Assembly: GCA_035651955.1 (NCBI GenBank)
Contig: DASRES010000023.1
Location: 1-48,708, forward strand
Reading direction: 5' to 3'
Length of the DNA stretch: 48,708 nucleotides
DNA from: Acidimicrobiia bacterium
GTDB taxonomy: Bacteria; Actinomycetota; Acidimicrobiia; IMCC26256; JAMXLJ01
A program made the position numbers and the translations under genes. Within the stretch, counting starts at the first letter, position 1. Each line of letters starts with the position of its first letter. The notes beneath the pieces are model-generated. The model was not told the origin of the DNA and did not search any database. It saw only the letters and a program-made list of their open reading frames with translations. Shown here one piece after another: positions 1-48,708 of the stretch.

Positions 1-138
1 ATGTTTCCGCTCCTGGCGCCTTCGGCGCCGGGTGATCCCCGTGGTCGCGCTCGCTGCTCGCGCGGGACACCCGGCTCGCCGGCGCTCGCTACTCCCGGGG
101 CCACGCTCCCGCTCGCCTACCGGCGAGCTCGCTCAGCT
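1..138. other. GC-rich intergenic edge, no gene seen
   Basis: No coding region can be supported here. A short hairpin, GGCGCC-TTC-GGCGCC, lies at 15-29. The stretch is downstream of the leftward thiolase gene, so it may be a terminator region or the edge of a neighbouring gene outside the window. Confidence 0.4.
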
Positions 139-1317
139 CTACGGCGCCGGGACCTCGATGACGGTGGCGGAACCCATGCCGCCGCCCGCGCACATGCTCG
201 CGACGCCGTACCCGCCGCCCCGACGCCGCAGCTCGTACAGCAGGGTGACGATCATGCGCGCGCCCGTGCACGCGACCGGGTGCCCGAGGCTGCACCCGCT
301 GCCCGACACGTTGACGATCTCGTGCGGGAACCCGAGGATCCGGCTCGACGCGACGGCCATCGACGCGAACGCCTCGTTGATCTCGACAAGCTTCATGTCC
401 TCGGTCGTCAGACCGGCGCGCTGCAACGCCTTCGGGATCGAGTGCACCGGCCCGAACCCGGTCTCCGCGGGCGGCACGCCTGCCGACGCCCACGAGCGGA
501 TGATCGCGAGCGGCTCCAGACCGTTCTCCTGCGCATAGTCGCCGTCGACGATGACCATCGCCGCGCTGCCGTCGTTGATCCCCGATGCGTTCCCGGCGGT
601 GATGCTGAACCCCTCGATCTCGGGGTGTAGCGGCTTCAGCGACGCGAGCTTCTCCATCGTGGTGTCGCGGCGCGGGTGCTCGTCCACCTGGAAGATGACC
701 GTGTCGCCGTCCCGGCGCGGCACCTCGATCGGGAAGACCTCTTCCTCGAAACGGCCCTCGTCGATCGCGCGCACGGCCCGCATGTGGGACTCGTACGCCC
801 AGTGGTCCATCTCCTCGCGCGTGACGTTGGCCTTCTGCGCCGCGTTCCAGCCGACCGTGATCGACATGTCGAACGCGGGCGCGTCGGGCGTCTCGGGGTG
901 CGACGGCGACATCCACTGGTGCATCTCACCCGTCGCCGGGTCGCGCAGCAACGAGGTCGGCGACGTCGAGAGCGACGCAGTTCCGCCCGCGACGACGACG
1001 CGGTCCATCCCGGCGCGGATGCTCGCGGCCGCACCCTGCACGGCGGTCATGCCGGATGCGCAGTGCCGGTTCAACGCCACGCCCGGCACGTTGGGGATCC
1101 CGAGGTCGACGGCGACGTAGCGAGCGATGTCGCCTCCGCCCTGGAGCGACTCGCCGAGTTGGATGTCGTCGACCTCGTCGGCCGGGATGCCCGACCGCTT
1201 CAGCGCCTCGTCGACGGCGTACTTGCCGAGGTCGAACGCGCTGACGTCCACGAGCGTTCCCTTGCGCGCGGTGCCGATCGCAGTGCGCGCGGCGGAGACG
1301 ATGACGGCGTCGCCCAT
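139..1317 (-). CDS. thiolase family acetyl-CoA acetyltransferase
   Basis: This 392-aa protein should carry out thiolytic cleavage or Claisen condensation of acyl-CoA in the cytoplasm, the last step of a beta-oxidation round. The nucleophile is Cys86 in NRHCASGM. The NEAFA motif follows, then His346 in a GHP motif and the second catalytic Cys376 in the MCAGG loop. Length is typical for the family. The ATG at 1317 is chosen because MGDAVIVSAARTAIG is the usual thiolase N-terminus; a start nine codons upstream would add an atypical Arg/Ser-rich stretch. The usual GG before the GHP loop reads GSGCS, so substrate preference may differ from the plain acetoacetyl-CoA enzymes. A TGACG-N4-CGTCA operator-like repeat lies 49 bp upstream. 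Confidence 0.93.
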   Translation of the reverse strand: MGDAVIVSAARTAIGTARKGTLVDVSAFDLGKYAVDEALKRSGIPADEVDDIQLGESLQGGGDIARYVAVDLGIPNVPGVALNRHCASGMTAVQGAAASIRAGMDRVVVAGGTASLSTSPTSLLRDPATGEMHQWMSPSHPETPDAPAFDMSITVGWNAAQKANVTREEMDHWAYESHMRAVRAIDEGRFEEEVFPIEVPRRDGDTVIFQVDEHPRRDTTMEKLASLKPLHPEIEGFSITAGNASGINDGSAAMVIVDGDYAQENGLEPLAIIRSWASAGVPPAETGFGPVHSIPKALQRAGLTTEDMKLVEINEAFASMAVASSRILGFPHEIVNVSGSGCSLGHPVACTGARMIVTLLYELRRRGGGYGVASMCAGGGMGSATVIEVPAP

Positions 1318-1365
1318 GGACGTGCTCCTTCGGAGAGATCGCAACGGACGGTCGGCGATCGTACC

Positions 1366-1379
1366 TGACGCTCACGTCA
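1366..1379. promoter_or_regulatory. operator-like inverted repeat, site A
   Basis: TGACGCTCACGTCA has five-base arms TGACG/CGTCA around four bases. It sits in the 121-bp divergent gap between the thiolase start and the NADH dehydrogenase start. It is one of eight matches to TGACRSNNRYGTCA in this window. Function is inferred from recurrence and position. Confidence 0.6.
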
Positions 1380-1438
1380 CGGAGCCGGGCCGGAATCCGA
1401 GCCGTGGCCGACCCGCGAGCCCGGGTACGAATGGTGGG

Positions 1439-2764
1439 GTGACCGACAACCCGCGCCCGCGTGTCGTCGTGGTCGGCGCCGGCTTCGCCGGCCTCGCCGT
1501 GGTGAAGCGACTCATGCGCTTCGACGTCGACGTCGTGATCTTCGACCGGCACAACTACAACACGTTCCAGCCGCTGCTCTACCAGGTCGCGACCGCCGGT
1601 CTCGACGCCGGCGACGTCGCCCATCACATCCGCGGGATCGTGCGCGACCACCCACGTGCCGAGCTGCTCGTGGAGACCGTCACCGGGATCGACGCGGCCG
1701 GCAAGCGCGTCCACCTGCAGAGCGGCGAGTCGATGTCGTACGACGCGCTCGTCATCACGACGGGCGCGCGCACGAACTACTTCGGTGTCGACGGCGCGCA
1801 CGAGCATGCGCTCCCGCTGTACACGCTCCCGGACGCGATTCGTCTGCGGAACCACGTCCTGTCGTGCTTCGAGGAGGCCGAGGCGCAGCCGTCACTCGTG
1901 GACGAGGGCGCGTTGACGTTCGTCGTCGTCGGTGGCGGCGCAACGGGCGTCGAGACCGCCGGCGCGATGAGCGAACTGTTCTCGAAGGTGATGCGGCACG
2001 ACTTCCGGCGCATCGACGTCCGGCGTGCGCGCGTCGTCGTCGTCGAGATGGCCGACTCGCTGCTCGGGACCTTCCGCGCCCGCTCGCGTGAGCACGCGCG
2101 CACGCAGTTGCTCGACCGCGGCGTCGAGCTGCGCCTCGGCGAGCAGGTGACCGCGGTCGAACGGCACCGCGTCCTCCTCGCGTCGGGTCACGTGATCCCG
2201 ACCCACACCGTCGTGTGGGCGGCGGGCGTGCAGGCGAGCGAGCTCGCGGGCTGGATCGGGTTCGAGCAGACGAAGGGCGGACGCATCACCGTCGAACCGG
2301 ACCTGTCGGTGCCGGGCCATCCCGACGTCTTCGTCGCGGGTGATCTCGCGGCGGCGAAGGGCGACCACGGCGACCTGCTGCCCCAGGTCGCGCAGGTCGC
2401 GATGCAGGAAGGTCATCACGCCGCCCGCATGGTGATGCGCCGGATCGACGGGGAGCAGACGCGTCCGTTCCGCTACCGCGACCCGGGGAGCATGGCGACG
2501 ATCGGCCGCCGCGCGGCCGTCGCGGACCTCCCGTTCGGGATCACGCTGACGGGCGGCGTGGCGTGGCTCGCCTGGCTGTTCTTGCACCTGCTCTACATCG
2601 TCGGCTTCCGCCGGCGCACCGAGGTGCTGCTCCGGTGGGCGTGGAACTACACGCGTTGGGAGTGGGGACCGCTGCTGATCCTGCGCCCGAGCCCCGACCC
2701 GGACGTGTCCGCGCTCGCGCCGGCGGCGGAGCCGAGCGCGGAGCCCACATCCGGAGCGCTTTGA
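1439..2764 (+). CDS. ndh: type II NADH dehydrogenase (NDH-2)
   Basis: This 441-aa flavoprotein should oxidise NADH and reduce quinone at the inner face of the membrane without pumping protons. The FAD-binding GxGxxG (VVGAGFAGL) is at residues 12-20. A second nucleotide-binding motif, VVGGGATGVETAG, lies near residue 160. The late FAD contact is VFVAGDLA, around residue 298. A hydrophobic, Trp-rich C-terminus (about 360-425) looks like the membrane-binding helices of mycobacterial-type NDH-2. The GTG at 1439 puts the dinucleotide fold close to the N-terminus as in homologues; the frame is open further upstream but reads as non-homologous sequence antisense to the thiolase. It could serve as electron outlet for the neighbouring oxidation pathway. 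Confidence 0.92.
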   Translation: MTDNPRPRVVVVGAGFAGLAVVKRLMRFDVDVVIFDRHNYNTFQPLLYQVATAGLDAGDVAHHIRGIVRDHPRAELLVETVTGIDAAGKRVHLQSGESMSYDALVITTGARTNYFGVDGAHEHALPLYTLPDAIRLRNHVLSCFEEAEAQPSLVDEGALTFVVVGGGATGVETAGAMSELFSKVMRHDFRRIDVRRARVVVVEMADSLLGTFRARSREHARTQLLDRGVELRLGEQVTAVERHRVLLASGHVIPTHTVVWAAGVQASELAGWIGFEQTKGGRITVEPDLSVPGHPDVFVAGDLAAAKGDHGDLLPQVAQVAMQEGHHAARMVMRRIDGEQTRPFRYRDPGSMATIGRRAAVADLPFGITLTGGVAWLAWLFLHLLYIVGFRRRTEVLLRWAWNYTRWEWGPLLILRPSPDPDVSALAPAAEPSAEPTSGAL

Positions 2765-2767
2765 CGC

Positions 2768-2781
2768 TGACACGCGTGTCA
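2768..2781. promoter_or_regulatory. perfect palindrome operator, site B
   Basis: TGACACGCGTGTCA is a perfect 14-bp palindrome between the NADH dehydrogenase stop (2764) and the acyl-CoA synthetase start (2799). It matches TGACRSNNRYGTCA. Its halves TGACACG and CGTGTCA are exactly the arms of the repeat in the tetR promoter at 33075-33095. Confidence 0.65.
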
Positions 2782-2798
2782 GGCATCCTGCACGCGCC

Positions 2799-4346
2799 AT
2801 GGCCGTCACCGACCCCGGTTTCCTGCTCGTCGACCAGTTGCGCTTCATGGCCGCGCGCCACGGCGACGAGCCCGCGTACCGCGACCTCGCGACCGACCGG
2901 GCGCTCACGTTCTCGGAGTGGGACGCCGAGTCGAACCGCGTCGCGCGCGGGCTCCAGCGCTTCGGTGTCGCGAAGGGCGACCGCGTGTCGGTGTACCTCC
3001 CGAACGAAGAGGTGCTGCGCTGGATCGTGGTGTACGCGGCAGTCCACAAGGCGGGCGCCGTCGCCGTGCCCACGAACACGCGGCTGTCGGAGCAGGAGCT
3101 CGTCAACATCCTCGGCCATGCCGAGGTCCGCGCGATCGTGACCTGCGACGCGCTGCTCGACACCGCGGTCGCCGTCCGTGATGCGCTGGCGAGCCCGCCG
3201 GTCGTCGTGAGCGCCGGGAGCTCGACCGCGCCGGACGTCGTCCCTTTCGACGACGTGCTGGGCGACGACCCGAGCTTCGTGCAGGTGCCGGTCGGCGAGG
3301 AGGACCTCGCCGACATCATGTACACGTCGGGCACCACCGGCCTGCCGAAGGGTGTCGCGGTCCGTCACCGAAACGTCGCGATGATCCCGAACAGCGAGCC
3401 GGTGTGGAGCGCGGCCGGTTGGTTGCACGGCGCGCCGCTGTTCACGTTCGCCGGCATCTCGTTCATCTACAACCCGATGAAGATGGGCCTCGTCGGCCTG
3501 TACCTGCCGCGCTTCGACGCCGGCCGCTGGCTCGAGATCGTCGAGCGCGACCGGCCGATGATGGCGTTCCTCGTCCCCGCGATGGCCGAGCTCCTCGTCG
3601 CGCACCCCGAGTTCGCGACGCGGGACCTGTCGAGCCTCGTCGCCGTGTCGGTCGGCAGCGCGCCGCTCGCACCGGCGACGCTGCTCGCGCTCCAGGAGCG
3701 CCTGCCGAACGCGGGCGTGTCGAACTCCTACGGCATGACCGAGGCCGGCCCCGCGTTCATCGTGATGCCCAAGGAGGAGGTCACGCGCCGCGTCGGATCG
3801 GTCGGCAAGCCGCTCCCTCCGATGGAGCTGAAGATCGTCGACGAGCACGATCACGAGGTACCGACCGGCACCGTCGGCGAGCTCCTCACCCGTCTCCCGG
3901 GCCGTCAGCGGGAGTACTACAAGGACGACGCCGCGACGTCCGCGACCTGGACGGTGGACGGGTGGTTGCGGAGCGGTGACCTCGCGTACGTCGACGACGA
4001 TGGGTTCCTCTACATCGTCGGCCGCAAGAAGGACGTGATCATCCGGGGCGGCAACAACATCTACGCGACGGACGTCGAGGCGATCGTGCTCGAGCACCCG
4101 GACGTGCGCGAGGTCGCGGTGGTCGGCGTTCCGCACGCCGTGCTCGGTGAGGACGTCGCCGCGTACGTCGTGCTGCGCGACGGGGCCACGTGCGCGCCCG
4201 ACGACATCAAGGAGTTCTGCGCGACGCGCCTCGCGGACTACAAGCGTCCGCGGCACGTGACGATCGTCGACGAGCTCCCGCGCAACGCGACCGGCAAGGT
4301 CATGAAGCACGTCCTGAGGGAACGAGTAGCGTCGCCCGCCGGCTGA
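2799..4346 (+). CDS. AMP-forming acyl-CoA synthetase
   Basis: A 515-aa member of the ANL adenylating superfamily, expected to activate a carboxylic acid to its CoA thioester with ATP. The P-loop YTSGTTGLPKG is at residues 175-185. The A5 region NSYGMTEAGP, the hinge region GDLAYVDDDGF and the A8 loop GRKKDVIIRGG follow. The C-terminal catalytic Lys is K500 in LPRNATGK. Length is normal for medium-chain/aryl FadD-type ligases; the acid cannot be named from sequence. The ATG is the first in frame and follows the palindrome at 2768-2781 by 17 bp. The MaoC-like gene starts 22 bp downstream, so the two probably form an operon controlled by that site. Confidence 0.93.
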   Translation: MAVTDPGFLLVDQLRFMAARHGDEPAYRDLATDRALTFSEWDAESNRVARGLQRFGVAKGDRVSVYLPNEEVLRWIVVYAAVHKAGAVAVPTNTRLSEQELVNILGHAEVRAIVTCDALLDTAVAVRDALASPPVVVSAGSSTAPDVVPFDDVLGDDPSFVQVPVGEEDLADIMYTSGTTGLPKGVAVRHRNVAMIPNSEPVWSAAGWLHGAPLFTFAGISFIYNPMKMGLVGLYLPRFDAGRWLEIVERDRPMMAFLVPAMAELLVAHPEFATRDLSSLVAVSVGSAPLAPATLLALQERLPNAGVSNSYGMTEAGPAFIVMPKEEVTRRVGSVGKPLPPMELKIVDEHDHEVPTGTVGELLTRLPGRQREYYKDDAATSATWTVDGWLRSGDLAYVDDDGFLYIVGRKKDVIIRGGNNIYATDVEAIVLEHPDVREVAVVGVPHAVLGEDVAAYVVLRDGATCAPDDIKEFCATRLADYKRPRHVTIVDELPRNATGKVMKHVLRERVASPAG

Positions 4347-4368
4347 CCGAGACAGGAGACGAACGTTC

Positions 4369-4821
4369 GTGGCACTGACCGAGCTGAAGGGCCAGCAGAC
4401 CGGTACGCAGCGCGTCGTCATCGAGCGCGGTCCCGTGCGCGTGTTCGCCGAGGCGCTCGGCGACTCGGACGCGGTGTACCGGCAGGACCACGCTCCGGTC
4501 CCGCCGACGTACCCGTTCGTCATGTCGTACTGGGGCTCGCTGGGCGAGGGCGGTGCCGCGGGCCTGCCGATCGAGAAGCTGCGCGGTCCCGGGCGGGCGA
4601 TCCTGCACGGCGAGCAGGAGTTCGAGTACCTGAGCTGGCCGCACGTCGGAGACGTCCTCGAGGGCACGACGACGATCACCGACGTGTACGAGAAGGACCG
4701 CGGTGAGGGCCGGAAGATGGAGTTCTACGTCACCGAGACGGCGTGGAAGAACGTCGAGACGGGTGAGCCCGTCGTGAAGACGCGCTTCACGATGCTGATC
4801 ATGGTGCGGCCGCAGAAGTAG
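4369..4821 (+). CDS. MaoC-like hot-dog dehydratase, N-terminal type
   Basis: A 150-aa single hot-dog-fold protein resembling the N-terminal FAS1-like/MaoC dehydratase domain, as in the HadA and HadC subunits of mycobacterial (3R)-hydroxyacyl dehydratases. Visible features are the early GPVRVFAEALGD helix region, VPPTYPFVM and the long central-helix segment ending ILHGEQEFEYL. I do not see the D-x(4)-H catalytic hydratase motif, which in two-part enzymes sits in the partner subunit, so this protein probably needs a MaoC partner that is not in the window. The GTG at 4369 is preceded by GACAGGAGAC. It follows the acyl-CoA synthetase closely and likely acts on the same acyl-CoA intermediates. Confidence 0.8.
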   Translation: MALTELKGQQTGTQRVVIERGPVRVFAEALGDSDAVYRQDHAPVPPTYPFVMSYWGSLGEGGAAGLPIEKLRGPGRAILHGEQEFEYLSWPHVGDVLEGTTTITDVYEKDRGEGRKMEFYVTETAWKNVETGEPVVKTRFTMLIMVRPQK

Positions 4822-4828
4822 CAACCCC

Positions 4829-5497
4829 ATGTGCGTGGTCGCGGGCGTCGACGGATGCCGCGGCGGCTGGGTCGGCGTCGTCCTCGCCGACGACGGAACG
4901 GTGCGCGACGCGCGCGTCGCTCACACGTTCGACGCGTTGACGGCCGCGTTCGGACGGGTCGACGTCGTCGGCGTCGACATGCCCGTCGGGTTGGTGGAGA
5001 CCGGCGTGCGGGAGTGCGAGCGCCTCGCGCGCAGGCTGCTCGCCGCACGCGCCTCGACCGTTTTCCCGATGCCACCCCGGGGCGCGCTGGCGGCCCCGAC
5101 CCACGCGCAGGCCGTTGCGCGCTGTCGTGAGCTCGGCGTACCCGGCGTGTCGGCACAGGGCTACGCGCTCCGTCGGAAGGTGTTCGAGGTCGAGCAGGTC
5201 GCGGCCGCGTCGCGCGCCGTACCGGTCGTCGAGATCCATCCCGAGCTCTCGTTCCGAGCGATGACCGGGGACGTGCTGCCGAGCAAGCGGAGCGCGGACG
5301 GGATCGCACGCCGCGAGGAGGCGCTGCGGCGTCACGGCATCGCGGTTCCCGGCGTGCGAGGTGCCGAGCGGGACGACGTGCTCGACGCGGCCGCGGTCGC
5401 GTGGAGCGCGTCGCGCTACGCGCATGGTGAGGCCGTCTCGCTCCCCGACCCGCCCCAGCGGGGGCCGGGCGGCGAGGCGATCGCGATCTGGTACTAG
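4829..5497 (+). CDS. DUF429 family protein (RNase H-like fold)
   Basis: A 222-aa protein with the DUF429 pattern: an N-terminal VAGVDGCRGGWVGV, the acidic VVGVDMPVGL around residue 50, EIHPELSF near 135 and a C-terminal DDVLDAAAVAWSA. The spaced Asp/Glu residues fit the predicted RNase H-like fold, but the biochemical role of the family is unknown. The gene starts 8 bp after the MaoC-like gene and probably rides in the same operon. Its TAG stop overlaps the stop of the convergent amidohydrolase gene within one CTAG. Confidence 0.8.
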   Translation: MCVVAGVDGCRGGWVGVVLADDGTVRDARVAHTFDALTAAFGRVDVVGVDMPVGLVETGVRECERLARRLLAARASTVFPMPPRGALAAPTHAQAVARCRELGVPGVSAQGYALRRKVFEVEQVAAASRAVPVVEIHPELSFRAMTGDVLPSKRSADGIARREEALRRHGIAVPGVRGAERDDVLDAAAVAWSASRYAHGEAVSLPDPPQRGPGGEAIAIWY

Positions 5498-6648
5498 CGC
5501 GACGTGTCGGCGCGAAGGAGGAACGCGACGTTGCCGCCGAAGAACGCGGGATCGTCGGCCGGTGCGCCGGCGCGCGGGCACATCGCCCGGTAGTCCTCGA
5601 GCGGCGTCGCGGTCCCCTCGCCGTGCGGGTAGTCGCTGCACGCCATGAAGATGTCCCCGGCGCGCTCGCGCAGGAGGTCGGGTCGCTCGTACGCGAACGC
5701 GGCGATGCGCGCCTGCCGGCGGATGTACGCGCTCGGCGGCTCGTCGAGCTCGGTGAGCGGCCGGCCGTTCTGGCGGCGGTGGAAGTCGAACGTCCCGTCC
5801 AGGCTGGGCAGGAAGTGCGCGGCCCACGACGCGGACAGCTCCATCACCCCGATGCGCAGATCGGGATGGCGGGCAAGCACACCGTGGATCGCGAGGTCGG
5901 CGAGCGCGAGCGCGGCCGGGACCCAGATGAACGCGGTCTGCAACACCGGGTCGACCGGGTCGAAGTCACCCTCGTACCACGGCTCCGCGAACGGCCGGTC
6001 GAAGTTCGAGACGTGGAAGACGGGCGTGATCCCGTGCTCGACGAACGACGCCCACGCGCGATCGAGATCGGGATGGTGCAGCGGCTTCCCGTCGACGAGC
6101 GCGGGACCGAGCATCGCGAGGCGCACACCGCCGGCATCCAGCGCGCGGAGCTGCGCGGCGAGCCAGTCGAGGTCGCGCAGCGTCACGTGCGCGACGGGAT
6201 GGAGCCGGCCGCGCCCCTGTTGCGCGACGTCGATCGCCCACGAGTTCCACGCCGCCATGTTCGTCGTCAACGCGTGCAGGTCTCGCTCGACCGCGCGCTC
6301 CCAGACGAGTCCCGCGTTGGGGAACAGCACCGCCGCGTCGAGCCCGAGGGCGTCGAGCCGGGCGATGCGCGCATCGGGGTCGTGGTAGTCGGCGGGCGCG
6401 TCGTCGTAGTTCACGTCGGCACGCTCGCCGGCCCGGTTCGCGGCCCGGCCCGCGCCGGTACCGTCGACGTCGCCCGGCCGGAACACCTCGGCCGGATAGA
6501 TCCGTCGGCCGCGCCACGTGACCCAGCCGAACCCGAGGTCGTCGTCGACGATGCGGACGCAGTCGTCGCGATCGCGCGCCGGCGACCGTTCGGCCCACAG
6601 CTCGCGCGCCTCGAACAGGTGCTGGTCGGCGTCGATCACCGTCGTCAT
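5494..6648 (-). CDS. amidohydrolase-related metalloenzyme
   Basis: A 384-aa TIM-barrel amidohydrolase 2 (ACMSD-like) protein, a family of metal-dependent hydrolases and decarboxylases acting on small organic acids. Candidate metal ligands are D-x-H in VIDADQHLFE at residues 4-13, His in PVFHVSNF in mid-barrel, and Asp in MACSDYPHGEG near residue 340. The ATG at 6648 has GGAGGTGCC just upstream. It is divergent from the DUF2889 gene, with a perfect 16-bp palindrome between them. It is more distantly related to the two longer amidohydrolases at 18126 and 43194. The exact substrate cannot be read from the sequence. Confidence 0.85.
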   Translation of the reverse strand: MTTVIDADQHLFEARELWAERSPARDRDDCVRIVDDDLGFGWVTWRGRRIYPAEVFRPGDVDGTGAGRAANRAGERADVNYDDAPADYHDPDARIARLDALGLDAAVLFPNAGLVWERAVERDLHALTTNMAAWNSWAIDVAQQGRGRLHPVAHVTLRDLDWLAAQLRALDAGGVRLAMLGPALVDGKPLHHPDLDRAWASFVEHGITPVFHVSNFDRPFAEPWYEGDFDPVDPVLQTAFIWVPAALALADLAIHGVLARHPDLRIGVMELSASWAAHFLPSLDGTFDFHRRQNGRPLTELDEPPSAYIRRQARIAAFAYERPDLLRERAGDIFMACSDYPHGEGTATPLEDYRAMCPRAGAPADDPAFFGGNVAFLLRADTSR

Positions 6649-6688
6649 CGCGGCACCTCCCCCGTGACGTCCGCCCTCGTTCGCGATT

Positions 6689-6704
6689 GTGACACCGGTG
6701 TCAC
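6689..6704. promoter_or_regulatory. 16-bp perfect palindrome operator, site C
   Basis: GTGACACCGGTGTCAC reads identically on both strands. Its core TGACACCGGTGTCA (6690-6703) matches the recurrent TGACRSNNRYGTCA. It lies 41 bp upstream of the amidohydrolase start and 22 bp upstream of the DUF2889 start, well placed to control both. Confidence 0.65.
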
Positions 6705-6726
6705 GTGCGCGCGACCATGCGCCGCC

Positions 6727-7476
6727 GTGAAGCCGTTCACCGAGGGCTCGTACCGCCGCCGCATCCGGCTCGTCGCGCCGGACGACGGCACGGTCGACGG
6801 CGAGCTCGAGGACGACTTCCACCACTTCGGCGTGCTCCTGCGTCACGACGGCGCGAACGTCGTCGCCGTCGACGGCCGCGCCATCCGATGGCCGTGGACG
6901 ACCTGCCCGGACGCCGTCGGCCCGTTGCACGCGCTCGAAGGCATGCCGCTCTCGCGACGCTGCACCGCGATCGCGTCGTACGCCGAGCCGCGCGCCAACT
7001 GCACGCACCTGTTCGACCTCGCCGGCTTGTGCGTGACGCACGCGGCGCGTGGTGGGGCGGAGCGCGTCTACGACGCCGAGATCCCGCGGCCCGTCGACGG
7101 CCGGTCGCGCGTCCGGCTGTGGCGCGACGGCGACCTTGTCCTGGACTGGCAGCTGGTCGACGGGCGCGTCGTCGACGCGCCGCCGTACTCCGACGTCCCG
7201 TGGGGCGGCGGGTTCATGCGCTGGGCGGACGAGACGCTCGATCCCGAGACCGCCGAGGCGGCGATCGTGCTGCGCCGCGCGTGCACGATCGGGTCGGGTC
7301 GAGGCATGGACCTCGACCGCATCGACCGCGCTTCGGAGCTCGAGAAGCTCATGGCCGGTGTGTGCTACACGATGCAGCCGCAGCAGATCCGCGTCGCGCT
7401 GCGCAACAAGGACAGCATGCGCGACTTCGCCGACCACCCGGAACGCCTGCTCGCGAGCGGGGAGTCAGCGGGGTAG
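6727..7476 (+). CDS. DUF2889 family protein
   Basis: A 249-aa protein with the features of DUF2889. An N-terminal YRRRIRLVAPDDGTVDGELEDD strand-rich segment is followed by a conserved Cys-containing NCTHLFDL in the middle and a C-terminal Met/Cys segment near GVCYTMQPQQIR. The family has no established function. The GTG at 6727 is the only reasonable start after the palindrome; the frame stays open upstream but runs antisense to the amidohydrolase. Divergent pairing with an amidohydrolase under one palindrome suggests a shared degradation pathway. Its 3' end overlaps the convergent LLM gene by 12 bases. Confidence 0.75.
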   Translation: MKPFTEGSYRRRIRLVAPDDGTVDGELEDDFHHFGVLLRHDGANVVAVDGRAIRWPWTTCPDAVGPLHALEGMPLSRRCTAIASYAEPRANCTHLFDLAGLCVTHAARGGAERVYDAEIPRPVDGRSRVRLWRDGDLVLDWQLVDGRVVDAPPYSDVPWGGGFMRWADETLDPETAEAAIVLRRACTIGSGRGMDLDRIDRASELEKLMAGVCYTMQPQQIRVALRNKDSMRDFADHPERLLASGESAG

Positions 7477-8310
7477 CTCGACGAGGTCCGCGAAGCGGCG
7501 CATCCCGTCGATCGCCTCCCGCGACCGTCGCCACGGCGACACGATCATCCGTGTCACGCCCGCGTCCTCCCAGCGCTCGACGTCGTCACGCGAGGTGACG
7601 GGTCCGCCGAGGCAGATCTCCAACGGCTCGCCGGCGCGGCCGTGCTCCTCGCGCAGCTCGTGGAGCCGCGCGATGGGTCGCTTCGCGGACTGGAGCGTGT
7701 GCGCCATCCCGATCCAGCCGTCGGCGATGCGCGCCGCGCGCCGCAGCGCGGCGTCGCTCTCACCGCCGATCAGCAACGGCGGGTGCGGTCGCTGGACCGG
7801 CTTCGGTTGGAACGCGACCGGGGCGAAGTCGAAGAACTCGCCGTGGTGCTCGATGACGTCGTCGTCCCAGAGCCGCTTGCACACGGTGATGGCCTCGTCG
7901 AGACGGCGGCCGCGCGACGGGAAGTCGAGCCCGGCCGCCTCCCACTCCTCCTCGAGCCAGCCCGCGCCGATCCCGACCTCGGCCCGGCCGTCGGACACGA
8001 CGTCGAGCGTCGTGATCGCCCGTGCCGCGACGAACGGGTGCCGCAACGCGAGGTTGTAGACGTGTGTGCCGAGCCGGACGCGCTCCGTCTTGCCCGCGAG
8101 GAAGCTGAGGTACGCGAAGCAGTCGAACACCGGCGTCGTCGGCGGGACCGGCGGGACGTCCTCGCCCGGGTGCGGCGAGCGGCTCATCTGCATCGGGAAG
8201 ACGAGGTGCTCCGGGAGCCAGACCGACTCGTAGCCGAGCCGTTCGGCCTCGAGCGTGGCGTCGACGAAGAACGCAGGGTTGAGCGCGCCGAGCGCGACGC
8301 CGAACTTCAC
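7465..8310 (-). CDS. LLM class F420-dependent oxidoreductase
   Basis: A 281-aa luciferase-like monooxygenase-fold protein. Actinobacterial members usually use coenzyme F420 for hydride transfer. The typical N-terminus MKFGVALG...ERLGYESVWLPEH is present, followed by RVRLGTHVYNLALRHP, GIGAGWLEEEW near residue 115, and a C-terminal GGESDAALRRAARIADGW. Length matches the TIGR03619-like group. It lies 10 bp downstream of the SDR at 8321-9112 on the same strand, so both are probably transcribed from the operator region at 9141-9154. Confidence 0.88.
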   Translation of the reverse strand: MKFGVALGALNPAFFVDATLEAERLGYESVWLPEHLVFPMQMSRSPHPGEDVPPVPPTTPVFDCFAYLSFLAGKTERVRLGTHVYNLALRHPFVAARAITTLDVVSDGRAEVGIGAGWLEEEWEAAGLDFPSRGRRLDEAITVCKRLWDDDVIEHHGEFFDFAPVAFQPKPVQRPHPPLLIGGESDAALRRAARIADGWIGMAHTLQSAKRPIARLHELREEHGRAGEPLEICLGGPVTSRDDVERWEDAGVTRMIVSPWRRSREAIDGMRRFADLVELPR

Positions 8311-8320
8311 CTGACCGTCC

Positions 8321-9112
8321 TCACGTCGTGTACGAGCCGTCGTCCGCCCGGTGCCATCCCGCCGCCGCTAGGTTGCCGCCGTCGACGTGGAGTGTCGTGC
8401 CGGTGACGAACGACGACAGGTCACCCGCGAGGTACACGATCGCCGCCGCGACGTCGTCGACATGGCCGGCGCGCGGCAGCGGCGTGTGGACGGGGACGTC
8501 GCCGATGCCGGGCGTTGGGATCACGTCGGGCGCCACGGCGTTGACGCGGATGTTGCGCGACCCGAGCTCGAGCGCGAGCGACTTCGTGAGATTGGCCACC
8601 GCAGCCTTCATCGCGCTGTACACGGCGAACCCGGGCGCGGCGCGGTGCGCCTCGATGGAGGTGACGTTGACGATGGAGCCTTGGCGCCCGTCGCGGGCCA
8701 TGTGCGGGACGGCCGCGCGCACGAAGTTCGTGACGCTCAGGAAGTTCTCGCGCACGAGCGCGTCCTGACCCTTGTCGTTGACGTCGACGAAGTCCGCACG
8801 GAAGCCACCACCCGCGTTGTTCACGAGGACGTCGACGCCGTTGCCGAGCCCGTCGACGAACGCACGCACCGCGTCGGTGTCGCGCACGTCGAGCACTTCG
8901 CTGTGCGCACGCCGCCCGCTCTGCTCGATCTCCTTCGCCGCGGTGGCCAGGTTGTCGGCGTCGCGGTCGCAGATCGCGACGTCCGCACCGAAGCGGGCGA
9001 GCGCGAGGGCCGTCGCGCGACCGATGCCGACGGCCGCGCCCGTGACGACCGCGACGCGGTCCGTCAGCAACGCGGTCTCGGGGGTGAGCGGCGCGCGCTC
9101 CGGCGGCGTCAT
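8321..9112 (-). CDS. SDR family NAD(P)-dependent oxidoreductase
   Basis: A 263-aa classical short-chain dehydrogenase. The cofactor motif TGAAVGIG is at residues 24-31 and Asp50 in CDRD suggests NAD preference. NNAGG is at 98-102 and the catalytic triad is Ser152, Tyr165, Lys169. It likely interconverts a hydroxyl and a keto group, plausibly on an acyl-CoA or alicyclic intermediate. The start is the first ATG after an operator-like repeat (9141-9154) shared with the divergent SDR. The LLM oxidoreductase follows in the same operon. Confidence 0.9.
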   Translation of the reverse strand: MTPPERAPLTPETALLTDRVAVVTGAAVGIGRATALALARFGADVAICDRDADNLATAAKEIEQSGRRAHSEVLDVRDTDAVRAFVDGLGNGVDVLVNNAGGGFRADFVDVNDKGQDALVRENFLSVTNFVRAAVPHMARDGRQGSIVNVTSIEAHRAAPGFAVYSAMKAAVANLTKSLALELGSRNIRVNAVAPDVIPTPGIGDVPVHTPLPRAGHVDDVAAAIVYLAGDLSSFVTGTTLHVDGGNLAAAGWHRADDGSYTT

Positions 9113-9140
9113 GGTCGGCGGAGGCTAGCGGGACGTACGC

Positions 9141-9154
9141 TGACGGTCACGTCA
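9141..9154. promoter_or_regulatory. operator-like inverted repeat, site D
   Basis: TGACGGTCACGTCA lies between two divergent SDR genes (starts at 9112 and 9192). The symmetry extends outward: GTAC occurs on both sides, at 9135-9138 and 9156-9159. It matches TGACRSNNRYGTCA. Confidence 0.6.
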
Positions 9155-9191
9155 GGTACGCGCGGAGGCGCGCGCGAGGCGCGCGGGGAGG

Positions 9192-9989
9192 ATGGTCGCC
9201 GTGGGCTACGAGATCGAGGGCAAGCACGTGCTCGTCACGGGCGCGTCGACCGGCATCGGCGCCGCGCTCGCCGAGGGCTTCGCGCGTCGCGGCGCAGTGG
9301 TCGGCATCTGCGCGCGCCGGTCCGACCGTCTCGCCGGCGTGCTGGACCAGTTGCAGCAGGTGTCGCCGTCGTCGCGGTCGTGGACCGTCGACCTGTCCGA
9401 CCTCGACGGCATCGCGACGTTCGCTCGGCGCGCGAGCGACGAGCTCGGCGGCATCGACGTATTGGTCAACAACGCCGGCGCGCCGAAGCGCCGGCGCGTG
9501 CAGGAGCTGACGCCCGAGGTCGTCGAGTCGATCATGGCGCTCAACTACTTCTCACCCGTCCGCCTGACGCTCGCGCTCCTCCCCGACCTGCTCTCGCGCG
9601 GTGGCCGGATCGTGAACATCGGGTCGATCGCGGCGCGTCTCGGCCCGCCCGGCGAGGCCGCGTACGCGGCGACGAAGGCCGCGTTGACCGCGTGGTCGGA
9701 ATCGATGGCGGTGGACCTCGCCGACACCGGGGTCGGCGTGCACGTGATCGCGCCGGCGGTCATCGACACCGAGCTGTTCCACCTGCCCGACAACGACCCC
9801 GCGATGACGGAGGGTGTCGAGGCGCTCCCCGTCGACGCGATCGTCGACCCCGTCCTCGAGCTCGTCGAGACGGGTGGCTTCGAGCGCTACGTGCCCGAGT
9901 ACTTCGCCGACATCGTCGTCGGCAAGTTCCAGAACCCGCAGGGCTTCATGGAAGGCACGATCGAGTTCGCGAAGCAACGCCACGGCTGA
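9192..9989 (+). CDS. SDR family oxidoreductase
   Basis: A 265-aa classical SDR. TGASTGIG is at residues 16-23, and ARRSDR after beta-2 suggests NADP preference. NNAG is at 93-96, with catalytic Ser145, Tyr158 and Lys162. The ATG at 9192 has GGGGAGG immediately upstream. It is divergent from another SDR across operator site D. The C-terminal part contains YVPEYFADIVVGKFQNP, which may be part of the substrate or oligomer region. Substrate unknown. Confidence 0.9.
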   Translation: MVAVGYEIEGKHVLVTGASTGIGAALAEGFARRGAVVGICARRSDRLAGVLDQLQQVSPSSRSWTVDLSDLDGIATFARRASDELGGIDVLVNNAGAPKRRRVQELTPEVVESIMALNYFSPVRLTLALLPDLLSRGGRIVNIGSIAARLGPPGEAAYAATKAALTAWSESMAVDLADTGVGVHVIAPAVIDTELFHLPDNDPAMTEGVEALPVDAIVDPVLELVETGGFERYVPEYFADIVVGKFQNPQGFMEGTIEFAKQRHG

Positions 9990-9994
9990 GCATC

Positions 9995-10043
9995 GTCCAT
10001 GCGTCGTTGAATGTTGCTCTACGACGACGAGCGACGCATGGAC
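9995..10043. repeat. 49-bp hairpin repeat, copy 1
   Basis: This copy begins GTCCATGCGTCG and ends CGACGCATGGAC, a perfect 12-bp inverted pair around a 25-base centre. It differs from copy 2 (11000-11048) at six of 49 positions and is in the same orientation. It ends one base before the stop codon of the DUF559 gene. It may act as a terminator-like hairpin or be a dispersed repeat. Confidence 0.8.
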
Positions 10044-10044
10044 C

Positions 10045-10965
10045 TCAGGCCGCGCCCTGTAGCAGGGCTCGGACCGCGCGGCACGCGTCGGCAGCCCCGG
10101 CGCGCAGGGCCGGTCCCGTCACGGAGATGACGTGCCAGCCGAGGGCCGCCATGCGGTTGCGACGCTCGAGATCACGGGCATGCTTCGCGCGTCCGCCGTG
10201 GTGCAGGTAGCTGTCGTACTCGAGAGCGACGCGGGCATGCGGGTACGCGGCATCCACACGAGCAACGAAGGTCCCCGATCGGTCGCGGATCTCTTGCTGC
10301 AGGACCGGCCGGGGCAGGTTCGCAGCAACGAGCGCGTCGACTAAGAGCGTCTCGCGGACGCTCTCCGAGAGGTCGGCATCGGGGTGGCGCGCCGCGAGGA
10401 ACGCGCGAAGGTGAGCAGTCCCAGCCCGGCCACGACCACCCAACTCCGCCACGCGCGTCCACAGTGCATCGAACGTCACGAGGTCGCGACGCAGCGCTTC
10501 GTCGACGGCGATGTCCAATGTGGAGGGGTGGAGAACCGCGGCGGCGTCGACCAAGGTCCGCGCCGGAGTGGTCACCGGGATCCCGTCGACACCGGTCACG
10601 TCATCCGCTGAGAGCACGGTCGTCTCGTGAACGACGACGCCGTCGTGGCGCGCCCGTCGCCAGCGCGGCGTCACGATCTCGGGGACGTTCCTCCGACCAC
10701 CCGGTAGGTTCATGAGCGCGAGCGCCGAGCGATGCGATGCAGCAGCGCGAAACCCACCGGCCCAGCACGCGGCGAGGAGGTCACCCTTCCAGAGTCTCGG
10801 CGCTCCTGCGACCCGGTACGCATTGTCGTGCACGGACTGCCATCGCCCCGACTCGAGCCGCTCGCGTCGCTCGGCCTCGGTGAAGCGCAGCTCCGTCACG
10901 TCCCGCAGACTGAAGATCCCGTATTGCCGCTCGGCGCGCCGCGCCAACTCCGCATACTTGCGCAT
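10045..10965 (-). CDS. AbiEi-like / DUF559 nuclease-fold protein
   Basis: A 306-aa protein. The N-terminal part (about 1-75) resembles AbiEi-type antitoxin winged helices seen in many actinobacteria: a basic start, then GIFSLRDVTELRFT and a YRVAG segment. The C-terminal part (about 200-300) looks like the DUF559/PD-(D/E)xK endonuclease-like domain, with Asp in VARVDAAYP, Glu-x-Asp in ALEYDSYLHH and a basic ERRNRMAALGWHV motif. No AbiEii-like toxin partner lies beside it, so a toxin-antitoxin role is doubtful. The gene and its 35-bp leader lie exactly between two copies of a 49-bp hairpin repeat, which suggests transfer as a unit. The start at 10965 is the first ATG. Confidence 0.75.
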   Translation of the reverse strand: MRKYAELARRAERQYGIFSLRDVTELRFTEAERRERLESGRWQSVHDNAYRVAGAPRLWKGDLLAACWAGGFRAAASHRSALALMNLPGGRRNVPEIVTPRWRRARHDGVVVHETTVLSADDVTGVDGIPVTTPARTLVDAAAVLHPSTLDIAVDEALRRDLVTFDALWTRVAELGGRGRAGTAHLRAFLAARHPDADLSESVRETLLVDALVAANLPRPVLQQEIRDRSGTFVARVDAAYPHARVALEYDSYLHHGGRAKHARDLERRNRMAALGWHVISVTGPALRAGAADACRAVRALLQGAA

Positions 10966-10999
10966 GTGGCAAGCACATCACGGAGGTGTGACACCCAAC

Positions 11000-11048
11000 G
11001 TCCATGCGTCGCTCGACGTTGCGCTACGACGACGAGCGACGCATGAAC
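11000..11048. repeat. 49-bp hairpin repeat, copy 2
   Basis: Second copy of the element at 9995-10043. Its stem is CATGCGTCGCTCG (11002-11014) paired with CGAGCGACGCATG (11032-11044), 13 bp. It lies 8 bp downstream of the aldolase stop codon, much as copy 1 lies downstream of the DUF559 gene stop. Confidence 0.8.
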
Positions 11049-11056
11049 GATGAACC

Positions 11057-11848
11057 TCAGTCGAAGAGGTCGGGTTGCTCCCGCGTGATCTTGGCGTAGA
11101 GCGGCTGGAAGCTGAACCAGCCCGCGACGTGTGAGCCGACCTGGGTCGAGGTCAGCTTGGCGTGGTCCGGGTCGATCAGCACCGGCTTCCCCGCGGCCTC
11201 CGCGAGCAGCTGGGCCTGGCACGAGCGTTCCATCGTGATGAACCACCACACGGCCTCGTCGACGGAATGCCCGACCGTCAGCAGCCCGTGGTTCCGCAGG
11301 ATGACGGCCTTGCTGTCGCCCAGCGCGGCGGCGATCCGCTTGCCCTCCTCGACGTCGAGCACGACGCCCGTGTAGTCGTCGAACACCTCGTGGTCGTCGT
11401 AGAACGCGCAGACGTCCTGGGTGATCGGGTCGAGCTTGCGGCCGAGCGCCGACCACGACTTCCCGTAGATCGAGTGCGAGTGCGCGGCCGCCATGACGTC
11501 CGGACGGGCCGCGTGCACCTGCGAGTGGATCGCGAACGCAGCCGTGTTCACGCTCGCGTTCCCCTCGACGACCTCGCCGCGGTCGTTGACCAGGATCAGG
11601 TCCGACACGCGGATGTGGCTGAAGCTCATCCCGAACGGGTTGACCCAGAAGTGGTCGGTGAGCTCGGGATCGCGCGCGGTGATGTGACCGGCCACGCCCT
11701 CGTCGAACCCGAACCGCCCGAAGAGCCGGAACCCGGCTGCGAGCCGCTGCTTGCGGTGCAGCCGCTCCTCCTCGACCGAGTCGAACTTCGGCAGGTACCC
11801 GCCCTGGATCAGCTCGCGGACCTCGACATCGCTCTGTGCCATGCCCAT
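11057..11848 (-). CDS. class II aldolase/adducin family protein
   Basis: A 263-aa protein of the class II aldolase/adducin fold, Zn-dependent enzymes that cleave or epimerise sugar phosphates or hydroxy acids. Candidate Zn ligands are His in AAHSHSIYGKSWSALG and His in ILRNHGLLTVG. GHITARDP and FWVNPFGM are conserved early motifs. Actinobacterial relatives of this length are often of uncertain substrate. The ATG at 11848 overlaps the stop of the 88-aa gene as TGATG, so the two are probably translationally coupled; a second ATG at 11842 is possible. Confidence 0.85.
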   Translation of the reverse strand: MGMAQSDVEVRELIQGGYLPKFDSVEEERLHRKQRLAAGFRLFGRFGFDEGVAGHITARDPELTDHFWVNPFGMSFSHIRVSDLILVNDRGEVVEGNASVNTAAFAIHSQVHAARPDVMAAAHSHSIYGKSWSALGRKLDPITQDVCAFYDDHEVFDDYTGVVLDVEEGKRIAAALGDSKAVILRNHGLLTVGHSVDEAVWWFITMERSCQAQLLAEAAGKPVLIDPDHAKLTSTQVGSHVAGWFSFQPLYAKITREQPDLFD

Positions 11849-12114
11849 CAGTCTACGACCGCGCCCGCCGCCGCCCGCTCCGCCGCGGCGACGAGTCGGC
11901 GGCGCTCCGCGGCCGTGTTCGCGGGCAAGCGCTGCCACTCGTCCCGCACCTTCAGGTCGGCGAAGAGCCGGTCCCCGTCGACGTGGAAGTGCAGGAACCC
12001 GCTGCCGCGCCGGTAGAACGACCCGACCGTGCGCTCGCGCAGGCCCCGGATCGCGCGCAACGACGCGAGCAGGTCCTCGTGCGCCACGAGGTCGTCGGCG
12101 CGCGCGTGCCGCAC
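11848..12114 (-). CDS. small conserved-looking hypothetical protein
   Basis: An 88-aa protein starting at a GTG, 22 bp after the aldehyde dehydrogenase stop. It has a helical N-terminus (LVAHEDLLASLRAIRGL), then an aromatic strand region (GSFYRRGSGFLHFHVDG) and FADLKVRDEWQRLPANT, ending in an Ala/Glu/Arg-rich helix. I do not recognise a named family with certainty. Its stop overlaps the aldolase start (TGATG), so it is probably co-translated with it. The frame extends upstream into the dehydrogenase gene, but that part reads as a shadow. Confidence 0.65.
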   Translation of the reverse strand: MRHARADDLVAHEDLLASLRAIRGLRERTVGSFYRRGSGFLHFHVDGDRLFADLKVRDEWQRLPANTAAERRRLVAAAERAAAGAVVD

Positions 12115-12136
12115 GATGGCCGTCCGGGCGCTCGCG

Positions 12137-13603
12137 CTACTCGGCGGGCAGTCCGATCGTCTTCGTCTCCAGGTACTCCTCGAAGCCCTCGACACCGTGC
12201 TCGCGGCCCACGCCGCTCTGGCGGTAGCCGCCGAACGGCGAGTCGGGCCCGAACCACGCGCCGCCGTTCACCGAGACGGTTCCCGTCCGCATGCGCCGTG
12301 CGACGGCCATCGCGCGCTCCTCGGACGCCGAGCTGACCGAGCCGGACAACCCGTACGTAGAGTGGTTCGCGATGCGCACGGCGTCGTCGTCGTCCTCGAA
12401 CGGGATCACGACGAGCACGGGGCCGAAGATCTCCTCCTGCGCGATCGTCATGTCGGGCTTCACGTCGACGAAGACCGTCGGCTCGACGTAGTAGCCCTTC
12501 TCGAAGCGGTCGGACCGCTTCCCGCCGACGAGCAGCCGCGCGCCCTCGGCCTTCCCCTTCTCGATGTAGCCGAGCACCCGTTCCATCTGCCGCTTGTTGA
12601 TCAGCGGACCCTGGATGTTCGCCATGTCGTTCGGGTCGCCGTACGCCACGTTCTCGAACGACGTCTTCAGGAGCTCGACGCCCTCCTCGTAGCGCGAGCG
12701 CGGGAGCAGCATCCGTGTGGTGATCGCGCAGCCCTGCCCGGCGTGCACGCAGATCATCGAGCCCATGCCGACGGTCGACGCGAAGTCGGCGTCGTCGAGG
12801 ATGATGTTCGCCGACTTCCCGCCGAGCTCGAGGAACACCTTCTTCACGGTGTCGGCGCCGTTGCGCATGATGCGCTTCCCGGTGGCGGTCGAGCCCGTGA
12901 AGCTGATCATGTCGACGCGCGGATCCGTCGTCAGCACCTCACCGACGGCGGCCGGGTCGCCCGACGTCACGACGTTCAGCACGCCGGGCGGGATGTCCGT
13001 CTGCTCGAGCGCGACCTTGCCGATGAACGTCGCGCTCCACGGCGTGTCGGGCGCGGGCTTCAGCACGACCGTGTTGCCCGCCGCGAGCGCGGGGCCGAGC
13101 TTCGACAGGTTGAGCATGAACGGGAAGTTCCACGGCGTGATCGCGCCGACCACACCGACGGCCTCGCGCGTCACCACGCGGCGGCTCCGCATCCCGAAGA
13201 ACTCGTGCACGCCGAGCTCACGGTCCCACTCGACGCGGTCGATCTGGTCGATGTCCCACTGCAGGTCCTCGATGCAGGTGTCCTGTTGGATCGCGTACGT
13301 CAACCCGATCGGCGTGCCGACCTCGGCGACGATCTGCGGGCGCAGCGTCTCCTTCTCGCGGTCGAGGGCGTCACGCAGCTGCTGGAGACACCGCTTCCGG
13401 AACGCGCGGTTCGTCGACCAGTCGGTCTCGTCGAACGCGCGCCGCGCCGCCTCGATGGCCGTGCGCATGTCCTGCTCGGTGCCGTCGGCAACCTGGCCGA
13501 TGACCTCTTCGGTCGCCGGGTTGACGTTGTCGAACGTCGTGCCCGACGACGCGTCGGTCAGCTTGCCGTCGATCAGCATCCGGGACTCGCCCTGCACCGC
13601 CAT
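12137..13603 (-). CDS. aldehyde dehydrogenase (NAD(P)-dependent)
   Basis: A 488-aa ALDH superfamily enzyme oxidising an aldehyde to its acid. Key residues are Asn159 in TPWNFPF, the general base Glu259 in FLELGGKSAN and the nucleophile Cys292 in GQGCAITTR. FTGST around 235-239 is the nucleotide-binding loop, and QEEIFGPV follows in the C-terminal part. The start is an ATG with GGAGACGG upstream. A perfect palindrome, TGACGCCGGCGTCA, lies 56 bp upstream, linking the gene to the proposed regulon. The 88-aa and aldolase genes follow, probably as one operon. Confidence 0.94.
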   Translation of the reverse strand: MAVQGESRMLIDGKLTDASSGTTFDNVNPATEEVIGQVADGTEQDMRTAIEAARRAFDETDWSTNRAFRKRCLQQLRDALDREKETLRPQIVAEVGTPIGLTYAIQQDTCIEDLQWDIDQIDRVEWDRELGVHEFFGMRSRRVVTREAVGVVGAITPWNFPFMLNLSKLGPALAAGNTVVLKPAPDTPWSATFIGKVALEQTDIPPGVLNVVTSGDPAAVGEVLTTDPRVDMISFTGSTATGKRIMRNGADTVKKVFLELGGKSANIILDDADFASTVGMGSMICVHAGQGCAITTRMLLPRSRYEEGVELLKTSFENVAYGDPNDMANIQGPLINKRQMERVLGYIEKGKAEGARLLVGGKRSDRFEKGYYVEPTVFVDVKPDMTIAQEEIFGPVLVVIPFEDDDDAVRIANHSTYGLSGSVSSASEERAMAVARRMRTGTVSVNGGAWFGPDSPFGGYRQSGVGREHGVEGFEEYLETKTIGLPAE

Positions 13604-13659
13604 GGCTCCGTCTCCTCGCGGTCGCTCCGGGAACTGCGTGCCGAGCGTAGCGCCCGACC

Positions 13660-13673
13660 TGACGCCGGCGTCA
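13660..13673. promoter_or_regulatory. perfect palindrome operator, site E
   Basis: TGACGCCGGCGTCA is a perfect 14-bp palindrome upstream of the aldehyde dehydrogenase gene (start 13603). It abuts the 8-bp tandem repeat array beginning at 13672. It matches TGACRSNNRYGTCA. Confidence 0.6.
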
Positions 13674-13719
13674 GCGAGCCAGCGAGTCAGCGAGCCAGCG
13701 AGTCAGCGAGTCAGCGAGT
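13672..13719. repeat. six tandem copies of CAGCGAGY
   Basis: Six uninterrupted 8-bp units: CAGCGAGC, CAGCGAGT, CAGCGAGC, then CAGCGAGT three times. The array covers the last codons and the stop of the LLM gene and runs into the operator at 13660-13673. On the gene strand each T-to-C step also makes or removes a TGA. It looks like a slippage-prone microsatellite. Confidence 0.85.
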
Positions 13720-14610
13720 CTTCGCGATGACGTCGGTCGCGAACGCTTCGGTCGCGGCGATCTTGGCGTCGAGGTCCGAGCGGGCGTCCGTGTTCACGCC
13801 GCCACCGGCCCCGGTGAACATCCACGGCGCGCAGATCGTGTCCGTCATGCCGAGGTCCTCGAAGCGCTTGTAGACGTCCGGCTCCGGCATGACCGCGAGC
13901 GCCATGTAGATCGCGAACCCGTCGGTGCTGCGCCCCTCGTCCGCGAGGTAGCGCTTCATCTGCTCGAGGTAGTGGCGACCGTCCTCCTCGGAGTAGGGCC
14001 CGGCACCGATCCACCCGTCGCACAGCCGCGCGGCGCGCCGCATCGCGACCTCGCTGTGGCCGCCGCCGTAGATCGGGACCTGCTTCTCGGGTGTGGGGTT
14101 CATCTGCAGCGCGTCGAAGTCGTAGAACGGCCCGTGGTACTCGACCCAGCCGCCGCTCCAGAGGGCGCGCAGCGCGGGGATCATGTCGTCGAGCCGCTTG
14201 CCCCGGTTGTGGAAGTCCTGGCCGGTCGCGTCGAACTCCTCCTTGCACCACCCGACGCCGACACCGAGACGAACGCGGTCGTGCGAGATGTACGCCGCGG
14301 TGCCGACCGACTTCGCGACCGTGAACAGGTCACGCGCCGGCGCGATGTACACGCCGGTCGTGAACTCGAGGTGCTCGGTGATCGCCGCCATCGCGGAGAT
14401 GAGGCACCAGCAGTCGGGCCAGTTCGTCTCCGGCGCCCAGATCGGCGATCCGTCCTCGTGCGGTGAGTACGTGTAGCGGGACTTCAGCTGCTTGGGGAAG
14501 AAGATGTGGTCCGACAGGTACACGCCCGCGTAGCCGAGCGTGTCGGTCGCGCGGCACAGGTCGAGCAGTTGGTCCGTCTCCATGAACGCGACGGCCTGGT
14601 GGAACCGCAT
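13711..14610 (-). CDS. LLM class F420-dependent oxidoreductase
   Basis: A 299-aa luciferase-like protein of the F420-dependent type. Conserved stretches are TDTLGYAGVYLSDH near the N-terminus, FTTGVYIAPARD, RVRLGVGVGWCKEEF around 110-125, and GGGHSEVAMRRAARLCDGW around 180-200. The ATG at 14610 is preferred over the in-frame GTG at 14616 because GGAGG lies five bases before it and the GTG overlaps that site. The 3' end runs into a CAGCGAGY tandem array, so copy-number change would alter the stop. A KstR-like motif (14631-14644) lies 21 bp upstream. Confidence 0.88.
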   Translation of the reverse strand: MRFHQAVAFMETDQLLDLCRATDTLGYAGVYLSDHIFFPKQLKSRYTYSPHEDGSPIWAPETNWPDCWCLISAMAAITEHLEFTTGVYIAPARDLFTVAKSVGTAAYISHDRVRLGVGVGWCKEEFDATGQDFHNRGKRLDDMIPALRALWSGGWVEYHGPFYDFDALQMNPTPEKQVPIYGGGHSEVAMRRAARLCDGWIGAGPYSEEDGRHYLEQMKRYLADEGRSTDGFAIYMALAVMPEPDVYKRFEDLGMTDTICAPWMFTGAGGGVNTDARSDLDAKIAATEAFATDVIAKTR

Positions 14611-14630
14611 GCGCACCTCCGCACGAGAAA

Positions 14631-14644
14631 TGGAACCTGTTGCA
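14631..14644. promoter_or_regulatory. KstR-type operator candidate
   Basis: TGGAACCTGTTGCA fits the published mycobacterial KstR consensus TnnAACnnGTTnnA at every fixed position. It lies in the divergent gap between the LLM gene (start 14610) and the SnoaL-like gene (start 14717). KstR controls sterol breakdown in actinobacteria. No kstR gene is in the window, so control by KstR is inference. Confidence 0.4.
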
Positions 14645-14716
14645 GCGGTTGGAGGGCGACGGTAGCGTCCGCCGTCCCGGGCACGAAAGCGACGCCGACG
14701 GAGAGGAGCGAGCGCG

Positions 14717-15184
14717 ATGGCCGACGGTCCCCGCTTCTCGGTGCAGGAGATCTCCGACCGGCTCGAGATCGACGACCTGCTGTCGCGCTACACGTTCGCG
14801 ATCGACGCCAAGGACTTCGACGCGCTCGACGACGTGTTCACCTCCGACGCGCAGATCGACTACACGACCTCGGGTGGGATCAAGGGCGCGTACCCCGAGG
14901 TGAAGGCGTGGCTCGCGAAGGCGCTGGCGATGTTCCCGACCACGCAGCACCTTCTGGGCAACAAGCGCGTGACGATCGACGGCGACACGGCAACCAGCCG
15001 CACGTACTTCTACAACCCGATGGGTGCGCCGAAGAAGGACGGCGGGCTGCAGATGTTCTTCGTCGGCGGGTACTACAACGACCGTCTGGTGCGGACGCCG
15101 GACGGCTGGCGCATCGCGGAGCGCTTCGAGGAGACCGCCTGGATGGACGGGCAGCTCCCGACCGACCTGCAGATCCCGACGTAG
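14717..15184 (+). CDS. SnoaL-like / NTF2-fold protein
   Basis: A 155-aa protein of the SnoaL-like cone-barrel family. Members include small cyclases, hydratases and isomerases such as scytalone dehydratase and ketosteroid isomerase relatives. The family start is clear: EISDRLEIDDLLSRYTFAID, followed by FTSDAQIDYTTSGG, the mid-helix FPTTQHLLGNKRV and the C-terminal TPDGWRIAERFEE strand. Asp and His residues (DLFTSD-like, QHLLGN) could line the pocket, but a reaction cannot be assigned. GGAGAGGAGCG precedes the ATG. The NUDIX gene starts immediately after its stop, so they form an operon. Confidence 0.85.
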   Translation: MADGPRFSVQEISDRLEIDDLLSRYTFAIDAKDFDALDDVFTSDAQIDYTTSGGIKGAYPEVKAWLAKALAMFPTTQHLLGNKRVTIDGDTATSRTYFYNPMGAPKKDGGLQMFFVGGYYNDRLVRTPDGWRIAERFEETAWMDGQLPTDLQIPT

Positions 15185-15811
15185 GTGTACGCGCTCTCGC
15201 GCGCGCTGCGCGAGCGGATCGCGACGCGGCTGCAGGCGCTCGACCGGCGCGCGATCCCGTGCGGTGCCGGGGTGCGCGCCGCAGCCGTCGCCATCGCGAT
15301 CACGGATGGCGACGACTCGGGGGACGCGTCCTTCGTGCTGACGGCGCGCGCCGCCGGGCTCCGTGCCCACGCGCGCCAGTACGCCCTGCCCGGCGGGAGG
15401 ATCGACGGTGGTGAGGACGCGGTGGCCGCCGCGTTGCGCGAGCTGCACGAGGAGGTCGGCCTCGCGGTCGCACGCGACGACGTCCTCGGCCTGCTCGACG
15501 ACTACGAGACGCGCTCGGGGTTCGTCATGACGCCGGTGGTCGTGTGGGCCGCCGATGCACCGCCGCCGGTCGCGAACCCCGACGAGGTGGCGGCGCTGTA
15601 CGTGATCCCGTTCGACGACCTCGACCACGAGGGTTCGCCCCGCTTCCTCGCGATCCCCGAGAGCGACGCGCCCGTCGTCCAGCTGTGGATGCGCGGTGAG
15701 TGGCTGCACGCTCCGACGGCGGCGATCCTCTACCAGTTCCGCGAGGTCGCGCTGCACGGCCGCACGACGCGCGTCTCACACCTCGAGCAACCGGTCTGGG
15801 CCTGGAGGTAG
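15185..15811 (+). CDS. NUDIX hydrolase, CoA-pyrophosphatase-like
   Basis: A 208-aa NUDIX protein. The box G-x5-E-x7-RELHEEVGL is complete at residues 71-93. The order LPGG...EEVGL followed by a VFPFDDL-like segment (YVIPFDDLDHEG) resembles NudL/CoA diphosphatases, which remove CoA or oxidised CoA, and would suit an acyl-CoA setting; the diagnostic UPF0035 motif is not clear. The GTG start abuts the SnoaL-like stop with no gap. The next gene begins 4 bp after its stop. Confidence 0.88.
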   Translation: MYALSRALRERIATRLQALDRRAIPCGAGVRAAAVAIAITDGDDSGDASFVLTARAAGLRAHARQYALPGGRIDGGEDAVAAALRELHEEVGLAVARDDVLGLLDDYETRSGFVMTPVVVWAADAPPPVANPDEVAALYVIPFDDLDHEGSPRFLAIPESDAPVVQLWMRGEWLHAPTAAILYQFREVALHGRTTRVSHLEQPVWAWR

Positions 15812-15814
15812 GGG

Positions 15815-17119
15815 TTGCGCACGGTCGGCGAGCTGCTCGGTTGGTGTCTGCGCGACGCCGGGGTCACGCGCGTGTACGGCTACGCCGTACCCGGGCTCGA
15901 GCAGTTCCCGACGGCCGACGACCGGCTCGCCGCGCTCCTGGCCGACGCGGACGGGCGGCTCGGGCCGGCACCCGGCGTCGCGCTCACGAGCGAGCGCGCG
16001 CTGCGCATCACGTCGCGCCCCGGCGGGTCGGAGAGCGGCGACGTCGCGCTCGACGACGCGCGCGAGGTCGGTCCGGCGATCGCGCGCGCGGCCGCGGCAG
16101 CTCGCTTCCGGTCCGCGACGACGACGCTGCGCCTGCAGCTCGACCTCGACGCGCCTGCCCCGACGGACGCGCAGCCCGCCCGTCTCGCGATCCTGCCGCT
16201 CGACCTGCGCGTCGACCTCCCGCGCGGCCCGGTCGTCGTGATCGCCGGGCCCGGCGTCGTCCGCGCCGGTTCGTTCGCGTGGGGCGACGCGGTCGACGGG
16301 CTGCGCTCGTTCGCGGCGGCATCGGGTCTCGGCGTCGTCAACACGTGGGGCGCGAAGGGCGTCTTCCCGTGGGACAGCCCCCACCATCTCGGCACCGCAG
16401 GCCTGCAGGCCGAGGACTTCTCGCTCCTCGGCTTCCGCGACGTCGAGCTGATCGTGGCGACGGGTCTCGACCCCGACGAGTCCGCTCCCGAGCGCTACGA
16501 GCTCGCGCCGGCGGTCCACCTCAGCCCGATCCACCTCGGGCCGCTCGCCGACCACGTCACCGCACGACCGATCGAGTCACCGGTCAACGAGCTGTACGCG
16601 CGCATGTCGTCGATCGCGCAGCCGGGTTACGTCGACGCGTCCGTGCCCCTGCACCCGGCGCGCGCCGTCGCGGACGTGCGCGCCGCGCTCCCGCCGGGTG
16701 GGCTCGTCGCCGCGGACCCTGGCGTCGCCGGACTGTGGTTCGCACGCACGTTCCCGACGAGCGTGCTCGGCAGCGTCGTCGTGCCCGCGACACGCGCACC
16801 CGGCATCGCGGCCGCGCTCGCGTTCGTCGGCGAGACCCGCGGGCGCACCGCGATCGCCGTCACGACGGACCCCGTCGACGACATGACGCAGCGCGTCGTC
16901 GAGCTCGCGCACGCGCGTGGAGTCACGCTCACGGTCGAGTCGTGGTCCGCCGACGGCGAGCTCGACGGCGTCGACGCGCACGAGGCCGGCTTGCGCGCCG
17001 GTCTCGCGCTCCCCGCCGTCCACCAGCTCCGCACCCCCGTCGACCTCGGCCGCACGCGCGATCTCGTCGACGCGGCCGGTCCGGTGGTCGCGTGGGGTGG
17101 CCTCGACGCAGCTCCCTAG
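15815..17119 (+). CDS. degenerate ThDP-enzyme-like protein
   Basis: A 434-aa protein resembling acetolactate-synthase-type thiamine diphosphate enzymes but shorter than their usual 550 or so. The N-terminus TVGELLGWCLRDAGVTRVYG is typical of a PYR domain. The segment that normally carries the catalytic Glu and the GPG..N core is missing, leaving about 100 residues. A recognisable central domain runs about 145-260 (VVVIAGPGVVRAG, ELIVATGLDPDES). The C-terminal PP-like domain has TTDPVDD where a GDG...N Mg/ThDP motif is expected. It therefore probably does not bind ThDP and may be structural or regulatory. The TTG start follows GGAGGTAGGGG, four bases after the NUDIX stop. Confidence 0.7.
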   Translation: MRTVGELLGWCLRDAGVTRVYGYAVPGLEQFPTADDRLAALLADADGRLGPAPGVALTSERALRITSRPGGSESGDVALDDAREVGPAIARAAAAARFRSATTTLRLQLDLDAPAPTDAQPARLAILPLDLRVDLPRGPVVVIAGPGVVRAGSFAWGDAVDGLRSFAAASGLGVVNTWGAKGVFPWDSPHHLGTAGLQAEDFSLLGFRDVELIVATGLDPDESAPERYELAPAVHLSPIHLGPLADHVTARPIESPVNELYARMSSIAQPGYVDASVPLHPARAVADVRAALPPGGLVAADPGVAGLWFARTFPTSVLGSVVVPATRAPGIAAALAFVGETRGRTAIAVTTDPVDDMTQRVVELAHARGVTLTVESWSADGELDGVDAHEAGLRAGLALPAVHQLRTPVDLGRTRDLVDAAGPVVAWGGLDAAP

Positions 17120-17128
17120 CCGGGCGCG

Positions 17129-18031
17129 TCACCCGTCGGCGAGGAGGAACTCCCGGATCGCGGCGTCGTGCTCGTCGGGACGGTCCATCGTCACCGTGTG
17201 GCTCGCGCCCCGGATGGTGACGAGCCGGGCACGAGGTTGCTCGGCCAGCATGCGATCGGCGGTCTCGACGGACAACAGGTCGCTCTCGGAGCCGCGCAGC
17301 AGCAACGTCGGGCAGCGCAGCGCGCGCCAGCGGTCCCACTGCTCGTCGCGCCCGATCTCCGTGCGCGCCACGGTCCGGTCCCGGGCGCCGAGCGCGGGAT
17401 CCCACTTCCACGTCAGCCGCCCGTCGGGAAGCGCGCGGAGGTTGTGCTCCACGCGATGGCGCAACATGGCGGGGTCGGCGAGCGGGTTCTCGTCCCGCAT
17501 GCGGGCGTACGCCTCGTCGACGGTCGTGAACGTCGCGCCCGCCTGTGTGTTCGCCATGATCCGCTCGATGCCACGCCGGTCGATCTCGGGCCCGATGTCG
17601 ACGACCACGAGTCGCTCGACCCGCCCGGGATGCGCGCCTGCGAAGCAGTACGCGTTGATGCCGCCCATCGACGCGCCGACGAGCGCGACGCGCTCGAGCG
17701 CGAGCGCGTCGAGGAACGCGAGCACGTCGTCGACCATCGGCCCACTGCCGTATCCACGGGTCGATGCCGCTCCGGCCTCCCGGTCATCCGACCAGGCGTC
17801 CGCTCCATCTCCGTACTCGTGCGCCCACTCGGTGTCGCCGTGACCGCGCTGGTCGAGGGCGAGCACGTGGAACCGGTCCCGGAGCGAGCGGGCGGCGTGG
17901 TCCCACGTACGGGCGTGCCCGCTGAAGCCGTGGAGGAACACCAGTGGCGGCGCGCTGTCGTTCCCCCAGTCCACGTAGTGGAACTGCAACCCGTCGAGGC
18001 TGAGCGTGCGCGAGGCCGGCAGGTCCGTCAT
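17129..18031 (-). CDS. alpha/beta hydrolase
   Basis: A 300-aa alpha/beta-hydrolase. The oxyanion motif HGFSG is at residues 34-38 and DQRGHGDTEW at 60-69. The nucleophile Ser121 lies in GASMGG and the base His278 in GASHTV. The acid is probably the Asp in LLRGSESDLLS. The insert after DQRGHGD, rich in Asp/Glu/Gly, is a variable cap-side loop. It could be an esterase, a C-C hydrolase or an enol-lactonase. The ATG at 18031 is chosen because the family-like start follows. It is divergent from the amidohydrolase at 18126 across operator site F. Confidence 0.88.
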   Translation of the reverse strand: MTDLPASRTLSLDGLQFHYVDWGNDSAPPLVFLHGFSGHARTWDHAARSLRDRFHVLALDQRGHGDTEWAHEYGDGADAWSDDREAGAASTRGYGSGPMVDDVLAFLDALALERVALVGASMGGINAYCFAGAHPGRVERLVVVDIGPEIDRRGIERIMANTQAGATFTTVDEAYARMRDENPLADPAMLRHRVEHNLRALPDGRLTWKWDPALGARDRTVARTEIGRDEQWDRWRALRCPTLLLRGSESDLLSVETADRMLAEQPRARLVTIRGASHTVTMDRPDEHDAAIREFLLADG

Positions 18032-18087
18032 GCCGGCAGTATCACCGCCGCCGTTCCCTCGGGCCACCAGCCGATCCGGCAGTACGC

Positions 18088-18101
18088 TGACGGTGACGTC
18101 A
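18088..18101. promoter_or_regulatory. operator-like inverted repeat, site F
   Basis: TGACGGTGACGTCA lies within a 7-bp arm repeat (GCTGACG...CGTCAGC, 18086-18103). It is 24 bp before the amidohydrolase ATG at 18126 and 56 bp before the divergent hydrolase start. It matches TGACRSNNRYGTCA. Confidence 0.6.
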
Positions 18102-18125
18102 GCCAGCGGATGTGCGGAGGCGGCC

Positions 18126-19415
18126 ATGAACACCGACGACATGATCATCGTCAGCGTCGACGACCACGTCGTGGAGCCGCCCGACCTGTTCACGCGTCAC
18201 CTGCCCGCGAAGTACCAGGACATCGCGCCGCACGTCGTCCGCATGGAGGACGGCAGCGACGTCTGGCAGTTCCACGGCATCCACGTGCCGAACGTCGGGC
18301 TCAACGCGGTCGCCGGCCGCCCGCCCGAGGAGTACGGGATCGACCCGACGAGCTTCGACGAGATGCGTCCGGGCTGCTTCGAGATCGAGAAGCGCGTCCT
18401 CGACATGAACGCGAACGGCGTGCTCGGCTCGTTGTGCTTCCCCTCGCTCCCGGGGTTCGCGGGCCGCCTGTTCGCCGCGATCGAGGACAAGGACGCCGCG
18501 CGCGTCCTCGCGCAGGCCTACAACGACTGGCACATCGACGAGTGGTGCGGCACGTATCCGGGCCGGTTCATCCCGCTCAGCATCCCGCTGATCTGGGATC
18601 CCCAGGCGATGGCCGACGAGATCCACCGCGTCGCGAAGAAGGGCTGTCACGCGGTCACGTTCGCCGAGAACCCCGAGCCGCTCGGCCTCCCGAGCCTGCA
18701 CAGCGACCACTGGGACCCGTTCTGGAAGGCGTGCTCCGACGAGGGGACCGTCGTGTGCATGCACATCGGATCGTCGTCGAAGCTCGTGACGACCGCGGTC
18801 GACGCGCCGATCGACGTGCTGATCGTGCTGCAGCCGATGAACATCGTGCAGTGCGCGGCGGACCTGATCCACTCGCCCGTCTTCAAGAAGTTCCCCGACC
18901 TCACCGTCGCGCTCTCCGAGGGCGGGATCGGGTGGATCCCGTACTTCCTCGAGCGGCTCGACCACAGCTACCGCGTGCACAAGGCGTGGACGGGCGCTGA
19001 CTTCGGCTCGAAGATGCCGAGCGAGGTGTTCATGGAGCACATCATCCTGTGCTTCATCTCCGACCCCGTCGGCGTGCAGCTCGCGCGCCGCATCGGCATC
19101 GACCGCATCACGGTGGAGATCGACTACCCGCACTCCGACAGCACGTGGCCGCGCGCGCCGGAGAAGCTCGCCGCCGAGTTCGCGTCGACGGATCTCACAG
19201 ACGACGAGATCGACAGGATCACCTACAAGAACGCGATGGGCTTCTTCCAGTACGACCCGTTCGCGCACCGGCCGAGGGAGCAGTGCACGGTCGGCGCGCT
19301 GCGGACGGAGGCCATCGGCGTCGACGTCGAGCCGAAGAGCGTGACGGGCGCAGCACGCAAGTCCGAGCGTGAGGGCCGTGTGACGATCACCGACCTCGCG
19401 GCACGCGCACGCTGA
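18126..19415 (+). CDS. amidohydrolase family protein (ACMSD-like)
   Basis: A 429-aa amidohydrolase 2 (TIM-barrel) protein, a family of metal-dependent decarboxylases and hydrolases. Candidate ligands are D-x-H in IVSVDDHVVEPPD (residues 8-20), His in CMHIGSSS mid-protein and Asp in EIDYPHSDSTWP near residue 340. It is closely similar along its whole length to the protein at 43194-44471, including AYNDWH, LQPMNIVQCAADL, SEGGIGWIPYF and EQCTVGALR. Both are preceded by the same operator. The ATG at 18126 follows GCGGAGGCGGCC. The substrate is unknown; it may be a cyclic or aromatic carboxylate. Confidence 0.9.
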   Translation: MNTDDMIIVSVDDHVVEPPDLFTRHLPAKYQDIAPHVVRMEDGSDVWQFHGIHVPNVGLNAVAGRPPEEYGIDPTSFDEMRPGCFEIEKRVLDMNANGVLGSLCFPSLPGFAGRLFAAIEDKDAARVLAQAYNDWHIDEWCGTYPGRFIPLSIPLIWDPQAMADEIHRVAKKGCHAVTFAENPEPLGLPSLHSDHWDPFWKACSDEGTVVCMHIGSSSKLVTTAVDAPIDVLIVLQPMNIVQCAADLIHSPVFKKFPDLTVALSEGGIGWIPYFLERLDHSYRVHKAWTGADFGSKMPSEVFMEHIILCFISDPVGVQLARRIGIDRITVEIDYPHSDSTWPRAPEKLAAEFASTDLTDDEIDRITYKNAMGFFQYDPFAHRPREQCTVGALRTEAIGVDVEPKSVTGAARKSEREGRVTITDLAARAR

Positions 19416-19425
19416 GTAGGGCCAG

Positions 19426-20163
19426 CTGAGGACCTCGGACGAGCGGCACAACCGCGCGTTCTGGGACCGCGACGCGGACGCGTATCAGGCGGCGCACGGC
19501 GAGGAGCTGCGCGAAGCGCCGCGCGCGTGGGGTGTCTGGCGCGTCCCCGAGGACGAGGTGCACGCGCTCGGCGACGTACGCGGCCGCGACGTCCTCGAGC
19601 TGGGCTGCGGCGCCGCGCAGTGGTCGATCGCGCTCGCGGGTGACGCGGCGCGGGCGGTCGGCCTCGACGTGTCGATCGGCCAGCTCCGCCACGCACGCGC
19701 GAACGGCGACGTCCCGCTCGTGCTCGGGAGCGCCGAGGCCGTGCCGCTGCGAGACGCGTCCTTCGACGTCGTGTTCTGCGACCACGGCGCGATGAGCTTC
19801 TGCCCGCCGGAGCGGACAGTCGCCGAATGCGCGCGGTTGTTGCGCCCGGGTGGGCGGCTCGTGTTCTGCAAGACGACCGCGCTCGTGTACCTCACGTGGG
19901 ACGCGACCCGGGAGCGCCAGACCCGCACCCTGCGCGTCCCGTACTTCGGGATCGGCCGCTTCGCGTTCGACGAGGGGACCGTCGACCACCAGGTCCCCTA
20001 CGGAGAGTGGATCCGGTTGTTCCGGCGCAACGGCCTCGTCGTCGAGGACCTGATCGAGCTGCAGGCGCCCGCGGGCGCGACGACGACGTACGTCGACTTC
20101 GTCCCGCGCGCGTGGGCCCGCAAGTGGCCGGCCGAGGAGATCTGGGTCGTGAGGAAGAGCTAG
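19426..20163 (+). CDS. class I SAM-dependent methyltransferase (CTG start)
   Basis: A 245-aa methyltransferase. SAM motif I is VLELGCGAAQWS at about residues 55-66. GLDVSIGQL follows, then the acidic VVFCDHGAMSF motif and ARLLRPGGRLVF. The N-terminal HNRAFWDRDADAYQAAHG is a conserved leader of related actinobacterial enzymes and is in frame. No ATG, GTG or TTG precedes it after the TAG at 19417, so translation probably begins at CTG 19426. A GTG at 19558 would remove the leader. It lies 10 bp after the amidohydrolase and probably shares its operon. The methyl acceptor is unknown. Its stop shares a CTAG with the convergent ligase gene. Confidence 0.8.
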   Translation: MRTSDERHNRAFWDRDADAYQAAHGEELREAPRAWGVWRVPEDEVHALGDVRGRDVLELGCGAAQWSIALAGDAARAVGLDVSIGQLRHARANGDVPLVLGSAEAVPLRDASFDVVFCDHGAMSFCPPERTVAECARLLRPGGRLVFCKTTALVYLTWDATRERQTRTLRVPYFGIGRFAFDEGTVDHQVPYGEWIRLFRRNGLVVEDLIELQAPAGATTTYVDFVPRAWARKWPAEEIWVVRKS

Positions 20164-21764
20164 CGACGGTCGAAGGTGAAGCCGGCGGCCTCGCGGTCCC
20201 ACGTCTTCGGCGTCACGCCGTCCTCGCGCAGCTGGTACTTGAGCACACGCCCCACCGGGTTGCGCGGGAGGTCCTCACGGAACTCGATGTACCGGGGCAG
20301 CGCGAAGTACGGGACGCGCTCGACGGCCCACGCACAGAGCTCCTCCTCGGTGAGGCTCGCGCCGTCGACGAGCACCGCAGTGACCTTCACGTCGTCCTCG
20401 CCCTGCTCGCTCGGCACCGCGTGGACCGCGACGTCCTTGATCGCCTCGTGCGCGATGAACGTGCGCTCCATCTCGAAGCTCGAGATGTTCTCGCCCCGCC
20501 GCCGCAGGTAGTCCTTCTTGCGGTCGACGAAGAAGAGGAAGCCGTCGTCGTCCATGCGGCCGAGGTCGCCGGTGTGGAACCAGAGATTGCCGAACACCGC
20601 GAGCGTCTCGGCCGGCCGCCGCCAGTAACCGGCGAACATGAGGTTGGGCCCGCGCGGTCGGCACACGATCTCGCCGATCTCGCCGGCGGCGACGGGCATG
20701 TCGTCGTCGTCGACGAGCAGCACGTCGAACTCGACACCGTTGGGCTTGCCCATCGCGCCCGGCTTGTTCTCCTCGCCGGCCGGCAGCGATCCGATGAGCG
20801 ACGCCTCCGTGAGCCCGTAGCCGCCGCTGAACGTCTTGCACCCGAACCGCTCGCGCCAGATGCGGTCGGTGTCGGGCGGCATCGGTGCCGCCGCGCACAG
20901 CCGGAGGTTGTGGCCGGCCTGGTCGGGATGGTCCTCCGGCGCGTTGGCGACGAGGATCGCGAGCGAGCCGAGCATCGAGAGCATCGTCGCGCCCGTCCTC
21001 CGTACCTCGGGCCAGAAGCGCGACACGGAGAACCTGCGCGCGATGCTCGCCCGCCCGCCGGAGAGCAACGTGCCGACGACGCACACCGAGATCGCGTTGA
21101 AGTGGAACAGCGGCAGCGGGGTGAGCACGACGTCGTCGGCGCGCCGACCCCACAGCCGCGCGATCTGCTCCGCGAGCGACACGACGTAGTTGTGCGAGAG
21201 CATGCAGCCCTTCGACGGACCGGTCGTGCCGGCCGTGTAGATGAAGCACGCCAGGTCGGACGGCGTCACGCCGCGATCGTCGAGGGCCGCCTCGGACGCG
21301 CTGTCGACGAGCGCGCGCCAGTCGTGTGCGGGCAGCGCGGTGATGGGCTCGCCCGGCTCGCCGACCACGACGACGGCCTCGAGCTCGTCGAGCCCGTCCG
21401 CGACGAGCGAGACGCGTGACGCGAAGTCACCCTGCACGACAAGCACGCGCGCACCGCAGTCGGTGAGGACGTGACGAAGGAACTCACCCTTGTACGCGGT
21501 GTTGACCGGTACCTGGATCGCACCGAGCTTGAGCGCGGCGAAGAACGACACGACCTGCTCCGGGCTGTTCTCGAGCAGCGTCGCGACCCGGTCGCCGCGC
21601 TGGACGCCGAGACCCGCGAGGGCGTGCGCGAGGCGGTTCGACGTGGCGTCCATCTCGCGGGCTGTGAAGCCGACGCCCTCGAAGTCGAGGTACGGGCCGT
21701 CGGGGTCGCGCGCGAGCCGTCCGGCCAGGGCCGCGAGGACCGTCGTCTGCGGAGGCAACGTCAT
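20160..21764 (-). CDS. acyl-CoA ligase, CaiC/crotonobetaine type
   Basis: A 534-aa ANL-family ligase forming acyl-CoA from acid, ATP and CoA. The P-loop YTAGTTGPSKG is at residues 176-186, GGYGLTEAS is the A5 motif and HTGDLGRMDDDGF the hinge. RKKDYLRRRGENIS resembles crotonobetaine/carnitine-CoA ligases more than FadD. The C-terminal A10 motif reads LPRNPVGRVLK, with Arg where GK usually stands; a Lys three residues on may substitute. The ATG at 21764 is chosen over one at 21785 because operator-like TGACACTAGCGTCA (21771-21784) fills the space between them. Confidence 0.9.
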   Translation of the reverse strand: MTLPPQTTVLAALAGRLARDPDGPYLDFEGVGFTAREMDATSNRLAHALAGLGVQRGDRVATLLENSPEQVVSFFAALKLGAIQVPVNTAYKGEFLRHVLTDCGARVLVVQGDFASRVSLVADGLDELEAVVVVGEPGEPITALPAHDWRALVDSASEAALDDRGVTPSDLACFIYTAGTTGPSKGCMLSHNYVVSLAEQIARLWGRRADDVVLTPLPLFHFNAISVCVVGTLLSGGRASIARRFSVSRFWPEVRRTGATMLSMLGSLAILVANAPEDHPDQAGHNLRLCAAAPMPPDTDRIWRERFGCKTFSGGYGLTEASLIGSLPAGEENKPGAMGKPNGVEFDVLLVDDDDMPVAAGEIGEIVCRPRGPNLMFAGYWRRPAETLAVFGNLWFHTGDLGRMDDDGFLFFVDRKKDYLRRRGENISSFEMERTFIAHEAIKDVAVHAVPSEQGEDDVKVTAVLVDGASLTEEELCAWAVERVPYFALPRYIEFREDLPRNPVGRVLKYQLREDGVTPKTWDREAAGFTFDRR

Positions 21765-21770
21765 GGACCC

Positions 21771-21784
21771 TGACACTAGCGTCA
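21771..21784. promoter_or_regulatory. operator-like repeat, site G
   Basis: TGACACTAGCGTCA, with TGAC/GTCA arms, ends 7 bp before the acyl-CoA ligase ATG at 21764 when read on the gene strand. It matches TGACRSNNRYGTCA but is less symmetric than the others. Confidence 0.5.
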
Positions 21785-21867
21785 CCTTTCTCGTCCGTTC
21801 CGTGACGCGACACCGGCACCACGACTGCGCGACCCAGTCGCGAAACGCGGGTCATACCCTCGTGCTC

Positions 21868-22353
21868 GTGTTCCGTCTGACGTCGGACGTCGACCCCGCG
21901 TTCCTCGCGCGCATGCTCGCCGTCGCGGTCTCGTGGGATCCCGACCGGCCGCGGACGTCGGTCGACGCCCTCCGCTCGGATCCCGTGCTCGTCCGGTACA
22001 TCGAGGGCTGGGGACGGGCCGGCGACGACGGCCTCGTCGCGCTCGCGCTCGACGACGTCGCGGCCGGCGCGGTGTGGATCCGCCAGTTCTCCCCCGACGC
22101 GCCGGGCTACGGCTTCGTCGACGCGGACACGCCCGAGCTCTCGATCGCGGTGGACCGCGACCACCGCGGACGGGGAGCAGGAAGCCTCCTGCTCGCCGGC
22201 ATCCTCGGACGGGCGCGGGCGCGCGGCGTGCGCCGCATCAGCCTCTCGGTCGAGCGCGAGAACGCGGCGCGGTCGCTCTACGAGCGGTTCGGCTTCGTGA
22301 AGGTCGACGAGCGCGACGACGCCTGGACGATGGTCAACGAGCTCGGCGGGTAG
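21868..22353 (+). CDS. GNAT family N-acetyltransferase
   Basis: A 161-aa GNAT-fold protein transferring an acetyl group from acetyl-CoA. Motif A is clear: IAVDRDHRGRGAGSLLLAGIL at about 93-113, where RGRGAG binds the CoA pyrophosphate. The C-terminal SLSVERENAARSLYERFGFV is the usual motif B. The acceptor is unknown. Two in-frame GTG codons (21862, 21868) can start it; 21868 gives the compact form VFRLTSDVDPAF. It is divergent from the ligase gene and convergent with the lipoprotein gene. Confidence 0.87.
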   Translation: MFRLTSDVDPAFLARMLAVAVSWDPDRPRTSVDALRSDPVLVRYIEGWGRAGDDGLVALALDDVAAGAVWIRQFSPDAPGYGFVDADTPELSIAVDRDHRGRGAGSLLLAGILGRARARGVRRISLSVERENAARSLYERFGFVKVDERDDAWTMVNELGG

Positions 22354-22366
22354 CGCGCACGAGCCG

Positions 22367-23890
22367 CTACCCGCAGGTCGTACCGTTGACCGGCGCGCGC
22401 AGGTCGACGAGGTAGTCGATCACCGCGCCGTCGAGACAGGCGTTGCCGGCCGGGAACGCGGTGTGCCCCTCGCCGCGGTAGACGAGCAACCGGCCCGACC
22501 CGAGCTCGGACGCGAGACCGCGGGCCCACTCGACCGGTGTCGCGGGGTCGCCCGTCGTGCCGATCACGACGATCGGCGCGGCGCCCGGTGCGCTGATCGC
22601 GCCGGGCCGCCCGACCGAGGGCACGGGCCAGAACGCGCACGGCATCCCGAGCCCGACGTTCGCCTCGCCGAAGTGCGGCGCGCGCTCGGCGGCGGTGTGC
22701 TCGAGCGCGCGCAGCGTCGCGACGTCGCCGATGCTCGGCCCGTCGAGACAGCTGATCGCGAGGAACGCGGGGTACTGGTTACTGTAGCTGCCGCCGGTGT
22801 TGCGGTCGACCTGCTCGTCGAACAGCCGCAGCAGGTCCGACGCGTCGCCGTCGCGCGCGTGTGCGAGCGCGTCGGCGAGGATCGGCCACGCCGGACGGCC
22901 GCCGTACAGGGGCGTCGAGACCGCGAGGTCGAACTGGGTCGGCCCGAGCACGCGCCGCTCGCCGTCGACCCGGCTGACGATCGGTCGGGCGTCGATGCTG
23001 CGTGCGAGCGCGTCGTACGCGGCCGCCGGGTCGCCCCCGGACCGGAACGCGCAGGAGCTGGTCCCGGCGCACCACGTGAAGAAGTCCTCGAGCGCGAGCT
23101 CGAACCCCTGGGCCTGCTCGATCGTGCTCTCACCGGGCGGCACCGCGGGGTCGATCGCGCCGTCGAGCACGAGCGCGCGCACGTTCGCGGGGAAGTCGTG
23201 CGCGTACAGCGTCCCGAGATAGGTGCCGTAGGAGTAGCCGAGGTACGTGAGCTTGCGGTCGCCGAGCGCCTCGCGGATCCGGTCCATGTCGTGCGCGGTC
23301 GCGTCGGACGAGATGTACGGGAGGAGTGCGCCACTCCCCTGCGCGCACGCGTTCGCGAACCGCTGGCTCGCGGCCTCGAGGCCCTGCTCCTGGGCGGGCG
23401 TCTGCGGCGCAGTGTCCGCGGCGAAGAGGTAGTCGAGGTCCGTGCCGCACTGGACCGCCGTGCTCGCACCGGCGCCACGCGGGTCCCACGCGACGAGGTC
23501 GAACCGGTCGCGCAGCTCGGACGGGACGCGCGCGACGAACTCACGCAGGAAGTCGACGCCCGAGCCGCCCGGCCCGCCGGGGTTCAGCAGCAGCGATCCG
23601 ATCCGTTGCGACGGGTCACGGGCCTTCACGCGCAGCAAGGCGAGGGTGACCTGACCGGCGCCCGGGTGCGCGTAGTCGAGCGGGGCGGCGAGCGTCCCGC
23701 ACTCGCCACCGTCGCATTCGTGCCAAGCGACGACGGGCCGCGTGTCCGTCGTCGTCGCGGGCGCGCCCGTCGCCGCGCGCGTCGACGGGGACGGGGCCGG
23801 CCGCGCGTGACCGGAGCCGCCACCGCTGCACGCAGCGGCGATCAGCGCGATCACCACGACGACGGGCCACCATCTCCGCACGGCGGTCAC
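22367..23890 (-). CDS. secreted alpha/beta-hydrolase peptidase (lipoprotein)
   Basis: A 507-aa exported hydrolase resembling Streptomyces tripeptidyl aminopeptidases (SlpD/E, S33 type). The N-terminal basic-hydrophobic signal ends in LIAAAC, so Cys21 is a likely lipid anchor, followed by a Gly/Ser/Thr/Pro-rich linker. The catalytic Ser220 is in GYSYGTYLG, Asp448 in GTTGDPATP and His476 in GEGHTAF. LLNPGGPGGSG near 101-111 is the oxyanion region. The C-terminal TAP-like domain holds the Asp and His. The GTG at 23890 is chosen because it places the signal at the N-terminus. It is divergent from tatA with a 54-bp gap. Confidence 0.9.
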   Translation of the reverse strand: MTAVRRWWPVVVVIALIAAACSGGGSGHARPAPSPSTRAATGAPATTTDTRPVVAWHECDGGECGTLAAPLDYAHPGAGQVTLALLRVKARDPSQRIGSLLLNPGGPGGSGVDFLREFVARVPSELRDRFDLVAWDPRGAGASTAVQCGTDLDYLFAADTAPQTPAQEQGLEAASQRFANACAQGSGALLPYISSDATAHDMDRIREALGDRKLTYLGYSYGTYLGTLYAHDFPANVRALVLDGAIDPAVPPGESTIEQAQGFELALEDFFTWCAGTSSCAFRSGGDPAAAYDALARSIDARPIVSRVDGERRVLGPTQFDLAVSTPLYGGRPAWPILADALAHARDGDASDLLRLFDEQVDRNTGGSYSNQYPAFLAISCLDGPSIGDVATLRALEHTAAERAPHFGEANVGLGMPCAFWPVPSVGRPGAISAPGAAPIVVIGTTGDPATPVEWARGLASELGSGRLLVYRGEGHTAFPAGNACLDGAVIDYLVDLRAPVNGTTCG

Positions 23891-23944
23891 GCTCGCACAC
23901 CGGGCGCGTGCCGGGCTGGTCGCGCGAGGGCGTACCCTGACGAC

Positions 23945-24133
23945 GTGCACACCTTCCTCGCCGAGATCATCGGCCCGGAGCTGCTCATCGTCATCGCGGT
24001 CGCCGTCCTGCTCTTCGGCGGCAGCCAGATCCCGAAGCTCGCGCGCTCGTTGGGCCAGGCCCAGCACGAGTTCAAGAAGGGGCTGAAGGAAGGCAAGAGC
24101 GACGACGACGCCGCCGCTGAGGACGACGAGTAG
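23945..24133 (+). CDS. tatA: twin-arginine translocase TatA/E subunit
   Basis: A 62-aa membrane protein of the TatA/E family, forming the pore of the twin-arginine export system. A short N-terminus leads to one hydrophobic helix (about residues 10-25), then FGGSQIPKLARSLGQAQHEF, the family's hinge and amphipathic helix, then an acidic tail. It starts at GTG 23945. TatC is not in the window, so the gene stands apart from tatC as is common in actinobacteria. Confidence 0.93.
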   Translation: MHTFLAEIIGPELLIVIAVAVLLFGGSQIPKLARSLGQAQHEFKKGLKEGKSDDDAAAEDDE

Positions 24134-24157
24134 CGCAGGGGCGGGCAGGGTCGGTCG

Positions 24158-24910
24158 CTAGCCGGCCATGATCCCGCCGTCGACCGAGACGATCGCCCCG
24201 ACCATGTACGACGCGTCGTCCGACGCGACGAACAGCACCGCGTTGGCGACGTCCTCGGGCTGGGCGTAGCCGAGCGGGCTCGAGATGTTCGCGAAGTCGT
24301 CCAGCTTGGCGCCCTCCGGGAACGTGAAGCCCTGGATCATCGGGGTGTCCATCCCGCCCGGTGCCACGGCGTTTACGCGCACACCGCTGCCCAGGTACTC
24401 GTACGCCAGCGCGCGCGTGAGGTTGACGACACCGCCCTTCGACGCGCAGTACGCGGCGGAGTACTTCTGACCCTTGAGCCCGCTGTTCGACGCGATGTTG
24501 ACGATCACACCGCCGCCGTCGAGCAGGTGCGGCAGCGCCGCGCGACACATGAGGAAGGTGCCGGTGAGGTTCACGGCGATGATCGCGCTCCAGTGGTCGA
24601 ACGTCTCCTCGTGCGAGTGCGCGAACCCACCGATGCCGGCCGCGTTCACGAGGATCTGCGGACGCCCGAGGTCCTCGCGGACACGGGCGACGGTCGCGAC
24701 CGTCTGCTCGGGATCGCGGACGTCCAGCGCGTAGGCGCGCGCCGAGCCGCCCTGCTCCCCCACGTCCGCGGCCGTCTTCTCGGCGTTCTCTGCTGCGAGG
24801 TCCACGACGGCGACGCGTGCGCCCTCGGCCGCGAGCATCCGCGCCGTGGCGCGCCCGAGGCCCGATCCCCCACCCGTCACGATCGCGACCCGGTCCGTGA
24901 AGCGCGCCAT
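24158..24910 (-). CDS. SDR family oxidoreductase
   Basis: A 250-aa classical SDR similar to 3-oxoacyl-ACP reductase-like dehydrogenases. TGGGSGLG is at residues 12-19, Asp37 in VVDL indicates NAD(H), NAAG is at 89-92, and the catalytic set is Ser141, Tyr154, Lys158. The tail GAIVSVDGGIMAG is typical. The ATG at 24910 is preceded by GGGAGAG at good spacing, so it is preferred to a GTG seven codons upstream. No clear TGACRSNNRYGTCA site is present upstream, only a half-match. Substrate unknown. Confidence 0.9.
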   Translation of the reverse strand: MARFTDRVAIVTGGGSGLGRATARMLAAEGARVAVVDLAAENAEKTAADVGEQGGSARAYALDVRDPEQTVATVARVREDLGRPQILVNAAGIGGFAHSHEETFDHWSAIIAVNLTGTFLMCRAALPHLLDGGGVIVNIASNSGLKGQKYSAAYCASKGGVVNLTRALAYEYLGSGVRVNAVAPGGMDTPMIQGFTFPEGAKLDDFANISSPLGYAQPEDVANAVLFVASDDASYMVGAIVSVDGGIMAG

Positions 24911-25080
24911 GACACTCTCCCTCGTCTGCACGGGATGCAGCGGCGGATCTTACGCTCCGTCAGATGGCGCCGACCCGCGCCGTTTCCCGGTGGACGGGGC
25001 CGGGTACCCGCGCGGGCGTGCGGACGAAGCCGGGCCGTGCGCGGACGCGCGGTCCGGCCCGGCCAGAGGGAGCCAAGGGC

Positions 25081-25482
25081 ATGACCCAGGACCGCGAGAA
25101 GAGTGGGCGGACGCTCGAGGAAGAGGGCGTCCCCGATCTCGAGGGCCCGCTCGTGGAGAAGGAGATCACCGGCGACCCGCAGGAGGGCGTCGCCCCACCG
25201 AACTACCGGCCCAAGGCGTCGACCGACTGGGGCACGACGGTCGACGAGCAACGCCGTCCCGAGCCGCTCGACGTCCGCATCGCGCGCGAGCAGCCCGAGG
25301 TGGGCGTGGGCGACGTGGCTCCGGATCCCGACGCGTGGGAGCGTCCTGTCCGTCTCACCGACGGGGCGGACGCGGACGTCGGCGTCCGTGACGACGAGTC
25401 GGAGATGCTCGGCACGGACGCGCCCGGCGAGCCCGACGACTACAGCGCCGAGGAGCTCGCGCTGCACGAGGAGCGTGACTGA
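25081..25482 (+). CDS. acidic hypothetical protein, DUF5709-like
   Basis: A 133-aa very acidic, probably disordered protein. Features are GVAPPNYRPKASTDWGTTVDEQ, then PEPLDVRIAREQPEVGVGD and a C-terminal DDYSAEELALHEE. This order, with a Pro-containing opening, a Leu-Asp-x-Arg segment and a closing AEExAxH stretch, resembles the actinobacterial DUF5709 proteins of unknown function. That assignment is by eye and uncertain. The ATG at 25081 follows GGGAGCCAAGGGC. It stands alone between convergent and divergent neighbours. Confidence 0.65.
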   Translation: MTQDREKSGRTLEEEGVPDLEGPLVEKEITGDPQEGVAPPNYRPKASTDWGTTVDEQRRPEPLDVRIAREQPEVGVGDVAPDPDAWERPVRLTDGADADVGVRDDESEMLGTDAPGEPDDYSAEELALHEERD

Positions 25483-25494
25483 CGCACGCGCGCG

Positions 25495-26727
25495 TCACGC
25501 GTTGCCGGCGACGATCTCCGCGAGGCTCAGGAAGAGCGCGTCCGCGATCGGCAGGTATTGCACCTGCTGGTTCTTGCCGGTACCGGTCACCTCGAACGGC
25601 TCACCGTCGAACATGACGACGATCGCGGTCCGCGTCGACGGGTTGTAGAAGAGGTCGGTCGTGAAGCCGTTGACGATCCCGTTGTGGCCGAAGTAGCCGT
25701 ACGCGCCCTCGAGCCCGAGGCCGTAACCCACCGCGACCGTGGGCGTCTTGCCGAACCCAGGGAGCGCCGGGAACTCGACGTCCGTCGCGAGGAGCTGCTC
25801 CCGCACCTTCTGCATCGACGGTGACAGCAGCTCGCCGGAGCCGAGCGCGTGTGCCCAGCGCGCCAGGTCCGGCAGCGTCGAGATCATCGCCCCGGCGCCG
25901 CCGAGCACGCTCGGGTTCACGGTGGTCGCGACCACCACGTGACCCGCGGGCAACGCGATCTGGTACGGCGTCGCGGCCGGCTGCGGCATCGACAGTGACG
26001 TCGTCGGGAAGGACGTGTGCGTGAGGTGGAGCGGGCGCAGGATGCGATCCTCGACGAGGTCCTCGAACGGGCGACCCGTCACCTCCTGCGCGATGAGCGC
26101 GAGCAACTGGTAGTTCGTGTCCGAGTAGCTCCACGTCCCCGGCGGCTGCGATCCGTCCGCGATCGCGAGGTCGACGATCTGCTGCGGCGTCCACGCGCGC
26201 GCCGGGTCCGCCGCCGAGAGCTTCGACAGCGTGGAGCCCGGCCCGCCCTCGTCGAAGATCCCGCTGTGCATGTCGAGCAGGTCGCGGATGGTGATCTGCT
26301 CCGCGTACGGCAGCCGCGGCTCCCATCGGTCGACGTCCTCGTCGAGGTGCAGCCGGTGCTCCTGGACGAGCTGGAGGATCACGGTCGCGGTGAACGTCTT
26401 CGTGACGCTGCCGATGCGGAAGTGCGTCGCCGGGTTGACGGGCTGCGGCGGCTGGATCGTCCGCAGCCCGGTCGTCGACGTGAAGGTTCCGACGCCCGGT
26501 TCGTCGACCGTCACCGCGATGCCGGGGATGTCGTAGCGGGAGTGCGCGAGCGCGACCGCGCCCGCGAGCTCGCTCGCCACCGCGGCCGGAAAGGCGCGAG
26601 CGCGACGGTGCTCGTGCTCAGGCGCCGCACGGCGCCCGCCGTCTGCCGCGCCCGCGGTCGCGGGAACCAGGACGAGCGACGCCGCGCACGCGAGCGTCAC
26701 GAGACCGACCGTCACCCGCCCGCGCAT
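25495..26727 (-). CDS. secreted serine hydrolase, beta-lactamase fold
   Basis: A 410-aa protein of the class C beta-lactamase/DD-peptidase superfamily (D-Ala-D-Ala carboxypeptidase or esterase-like). A Sec signal peptide covers residues 1 to about 27 (VTLACAASLVLVPATAGAA). The nucleophile Ser107 is in SVTK (107-110). The second motif reads Y201-S-D in place of YSN, and the third is GHNG in place of KTG, as in many EstB-like members. The ATG at 26727 follows GGGGAGGGGCG. It acts outside the cell, on peptidoglycan or an ester. It stands as a single gene. Confidence 0.9.
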   Translation of the reverse strand: MRGRVTVGLVTLACAASLVLVPATAGAADGGRRAAPEHEHRRARAFPAAVASELAGAVALAHSRYDIPGIAVTVDEPGVGTFTSTTGLRTIQPPQPVNPATHFRIGSVTKTFTATVILQLVQEHRLHLDEDVDRWEPRLPYAEQITIRDLLDMHSGIFDEGGPGSTLSKLSAADPARAWTPQQIVDLAIADGSQPPGTWSYSDTNYQLLALIAQEVTGRPFEDLVEDRILRPLHLTHTSFPTTSLSMPQPAATPYQIALPAGHVVVATTVNPSVLGGAGAMISTLPDLARWAHALGSGELLSPSMQKVREQLLATDVEFPALPGFGKTPTVAVGYGLGLEGAYGYFGHNGIVNGFTTDLFYNPSTRTAIVVMFDGEPFEVTGTGKNQQVQYLPIADALFLSLAEIVAGNA

Positions 26728-26819
26728 CCGCCCCTCCCCGAGTCCCCCGGAACGCCTCTGCGCCGGCACCGATCGTCACATCACCGCCGCGAGCCGCGCA
26801 AACACGCCACTCAGTCGGG

Positions 26820-27350
26820 TCAGTCGGGATCGTGCCCCGCGTCGACGTCGCGCACGTCGGAGAACGAGAGCTGTGCGACGTCGCGAGTGACGATCCCACC
26901 GGCCAGCGGGTCGAGCACGTGGCAGACGTGATCCCCCGTGTCGAGGCGCGCCGTGACCCGTCCCGCGAACCAGTCGCAACCGTCGAGGACCGGTACTCCG
27001 GCGGGACCCGGCTGCCACGAGCAACGGGCGAACTTGTCGACGTCGTCGCCGGTGCGCGCGCCGAACAGCTCGGCGAGCGGGTGGTCGCCCTGCCGGAGCG
27101 CGTGGACGGCGAGCACCGCGCTCGTCGTCGCGATGCGGTACGTGTGGTTCGCCTTCGAGATCCACACCGCGAACGCGAGCGGCTCGATGCTGCACTGCGA
27201 CGCGAACCCCACCAGGCAGCCGGACCGCTCGTTCGCGTTCGCAGCGGTGACGATCCACATCGGGTAGTCGATCGTCGCGGCGATGTGCTGCAGGGCGGCG
27301 ACGCCGCCGATGTCTGCGCCCGTCACGTCGCGCGCAGTGTAGGCCTGCAT
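26820..27350 (-). CDS. flavin-reductase-like FMN-binding protein
   Basis: A 176-aa protein with the split-barrel flavin reductase-like fold. The pattern PMWIVTAANANERSGCLVGFASQCSIEPLAFAVWISKANHTY matches the FMN-binding loop and strand order of that family. GDHVCHVLDPLAGG near the end is the usual His-containing strand. It may supply reduced flavin or act as an FMN-linked reductase. The ATG at 27350 is the first in frame; an internal GTG eight codons on is possible. It is divergent from glutamate dehydrogenase with a 47-bp gap. Confidence 0.8.
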   Translation of the reverse strand: MQAYTARDVTGADIGGVAALQHIAATIDYPMWIVTAANANERSGCLVGFASQCSIEPLAFAVWISKANHTYRIATTSAVLAVHALRQGDHPLAELFGARTGDDVDKFARCSWQPGPAGVPVLDGCDWFAGRVTARLDTGDHVCHVLDPLAGGIVTRDVAQLSFSDVRDVDAGHDPD

Positions 27351-27397
27351 GTCGGAGCCGCCGGGTACCCTCCCTGCGTCCGTCGGAGAGAGGTGCC

Positions 27398-28702
27398 GTG
27401 TCCGACCCCGCTCCCGCGTCGAAGCCCGCGGATCCCGCCGTCGTCGGTCTCGTCCCGCGACCGCCCGACCGCTGGACCGAGATCCTCGACTCGCTCGACG
27501 ACGCGGCGAACCTCGTGCACGTAGCCCCCGACGTCGTGAAGCGCCTGCGCGTCCCGCGGCGCGTGCTCGAAGTCGCGGTGCCGCTGCGGCGTGACGACGG
27601 CACGATCGATGTCTACACGGGCTGGCGCATCCATCACGACACGAGCCGCGGCCCGGGGAAGGGCGGGATCCGCTTTCACCCCGCGCTCGATCGGTGGGAG
27701 GTCGCCGCGCTCGCCGCCGCGATGACGTTCAAGACCGCGCTCGTCGACCTCCCGTTCGGTGGCGCGAAGGGCGGCGTCCGCTGCGACCCGACCACGCTCT
27801 CGCTCGGCGAGCTCGAGCGCCTCACCCGCCGGTACGCATGGGAGATCCTCCCGATGCTCGGGCCCGACAAGGACGTGCCCGCGCCCGACGTGAACACGGA
27901 CGGGCGCGTCATGGGCTGGCTCATGGACACGATCTCGCTCGCGCGCGGCGAGGTGTCGCCGAGCTCCGTGACCGGGAAGCCGACCGTGATCGGCGGGACC
28001 GACGAGCATGCGGGCTCGACGGCCAACGGCGTCGTGCACACGGTTCGGTCCGTGTTCGATGCGCTCCGCATGCCCGTCGCCGGGAGCCGCGCCGTGGTGC
28101 AGGGTTTCGGGAAGGTCGGCGCGCCGCTCGTCTTCCTGCTCCACTCGGCGGGCATGCGCGTCGTCGCCGTCAGCGACGTGCGGGGCGCGGTGCACAACCC
28201 CGGCGGGCTCGACGTCCCGAGCCTTTCGGAGCACGCGACGCGCGCGGGTTCGGTCGCCGGCTTCGCGGGTGGCGACGACCTCGATACGCTCGATCTGTTC
28301 GCGGTGCCGAGCGACGTCGCGATCCCAGCCGCGCTTGCGGGCACGATCGACGACACGGTCGCCGCGCGTGTCGCGGCGCGGGTCGTGGTCGAGGCGGCGA
28401 ACGGCCCGACGACCGCCGCCGGCGACCGCGTGCTGCGGGAGCGGGACGTCGTCGTCGTCCCCGACATCCTCGCCAACGCGGGCGGCGTCACCGACTCGTA
28501 CTTCGAGTGGGCACAGAACCGTCAGGGCGTCGCGTGGGAGGACGGCGTCGCCGCCGGGCTGCTGCAGCGGATGATGCGCGCGGCGTTCGTCGAGGTGTGG
28601 GAGCGCGCCGCGACGCTCGGGGTGACGTTGCGGCGCGCCGCCTACGCGGTTGCCGTCGAGCGCGTCGGCGCCGCGATCAACGCCCGCGGCCTGTTCCCGT
28701 AG
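27398..28702 (+). CDS. gdhA: Glu/Leu/Phe/Val dehydrogenase, probably glutamate dehydrogenase
   Basis: A 434-aa amino-acid dehydrogenase. GPGKGGIRFHP holds Lys88, MTFKTA holds Lys112, and PFGGAKGG holds the catalytic Lys124. The Rossmann motif is GFGKVG in the C-terminal domain, followed by ANGPTT and NAGGV. Length fits hexameric glutamate dehydrogenases (420-450) better than leucine dehydrogenases (about 360). It interconverts glutamate with 2-oxoglutarate and ammonia in the cytoplasm. GGAGAGAGG lies before the GTG start. A possible bidirectional terminator overlaps its 3' end. Confidence 0.92.
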   Translation: MSDPAPASKPADPAVVGLVPRPPDRWTEILDSLDDAANLVHVAPDVVKRLRVPRRVLEVAVPLRRDDGTIDVYTGWRIHHDTSRGPGKGGIRFHPALDRWEVAALAAAMTFKTALVDLPFGGAKGGVRCDPTTLSLGELERLTRRYAWEILPMLGPDKDVPAPDVNTDGRVMGWLMDTISLARGEVSPSSVTGKPTVIGGTDEHAGSTANGVVHTVRSVFDALRMPVAGSRAVVQGFGKVGAPLVFLLHSAGMRVVAVSDVRGAVHNPGGLDVPSLSEHATRAGSVAGFAGGDDLDTLDLFAVPSDVAIPAALAGTIDDTVAARVAARVVVEAANGPTTAAGDRVLRERDVVVVPDILANAGGVTDSYFEWAQNRQGVAWEDGVAAGLLQRMMRAAFVEVWERAATLGVTLRRAAYAVAVERVGAAINARGLFP

Positions 28703-28724
28703 ACGGCGCTCGCCGCTCGCCGTC
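28702..28724. terminator. possible bidirectional terminator hairpin
   Basis: GACGGCG (28702-28708) pairs with CGCCGTC (28718-28724) around nine bases. It spans the ends of the convergent glutamate dehydrogenase and HdeD-like genes. It has no clear T-tract, so termination is inferred from position. Confidence 0.45.
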
Positions 28725-29322
28725 AGGCGCGGGCCGCCCGTCTCAGGCGCATCGCGCCGCCGACGAGGATCACGCCGAGGTAGATCAGGAAGAACCCGAA
28801 CAGGAGTGCGAGCGCGAGGACCGTGACGTGCGGCCAGACGAGCGTCACGATGCCGATCAGCATCGCCACGACCCCCTGGCCGACATACCAGCCCCGCTGG
28901 CCCCGCGAGGCGCGCGCGTGGAACGCCGCGCCGATCTCGAACCCACCGACGAGGAGGAGCTCGATGCCGAAGATCAGCGCGAGCACCGTCACGGTGATGC
29001 CGGGCCAGACCAGCGTGATCACGCCGAGGACGAGATCCGCGACGCCCCGCAGGAGCAGGAGCCACCACTCGCGCGTGTGACCGCGCAGCGCGATCCCATG
29101 CGCGATCTGGGTCGGTCCCTCGATGACGAGGTAGACGCCGAGGATCACGGCGATCGCGAGGACGGTCCCGCCCGGCCACACGACGGTCAGGATCCCGGCG
29201 ATCACGGCCCACACGCCGGCGAGCAGCGGGAGCCACGCGAACCGTCGAAGCACGTGCGTGACGTCGGGTGGCGTGCCCGGGGCCGTCACCGGCGGCGGTT
29301 GCGCGTCCGTCATGGGGCTCAT
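28723..29322 (-). CDS. HdeD/DUF308 family membrane protein
   Basis: A 199-aa integral membrane protein. Six hydrophobic helices occur in three similar pairs. The repeated signature VWPG/VWPH (in ILTVVWPGGTV, ITLVWPGITV and VTLVWPHVTV) is the DUF308/HdeD repeat. HdeD in E. coli is linked to acid resistance, but the function here is unknown. The ATG at 29322 has AGGGG four bases upstream; a second ATG lies at 29313. The gene shares its end region with the convergent glutamate dehydrogenase gene. Confidence 0.85.
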   Translation of the reverse strand: MSPMTDAQPPPVTAPGTPPDVTHVLRRFAWLPLLAGVWAVIAGILTVVWPGGTVLAIAVILGVYLVIEGPTQIAHGIALRGHTREWWLLLLRGVADLVLGVITLVWPGITVTVLALIFGIELLLVGGFEIGAAFHARASRGQRGWYVGQGVVAMLIGIVTLVWPHVTVLALALLFGFFLIYLGVILVGGAMRLRRAARA

Positions 29323-29405
29323 GATCCCCTGGCGGGACGGCTCGCGCGCGCATGCCGGCGCGCGCGGCGTTCCGCCGGGCAGCACCCGGGGGAACATCTC
29401 TCGGC

Positions 29406-29771
29406 ATGAAGAGCCTGCGCCGCCTGTTCGGGTCGAGCGGCCCGGCCGTCGCGTGGTGGGCCTGGGAGCACCGGGACGAGGTGCTCGACTGGGCGGGGTT
29501 CGGCGTCCGATCGACCCGGAAGCTGCTGTCGGGCGAGGGCGGCGACGCCGCGACGGAGGCCCGCATCCGCGCCGCGTTGACCACCGATTCGCGGACGCGA
29601 CGCGCGCCCGGGCTCCACGTCGAGGTCCACGACGGCGTGGCCCGGTTGGACGGCGCCGTGGCCGAGGACGTGCGCGACGTCGCGTGCAACATCGCGGCGC
29701 GGACAGCCGGGGTGCGGCGGGTCGAGGACCGGCTCGAGGTCCTCGGACGCCGTCGTCGCCTCGCCTTCTGA
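29406..29771 (+). CDS. BON-domain protein
   Basis: A 121-aa protein with one BON domain in its C-terminal two thirds. ARIRAALTTD, PGLHVEVHDGVARLDGAV and AARTAGVRRVEDRLEV give the alpha-beta-beta pattern and the VxxGVRxVxxxL motif. BON domains often bind phospholipid or act in envelope stress. The N-terminal residues 1-45 have an aromatic AVAWWAWEHRDEVLDW segment that could be a membrane-proximal helix; no clear signal peptide is seen. The ATG at 29406 has weak Shine-Dalgarno support. Confidence 0.82.
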   Translation: MKSLRRLFGSSGPAVAWWAWEHRDEVLDWAGFGVRSTRKLLSGEGGDAATEARIRAALTTDSRTRRAPGLHVEVHDGVARLDGAVAEDVRDVACNIAARTAGVRRVEDRLEVLGRRRRLAF

Positions 29772-29823
29772 CGCAACCCCTGCCGCGCTTGAGCGCGAGC
29801 GGGTCGCGTGCCGATGAACGGAT

Positions 29824-30732
29824 GTGTCCCGACGTGTGTCGTCGCTGCTGCTGGCGGTCGGCCTCGCCGCTGCCGTCGTGGCCGCGGCCGCGTTCTCGAT
29901 CGAGAGCGTCGTCCTCGATCCCGGCCGCGTCCGTGCGGCCGGTCCCGCCGTGCTCGCGACCGCGCCCGTCCGCCGGGAGCTCGTCCCGCGCGTCGCGAGC
30001 GAGATCCGCGACCAGGCGCCGGGCGCGGGCGCGCTGACACCGGGCCAGCTCGACGACGTCGCGCGCGCGACGCTCGCCGAGCCCACGTTCATCCATGCGT
30101 TCTCCGGCGCACTGGTCGCGGTCCGGGGTCACGTGTTCGCGAGTGAGCAGCGCGCCGTCGTCCTCGATCCCGGCGACGTCGCCACCGCGATCACGCGTGC
30201 GTCCGACGGCATCCCCGCGCTCGCCGGGACCGGCACCGGGACGGCGCTCGCGCCGCACGTCACCATCGACGTCGGCTCGGCACCCGACCTGCACATCGTG
30301 TCGAGCGCGATCCGGACCTCGGGCCGCATCGCGCTCGTCGTGGCGGTGCTGGCGCTCGCGATCGCGGTACCGACGGCGGTGCGCCCCCGGCGGGCGCTCG
30401 CCCGGGTGGCGCGATGGGCGGTCGTGGTCGGCGTCGTGCAGATCGTCGTGCTGTGGCTGCTGCCGCGGTTCCTCCTCGCCGCGTTCGGCGCGTGGCCCGA
30501 CGTCGCGGCCGCGCTGATGCGCACCGCGGGCGCACCGGTCGTGCTGCTCGCCGGCGCGATCGTCGGCGTCGCGTGCGCCGTGCTCGCGGCGATCGGTCGC
30601 ATCGAAGCGGGCGCGCGACGTCGGGTCCGCGACGCGGAGCTGGATGACCTCCGCCGCCGGACGCAATGGTCACCGCCGCCGGCGGCTCCCGTGCCGCAGG
30701 CACCGAGACCCCGGCCGCGCTCCGGCGTCTGA
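29824..30732 (+). CDS. hypothetical four-helix membrane protein
   Basis: A 302-aa protein that I do not recognise. An N-terminal hydrophobic segment (about 7-25) is followed by a soluble region of about 140 residues with evenly spaced Asp/Arg. Three further hydrophobic segments lie at about 165-187, 195-220 and 235-258, then a basic and Pro-rich tail. The topology suggests a large extracytoplasmic loop. The GTG start at 29824 is the first in frame. It is the last rightward gene before the convergent histone-like gene. Confidence 0.7.
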   Translation: MSRRVSSLLLAVGLAAAVVAAAAFSIESVVLDPGRVRAAGPAVLATAPVRRELVPRVASEIRDQAPGAGALTPGQLDDVARATLAEPTFIHAFSGALVAVRGHVFASEQRAVVLDPGDVATAITRASDGIPALAGTGTGTALAPHVTIDVGSAPDLHIVSSAIRTSGRIALVVAVLALAIAVPTAVRPRRALARVARWAVVVGVVQIVVLWLLPRFLLAAFGAWPDVAAALMRTAGAPVVLLAGAIVGVACAVLAAIGRIEAGARRRVRDAELDDLRRRTQWSPPPAAPVPQAPRPRPRSGV

Positions 30733-30779
30733 CGACGCCGCCGCGGCGCGATCCCGTGCGGCTGGGCGAGCGCGGTGGA

Positions 30780-31427
30780 TCAGCGCGTCCGCTTGGTGGA
30801 GCGGCGTGTCGACTTGCGCGCCGTCGACTTGCGGGCCGCCGTGTTGCGGCCGCCCGTGGACTTGCGGCCCGACGCGCGGGTCGACTTCTTCGTGCCGGTC
30901 GTCTTCCGCCGGGTCGTCTTGCGGGCTGCGCTCTTGCGCCCCGTCGACTTCCGGGTCGACTTCTTCGTCGACGTGCGCGGACTCGTCCTCTTCGCGCCCG
31001 TCGACTTGCGGGTTGTCGCCTTCCGCCCCGTGGACTTCCGTCCGGTCGTCTTCCGGCCCGCGGTCTTCCGTGCCGTCGACTTGCGGGCGGTCGACTTGCG
31101 CGTTGTCGACTTGCGCGCGCCCGTCGACGTGCGGGTCGCCTTCTTGGCACCCGCCTTCTTCCCGGCGGCCTTGCGGGTTGTCGACTTCCGGCCCGTCGCC
31201 TTCTGGCCGCCCGACTTTCGTGCAGTCGACTTGCGGCCGGTCGCCTTGCGCGCACCGGTCCGCTTCGTCGTCCGGCGCGTGCCGGGCTCGGGTGCCGGAA
31301 CGGGTGGCGGCATCGGCATCGCGCTGGCGAAGTCGTCGACCGACGACCGAACCTCGGTGCCGGCGAGCGCGCCGAGCTCGTCGTCGATGCCTTGCAGGCG
31401 GTCGTGGGATGCACTGTCGGAATGCAT
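30780..31427 (-). CDS. histone H1-like Lys/Arg-rich repeat protein
   Basis: A 215-aa protein with two parts. Residues 1 to about 50 are ordinary and slightly acidic (DRLQGIDDELGALAGTEV), followed by a Pro-rich linker. The remainder is a tract of repeated 5-8-residue units such as RKSTA, RKTTG and KKSTR, almost wholly Lys, Arg, Ser, Thr, Gly, Ala. This composition is that of histone-H1-like tails on actinobacterial HU and other nucleoid proteins. It probably binds DNA non-specifically, with many Ser/Thr available for phosphorylation. The ATG at 31427 follows GGAGGGGGCG at ideal spacing. The DNA repeats the same 12-base pattern with drift. Confidence 0.8.
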   Translation of the reverse strand: MHSDSASHDRLQGIDDELGALAGTEVRSSVDDFASAMPMPPPVPAPEPGTRRTTKRTGARKATGRKSTARKSGGQKATGRKSTTRKAAGKKAGAKKATRTSTGARKSTTRKSTARKSTARKTAGRKTTGRKSTGRKATTRKSTGAKRTSPRTSTKKSTRKSTGRKSAARKTTRRKTTGTKKSTRASGRKSTGGRNTAARKSTARKSTRRSTKRTR

Positions 31428-31640
31428 CGCCCCCTCCTCGTCCACGTGGTTCGCGGTCCCGTGTTCGCGCCGTCATCGCGCCGTGGTCGCGGCCGGCGTC
31501 CGTGCACGTGGTGTGCCGACCGGATCCCGCAGTGCGTACCCCGTCACGATGCGCTCGAATCGCGCGACACGCAAGCGCGCGCGTGCGCACGCGATCGGGG
31601 TACACGTGTCGGCACGCGCACGCCGACGACGGGAGGTCCG
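31428..31640. other. 213-bp divergent intergenic region
   Basis: The gap between the histone-like and pirin genes shows no gene. It presumably holds both promoters. An 8-bp palindrome, ACACGTGT, is at 31602-31609, 32 bp before the pirin start, but it is too short to call an operator. Confidence 0.4.
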
Positions 31641-32360
31641 GTGAGCGACGCGAATGCCGTGACCGTCGACGTCCGCCGGGCGCCGCAGCGCTTCCACACG
31701 CGACTTCCGTGGCTCGACTCGTGGCACTCGTTCAGCTTCGGCGAGCACTACGACCCCGACAACACGCACCACGGGCTCCTGCTCGTGAACAACGACGACA
31801 CGGTCGAGCCGCGGTCGGGGTTCGGCACGCACTCGCACCGCGACATGGAGATCGTCACGTGGGTGCTCTCCGGCGAGCTCGAGCACCGCGACAGCGCCGG
31901 GCATCACGGCGTGATCCGCCCGGGCGTCGCGCAGCGCATGAGCGCGGGGCGCGGCGTCGCGCACTCCGAACAGAACCCGAGCCCGGACGAAGCCGTCCAC
32001 TTCGTCCAGATGTGGGTGCTTCCCGACACGCGCGGGCTCGACCCGTCCTACGAGCAACGCGACATCGGCCCGTCGATCGCACGCGGTGTGCTCACGCCGG
32101 TCGCGTCAGGCCGCGCACACGACGGCGCCGTCTCGATCCACCAGCGCGACGCGGTGCTCTGGTGCGCGCACCTGGAACCCGGCGACACGGTCCGACTCCC
32201 CGGAGCCCTTCACGTGCACGTCTTCGTCACACGCGGTGGCGCCGCGCTCGACGGAACGGAGCTCTCGGCCGGCGACGCCGTGCGCCTGACGCACGCGGGC
32301 GAGCAGTCGCTGTCCGGGACGCGCGACGGCACGGAGATCCTCGTCTGGGAGACGGCGTGA
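31641..32360 (+). CDS. pirin family protein
   Basis: A 239-aa bicupin of the pirin/quercetinase-like family. Metal ligands of the N-terminal cupin are visible: GFGTHSHRDMEIVTWVL gives two His, and GRGVAHSEQNPS gives His and Glu. The opening FHTRLPWLDSWHSFSFGEHYDP is the strong family signature. Bacterial pirins bind Fe or other metals and some degrade flavonols; the true role here is unknown. The GTG start has GGGAGGTCCG before it. It is convergent with the enoyl-CoA hydratase gene. Confidence 0.93.
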   Translation: MSDANAVTVDVRRAPQRFHTRLPWLDSWHSFSFGEHYDPDNTHHGLLLVNNDDTVEPRSGFGTHSHRDMEIVTWVLSGELEHRDSAGHHGVIRPGVAQRMSAGRGVAHSEQNPSPDEAVHFVQMWVLPDTRGLDPSYEQRDIGPSIARGVLTPVASGRAHDGAVSIHQRDAVLWCAHLEPGDTVRLPGALHVHVFVTRGGAALDGTELSAGDAVRLTHAGEQSLSGTRDGTEILVWETA

Positions 32361-32378
32361 GCGCGCCCGCCGCGTAGC

Positions 32379-33080
32379 TCAGACGTCCGGCGCGAACGCC
32401 GGGCCCATCTCGTCGTCCACGAGCGCGGACGCCTGCTCGAAGCCGGCGCGACGCAACCGCCGCTTCGTTGCTCCGTAGACCCGTGTCGGGAGCTCGACGA
32501 GCTGCTCGGCGAACTCGTCGACCCGTGCACCGAGGCGCTCTCCGCCGACGATCTCGTGGACGAACCGGCGCTCGGCCGCCTCGCGCGGCGACATCACGGC
32601 CGCGCTCAGGATCGCCTCCTGCGCACCGACGGGCCCGAGCGCGGACTGCACGATCACCGTCGCCCACGTCGGCATGACGAGCGAGATGGCCGTCTCCGTC
32701 AGGCCGATGCTCGCGTCGACGTCGGCCGCGATCCGCCAGTCGCACGCGAGCGCGAGCACCGCACCACCCGCAACGGCGTGACCGGTGATCGCGGCGATCG
32801 TCGGGAACGGCGCGTTCCAGACCGCGAGCAAGCCGCGTGCGATCCGTCGGAGCGTCGCCGTGCGCGCGACCGGGTCGTCGGAGCGCACGAGGTTCAGGTC
32901 GATCCCGCCCGAGAAGCACCGTTCGCGCCCCCACAGCACGAGCGCGCCTGCGCGGTCGGCCTCGGTGCGCGCGAGCACGTCCTCGAGACCGGCGAGCGAC
33001 TCGTCGTTCAGCGCATTCGCCTTGCCGTCGTCCATCCGGGCGTGCGCGACCCGGCCCCTGAGCTCGTACGTCACTGACAC
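32379..33080 (-). CDS. enoyl-CoA hydratase/isomerase family protein
   Basis: A 233-aa crotonase-fold protein. The oxyanion-hole motifs are CFSGGIDL and AITGHAVAGGAVLALACDWRI. The two Glu residues of canonical hydratases are not clearly at their places: GAVLALACDWRI and SLVMP replace the usual Glu-bearing positions. It may therefore be an isomerase, hydrolase or other crotonase. The start is a GTG at 33080 or another at 33074; the tetR-promoter palindrome (33075-33095) overlaps the first, which slightly favours 33074. It is divergent from the TetR gene. Confidence 0.85.
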   Translation of the reverse strand: MSVTYELRGRVAHARMDDGKANALNDESLAGLEDVLARTEADRAGALVLWGRERCFSGGIDLNLVRSDDPVARTATLRRIARGLLAVWNAPFPTIAAITGHAVAGGAVLALACDWRIAADVDASIGLTETAISLVMPTWATVIVQSALGPVGAQEAILSAAVMSPREAAERRFVHEIVGGERLGARVDEFAEQLVELPTRVYGATKRRLRRAGFEQASALVDDEMGPAFAPDV

Positions 33081-33095
33081 GGGCCGATCGTGTCA
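33075..33095. promoter_or_regulatory. inverted repeat in tetR divergent promoter
   Basis: TGACACG (33075-33081) and CGTGTCA (33089-33095) form a 7-bp inverted repeat around seven bases. They are the same half-sites as in palindrome B at 2768-2781, but spaced apart. The repeat lies between the crotonase and TetR starts and is a likely autoregulatory operator. Confidence 0.6.
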
Positions 33096-33122
33096 CACCG
33101 GGATGTCTTGCACGCGGTGTGA
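33093..33122. promoter_or_regulatory. second inverted repeat upstream of tetR
   Basis: TCACACC (33093-33099) and GGTGTGA (33116-33122) form a 7-bp inverted repeat with a 16-base spacer. It overlaps the previous repeat by three bases and ends 21 bp before the TetR start. It could be a second binding site or a hairpin at the mRNA 5' end. Confidence 0.45.
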
Positions 33123-33143
33123 AAGCTCCTTACCCTTCCCGCG

Positions 33144-33824
33144 GTGGCGACGGAGACCGCCTCGGACGCGGGCACCGACGGTCGCACGGCTCGAGCGGCA
33201 CGCACGCGCGACGCGGTCGTCGAGGCGCTCCTGTCCCTCATCGACGAGGGGGACGTGCGGCCACCAGCTCGGCGGGTCGCGGAGCGTGCGGGCGTGTCGC
33301 TGCGGTCCGTCTACGTCCACTTCGACGACCTCGAGGACCTCTACTGCGCGGCCGCGAAGCGCCAGTACCGGCGCATCTCGGCGCTCGTCGTCACGCTCCC
33401 GACGGACGGCCCCCTCGACGCACGGCTGCGCGCATTCGTCGACCAGCGCGCCCGCGTCCTCGAAGCCGGTGCGCCCGTCCGGCGCGCCGGACTGTTCCAC
33501 GCGGTCACGTCACCGACCCTCGCGCGCGTCATGCACGTCAGCCGGAAGGCAGGCCGCGCCGAGGTCGAGAAGGTCTTCGGCACCGAGCTCGACACCTACG
33601 CACGTGACGCCACCGAACGGCGCCATCTCCTCGCCGCGCTCACGACGGCAGCCAGCGCGGCGACGTGGGAGACGTTGCGCGAGCACGAGCAGCTCGGGAT
33701 CGACGACGCGGCCGCGGTGATGCACGACATGCTCGCCGCGATCCTCGCGTCGCGCCGTCCGAGAACCGCCGCGCGGCGCGGCGGACCACGCGCCCGCGCG
33801 GCGCCAAGGCGAGCGCGGGGTTAG
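33144..33824 (+). CDS. TetR family transcriptional regulator
   Basis: A 226-aa TetR-family regulator. The helix-turn-helix lies at about 18-65: TRDAVVEALLSLIDEG, then PPARRVAERAGVSLRSVYVHFDDLEDLYCAA, with the YxHF motif typical of TetR recognition helices. The C-terminal ligand domain is variable and ends in a basic Arg/Ala-rich tail. The ligand may be an acyl-CoA, given the enoyl-CoA hydratase beside it. The GTG at 33144 is the start. It heads, or lies just before, the transporter operon (35-bp gap) and has TGACACG half-sites in its promoter, so it is the leading in-window candidate for the regulator of the recurrent palindrome. Confidence 0.88.
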   Translation: MATETASDAGTDGRTARAARTRDAVVEALLSLIDEGDVRPPARRVAERAGVSLRSVYVHFDDLEDLYCAAAKRQYRRISALVVTLPTDGPLDARLRAFVDQRARVLEAGAPVRRAGLFHAVTSPTLARVMHVSRKAGRAEVEKVFGTELDTYARDATERRHLLAALTTAASAATWETLREHEQLGIDDAAAVMHDMLAAILASRRPRTAARRGGPRARAAPRRARG

Positions 33825-33858
33825 CTTCCGCAGGCCACCGGACCGAGGGGGAGTCGGG

Positions 33859-36030
33859 TTGCCGGTCGCGACGAACGAAGCGGGGACGTCCGCCATTCGG
33901 AGTGTCGGCGCGGGTCTTCGTGCGCACGACATCGACCCCGGGCGCGCGAGCGCGTTCCTCGTCATGCCGGTCATCGCGCTCGTGCTCCGGCAGGTCTGGA
34001 ACGTGCCGTGGGGCGTCGTCGTGCAGGGCCTCATCATCGGCGGCCTGACCGCGCTCGTCGCGCTCGGCATCGCGCTCGTCTACCGCGCGAACCGCATCAT
34101 CAACTTCGCCCAGGGCGACCTCGGCGCGGTCCCGGCGACCCTCGCCGTCCTGCTGATCATGAGCCTGGGCGTGCCGTACGTCGTCGGCTTCGCGACGGGG
34201 CTCGTCGCCGCGATCGTGCTCGGCATCCTCGTCGAGACGCTCATCATCCGCCGCTTCTTCCGAGCCCCGCGGCTGATCCTGACCGTCGCGACGATCGGTC
34301 TCGCGCAGGTGCTCGCGGCGTGCGGGCTCCTGCTGCCCAACCTCTTCGACTCGTCGACGTTCGCGCCCCGGCTCGAGCCGCCCTTCCACCTGACGTTCAC
34401 GGTCAACCCGATCCGGTTCGAGGCCACCGACATCCTGACGTTGTTGACCGTGCCGCTGGCGTTCCTCGCGCTCGCGCTGTTCCTGCGCCGCTCGAGCGTC
34501 GGCATCGCGATCCGCGCCGCGGCGGAGCGCGCGGACCGGGCGTCCACGCTCGGCATCCCGGTGAGGCGCATCCACACCGTCGTGTGGGTGATCGCGACGG
34601 TGCTCGCGTTCGTCGCGATGTTCCTGCGCGCCGGAGTCGTCGGCCCGCAGATCGGCTCCGTGCTCGGGCCCGACATCCTCCTGCGCGTGCTCGCCGCGGC
34701 CGTGATCGGGCGGATGGAGCGGTTCCCGACGATCGCGTCGGCCGCGCTCGGCCTCGGCATCGTCGAGCAGGACATCTTCTGGCACTGGCACGAGGCGTCC
34801 TACATCGACCCCGCGCTGTTCGTGGTCATCCTCGGCGCGCTGCTGCTCATCCGTCAGTCGCGTCGCACGTCGCGCATCGACAGCGACGAGACGTCGACCT
34901 GGCAGGCGGCGCGCGAGGTGCGGCCCGTCCCCCGCGAGCTCGTGCGCCTCCCCGAGGTCCGCTACGCGCGCTGGGGACTCGGCCTCGCGGTGTGCGCGTT
35001 CCTGCTCACGCTCCCCGCGTGGCTCGACCAGAGCCGCGTCAACCTCGCGGCGGCGATCGTGATCTTCGGCATCATCGGCCTCTCGCTCGTCGTGCTGACG
35101 GGCTGGGCCGGCCAGGTGAGCCTGGGCCAGATGGCGTTCGTGGGGATCGGCGCGGCGGTGGGCGGCTCGCTCACGTCGCGCCTCGGCTGGGACCTGTCGA
35201 TCGCGCTCGTGGTCGCCGGGCTCGCGGGCGCGGTCATCGCGGTCGTCATCGGCTTCCCGGCCATCAGACGCGGTGGGTTGACCCTCGCGGTGATGACGCT
35301 CGCGTTCGCGCTCGCCGCGTCGTCGTACTTCCTCAACCGTCAGTTCTTCTCGAACTGGCTGCCCGCGCTGCGCATCGACCGACCGCCGATCTTCGGCAGC
35401 GTGGACGTCGCCAGCGAGACGCGCTTCTACTACCTGACGCTCGCGTGTCTCGTCATCGCGCTCGCGATGGTGCGAGGCGTCCGTCGCAGCCGCACCGGCC
35501 GCGTGCTGATCGGCATCCGCGAGAACGAGCGCGCCGCGCGCTCGTTCGGTGTCGACGCGACGCGCACGAAGCTCGCGGCGTTCGCCTTCTCCGGGTTCCT
35601 CGCCGCGTTCGCGGGCGCGCTGTTCGTGCACCACCAGACCGGCCTCGGCACGGCGCCGTACCAGCCCGAGGAGAGCCTCACGGTCTTCACCATGGTCGTG
35701 ATCGGCGGGCTCGGCTCCGTGCCGGGCGCGCTGCTCGGCGCGACGTACGTCCGCGGCGTGGACTGGTTCGTGCCGTCCGACTACCGGTTCCTGGCGACGG
35801 GTGCCGGGCTCCTCCTCGTCCTGATGATCGCCCCCGGCGGTCTCGGTGCGGTGATGTACGACGTGCGCGACTGGTACCTGCGCAAGGTCGCCCACCGGCG
35901 CGGCGTGGTCGTCCCGAGCCTCGTCGCCGACGTGCGACAACCCGAGCCCGTCCCACGGGCCGACCAGGCGGCCGCCGAGGCCGAGGCCGAGGAGACAGCC
36001 GACGCGATCAGTCAGGGGTTGCACTCGTGA
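33859..36030 (+). CDS. fused LivH-LivM branched-chain-type ABC permease
   Basis: A 723-aa inner-membrane protein joining both permeases of a branched-chain amino acid (HAAT) ABC importer. The N-terminal half (about 40-335) is LivH-like: GLIIGGLTALVALGIALVYRANRIINFAQGDLG is its hallmark. The C-terminal half (about 370-680) is LivM-like: GLSLVVLTGWAGQVSLGQMAFVGIGA and IGIRENERAARSFGVD are its hallmarks. A hydrophilic linker lies at about 335-370 and an acidic tail at the end. The TTG at 33859 has GAGGGGGAG upstream. Its TGA overlaps the GTG of the next gene. Such importers carry varied organic acids and amides as well as amino acids, so the substrate is open. Confidence 0.92.
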   Translation: MPVATNEAGTSAIRSVGAGLRAHDIDPGRASAFLVMPVIALVLRQVWNVPWGVVVQGLIIGGLTALVALGIALVYRANRIINFAQGDLGAVPATLAVLLIMSLGVPYVVGFATGLVAAIVLGILVETLIIRRFFRAPRLILTVATIGLAQVLAACGLLLPNLFDSSTFAPRLEPPFHLTFTVNPIRFEATDILTLLTVPLAFLALALFLRRSSVGIAIRAAAERADRASTLGIPVRRIHTVVWVIATVLAFVAMFLRAGVVGPQIGSVLGPDILLRVLAAAVIGRMERFPTIASAALGLGIVEQDIFWHWHEASYIDPALFVVILGALLLIRQSRRTSRIDSDETSTWQAAREVRPVPRELVRLPEVRYARWGLGLAVCAFLLTLPAWLDQSRVNLAAAIVIFGIIGLSLVVLTGWAGQVSLGQMAFVGIGAAVGGSLTSRLGWDLSIALVVAGLAGAVIAVVIGFPAIRRGGLTLAVMTLAFALAASSYFLNRQFFSNWLPALRIDRPPIFGSVDVASETRFYYLTLACLVIALAMVRGVRRSRTGRVLIGIRENERAARSFGVDATRTKLAAFAFSGFLAAFAGALFVHHQTGLGTAPYQPEESLTVFTMVVIGGLGSVPGALLGATYVRGVDWFVPSDYRFLATGAGLLLVLMIAPGGLGAVMYDVRDWYLRKVAHRRGVVVPSLVADVRQPEPVPRADQAAAEAEAEETADAISQGLHS

Positions 36031-39000
36031 ACCGCGTGCGCACCTGGTTCTCGACGCTCGGCGGCGGCGCGGCGCTGTACCCGCTCGTCGTGCTGTTCGG
36101 ACTGGCGACGGTGGAGCAGTTCGACCAGCGCGCGTTCGACGTGTTGCTCCCGAACATCCGCGACGCGTTCGGCCTGAACACCCAGGCGATCCTCGCGGTC
36201 GTCGGGTTGACGGGCGCGGCCGCGCTCGTCATCGCGGTGCCGATCGGGTTCTACGCGGACCGGTGGTCGCGTGTCCGGATCGCGACCTGGGGCGCGCTCG
36301 CGTGGGGTGTCTTCTCGGTGCTGACGGGCTTCGCGCCGGTCCTCTGGGTGCTCGGCCTCGCTCGGGCCGGCTCCGGGCTCGGCGGCGCCACGATCGTCCC
36401 GACGCACAACTCGCTGCTGTCCGACTACTACGACATCCCCGCGCGTCCGAACGTCTACGCGGCACACCGCGCCGCGTACGCGGTCGGTGCGTGCATCGGC
36501 CCGCTCTTCGCCGGCCTGCTCGCGTACTACTTCGGCTGGCGGACGCCCTTCGTCGTCTACGGCCTGCCGACGCTCGTGTTCGTCATCCTCGCGCTGCGCC
36601 TGCGCGAGCCCCTGCGTGGTCACTTCGAGCGCGCCGCGATGGGCGTGAGCGACGAGGTCCGCGACACCGAGGACATCCCGCCGTCGATGGCCGAGTCGTG
36701 GCGGATCGTGTGGAGCGTGGGCACGCTGCGCCGCGTCTTCTACGCGCTGCCGTTCCTCGCCGTCGCGTTCCTCGGGCTGCTCAGCCTCGGGTCGCTCTTC
36801 TACTCGCAGACGTTCCATCTCGACGAGCGGGCCCGCGGGTACATCGCGGCTGCCGTGGAGCCGGCCCAGCTCGTCGGACTGTTCGTGGGCATCCCGATCG
36901 CGACGCGCCTGCTCGCGCGCGACGCCGCGCTCGTGCTGCGGTTCCTCGCCATCGTCGGCTTCGTCGTGGCGGCCGCGTGGACGGGGTTCGCGTTGAGCCC
37001 GACGCTGCCTGTCGCGATCGCCATGAACGTGATCGTCTCGGGCATCGTCGTCATCCTGATCCCGGGCATCTTCGCGGCGCTCTCGCTCGCGATGCCCCCG
37101 AAGGCCCGCTCGTTCGGGTTCGCCGTCGCGGGGCTGTGGATCCTGCCCGGGCTCGTGCTCCTGCCGATCATCGGCAGCGCGGCCGACGCGTGGGGCATCC
37201 GGGGCGGGCTGCTGCTGATGGTCCCCGTCTTCGTGATCGGCTCGCTGATCATCGCCTCGGCGGGCAGCGAGGTGAACGACGACATCCGCAAGGTGTGGAC
37301 CGCGGCGGCCGCCCAGGCGGAGGTGCTGTACGAGCGCCGGCAGGGCCGCGTGAAGCTGCTGCTCGCGCGCGGCGTCGAGGTGGAGTACGACGGCGTCCAG
37401 GTGCTGTTCGGCGTCGATCTCGAGGTCGACGAGGGCGAGATCGTCGCGCTGCTCGGCACCAACGGGGCCGGGAAGTCGACGCTGCTGAAGGCGATCTCCG
37501 GCCTGGTCGAGGCGAGCGCGGGCGCGATCGTGTTCGACGGCCGTGACATGACGCACACGCCGCCGGACGAGATCGCCCAGCGCGGCGTCGTCCAGGTGCC
37601 GGGCGGTCAGGGCGTGTTCCCGTCACTGACCGTCGCCGAGAACCTCCAGCTCGCCGGCTGGCTGCGCCGCCACGACGCCACGCACGTACGCGACGCGACC
37701 GAGCGCGTGCTGGGGATCTTCCCGGTGTTGCGCGACCGGCTCGACGAGCCGGCCGGCAACCTCTCGGGCGGTCAGCAGCAGATGCTGACGCTGGGCATGG
37801 CGTTCATCGAACGGCCGCGCCTGCTGATGATCGACGAGCTGTCACTCGGGCTCGCGCCCGCGGTCGTCGAGCAGTTGCTCGAGATCGTCCGCACGCTGCG
37901 CGAGGCGGGAACGACGATCATCCTCGTCGAGCAGTCGGTGAACGTCGCGCTCACGGTCGCCGAGACCGCGTACTTCATGGAGAAGGGCGAGATCCGCTTC
38001 CACGGCCCGACCGCCGAGCTCCTCGACCGTCCCGACATCCTGCGGTCCGTGTTCCTGGAGGGAGCGGCGAGCGTCCGCGAGGCGGGTATCCCGTCGAGCA
38101 GCGAGCGCGACCATGGGGATCGCGCGGCGAGCGTGACGGGCGACGCCGAGCCACCGTCGATGGAGCCGCTGCGCGTGCCTGCGGCGCCGGCGCGCAACGG
38201 CAACGGTCGCAGGAACGGGCACGCGACCGTGCCGGCGGGCGAGGCGCGCCTGTCCGTGCGTGACGTGACGAAGCGCTTCGGCGGGATCACCGCGCTGCGC
38301 GACGTGGGGTTCGACGTCGCGCCCGGCGAGGTGCTCGGCTTCATCGGGCCGAACGGTGCCGGCAAGACGACGCTCTTCGACGTCGTGTCGGGCTTCCTGC
38401 CCGCGGACCTCGGCACCGTGACGCTGACGGTCGACGGCGAGGCACTCGACATCACCCGCACGTCGCCGCAGCGGCGCGCGCGGCTCGGTCTCGGCCGGTC
38501 GTTCCAGGACGGGCGGCTGTTCCCGGCACTCACGGTCGCCGAGACGATCGCGGTCGCGCTCGAGACGCACGTCGAGGTGCGTGACCCGATCGCCGCGGCG
38601 CTGAACCTCCCCGCGGTGACCGACTCCGAGGCCGACGTCGCCGAGCGCGTCGAGGAGCTGATCGCGCTCATGGGCCTCGACGCGTTCCGCGACAAGTTCG
38701 TGCGCGAGCTGTCCACCGGGAGCCGGCGGATCGTCGACCTCGCGTGCGTGCTCGCACACGGACCGTCGGTGCTCCTCCTCGACGAGCCGTCATCGGGCAT
38801 CGCGCAGCGCGAGGCCGAGGCGCTCGGGCCGCTGCTCCTGCGGATCCGCGAGGCGCTCGGCGCGAGCATCCTCGTCATCGAGCACGACGTCACGCTCCTG
38901 ACGTCGATGTCGGACCGGATCGTCGCGCTCGACCTCGGCGAGGTGATCGCGACGGGTCCGCCGGACGAGGTCGTCCAGGACCCGCGCGTCGTCGCGTCGT

Positions 39001-39071
39001 ACCTGGGAACCACCGAATCCGTCGTCGCGCGCTCGGGCAGCCGTCCGGGCACAGGAGGTGCAGACGAGTGA
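36027..39071 (+). CDS. MFS-LivF-LivG triple fusion transporter
   Basis: A 1014-aa protein joining three proteins that are usually separate. Residues 1 to about 415 form an MFS transporter: IGFYADRWSRVRIATWG is the loop 2-3 motif, then about 12 hydrophobic segments. Residues about 445-685 are a LivF ATPase: Walker A GTNGAGKST near 478, signature LSGGQQQ near 580 and Walker B MIDELSLGL. A disordered linker rich in Pro/Arg/Asn lies at about 690-740. Residues about 742-995 are a LivG ATPase: GPNGAGKTT near 774, signature LSTGSRR near 896, and LLLDEPSSG. No stop or frame change interrupts the joins. The GTG start overlaps the permease stop, and its own TGA overlaps the next gene's GTG. Confidence 0.93.
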   Translation: MNRVRTWFSTLGGGAALYPLVVLFGLATVEQFDQRAFDVLLPNIRDAFGLNTQAILAVVGLTGAAALVIAVPIGFYADRWSRVRIATWGALAWGVFSVLTGFAPVLWVLGLARAGSGLGGATIVPTHNSLLSDYYDIPARPNVYAAHRAAYAVGACIGPLFAGLLAYYFGWRTPFVVYGLPTLVFVILALRLREPLRGHFERAAMGVSDEVRDTEDIPPSMAESWRIVWSVGTLRRVFYALPFLAVAFLGLLSLGSLFYSQTFHLDERARGYIAAAVEPAQLVGLFVGIPIATRLLARDAALVLRFLAIVGFVVAAAWTGFALSPTLPVAIAMNVIVSGIVVILIPGIFAALSLAMPPKARSFGFAVAGLWILPGLVLLPIIGSAADAWGIRGGLLLMVPVFVIGSLIIASAGSEVNDDIRKVWTAAAAQAEVLYERRQGRVKLLLARGVEVEYDGVQVLFGVDLEVDEGEIVALLGTNGAGKSTLLKAISGLVEASAGAIVFDGRDMTHTPPDEIAQRGVVQVPGGQGVFPSLTVAENLQLAGWLRRHDATHVRDATERVLGIFPVLRDRLDEPAGNLSGGQQQMLTLGMAFIERPRLLMIDELSLGLAPAVVEQLLEIVRTLREAGTTIILVEQSVNVALTVAETAYFMEKGEIRFHGPTAELLDRPDILRSVFLEGAASVREAGIPSSSERDHGDRAASVTGDAEPPSMEPLRVPAAPARNGNGRRNGHATVPAGEARLSVRDVTKRFGGITALRDVGFDVAPGEVLGFIGPNGAGKTTLFDVVSGFLPADLGTVTLTVDGEALDITRTSPQRRARLGLGRSFQDGRLFPALTVAETIAVALETHVEVRDPIAAALNLPAVTDSEADVAERVEELIALMGLDAFRDKFVRELSTGSRRIVDLACVLAHGPSVLLLDEPSSGIAQREAEALGPLLLRIREALGASILVIEHDVTLLTSMSDRIVALDLGEVIATGPPDEVVQDPRVVASYLGTTESVVARSGSRPGTGGADE

Positions 39072-40759
39072 GCATGCAGTCGCGACCCTCTGGCCCCCGG
39101 CGCGCCAGCGCGCTGCGTCGCTACGGCCCGATCGTGGCCGTCGTGGCCGTCATCGCGATCGTCGTCGCGGTGTTCGGCGCGACGAGCGGCGGCGGCGGAG
39201 GCAAGAAGAACAACGCGGCGTCCGTAAGCGCGTCGGGCAACGGTCCCGTGATGTTCGACAAGTCGCTGAAGGTGGACTGGGGCCCGAACTGCGACACGAC
39301 CACTGGCAAGGTGAAGATCCCGTCCATCTACGCGCCACCGTGCGTCGAGCCCTTCAAGGGCAACAACGGGGGCGCGACGGCGCCGGGTGTCACCGCTGAC
39401 ACCATCACGGTCGCCGTCTACGTCGGGCAGAACGACCCGCTCCAGGGCGCGTTCCTCACCGGCGCGGGTGCGAACATCACGCCGGACACCAACGCCGACC
39501 AGATCATCGACTTCGGCAAGCTGTACGAGTCGCACTTCGAGATGTACGGCCGCAAGGTCGACTTCGTGAAGTACCACGCGACCGGCGGCCCGGCCGACGA
39601 GGCGGCGGCGAAGGCCGACGCGATCAAGATCGCCACCGACATCAAGCCGTTCGCGGTGTTCGGCGGTCCGGCCGAGACGAGCGCGTTCGCCGATCAGCTC
39701 GCAGCCGAGCACATCGTGTGCGTCGGCAACTGCGCGGGCACGTATCCGACCAGCTTCGTGAAGGCGCGCGAGCCGTACCTATGGGAGTTCGGCCCGCTGA
39801 CCGACCAGGCGGCGCAGCTCTCGGGCGAGATGATCGGCAAGCAGCTCGGCGGGAAGAAGGCCGTGCACGGCGGCGACGCGGTGAAGGACAAGGACCGAGT
39901 GTTCGGGATCCTCCACTACAACACGCCCGACGGGCAGTACACGGAGCTCTTCCACAACCTGCAGGACGCGCTCGCGAAGTACCACGTCAAGGCGGCGACC
40001 GACGTCAGCTACCCGCTCGACCTGACCCAGGCGAGCGAGCTCGCGCGCACGACGATCGCCAAGTTCAAGAGCGCCGGCGTGACGACCATCATCATGATGG
40101 GTGACCCAATCATGCCCAAGTACTTCACCGACGAGGCGACGAAGCAGAACTACTTCCCGGAGTGGGTGATCGGGCCGAACGTCTTCATCGACACCGCGAT
40201 CTTCGGACGGACGTACGACCAGAAGCAGTGGGTCCACGCGTTCGGGTTCTCGCTCACGCCGGCGCGCGGCGAGCAGCAGACCGACAACGCGTTCAACCTC
40301 TACGAGTGGCAGTACGGCAAGAAGCCGCCGTCGAACATCTACGACGTCACGAACTACGACCCGTCGATCTTCTTCACGGGCGTCCATCTCGCGGGGCCGA
40401 ACCTGACACCCCAGACGTTCGAGGCCGGGCTGTTCCGCGCGCCGATCGTCGGCGGCGGCCCGACGACGGTGACGATCTCGCGCGGCCATCACGGCCTGTG
40501 GCCGGGAACCGATCTCGGCGGGATCGACGACGCGACGGAGATCTGGTGGAACCCGACGGCATCGGGCGTCGACGAGGTCGGTCACAACGGGACCGGGCTG
40601 TGGGAGTACGTCGACGGCGGGAAGCGGTACCGCCTCGGGCAGTTCCCGAGCCAGGATCCCGGCTTCTTCGACCCGAACGGCGCGGTCACGATCTACAAGA
40701 CGCTGCCCGCGTCGGACACACCGCCGTCGTACCCGTCTCCGGCGGGCACCGGCGGGTAA
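39068..40759 (+). CDS. ABC transporter substrate-binding protein, first copy
   Basis: A 563-aa periplasmic-binding-protein type I-like protein for the adjacent Liv-type importer. An N-terminal basic stretch and one hydrophobic segment (about 21-41) are followed by a Gly/Lys/Ser linker. There is no lipobox Cys, so it is released or stays anchored by the helix. Paired Cys occur in NCDTTTGKVK...APPC and CVGNC. VTADTITVAVYV opens the ligand domain. GGAGG nine bases before the GTG (39068) supports that start; an ATG lies two codons on. It is closely similar throughout to the next gene, by tandem duplication. The ligand is unknown. Confidence 0.88.
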   Translation: MSMQSRPSGPRRASALRRYGPIVAVVAVIAIVVAVFGATSGGGGGKKNNAASVSASGNGPVMFDKSLKVDWGPNCDTTTGKVKIPSIYAPPCVEPFKGNNGGATAPGVTADTITVAVYVGQNDPLQGAFLTGAGANITPDTNADQIIDFGKLYESHFEMYGRKVDFVKYHATGGPADEAAAKADAIKIATDIKPFAVFGGPAETSAFADQLAAEHIVCVGNCAGTYPTSFVKAREPYLWEFGPLTDQAAQLSGEMIGKQLGGKKAVHGGDAVKDKDRVFGILHYNTPDGQYTELFHNLQDALAKYHVKAATDVSYPLDLTQASELARTTIAKFKSAGVTTIIMMGDPIMPKYFTDEATKQNYFPEWVIGPNVFIDTAIFGRTYDQKQWVHAFGFSLTPARGEQQTDNAFNLYEWQYGKKPPSNIYDVTNYDPSIFFTGVHLAGPNLTPQTFEAGLFRAPIVGGGPTTVTISRGHHGLWPGTDLGGIDDATEIWWNPTASGVDEVGHNGTGLWEYVDGGKRYRLGQFPSQDPGFFDPNGAVTIYKTLPASDTPPSYPSPAGTGG

Positions 40760-40784
40760 AGGGATCGTCAAGTAGCAGCGGCGT

Positions 40785-40814
40785 GCGGGCCGCGCGCGTA
40801 GCGTGTCGGCCCGC
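40785..40814 (+). promoter_or_regulatory. hairpin immediately before second binding-protein gene
   Basis: GCGGGCC (40785-40791) pairs with GGCCCGC (40808-40814), a 7-bp stem directly before the ATG at 40815. There is no obvious Shine-Dalgarno in the loop. It may limit translation of the second copy, stabilise the upstream mRNA or attenuate. Confidence 0.4.
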
Positions 40815-42500
40815 ATGCAGCCGACCCCGCCGACCCCCAACCGTTCCCGCAGCCGCGCGTGGCGCCGCTACGTCCCGGTGCTCGCCGTCGTCGTCGTCAT
40901 CGCGGTCGTCGCCGCGGTCGTCGCCACGATGGGCGGCGGCAGCAGCAAGAAGTCGTCCACGGTGAACGCGACCGCGCAACGCAACGGCGAGCCGCCGCTC
41001 TTCTCGCGTGACGCGAAGATCGATTGGGGTCCCAACTGCGACACCCGCACCGGCAAGGTGAAGGTGCCGCTGTCGTACGCGCCGCCGTGCGTCCCGCCGT
41101 TCCACGGCAACAACGGCGGCGCGACCGCCAACGGTGTCACCGGCGACACGATCACCGTCGCCGTCTACGAGCAGCAGCCCGACCTGTTGCAGCAGGTCTT
41201 CTTCGAGCGCAGCGGCGCCGACGAGACCGTCAAGGCGGAGGAGGCCACGCAGCAGGCGTACGTGAACTTCTTCGAGTCGCACTACGAGATGTACGGACGC
41301 AAGGTGAAGCTCGTGTTCGTCAAGGCGAGCGGCTCGGACGACGACGACGCGGCCGCGAAGGCCGACGCGATCAGGGTCGCGACGCAGATCCACGCGTTCG
41401 CGTCATGGGGCGGCCCGCAGATGACGAGCGCGTACGCGGACGAGCTCGCCGCGCACGGCGTGCTGTGCGTCGGCGACTGCACGCTCGCGCAGCCCCAGAG
41501 CTTCGTGGACCAGCGCGCGCCGTACATCTGGCCCACGGAGCCGTCCTTCGAGCAGGCCGCCGTCCACTGGGCGGAGTTCATCAGCAAGGAGGTCGCGGGC
41601 CGGAAGGCCACGCACGCGGGCGACCCGGCGATGCGGAACGAGACGCGCAAGTTCGGGCTCATCCGCTACGACGACGACAGCGGGACGTTCGCGGCGAGCG
41701 CGGCGCACTTCACGTCGCTGCTCGCGAAGAGCCACGTGAAGCTCGCGGCCGACGTCGCCTACCCGTTCGACCTCACGAAGGCCCAGGAGACGGCGCGCAC
41801 CGTCGTCAGCCAGATGAAGGCCGCGGGCGTGACGTCGGTGATCCTCGGTGCCGACCCCGTCATGCCGTCGTACTTCACGAGCGAGGCGACACGGCAGGGC
41901 TACTTCCCCGAGTGGATCGTGCTCGGCACCGTCTACACGGACACGACGTTGTTCGGCCGGACGTACGACCAGAAGCAGTGGTCGCACGCGTTCGGCGTGT
42001 CGCTGCTGCCCGCCCGGGGCGACGAGGCGAACGACCAGCTCGCCCAGATCCTCACGTGGCAGACGGGTCACCCGCCGGCCGCGAAGACGTACCCCGAGCT
42101 CGTCCAGTCACCGCTCATCTTCTTCACTGGCGTGCACCTCGCCGGCCCGCACCTGACCGCGCAGACGTTCCGCGACGGCCTGTTCCGGTATCCGAGCGGC
42201 CCGACCCATCCCACGTTGCTGCACGTGTCGTGGGGCAACCACGGCATCTGGCCGACGACCGACTACTTCGGCGGCGACGACGCGACGCTCATCTGGTGGA
42301 ACCCCGACGCGACGGGCCCCGACGAGGTCGGCAACGACGGCAAGGGGATGTACGAGTACGCGCGCGGCGGCCAGCGGTACCTGCCCGGTCAGTGGCCGAG
42401 CGGCGACGCCGACGTGTTCAACCCGGCGGACGCGGTGACGATCTTCAAGACGCTGCCACCGGCCGACACGCCTCCGAGCTATCCGAGCCCCGCGGGCTGA
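40815..42500 (+). CDS. ABC transporter substrate-binding protein, second copy
   Basis: A 561-aa paralogue of the preceding protein. It shares the basic N-terminus, the single hydrophobic segment (about 20-40), the absence of a lipobox, the NCDTRTGKVKVP...APPC pair and the motifs FFTGVHLAGP, FGRTYDQKQW, WWNP and PPSYPSPAG at the end. Differences in the middle (for example DLLQQVFFERSGAD versus DPLQGAFLTGAGAN) suggest ligand divergence. The ATG at 40815 is chosen because it aligns with the paralogue's MQ start; a GTG at 40803 is possible. It is probably part of the same operon, separated by the hairpin at 40785-40814. Confidence 0.87.
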   Translation: MQPTPPTPNRSRSRAWRRYVPVLAVVVVIAVVAAVVATMGGGSSKKSSTVNATAQRNGEPPLFSRDAKIDWGPNCDTRTGKVKVPLSYAPPCVPPFHGNNGGATANGVTGDTITVAVYEQQPDLLQQVFFERSGADETVKAEEATQQAYVNFFESHYEMYGRKVKLVFVKASGSDDDDAAAKADAIRVATQIHAFASWGGPQMTSAYADELAAHGVLCVGDCTLAQPQSFVDQRAPYIWPTEPSFEQAAVHWAEFISKEVAGRKATHAGDPAMRNETRKFGLIRYDDDSGTFAASAAHFTSLLAKSHVKLAADVAYPFDLTKAQETARTVVSQMKAAGVTSVILGADPVMPSYFTSEATRQGYFPEWIVLGTVYTDTTLFGRTYDQKQWSHAFGVSLLPARGDEANDQLAQILTWQTGHPPAAKTYPELVQSPLIFFTGVHLAGPHLTAQTFRDGLFRYPSGPTHPTLLHVSWGNHGIWPTTDYFGGDDATLIWWNPDATGPDEVGNDGKGMYEYARGGQRYLPGQWPSGDADVFNPADAVTIFKTLPPADTPPSYPSPAG

Positions 42501-43174
42501 GACGGCAACACCGGCAGGTCGTCGAGATCGGGGACCCGCACCCAGCCCTCGCCGAGCACGTAGCGGCGGATGACCCGCGCCGGGTTGCCGACCGCGACGG
42601 AGAAGTCGGGGATCTCGCCGGTGACGACCGCGCCCGCGCCGATCACCACGTGCCGGCCGATCGTCGCACCGGGCAGCACGACCGCACCGTGGCCGAGCCA
42701 CGAGTCGGACCCGATCGAGACGGGTCGCGGTTCCGAGAACTGCTTGCCGATGGGCAGGGTGACGTCCTCGTACCCGTGGTTCGCGTCCGTGATGTAGACG
42801 TGGTGGCCGGTCCACACGTCGTCGCCGATGACGATCTCGCGATGGCCGACGATGCCGCTCCCCTTCCCGATCACCGTGCGGTCACCGATCTCGATCACCG
42901 GGTCGTGGTCGGGGACGTGCTCGGGTGACACGCCCGCGGACAGGCTCGAGTACGGGCCGATCATGCAGTCGTCGCCGATGCTGATCCAGCGCTCGCCGAA
43001 CAGCGCGCTGGCCGGGAAGCAGATCGCGCTCCCCCGCCCGAGGTGCCCGAAGCGCCGGCCCCGACGACTGTTCGGGCCGATCGTGCCGAGCCGCATCGCG
43101 TGCTGCCAGGCCCACCGGATCGCCGCCCCGGACGCGACGCGCACCGGGTCGAGCGGCCGTTCGGGTTGCGACAC
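42479..43174 (-). CDS. hexapeptide-repeat acyltransferase (LbH fold)
   Basis: A 231-aa left-handed beta-helix protein, similar to maltose O-acetyltransferase/VatD-type acyltransferases. Repeating hexads occur from about residue 60: ISIGDD, CMIGPY, VIEIGDRTVIGKG, IVIGDDVWTGHHVYI, VSIGSDSWLGHGAVVLPGATIG and HVVIGAGAVVTG, ending with AVGNPARVI. DANHGYED includes the likely catalytic His. The acceptor is probably a sugar or envelope component. GTG is the start. Its 3' end overlaps the convergent binding-protein gene by 22 bases. Confidence 0.88.
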   Translation of the reverse strand: MSQPERPLDPVRVASGAAIRWAWQHAMRLGTIGPNSRRGRRFGHLGRGSAICFPASALFGERWISIGDDCMIGPYSSLSAGVSPEHVPDHDPVIEIGDRTVIGKGSGIVGHREIVIGDDVWTGHHVYITDANHGYEDVTLPIGKQFSEPRPVSIGSDSWLGHGAVVLPGATIGRHVVIGAGAVVTGEIPDFSVAVGNPARVIRRYVLGEGWVRVPDLDDLPVLPSQPAGLG

Positions 43175-43193
43175 GGCCGCGGAGACTACAGGG

Positions 43194-44471
43194 TCACTTC
43201 GCCCGGCGTGCTCCCGCGCCGAGCAGGTCGGCGGCCTTCGTCATGCCCGGGCGCTTGCCCACGCTCTTGGGCGTGATGTCGACGTCGGTGGCCTGCGCGC
43301 GCAGCGCGCCGACCGTGCACTCCTGCCGTGGCCGGGTCGCGAACGGGTCGAACCGGAAGTGGCGCGACGCGTTCCGCCACGTGATCTTGTCGATCTCGTC
43401 GTCGGGCACGCCGTCCATGCTCTTCATGAGGAACTCCGGCGACGTCGGCCACGTCGTGTCGGAGTGCGGGTAGTCGCACTCCCAGGTGATCGTGTCGATC
43501 CCGACCCGGTGACGGTTCGGGACGCCGGACGGGTCGTCGATGAAGCAGGTGACGAACCGCTCGCGGAAGAACTGGCTCGGCAGCTGGTCGCCGAAGTCCT
43601 GGCCGGTCCAGCGGTGGTGGCGCGTGTAGATCCAGTCGACGCGGTCGAAGAAGTACGGGATCCAGCCGATCCCGCCCTCCGACAACGCGATCCGCAAGTC
43701 GCGGAACTTGCGGAGCACGGGCGACCACAGCAGGTCGGCCGCGCACTGCACGATGTTCATCGGCTGCAGGCTGATGAGGACGTCGATCGGCGCGTCCTCG
43801 GCGGTCACCACGAGCGTCGAGCTCGACCCGATGTGCAGGCAGACGATCGTCCCCTCGTCGACGCAGGCCTGCCAGAACGGGTCCCAGTGGTCCGAGTGGA
43901 AGCTCGGCAGTCGCAGCTTCGCGGGATTCTCCGAGAACGAGACGGCGTGGCAGCCCTTGTCCGCGAGGCGGTGGACCTCGTCGGCCATCAGCGCCGGATC
44001 CCAGATGGGGACGAGCCCGAGCGGGATGAACCGCCCCGGGTACGCGCCGCACCACGCGTCGACGTGCCAGTCGTTGTACGCGCGGAGGATCGCGTGGCCC
44101 GCGTCGAGGTCCGACGAGCGCGAGAAGAGCTGACCGCACAGGTTCGGGAACGACGAGAAGCACATCGACGCGAGGACGCCGTTGACGTTCATGTCCCCGA
44201 TCCGCTTGTGCACGTCGAAGCAGCCGTCGCGGATCTCGTCGAAGGAGGTCGGCTCCATGCCGTACTCCTCGAGCGGACGACCGGCGACCGCGTTGAGCCC
44301 GATGTTGGGGATCTCCTTGCCGTCGTACATCCACACGTCGGTGCCGTCGTCCTTGCGCACGAGGCGCGGCGCGACGTCCGCGTACTTCGCCGGAAGGCGA
44401 CCCTCGAACATGTCGGGCGGCTCGACCACGTGGTCGTCGACGCTGATCAGGATCATGTCCTCGACGCGCAT
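43194..44471 (-). CDS. amidohydrolase family protein (ACMSD-like), paralogue
   Basis: A 425-aa protein closely similar to the one at 18126-19415. Candidate metal ligands are D-x-H in LISVDDHVVEPPD, His in CLHIGSSS and Asp in ECDYPHSDTTWP near residue 345. The shared AYNDWH, LQPMNIVQCAADL, SEGGIGWIPYF and QECTVGALRAQ confirm paralogy. Like its partner it has TGACGG-N2-ACGTCA a short distance upstream (44503-44516). The ATG at 44471 is preceded by GAGGACCTCGCG. Two similar enzymes under the same operator suggest related substrates in one pathway. Confidence 0.9.
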   Translation of the reverse strand: MRVEDMILISVDDHVVEPPDMFEGRLPAKYADVAPRLVRKDDGTDVWMYDGKEIPNIGLNAVAGRPLEEYGMEPTSFDEIRDGCFDVHKRIGDMNVNGVLASMCFSSFPNLCGQLFSRSSDLDAGHAILRAYNDWHVDAWCGAYPGRFIPLGLVPIWDPALMADEVHRLADKGCHAVSFSENPAKLRLPSFHSDHWDPFWQACVDEGTIVCLHIGSSSTLVVTAEDAPIDVLISLQPMNIVQCAADLLWSPVLRKFRDLRIALSEGGIGWIPYFFDRVDWIYTRHHRWTGQDFGDQLPSQFFRERFVTCFIDDPSGVPNRHRVGIDTITWECDYPHSDTTWPTSPEFLMKSMDGVPDDEIDKITWRNASRHFRFDPFATRPRQECTVGALRAQATDVDITPKSVGKRPGMTKAADLLGAGARRAK

Positions 44472-44502
44472 CGCGAGGTCCTCCTGCGGCTCGGGCTCGA
44501 CC

Positions 44503-44516
44503 TGACGGCGACGTCA
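44503..44516. promoter_or_regulatory. operator-like inverted repeat, site H
   Basis: TGACGGCGACGTCA lies in the 47-bp gap between the PH-like gene stop (44519) and the amidohydrolase start (44471). It matches TGACRSNNRYGTCA and differs from site F at one base. Confidence 0.6.
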
Positions 44517-44518
44517 GC

Positions 44519-44881
44519 CTACGACCGCTGCCCCGGCAGCGCAGCCGCGACGCGGCGGGCGTCACCCTCCGGGTCGCTCGACCCGATCACGAGCCGGCCG
44601 TAGGGCGCCCCGTCGAGCTCGACGACGACCGCCGCCTGCTTCCCGACGATGCACGCGAAGTCCTTCCTGCCCGAGTAGCGACGCGTCCCGATCGCGATCC
44701 GTCCCGGCCAACCCGTCCCCGGCGCGCGGATGCCACGCAGCTCGCGGTACGCAGCGTCGGCGACGCGGACGTTCGCGACCGCGCGCAGCGGGACGCGCAC
44801 GTCCCCGTGGAACGCGGCGAGCTTCTCGAGCCCGCTCATGCGCACGACGATGTCGTCGCCTTGGATCACCAGCTTCGCCAT
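44519..44881 (-). CDS. small PH-like hypothetical protein
   Basis: A 120-aa protein with alternating beta strands: KLVIQGDDIVVRMSGLEKLAAFHG, VRVPLRAVANVRVADAAY, then a Gly/Arg-rich loop, DFACIVGKQAAVVVELDG and LVIGSSDPEGDARRVAAAL as a final helix. This layout resembles bacterial PH-like domain proteins with no known function. The ATG at 44881 is chosen; the frame is open upstream into the HNH gene but reads as shadow. It starts 20 bp after the HNH gene stop and may be co-transcribed with it. Confidence 0.7.
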   Translation of the reverse strand: MAKLVIQGDDIVVRMSGLEKLAAFHGDVRVPLRAVANVRVADAAYRELRGIRAPGTGWPGRIAIGTRRYSGRKDFACIVGKQAAVVVELDGAPYGRLVIGSSDPEGDARRVAAALPGQRS

Positions 44882-44901
44882 TCCCCGATGGTCGCGCCGC
44901 G

Positions 44902-46104
44902 CTACGCCGCGAAGACGCGACCCCTGGTGTTCGGGTCGAGGGGTGGTGGGCCGGGCGCGTACACGCGGCCGTCGGGTCGTCGGAACACGAGCCCGTCGAG
45001 ACGGTTCGGATCGCCGCGTACGCGCCACCCGTGCTCGTGCACCCAACGGTGGTGGCGCGGGCACAGCATCAGCAGGTTCGCCGCCTCGGTCGGCCCACCG
45101 TGCTCGTCATGCACCATGTGATGCGCGTGCAGCCCCCACGTCCGCGCACAGCCGGGGAACCGGCACGTGCGATCCCGATGGCGCAACACGCGCGCCAGTG
45201 CGGGCGACACGGTGCGTTGCCGGGCGCCGAGCCCCACCGGGTTGCCGAACGCGTCGCGGATCAGCACCTGGAGCCACGCGTCGCAAACCAACCGGCGGCA
45301 CACCTCGGGCGAGATCGGCTCGTCGTGCTCACCCACGAAGCCCGTCGCGGTGTCGTACTCCAGGTGCACGACGACACACGCGCGATCCGTGTCGCTGTCC
45401 GCCGCGATGTTCACACCGGCCAGCTCGGCGAGTGCGTCCGCGTAGCGTGCCTCCCACGACTCGACAGTGCCGTCCGGGCCGATCGGATCGCGCTCCACGA
45501 TCCGCTCCAACGCACGCGTCAGCCGCTCGCCCTGCTCCGCGGTCAGCCGGCCTTTGATGCGCAACATCTTCACCCGCGCGTCGAACCACCACACCAGCGA
45601 CCGCTGCCGCTGGCGCTCCACATCGTCCTGTTCACGCGCGGTGCGCTTGAGCCGGGCCCGGTACGCGAGCTGGGCGGGCGAGTAGCCGCGCCCGTGCTGC
45701 GCCCACCACTCATCGGTCTCGTCGTTCGCGATCTGTGCCAGCGGCGCGAGCTGATCCCACGACAGCTCACCCCGCGCCGCGACCTTCGCGATGTGCTGGA
45801 GCTCCTTCAGCCTCCTCGCCGTCGCGACCTGCTGCACCGCGTGCGGACGCGTCACCAACGACTGCGCCGCCACCCAACCCTCCGTGTCGAGCGCTCCGTC
45901 GTCGGCGCCGGCGTCGCGCTCGTCGAGCACCGCCAACACGTGCAGCCGTTGGACGCGCACGGCGTTCTCCAACGCGTCCAACTGCCCGAACGCGAACTTC
46001 AGCTCCTCCGTCGAACACGCACGAAGACGCGTCAAGAGCTCCGACTGCTCGGACGTCTCCGCCGCGCCGTCTCCGGGGTGTCCGACCCTGCCCTGGCCGA
46101 ACAT
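44902..46104 (-). CDS. DUF222/13E12-type HNH endonuclease
   Basis: A 400-aa protein with an N-terminal DUF222 domain (to about 300) and a C-terminal HNH nuclease domain. The zinc and HNH residues are visible: Cys314 and Cys319 in CRFPGC, His328-His329 in HAHH, Asn343 in EAAN, Cys348 and His352-His353 in CPRHH. These proteins correspond to the mycobacterial 13E12 repeat family, several of whose genes are SOS-controlled. A perfect LexA box lies 14 bp upstream. The role is unclear; damage-inducible nicking or mobile behaviour has been suggested for relatives. The ATG at 46104 is the first in frame. Confidence 0.9.
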   Translation of the reverse strand: MFGQGRVGHPGDGAAETSEQSELLTRLRACSTEELKFAFGQLDALENAVRVQRLHVLAVLDERDAGADDGALDTEGWVAAQSLVTRPHAVQQVATARRLKELQHIAKVAARGELSWDQLAPLAQIANDETDEWWAQHGRGYSPAQLAYRARLKRTAREQDDVERQRQRSLVWWFDARVKMLRIKGRLTAEQGERLTRALERIVERDPIGPDGTVESWEARYADALAELAGVNIAADSDTDRACVVVHLEYDTATGFVGEHDEPISPEVCRRLVCDAWLQVLIRDAFGNPVGLGARQRTVSPALARVLRHRDRTCRFPGCARTWGLHAHHMVHDEHGGPTEAANLLMLCPRHHRWVHEHGWRVRGDPNRLDGLVFRRPDGRVYAPGPPPLDPNTRGRVFAA

Positions 46105-46117
46105 GCTGGCATCTTAT

Positions 46118-46131
46118 CGAACACACGTTCG
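46118..46131. promoter_or_regulatory. LexA (SOS) box
   Basis: CGAACACACGTTCG is an exact match to the Gram-positive/actinobacterial LexA consensus CGAACRNRYGTTCG. It lies 14 bp upstream of the DUF222-HNH start, in the 45-bp gap to the coiled-coil gene. Damage induction of the HNH gene is a strong inference. Confidence 0.8.
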
Positions 46132-46149
46132 CCCGTCAAGGCGCAGGCC

Positions 46150-46419
46150 TCAGTCGCCGTTGAAGCGCTGCTCGATCGAACCGATACGAGCTTCGATCTC
46201 GCCCGTACGGACCTCAACCCGTTCGAGCCGGCGATCGAGCCGTCCGCGGAGGTCGCGAATCCCGTTGAGGATCGCAGTCTCTGCGGTCCCGATCCGGCGA
46301 CGTACCTCGTCACTCAGACCGTCGATCCGACGGTGTTGCGTCTCCAGGTCCGCGGCAACGCTCGCGCGGAACTCACGAACCATGGTCTCGAGGTCATCCT
46401 CAGGCACGATCCTCCTCAC
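46150..46419 (-). CDS. small coiled-coil protein
   Basis: An 89-aa protein that is almost all helix with heptad spacing of Leu/Ile/Val: MVREFRASVAADLETQHRRIDGL, then RRIGTAETAILNGI and RLDRRLERVEVRTGEIEARIGSIEQRF. A coiled coil is likely over most of its length. I do not recognise a family. The GTG at 46419 follows the HsdR stop directly; GTG 46407 or ATG 46383 are alternatives. Tight coupling to hsdR suggests a restriction-complex accessory or a protein that merely uses its promoter. Confidence 0.6.
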   Translation of the reverse strand: MRRIVPEDDLETMVREFRASVAADLETQHRRIDGLSDEVRRRIGTAETAILNGIRDLRGRLDRRLERVEVRTGEIEARIGSIEQRFNGD

Positions 46420-48708
46420 CTACGGATTCCAGCGGTCGTGCACGTAGTGTTCGATCTGGAGCTCGTCGTCGACGGCCTGCGTCCTGTTGTTCAGGCGCGC
46501 GAAGAACACCGGCTTGCCCTTCTCCGCGCCCGGCAGCTCGGCCGACACCGGATGGCCGCTCGGCTCGACGTGCACGCGACAGACGTCTTTCCCGTCCACC
46601 GTCTGGATCTGCGTCGTCACGTTCGCGGCTGCAGCCAGCCCGACCGCGTTCGCGACGAGCTGGGTCAGGTGGAGCTGGAAGAGGTCGCGGTCGTCCTTGC
46701 CGTCCTTGTGCAGCGTCGCGTAGTCGGGCTCGAGGCCGACGACCGTTCCCCCGCCCGTCGACGAGTCGTCGGCCACTCCGATGAGCAGCGTGCCGCCGAA
46801 CCTATCGTTGAGGAACGCGGCGATCGTCTTCAGCACCGCGCTTTCCATCACGCGGCTCTTCTTCTGCTCGCGCAGATCCCACCGCAGGGTCGACTTGTAC
46901 TCGAGGTGCTGGTCCTCGCCGCGCTCCAGCAGGTCGCCGAGTGGGCAGGTCTTCTGGAACCCGACCCGCGCCCGCTCGTACACTTCGGGGAGCATCCACG
47001 CACGCACGTCACCCGCGAACTGCGCGTCATCGAGCAAGCGGTACGTGAGCTCCTCGGCGCTGTACTGACGCTCCACGACGGCGTCGGTGAACGCGTCCGC
47101 GAACGGGATGCCGAAGTTCTCCTTCGTGTTCGCGGCGGCCTGCTGCTGGAGCTTCGGATTGCTCGACATGTCGGCGACGATCCCGTGCAGGTGCAACGCG
47201 TCGGCCTCGGTGAGGTCGAGCCCGTACGTCTCGTTGAACCGGCGGATCACGTCCGACAGCGGCTCCATGCCCGGCAGATACCGCGAGCCGGTGCCATCGC
47301 CGGTGAACGTGGTCAACGGCTTCGGCTCGTCACCGCCGAGCGAGATGTTCGCGGTGCCCGTCTTCGCAACGCGAAGGTGCGTGAGGTCGAGCTCGAGGTC
47401 GAGCGCGACCGCTTCCTCCCGTGGCAACCGCAGCCGGAGCATCCGGCAGTAGACGTAGCGCTTCTCCAGCGACGTGTCCGCGAGCGAGAGCACCTGCGCG
47501 AGGAACGCGTACAGGTTGACGAACCGCTCCAACGCCCGACGGAACTCGTGCTGATCGTCCTCGTCGAGCTCGGTGAAGCGTCCCCGGGCCGGATCGAGCT
47601 GCTCGTAGAGCTTCGCGTGCAGGGTGGCGTCGTTGCGCGTGCCGCCGAACCACAGCGCCGCGAACGCCTCGATCTCGTCGTCACGCAGCACACCGAAGAC
47701 GTCCAGCGCGGCGCGCGCGTCGAACAACGTGTTCGGATCCGTAGGCGTGGCGAGCGTGCACTCGTAGAACGGCGCGAACGCGCGCTCGATCTCGTCGGCC
47801 TCGTTCGCGAAGTCGAGGACGAACGTCGAGTTCTTCTCGGGATGGATGCGGTTAAGGCGTGACAGCGTCTGCACGGCGTTGACGCCCGACAGGCGCTTGT
47901 CGACGAACATCGTGTGCAGCAGTGGCTGGTCGAACCCGGTCTGGAACTTCTCGGCGACGACGAGCAGGTGGTGCCCGGGCAGGGCGAATCGCTCGGCCGT
48001 CTCCCGCTCGGGGAAGCGGTTCATCTTGGGCTCGGTGAACTCGGTGCCCGTCGACGGGTCCGTCACGGTTCCCGAGAAAGCGACGAGCGCCGAAACGTCG
48101 CCGATGCCCTGCTCGGCGAGGTTGCCGTCGATCGCGAGCTTCATGCGGACCGCGTGGAGTCGCGATCGGCACACGACCATCGCCTTCGCCTTCCCGCCGA
48201 TCTCGTGACGGGTGTGCGCCCGGTAGTGGTCGACGACGATCTTCGCCCGCTGCTTCATGTTGTCGGGATGCAGCGACACGAACGCGGCGATCTTGGCCGA
48301 CGCCTTGCGTGACTCGACCTCGGGATCGTCGGCGATCGCGTCCTGGAGCCGGAAATACGTGCTGTAGGTCGTGTAGTTGGCGAGGACGTCGAGGATGAAG
48401 CCCTCCTCGATCGCCTGGCGCATCGAGTAGAGGTGGAACGGCCGGTACGTGCCGTCCGGCCCGTCGCGCTCGCCGAAGAGCTCGAGCGTCTTGCCCTTCG
48501 GCGTCGCGGTGAACGCGAACATCGACAGGTTCGCGTGACGGCCACGCGCCCGGGCCGCCCGCTCGACGGTCGCAGCGACGACGTCCTGCGGGTCGGGCTC
48601 GGCGTCGTCGTTGTCGTCGTCGCCGTTCGCGGCCGGCTCGGTCGACGGGATCGCGCCGAGGACCGCCTTCATCTCCTTCGCGGCGTCACCGGTCTGCGAC
48701 GAATGGGC
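46420..48708 (-). CDS. hsdR: type I restriction HsdR subunit with AlbA_2 tail (partial)
   Basis: The visible 762 residues are the C-terminal part; the 5' end lies beyond the window. The first residues AHSSQTG are the tail of the DEAH helicase motif. FAFTATPKGKTLELFG is motif III, HLLVVAEKFQTGFDQPLLHTMFVDK is motif V, and VNAVQTLSRLNRIHP is motif VI. HsdR is the ATP-driven translocase and nuclease of type I restriction enzymes. The nuclease and Walker A lie outside. After the helical C-terminal region, about residues 597-760 read HLEYKSTLRW...KTIAAFLNDRFGGTLLIGV, a Schlafen/AlbA_2-type domain. It is not a pseudogene on this evidence: no internal stop is seen. HsdM/HsdS are not in view. Confidence 0.9.
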   Translation of the reverse strand, partial: AHSSQTGDAAKEMKAVLGAIPSTEPAANGDDDNDDAEPDPQDVVAATVERAARARGRHANLSMFAFTATPKGKTLELFGERDGPDGTYRPFHLYSMRQAIEEGFILDVLANYTTYSTYFRLQDAIADDPEVESRKASAKIAAFVSLHPDNMKQRAKIVVDHYRAHTRHEIGGKAKAMVVCRSRLHAVRMKLAIDGNLAEQGIGDVSALVAFSGTVTDPSTGTEFTEPKMNRFPERETAERFALPGHHLLVVAEKFQTGFDQPLLHTMFVDKRLSGVNAVQTLSRLNRIHPEKNSTFVLDFANEADEIERAFAPFYECTLATPTDPNTLFDARAALDVFGVLRDDEIEAFAALWFGGTRNDATLHAKLYEQLDPARGRFTELDEDDQHEFRRALERFVNLYAFLAQVLSLADTSLEKRYVYCRMLRLRLPREEAVALDLELDLTHLRVAKTGTANISLGGDEPKPLTTFTGDGTGSRYLPGMEPLSDVIRRFNETYGLDLTEADALHLHGIVADMSSNPKLQQQAAANTKENFGIPFADAFTDAVVERQYSAEELTYRLLDDAQFAGDVRAWMLPEVYERARVGFQKTCPLGDLLERGEDQHLEYKSTLRWDLREQKKSRVMESAVLKTIAAFLNDRFGGTLLIGVADDSSTGGGTVVGLEPDYATLHKDGKDDRDLFQLHLTQLVANAVGLAAAANVTTQIQTVDGKDVCRVHVEPSGHPVSAELPGAEKGKPVFFARLNNRTQAVDDELQIEHYVHDRWNP

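Follow-up and report, generated by a model that had tools for sequence, protein, structure and literature searches.

The gene and its neighbours

The window, by which we mean the whole 48,708-nucleotide stretch of Acidimicrobiia DNA analysed here, carries on its minus strand, at 30780..31427 with the stop codon included, a gene for an H1-like protein of HC2 type, recognised from its open reading frame and translation, a match to the Pfam HC2 model and a syntenic copy in a congener. The frame specifies 215 amino acids, from an ATG at 31427 to a stop codon at 30780-30782 (ORF list and translation); a GTG six codons upstream of the ATG, at 31445, is also in open frame. Directly ahead of the ATG, at 31430..31439 of the same strand, lies what appears from the sequence to be a Shine-Dalgarno-like element, GAGGAGGGGG. 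GC content by codon position in the gene's frame is 0.51/0.74/0.90. A scan for promoters found none, and one for terminators gave a result at chance level.

To the left is a plus-strand gene (29824-30732) whose product has hydrophobic stretches and no Pfam match, preceded by a BON-domain gene. The pirin gene on the right (31641-32360) is divergent; past it come a minus-strand enoyl-CoA hydratase gene and then a TetR-like gene whose match falls just under its cut-off. The sample contains one further genome of the genus, G001, in which an H1-like gene occupies the corresponding position with the same orientation, flanked by counterparts of the membrane-protein gene (41% identical to that of the window) and the pirin gene (69%), with what we take, from the look of their translations, to be MarR-like and enoyl-CoA hydratase-like frames lying between the H1-like gene and pirin. 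The G001 copy, with a GTG start after AGGAGG, encodes 248 residues and follows the same plan of acidic head, proline linker and RKT tail, the length of the tail differing from that of the window copy. Among the best named matches to pirin are several Acidimicrobiia MAGs, at 64-65% identity, interspersed with others, so that an origin in Acidimicrobiia or close to it is likely. No lysine-rich tail stands beside pirin at any of the 80 named pirin loci, and in the full set of 86 loci scanned, which adds L044-L049, the congeneric copies (L044 and L045) are the only ones.

The repeat tail and the acidic head

Residues 50-215 (30783..31280, minus strand) form a basic tail of RK(S/T)T pentamer repeats with a net charge of +65, delimited by composition and lag analysis, with tandem repeats of period 15, 30 and 75. 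Its 166 amino acids include 40 T, 33 R, 32 K, 21 A, 20 S and 17 G, and 17 of the 20 pentamers led by RK continue with S or T. Self-identity of the tail is 0.41 at lag 5 versus 0.04-0.19 at lags 2-4 and 6-8, and since it stands above the neighbouring lags the 15-nt period is real. All 32 tail lysines are coded by AAG, and third-position GC in the tail is 0.92. The first-pass annotation had described a histone-like protein with more than 150 residues of Lys/Arg/Ser/Thr units on an acidic head, and the tail length, the pentamer period, a head charge of -7 and an HC2 score above cut-off all agree with it. It had also entertained the thought that the length of the repeat tract might be an assembly artefact; this is unlikely, both because the gene recurs at the matching position in a separate assembly, that of G001, where its tail has varied independently, and because the repeat units are degenerate (63-78% matches between copies at the DNA level) and not exact copies. 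Elsewhere in the window, at 13670-13720, there is an octamer tandem repeat, GTCAGCGA, of 6.4 copies with 90% matches.

The whole protein scores 45.8 bits with Pfam HC2 (PF07382), for which the gathering score is 40; the G001 copy reaches 125.4 bits, and two stand-alone tail genes considered below 47.3 and 53.0. Residue order, and not composition alone, yields the score, because none of three residue-shuffled tails matched HC2. The NCBIfam models are not passed, that for chlamydial Hc2 (NF038052) giving 42.3 bits with a cut-off of 135 and the Burkholderia model 28 bits with a cut-off of 80. HC2 is the only Pfam match of the protein; the HU domain (PF00216) is absent from it, which rules out an HU fusion, and the two HU genes of the window genome are located elsewhere. 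Of the 61 genomes searched around the window genome, 51 have HC2 at E <=0.001 and 23 have it above cut-off, versus one match and none over cut-off in 14 control genomes; tails of this general kind are thus common in the group. As we read the sequences, an HC2 score says 'pentamer basic repeat' and would not be evidence of descent from the chlamydial gene. The protein is ordinary in kind: a tail of HC2 type joined to a small head specific to the genus.

That head, residues 1-49 (31281..31427, minus strand), has a net charge of -7 and is predicted to consist of a helix at about residues 4-36 followed by a proline-rich linker (PMPPPVPAPEP); AlphaFold2, run on a two-sequence alignment, gives a single helix at 4-36 with mean pLDDT 80 and pTM 0.34. 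The heads of the window species and G001 are 33% identical, and their global alignment lies 5.7 s.d. above shuffles (P 0.009 with the proline segment kept in place). For the helix part alone the similarity is not significant (P 0.13), and in a BLASTP comparison of head against head the sole part that aligns is the RK with which the tail begins (E 0.012). Homology of the two heads is accordingly argued from shared position together with the global alignment. Against shuffles, the hydrophobic moment of the helix is marked in G001 (P 0.0005) and not clear in the window species (P 0.09).

The first-pass annotation had proposed a search with the head alone. This matched no Pfam family, and relatives came only from the window genome and G001, both among 58 genomes of the order and among 395 of the class, where at most 16 candidates were scored per genome and distant heads could be missed. 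The named genome collection gave no confirmed relative, nor did viral contigs, and the PDB gave one chance-level match (E 1.4). Weak matches that are not credible relatives comprise three besides the gene itself in one search (E 0.006-0.009), four in the 58-genome search (E 0.007-0.026) and three in the 395-genome search (E 0.002-0.004), of which the two inspected, L130 and L132, are without such a tail. Since it was found only in these two among the genomes searched, the head appears restricted to one genus, as far as the samples reach. Phage or plasmid origin was considered and set aside: the whole protein has no tblastn match in phage and plasmid collections, the viral contigs were as just described, and the only PHROGs match is at E 0.38.

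Tails of this kind elsewhere in the class

The window genome (G000) has further tail carriers: an HU with a fused tail (C8), an HU without a tail that precedes a stand-alone tail gene (C46), a phasin-like coil with a tail (C53; 27.7 bits with the Pfam Phasin model, for which the cut-off is 28.8) and a putative NYN/S1-like protein with a tail (C90, at L134:1387-2502), for which all Pfam matches are below cut-offs. A class-wide search for the tail, scoring at most six candidates per genome, found a match at E 1e-10 in 29 of 395 genomes, and 26 loci were inspected. The heads there are presumably NYN/S1, CarD, DksA/TraR, topoisomerase I, HU or coiled coils, with some tails standing alone.

Eight genomes have an HU gene without a tail and, at most about 100 nt downstream in the same orientation, a distinct gene for an H1-like tail (L002:1085-1859, which is G000:C46; L038:4960-5852, which is G001:C70; L008, L021, L025, L028, L034 and L160). 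These separate genes begin VTVPPAKR or MPPAKK/MPAAKK, and at L145 the same tail is fused in frame to HU. The pair has the look of a HupB split in two. An H1-like tail is also present, in many genomes of the class, on a protein whose head carries VVVDGSN (L134, which is C90 of the window genome, and L012, L013, L142-L144, L149, L151, L154, L156, L159 and L163), called NYN/S1-like here from the sub-threshold Pfam matches at L134. In what we take, from the look of their sequences, to be CarD-like proteins (L010, L153, L161 and L162) and DksA/TraR-like proteins (L016, L031, L033, L148 and L150), the lysine-rich repeat is N-terminal and not C-terminal.

The tail in this poorly studied class acts, at the loci inspected, as a reusable part, met on HU, beside HU as its own gene, and on phasin-like, CarD-like, DksA/TraR-like and NYN/S1-like proteins, and the protein of the window adds one more head to the domains bearing H1-like tails. 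The distribution could help in studying the spread of disordered basic tails; the single protein alters no established view.

Likely function and known relatives

A search of the literature on H1-like proteins in this class, within the terms used, found none on this protein. Our preferred reading, which we hold to be probable, is a nucleoid-associated protein of the bacterial H1-like (HC2/AlgP) kind, its tail binding DNA and its helix self-associating or docking on one partner. The disordered Lys/Arg/Ser/Thr pentamers would bind and neutralise DNA without sequence preference, the proline-rich linker would hold the short acidic helix away from the tail, the helix would most likely self-associate or dock on one partner, and several tails gathered through it would bridge or tether DNA. 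DNA binding, self-association and tethering are thus what we infer for this protein, and the role in targeting or oligomer formation that the first-pass annotation envisaged for the head can reasonably be supposed. The reading draws on the HC2 match above cut-off, the charge disparity between tail and head and the predicted helix; on the retention in G001 of a same-place copy with the same plan and a head similar at z 5.7; and on HbhA and PhaF as solved precedents, in excerpts of PMC10665949 and PMC3574117, of a helix and basic tail acting on DNA. Counted against it are the P of 0.13 for the helix part, that of 0.09 for the hydrophobic moment in the window species and the NCBIfam scores below cut-offs. 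Nor is a basic repeat tail alone proof of DNA binding, since M. tuberculosis RplV did not shift DNA despite its four AKKA motifs (excerpt of PMC10665949).

That behaviour of RplV, that such motifs need not bind DNA, also lends something to the view that the tail binds RNA or ribosomes instead, the protein being an RNA chaperone or a former of condensates, as do the similar tails on putative RNA-acting proteins of the same genome (the NYN/S1-like C90); in HupB, HbhA and AlgP fragments, the relatives studied best, the tails act on DNA (excerpts of PMC5676037, PMC10665949 and PMC9239181), and we judge the RNA view quite unlikely. Rather unlikely, too, is a granule tether of the AlgP/PhaF kind, in which either the head or the tail would attach to a storage inclusion, one of polyphosphate and not of PHA, that the tail would anchor to the nucleoid. 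Polyphosphate granules are not evenly spaced without AlgP, which is H1-like and needs its repeat tail for this (excerpt of PMC9239181), and both congeners encode polyphosphate kinase, but the enzyme is common, being encoded in 7 of 14 control genomes, and its presence tells little. A PHA role, including that of a PHA-granule phasin, is unlikely because neither congener has a match to the PHA synthase N-domain (PhaC_N, PF07167), the single domain sought, and the head has no profile similarity (1% probability in hhalign) to four phasin-like heads from relatives.

That the genus-specific acidic helix and proline linker are a new adapter, fastening the nucleoid to a partner such as a granule, membrane or divisome part, with a tail copied from the separate H1-like gene adjacent to HU, we regard as unlikely. 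It is highly improbable that there is no protein gene here, only a chance-open GC-rich repeat or the antisense frame of a plus-strand gene: both strands are open, as elsewhere in this GC-rich window, but start and ribosome-site signals occur in two species with a common protein plan, high third-position GC and an HC2 match. The gene is genuine and was correctly seen at first pass.

Among known systems, the protein resembles the HC2 family (Hc2/HctB of Chlamydia, BpH1 of Bordetella) in its basic pentamer repeats, in a tail length that varies between relatives and in the Pfam cut-off passed; Hc2 itself is made of lysine-rich pentamers in variable number (excerpt of PMC2848022). Unlike that family it is richer in Arg, Ser and Thr, has an acidic helical head and proline linker, and stays far under the NCBIfam HC2 cut-off. 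With the stand-alone tail genes, G000:C46 and G001:C70, it shares RKST/RKTT pentamers and the HC2 match, whereas these lack the acidic head and directly follow a tailless HU gene. Mycobacterial HbhA and HupB likewise join a domain to an H1-like tail in Actinobacteria, and their tails, in HbhA the C-terminal domain, are needed for DNA binding (excerpts of PMC10665949 and PMC5676037), but they have HU or a different coiled coil as head and AKKA/PAKK as motifs, whereas the window protein is without HU. AlgP and PhaF of Pseudomonas have the same order of N-terminal helix and long C-terminal H1-like repeat tail (excerpts of PMC9239181 and PMC3574117), with KPAA units and heads of about 120-140 residues where the window protein has RKST and about 37 plus the linker. 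PhaF, with an N-terminal amphipathic helix, a leucine zipper and a DNA-binding tail, is a tetramer in solution (excerpt of PMC3574117); the window genome, by contrast, is without a PHA synthase match and the head, on the Pfam and hhalign results above, is not phasin-type. The first-pass annotation was right that the protein is unlike HU-type fusions insofar as it has no HU domain; its novelty was overstated, the tail passing the HC2 cut-off and the joining of a helical head other than HU to a long H1-like tail being an already known architecture, that of AlgP, PhaF and HbhA (excerpts of PMC9239181, PMC3574117 and PMC10665949).

Follow-up and report, generated by a model that had tools for sequence, protein, structure and literature searches.

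A spinster-like MFS domain fused to the LivF and LivG ATPases of a Liv-type ABC importer

Introduction

ABC transporters and carriers of the major facilitator superfamily (MFS) are usually regarded as distinct classes, each with an energy source of its own. Described systems approach the arrangement reported here from several sides. In Rhodococcus jostii RHA1, the ABC system CamABCD and the MFS carrier CamM belong to one catabolic programme and handle different metabolites (PMC8399759). MFS domains also occur joined to other proteins, as in the sensor kinase-MFS fusion family (TC 2.A.1.34), the function of which is listed as unknown (PMC3924187). Among the spinster carriers, residues of HnSpns have been assigned roles: D41 pairs with R122, E129 acts as the proton switch, and D87, R91, and D142 form a charge relay (PMC9440201).

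Here we analyse a locus within a 48,708-nucleotide stretch of DNA from an Acidimicrobiia bacterium (hereafter, the window) in which an MFS domain, a LivF-type ATPase, and a LivG-type ATPase are encoded in a single reading frame, directly behind a fused LivH-LivM permease. A search of the openly accessible literature found no description of an MFS-LivF-LivG fusion.

Results

The three domains share one intact reading frame

The fusion gene (36027–39071; plus strand, as are all features below unless stated otherwise) begins with GTG and runs as one stop-free frame of 1014 codons for amino acids. The first-pass annotation had read MFS, LivF, and LivG in this one protein, and both the translation and the domain searches bear this out: Pfam places MFS_1 (PF07690) at residues 24–370 (E 5.8e-34), two ABC_tran stretches (E 1.2e-57), and BCA_ABC_TP_C at 972–995, and NCBIfam identifies residues 448–665 as UrtE/LivF type and 742–995 as UrtD/LivG type. 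The protein opens with a 12-TM MFS domain, continues through a helix of 26 residues into LivF, and ends, after a flexible linker, with LivG. The permease gene (33859–36030), annotated as a fusion of LivH and LivM, is indeed one, with two BPD_transp_2 domains (PF02653, E 8.4e-57); its product is 723 aa long as called, with an uncertain start codon.

A sequencing or frame error as the source of the fusion is ruled out by a same-genus ortholog, by relatives in the order, and by the pattern of codon-position differences. The same-genus genome carries a fusion 82% identical over residues 3–1009, and the differences lie mainly at the third codon position in all structured segments, junction included (first/second/third position: MFS 52/32/144, junction 3/2/7, LivF 22/12/74, LivG 40/27/89). 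GC3 of these segments is 0.95–1.00. Only the LivF-LivG linker (residues 677–739) diverges freely between the two orthologs. The frame problem that the first-pass annotation had flagged for checking is therefore absent, there being no stop between domains and a third-position bias throughout the structured segments.

The same domain order recurs well beyond the genus. About 20 further genomes of the order encode the full-length fusion, mostly at 57–74% identity. When GTDB contigs were scanned with an alignment of the MFS domain, 80 named loci emerged, nearly all labelled as Acidimicrobiia or other Actinomycetota. Thirteen of the 80 are cut by a contig end and were left out; in the 67 that could be judged, MFS, LivF, and LivG lie in one frame in every case (67/67), nearly always directly after a fused LivH-LivM, and the complete isolate genome IMCC26256 is among them. 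One of the two scan patterns sits in the junction helix and so favours fused forms. A profile search of whole genomes is free of this bias; it matched 103 of the 395 genomes of the class, a figure that includes MFS-LivF paralogues and standalone carriers, and it returned only one clear standalone member of the main MFS clade (L072), which adjoins a substrate-binding protein (SBP) only. The worry that relatives might encode separate proteins, with the fusion peculiar to this assembly, is dispelled by these counts.

A rigid junction and a flexible leash

An AlphaFold model of the fusion, built from 65 sequences (mean pLDDT 86.7, pTM 0.72), places the spinster-like MFS domain with its 12 TM helices at residues 18–410 (36078–37256). 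TM12 (391–410) is followed by a junction (residues 411–442; 37257–37352) in which a confident helix, 413–438, leads into LivF at residue 443. The junction is of fixed length: the span from R392 to K443 measures 52 aa in every triple fusion of the order that extends as far as LivF, and the MFS-LivF paralogues have 55 aa there. The linker between LivF and LivG (38055–38243) is of another kind, with pLDDT <50 at residues 677–735 and a length of 26–75 aa among relatives. The constant length and confident helix on one side, and the variable, disordered linker on the other, indicate from model and alignment together that MFS and LivF are rigidly joined, and that LivG is on a flexible leash.

Both ATPases have intact motifs. 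The LivF-type domain (residues 443–676; 37353–38054) carries GTNGAGKS, LSGGQQQ, LMIDEL, and LVEQSV, and the LivG-type domain (residues 740–1000; 38244–39026) carries GPNGAGKT, LSTGSRR, LLLDEP, and LVIEHD, followed by the BCA_ABC_TP_C tail; apart from small changes, these motifs are kept in 65 of 65 sequences. In the model LivF pairs with LivG as the ATPases do in the fused proteins DppD and OppD, and Foldseek matches the pair to such tandem ATPases (for DppD, TMt 0.74). The first-pass annotation had proposed that the ATPases dock on the permease. What stands of this is that the parts are complete and intact, that there is one LivHM for each LivF-LivG pair, and that the two ATPases pair in the model; the docking itself stays a prediction.

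An operon with two binding proteins

A TetR-type regulator (33144–33824; PF00440 just under the cut-off, 22.7 vs 24) lies upstream of the operon, and such a regulator recurs upstream of LivHM in many relatives of the order. The LivH-LivM fusion is itself present in nearly all relatives. Its stop codon TGA and the GTG start of the MFS-LivF-LivG gene share the overlap GTGA (36027–36030), and a 4-nt overlap is also found in 40 of 55 relatives with both ends called; from this arrangement, translational coupling of the two genes is expected. A promoter and terminator scan gave nothing informative.

Downstream lie two substrate-binding proteins that are 53% identical: SBP1 (39074–40759; start inferred from the reading frame), with an N-terminal TM anchor, and SBP2 (40803–42500). 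Neither Pfam, which matches SBP1 to no family, nor NCBIfam recognises the binding proteins, and a binding-protein profile found no match among PDB sequences. The predicted fold of SBP2 (pLDDT 89.4) is nevertheless that of a class I, LivJ/K-like binding protein, an assignment made by predicted fold only; the best Foldseek matches are Liv and aromatic-acid binding proteins (E 1e-14, identity 10–15%). SBP1 falls outside the clade of SBP2, as if one permease served two binding proteins of different origin.

On the minus strand, convergent with the operon, is a hexapeptide-repeat O-acyltransferase (42479–43174; PF00132, E 2e-18) resembling WbbJ and maltose/galactoside acetyltransferases, with weak NCBIfam matches to sugar O-acetyltransferases. 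This neighbour recurs in most loci of the order, and regulator, LivHM, fusion, binding proteins, and acyltransferase together form a block that recurs in relatives.

Elsewhere, the window encodes three Amidohydro_2-type proteins (5497–6648, 18126–19412, and 43194–44471), two of them 62% identical; a Lys/Ala/Thr/Arg-rich repeat protein matching the histone H1-like nucleoprotein HC2 (30783–31445, minus strand); and a 750-aa protein with type I restriction enzyme R-subunit-like and Schlafen/AlbA_2 domains, perhaps a defence gene (46423–48672, minus strand).

Sequence conservation argues for a working MFS carrier

The nearest solved structure to the MFS domain is HnSpns (6e8j; profile E 2.6e-23), and the nearest solved relatives as a group are lipid or drug exporters (HnSpns, EfpA, SPNS1/2, and QacA). 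Aligned to HnSpns, D41 corresponds to D33, R122 to R113, D87 to D78, R91 to R82, D142 to D133, and the switch residue E129 to G120. Across the 94 main-clade MFS domains (91 of them different), D33 and R113 are each kept in 93, and the motif A charge relay D78, R82, and D133 in all 94. The Arg in TM4 and the Asp in TM1 that mark spinster carriers are thus present, and G, S, or A predominates where RxxxG has its closing Gly. H127, also kept in 93 of 94, is without counterpart among the cited HnSpns residues. What is missing is the spinster Glu switch: 85 of the 94 domains have K, R, or G at position 120, usually K or R, and four have E, so that proton coupling may differ from that in HnSpns. The MFS domain diverges about as fast as LivH and LivM. 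Taken together, the conserved D33, R113, and relay and the LivH/LivM-like rate argue, at the level of sequence, that the carrier works and that its proton coupling is altered. Among the MFS-LivF paralogues and the most divergent triple fusions, neither D33 nor R113 is fixed, and some of these copies may be non-transporting.

The strongest alternative is that the MFS domain in general no longer transports and now serves as a membrane module with a structural or regulatory task, such as anchoring LivF, stabilising the complex, or sensing a ligand in the membrane or inside the cell; the sensor kinase-MFS fusions may be a parallel. We consider this unlikely, though it deserves serious weight. It is favoured by the rigid fixation to LivF and by the paralogues that lack D33 and R113. 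The cytoplasmic central loop (residues 191–236) is also conserved above the MFS average (0.58 vs 0.53; about the top 9% of windows), a difference that is only moderate; we rejected it as proof of docking and keep it as a lead. Within this loop, R226 and R236 occur without exception in the 101 MFS domains of the main clade and the divergent triple fusions. Among 18 relatives that are standalone or of the MFS-LivF form, position 226 is never Arg and position 236 is Arg in four, a pattern expected for an interdomain contact; we treat such a contact as another lead. Against the module stands the retention of D33, R113, and the motif A relay in 93–94 of 94 domains, which a passive anchor would not need.

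Uptake probably does not need the MFS domain

If the MFS domain is a working carrier, its role can be approached through systems that do without it. Close MFS-less [LivH-LivM-LivF-LivG] systems use binding proteins that fall, with full support, in the clade of SBP2, and they have the same acyltransferase neighbour; uptake of the SBP2 ligand therefore probably does not require the MFS domain. The first-pass annotation had suggested a dual-mode system in which the MFS domain moves a co-substrate or product; such a role may exist, but these systems speak against its being obligatory. This would favour an accessory export role over an import role, and we suggest that the MFS carrier is accessory to uptake. 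The export direction as such is guessed by analogy with the nearest families.

A second alternative makes the MFS domain an importer of the same solute, working by proton symport at high supply while the ABC part works at low supply. Consistent with such dual-affinity uptake, the best NCBIfam match of the MFS domain is an aromatic acid/H+ symport family, and the best Foldseek matches of the binding protein include aromatic-acid binders. The former match reaches just 73 bits against a cut-off of 418.55, however, the latter identities are only 10–15%, and the nearest solved MFS relatives are the lipid or drug exporters listed above; we regard this alternative as improbable.

Possible substrates are sugars or glycosides, aromatic acids, and branched-chain amino acids. 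We rejected the gene neighbourhood as a decisive guide among them, as neighbours differ by lineage and offer hints at most: the acyltransferase is similar to sugar acetyltransferases, two paralogous loci of this genome lie beside sugar genes, and other relatives adjoin amidohydrolase and enoyl-CoA hydratase-like genes.

Modules are shuffled around a constant stoichiometry

The same genome has two paralogous loci of the form [MFS-LivF][LivH-LivM-LivG] (L009:4135-9239 and L010:3958-9053). They use ordinary Peripla_BP_6 binding proteins, and sugar genes adjoin them (GH4 and an FGGY kinase; GH1, a GHMP kinase, and GalT). At L064:7475-12556, LivH-LivM-MFS-LivF-LivG form one frame of 1694–1729 aa, so that a single polypeptide may hold an entire ABC transporter together with an MFS carrier. 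MFS-less arrangements include LivH-LivM-LivF-LivG fusions (L066, L067, L081, and L085) and [LivH-LivM][LivF-LivG] (L068, L069, L079, and L080). Every arrangement that bears an MFS domain has exactly one for each LivH, LivM, LivF, and LivG.

In a LivF tree with mixed support, MFS-less lines are scattered among and around those that bear an MFS domain, and this scatter suggests that the MFS domain has been lost repeatedly. The MFS-LivF fusion may have arisen once or twice, depending on the root of the MFS tree, in which standalone relatives are placed close to each fused clade. Two candidate sources of evidence were discarded. Separate MFS and LivF genes in L183 near 8553, which looked like a fission, result from an assembly gap (N run) that splits an MFS-LivF gene, and standalone MFS genes considered as a “Rosetta stone” beside Liv operons have no LivH/LivM adjoining them (L181, L182, L184, L189, L194, and L197). 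In other classes of the phylum, four genomes (G400, G414, G428, and G528) each contain several long-frame copies of MFS-LivF-LivG or MFS-LivF, a lineage-specific expansion.

Since every one of the modules takes part in fusions here, and in differing orders, the fusion could be a neutral gene-joining habit with no meaning beyond co-expression. A habit of this kind fits poorly with a fusion that practically all relatives have kept unbroken, with a junction that does not vary in length, and with a main clade in which L072 is the one clear standalone relative; we consider it, too, improbable, and marginally more so than dual-affinity uptake.

Discussion

We propose that the locus encodes a complete Liv importer with a rigidly tethered, proton-coupled MFS carrier that probably exports a product, overflow, or counter-substrate, a reading drawn from sequence and model to which we give about an even chance of being right. 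One chain each of LivHM and MFS-LivF-LivG would supply two permease halves, two ATPases, and one MFS domain. LivF and LivG would dock under LivHM, to which SBP1 or SBP2 would hand a small organic solute for import. Held beside LivHM at 1:1, the MFS domain would go through a proton-coupled cycle of its own. What it exports would most likely be derived from or related to the imported solute: a product, overflow, or an analogue that the cell cannot use, perhaps modified beforehand. The main effect of the tether would be to fix stoichiometry and location.

On the opposite view, one motor serves two carriers: LivF-LivG hydrolyse ATP and, through the rigid helix, gate or drive the MFS domain mechanically. 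This view draws on the invariant junction length, the continuous helix, and the conserved central loop, but it is without precedent among the families compared, and it must share a single ATPase dimer per chain pair that LivHM requires. Coupling was also probably not what the helix arose for, since each of the six standalone MFS relatives examined already has its Asp, D419. We judge this view very improbable. The specific form of coupling in which ATP-driven import of one solute is mechanically linked via the TM12-LivF helix to proton-linked export of another strikes us as equally far-fetched.

Here an ABC motor and an MFS domain are fixed at 1:1 in a clade-wide, long-lived arrangement, found across many actinobacteria of soil and water, most of them uncultured. 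Provided that the MFS domain is functional, this is a natural import/export pair in which coupling can be tested by single mutations on either side. The genes are likely annotated just as “MFS transporter” or “ABC ATP-binding protein”, and under such names the system would stay hidden in many uncultured actinobacterial genomes.

Comparison with known systems

With LivFGHM and its binding proteins LivJ/LivK (HAAT), the locus has in common the LivH/LivM permeases, here as two BPD_transp_2 domains; the LivF/LivG ATPases, with Walker A, signature, Walker B, and BCA_ABC_TP_C; the class I binding-protein fold, as predicted by model; and two binding proteins per permease. It differs in that the permeases are fused, the ATPases are fused, a spinster-like MFS domain has been added, and the binding proteins go unrecognised by the family libraries. 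We rejected a urea transporter of the UrtABCDE type: the LivF part passes the UrtE cut-off (306.2 vs 285.8), but it is the only part to pass one, the LivG part falling just under that of UrtD (303.3 vs 304.1) and the permeases far under those of UrtB (80.1 vs 250.3) and UrtC (90.6 vs 296.2).

The MFS domain shares its fold with HnSpns (6e8j) and the Spns/EfpA group, together with the counterparts of D41, R122, D87, R91, and D142; in contrast to them, it lacks a counterpart of E129 and is fused to ABC ATPases. The mycobacterial Opp/Dpp proteins DppD and OppD likewise pair two ATPases within one chain, but that chain has no membrane domain. The sensor kinase-MFS family offers a parallel in that MFS is joined to an unrelated protein, although the partner there is a kinase, and CamABCD with CamM, which likewise bring an ABC system and an MFS carrier together in one programme, are separate proteins. 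Each domain of the fusion is of a known kind; their combination is widespread in the class.
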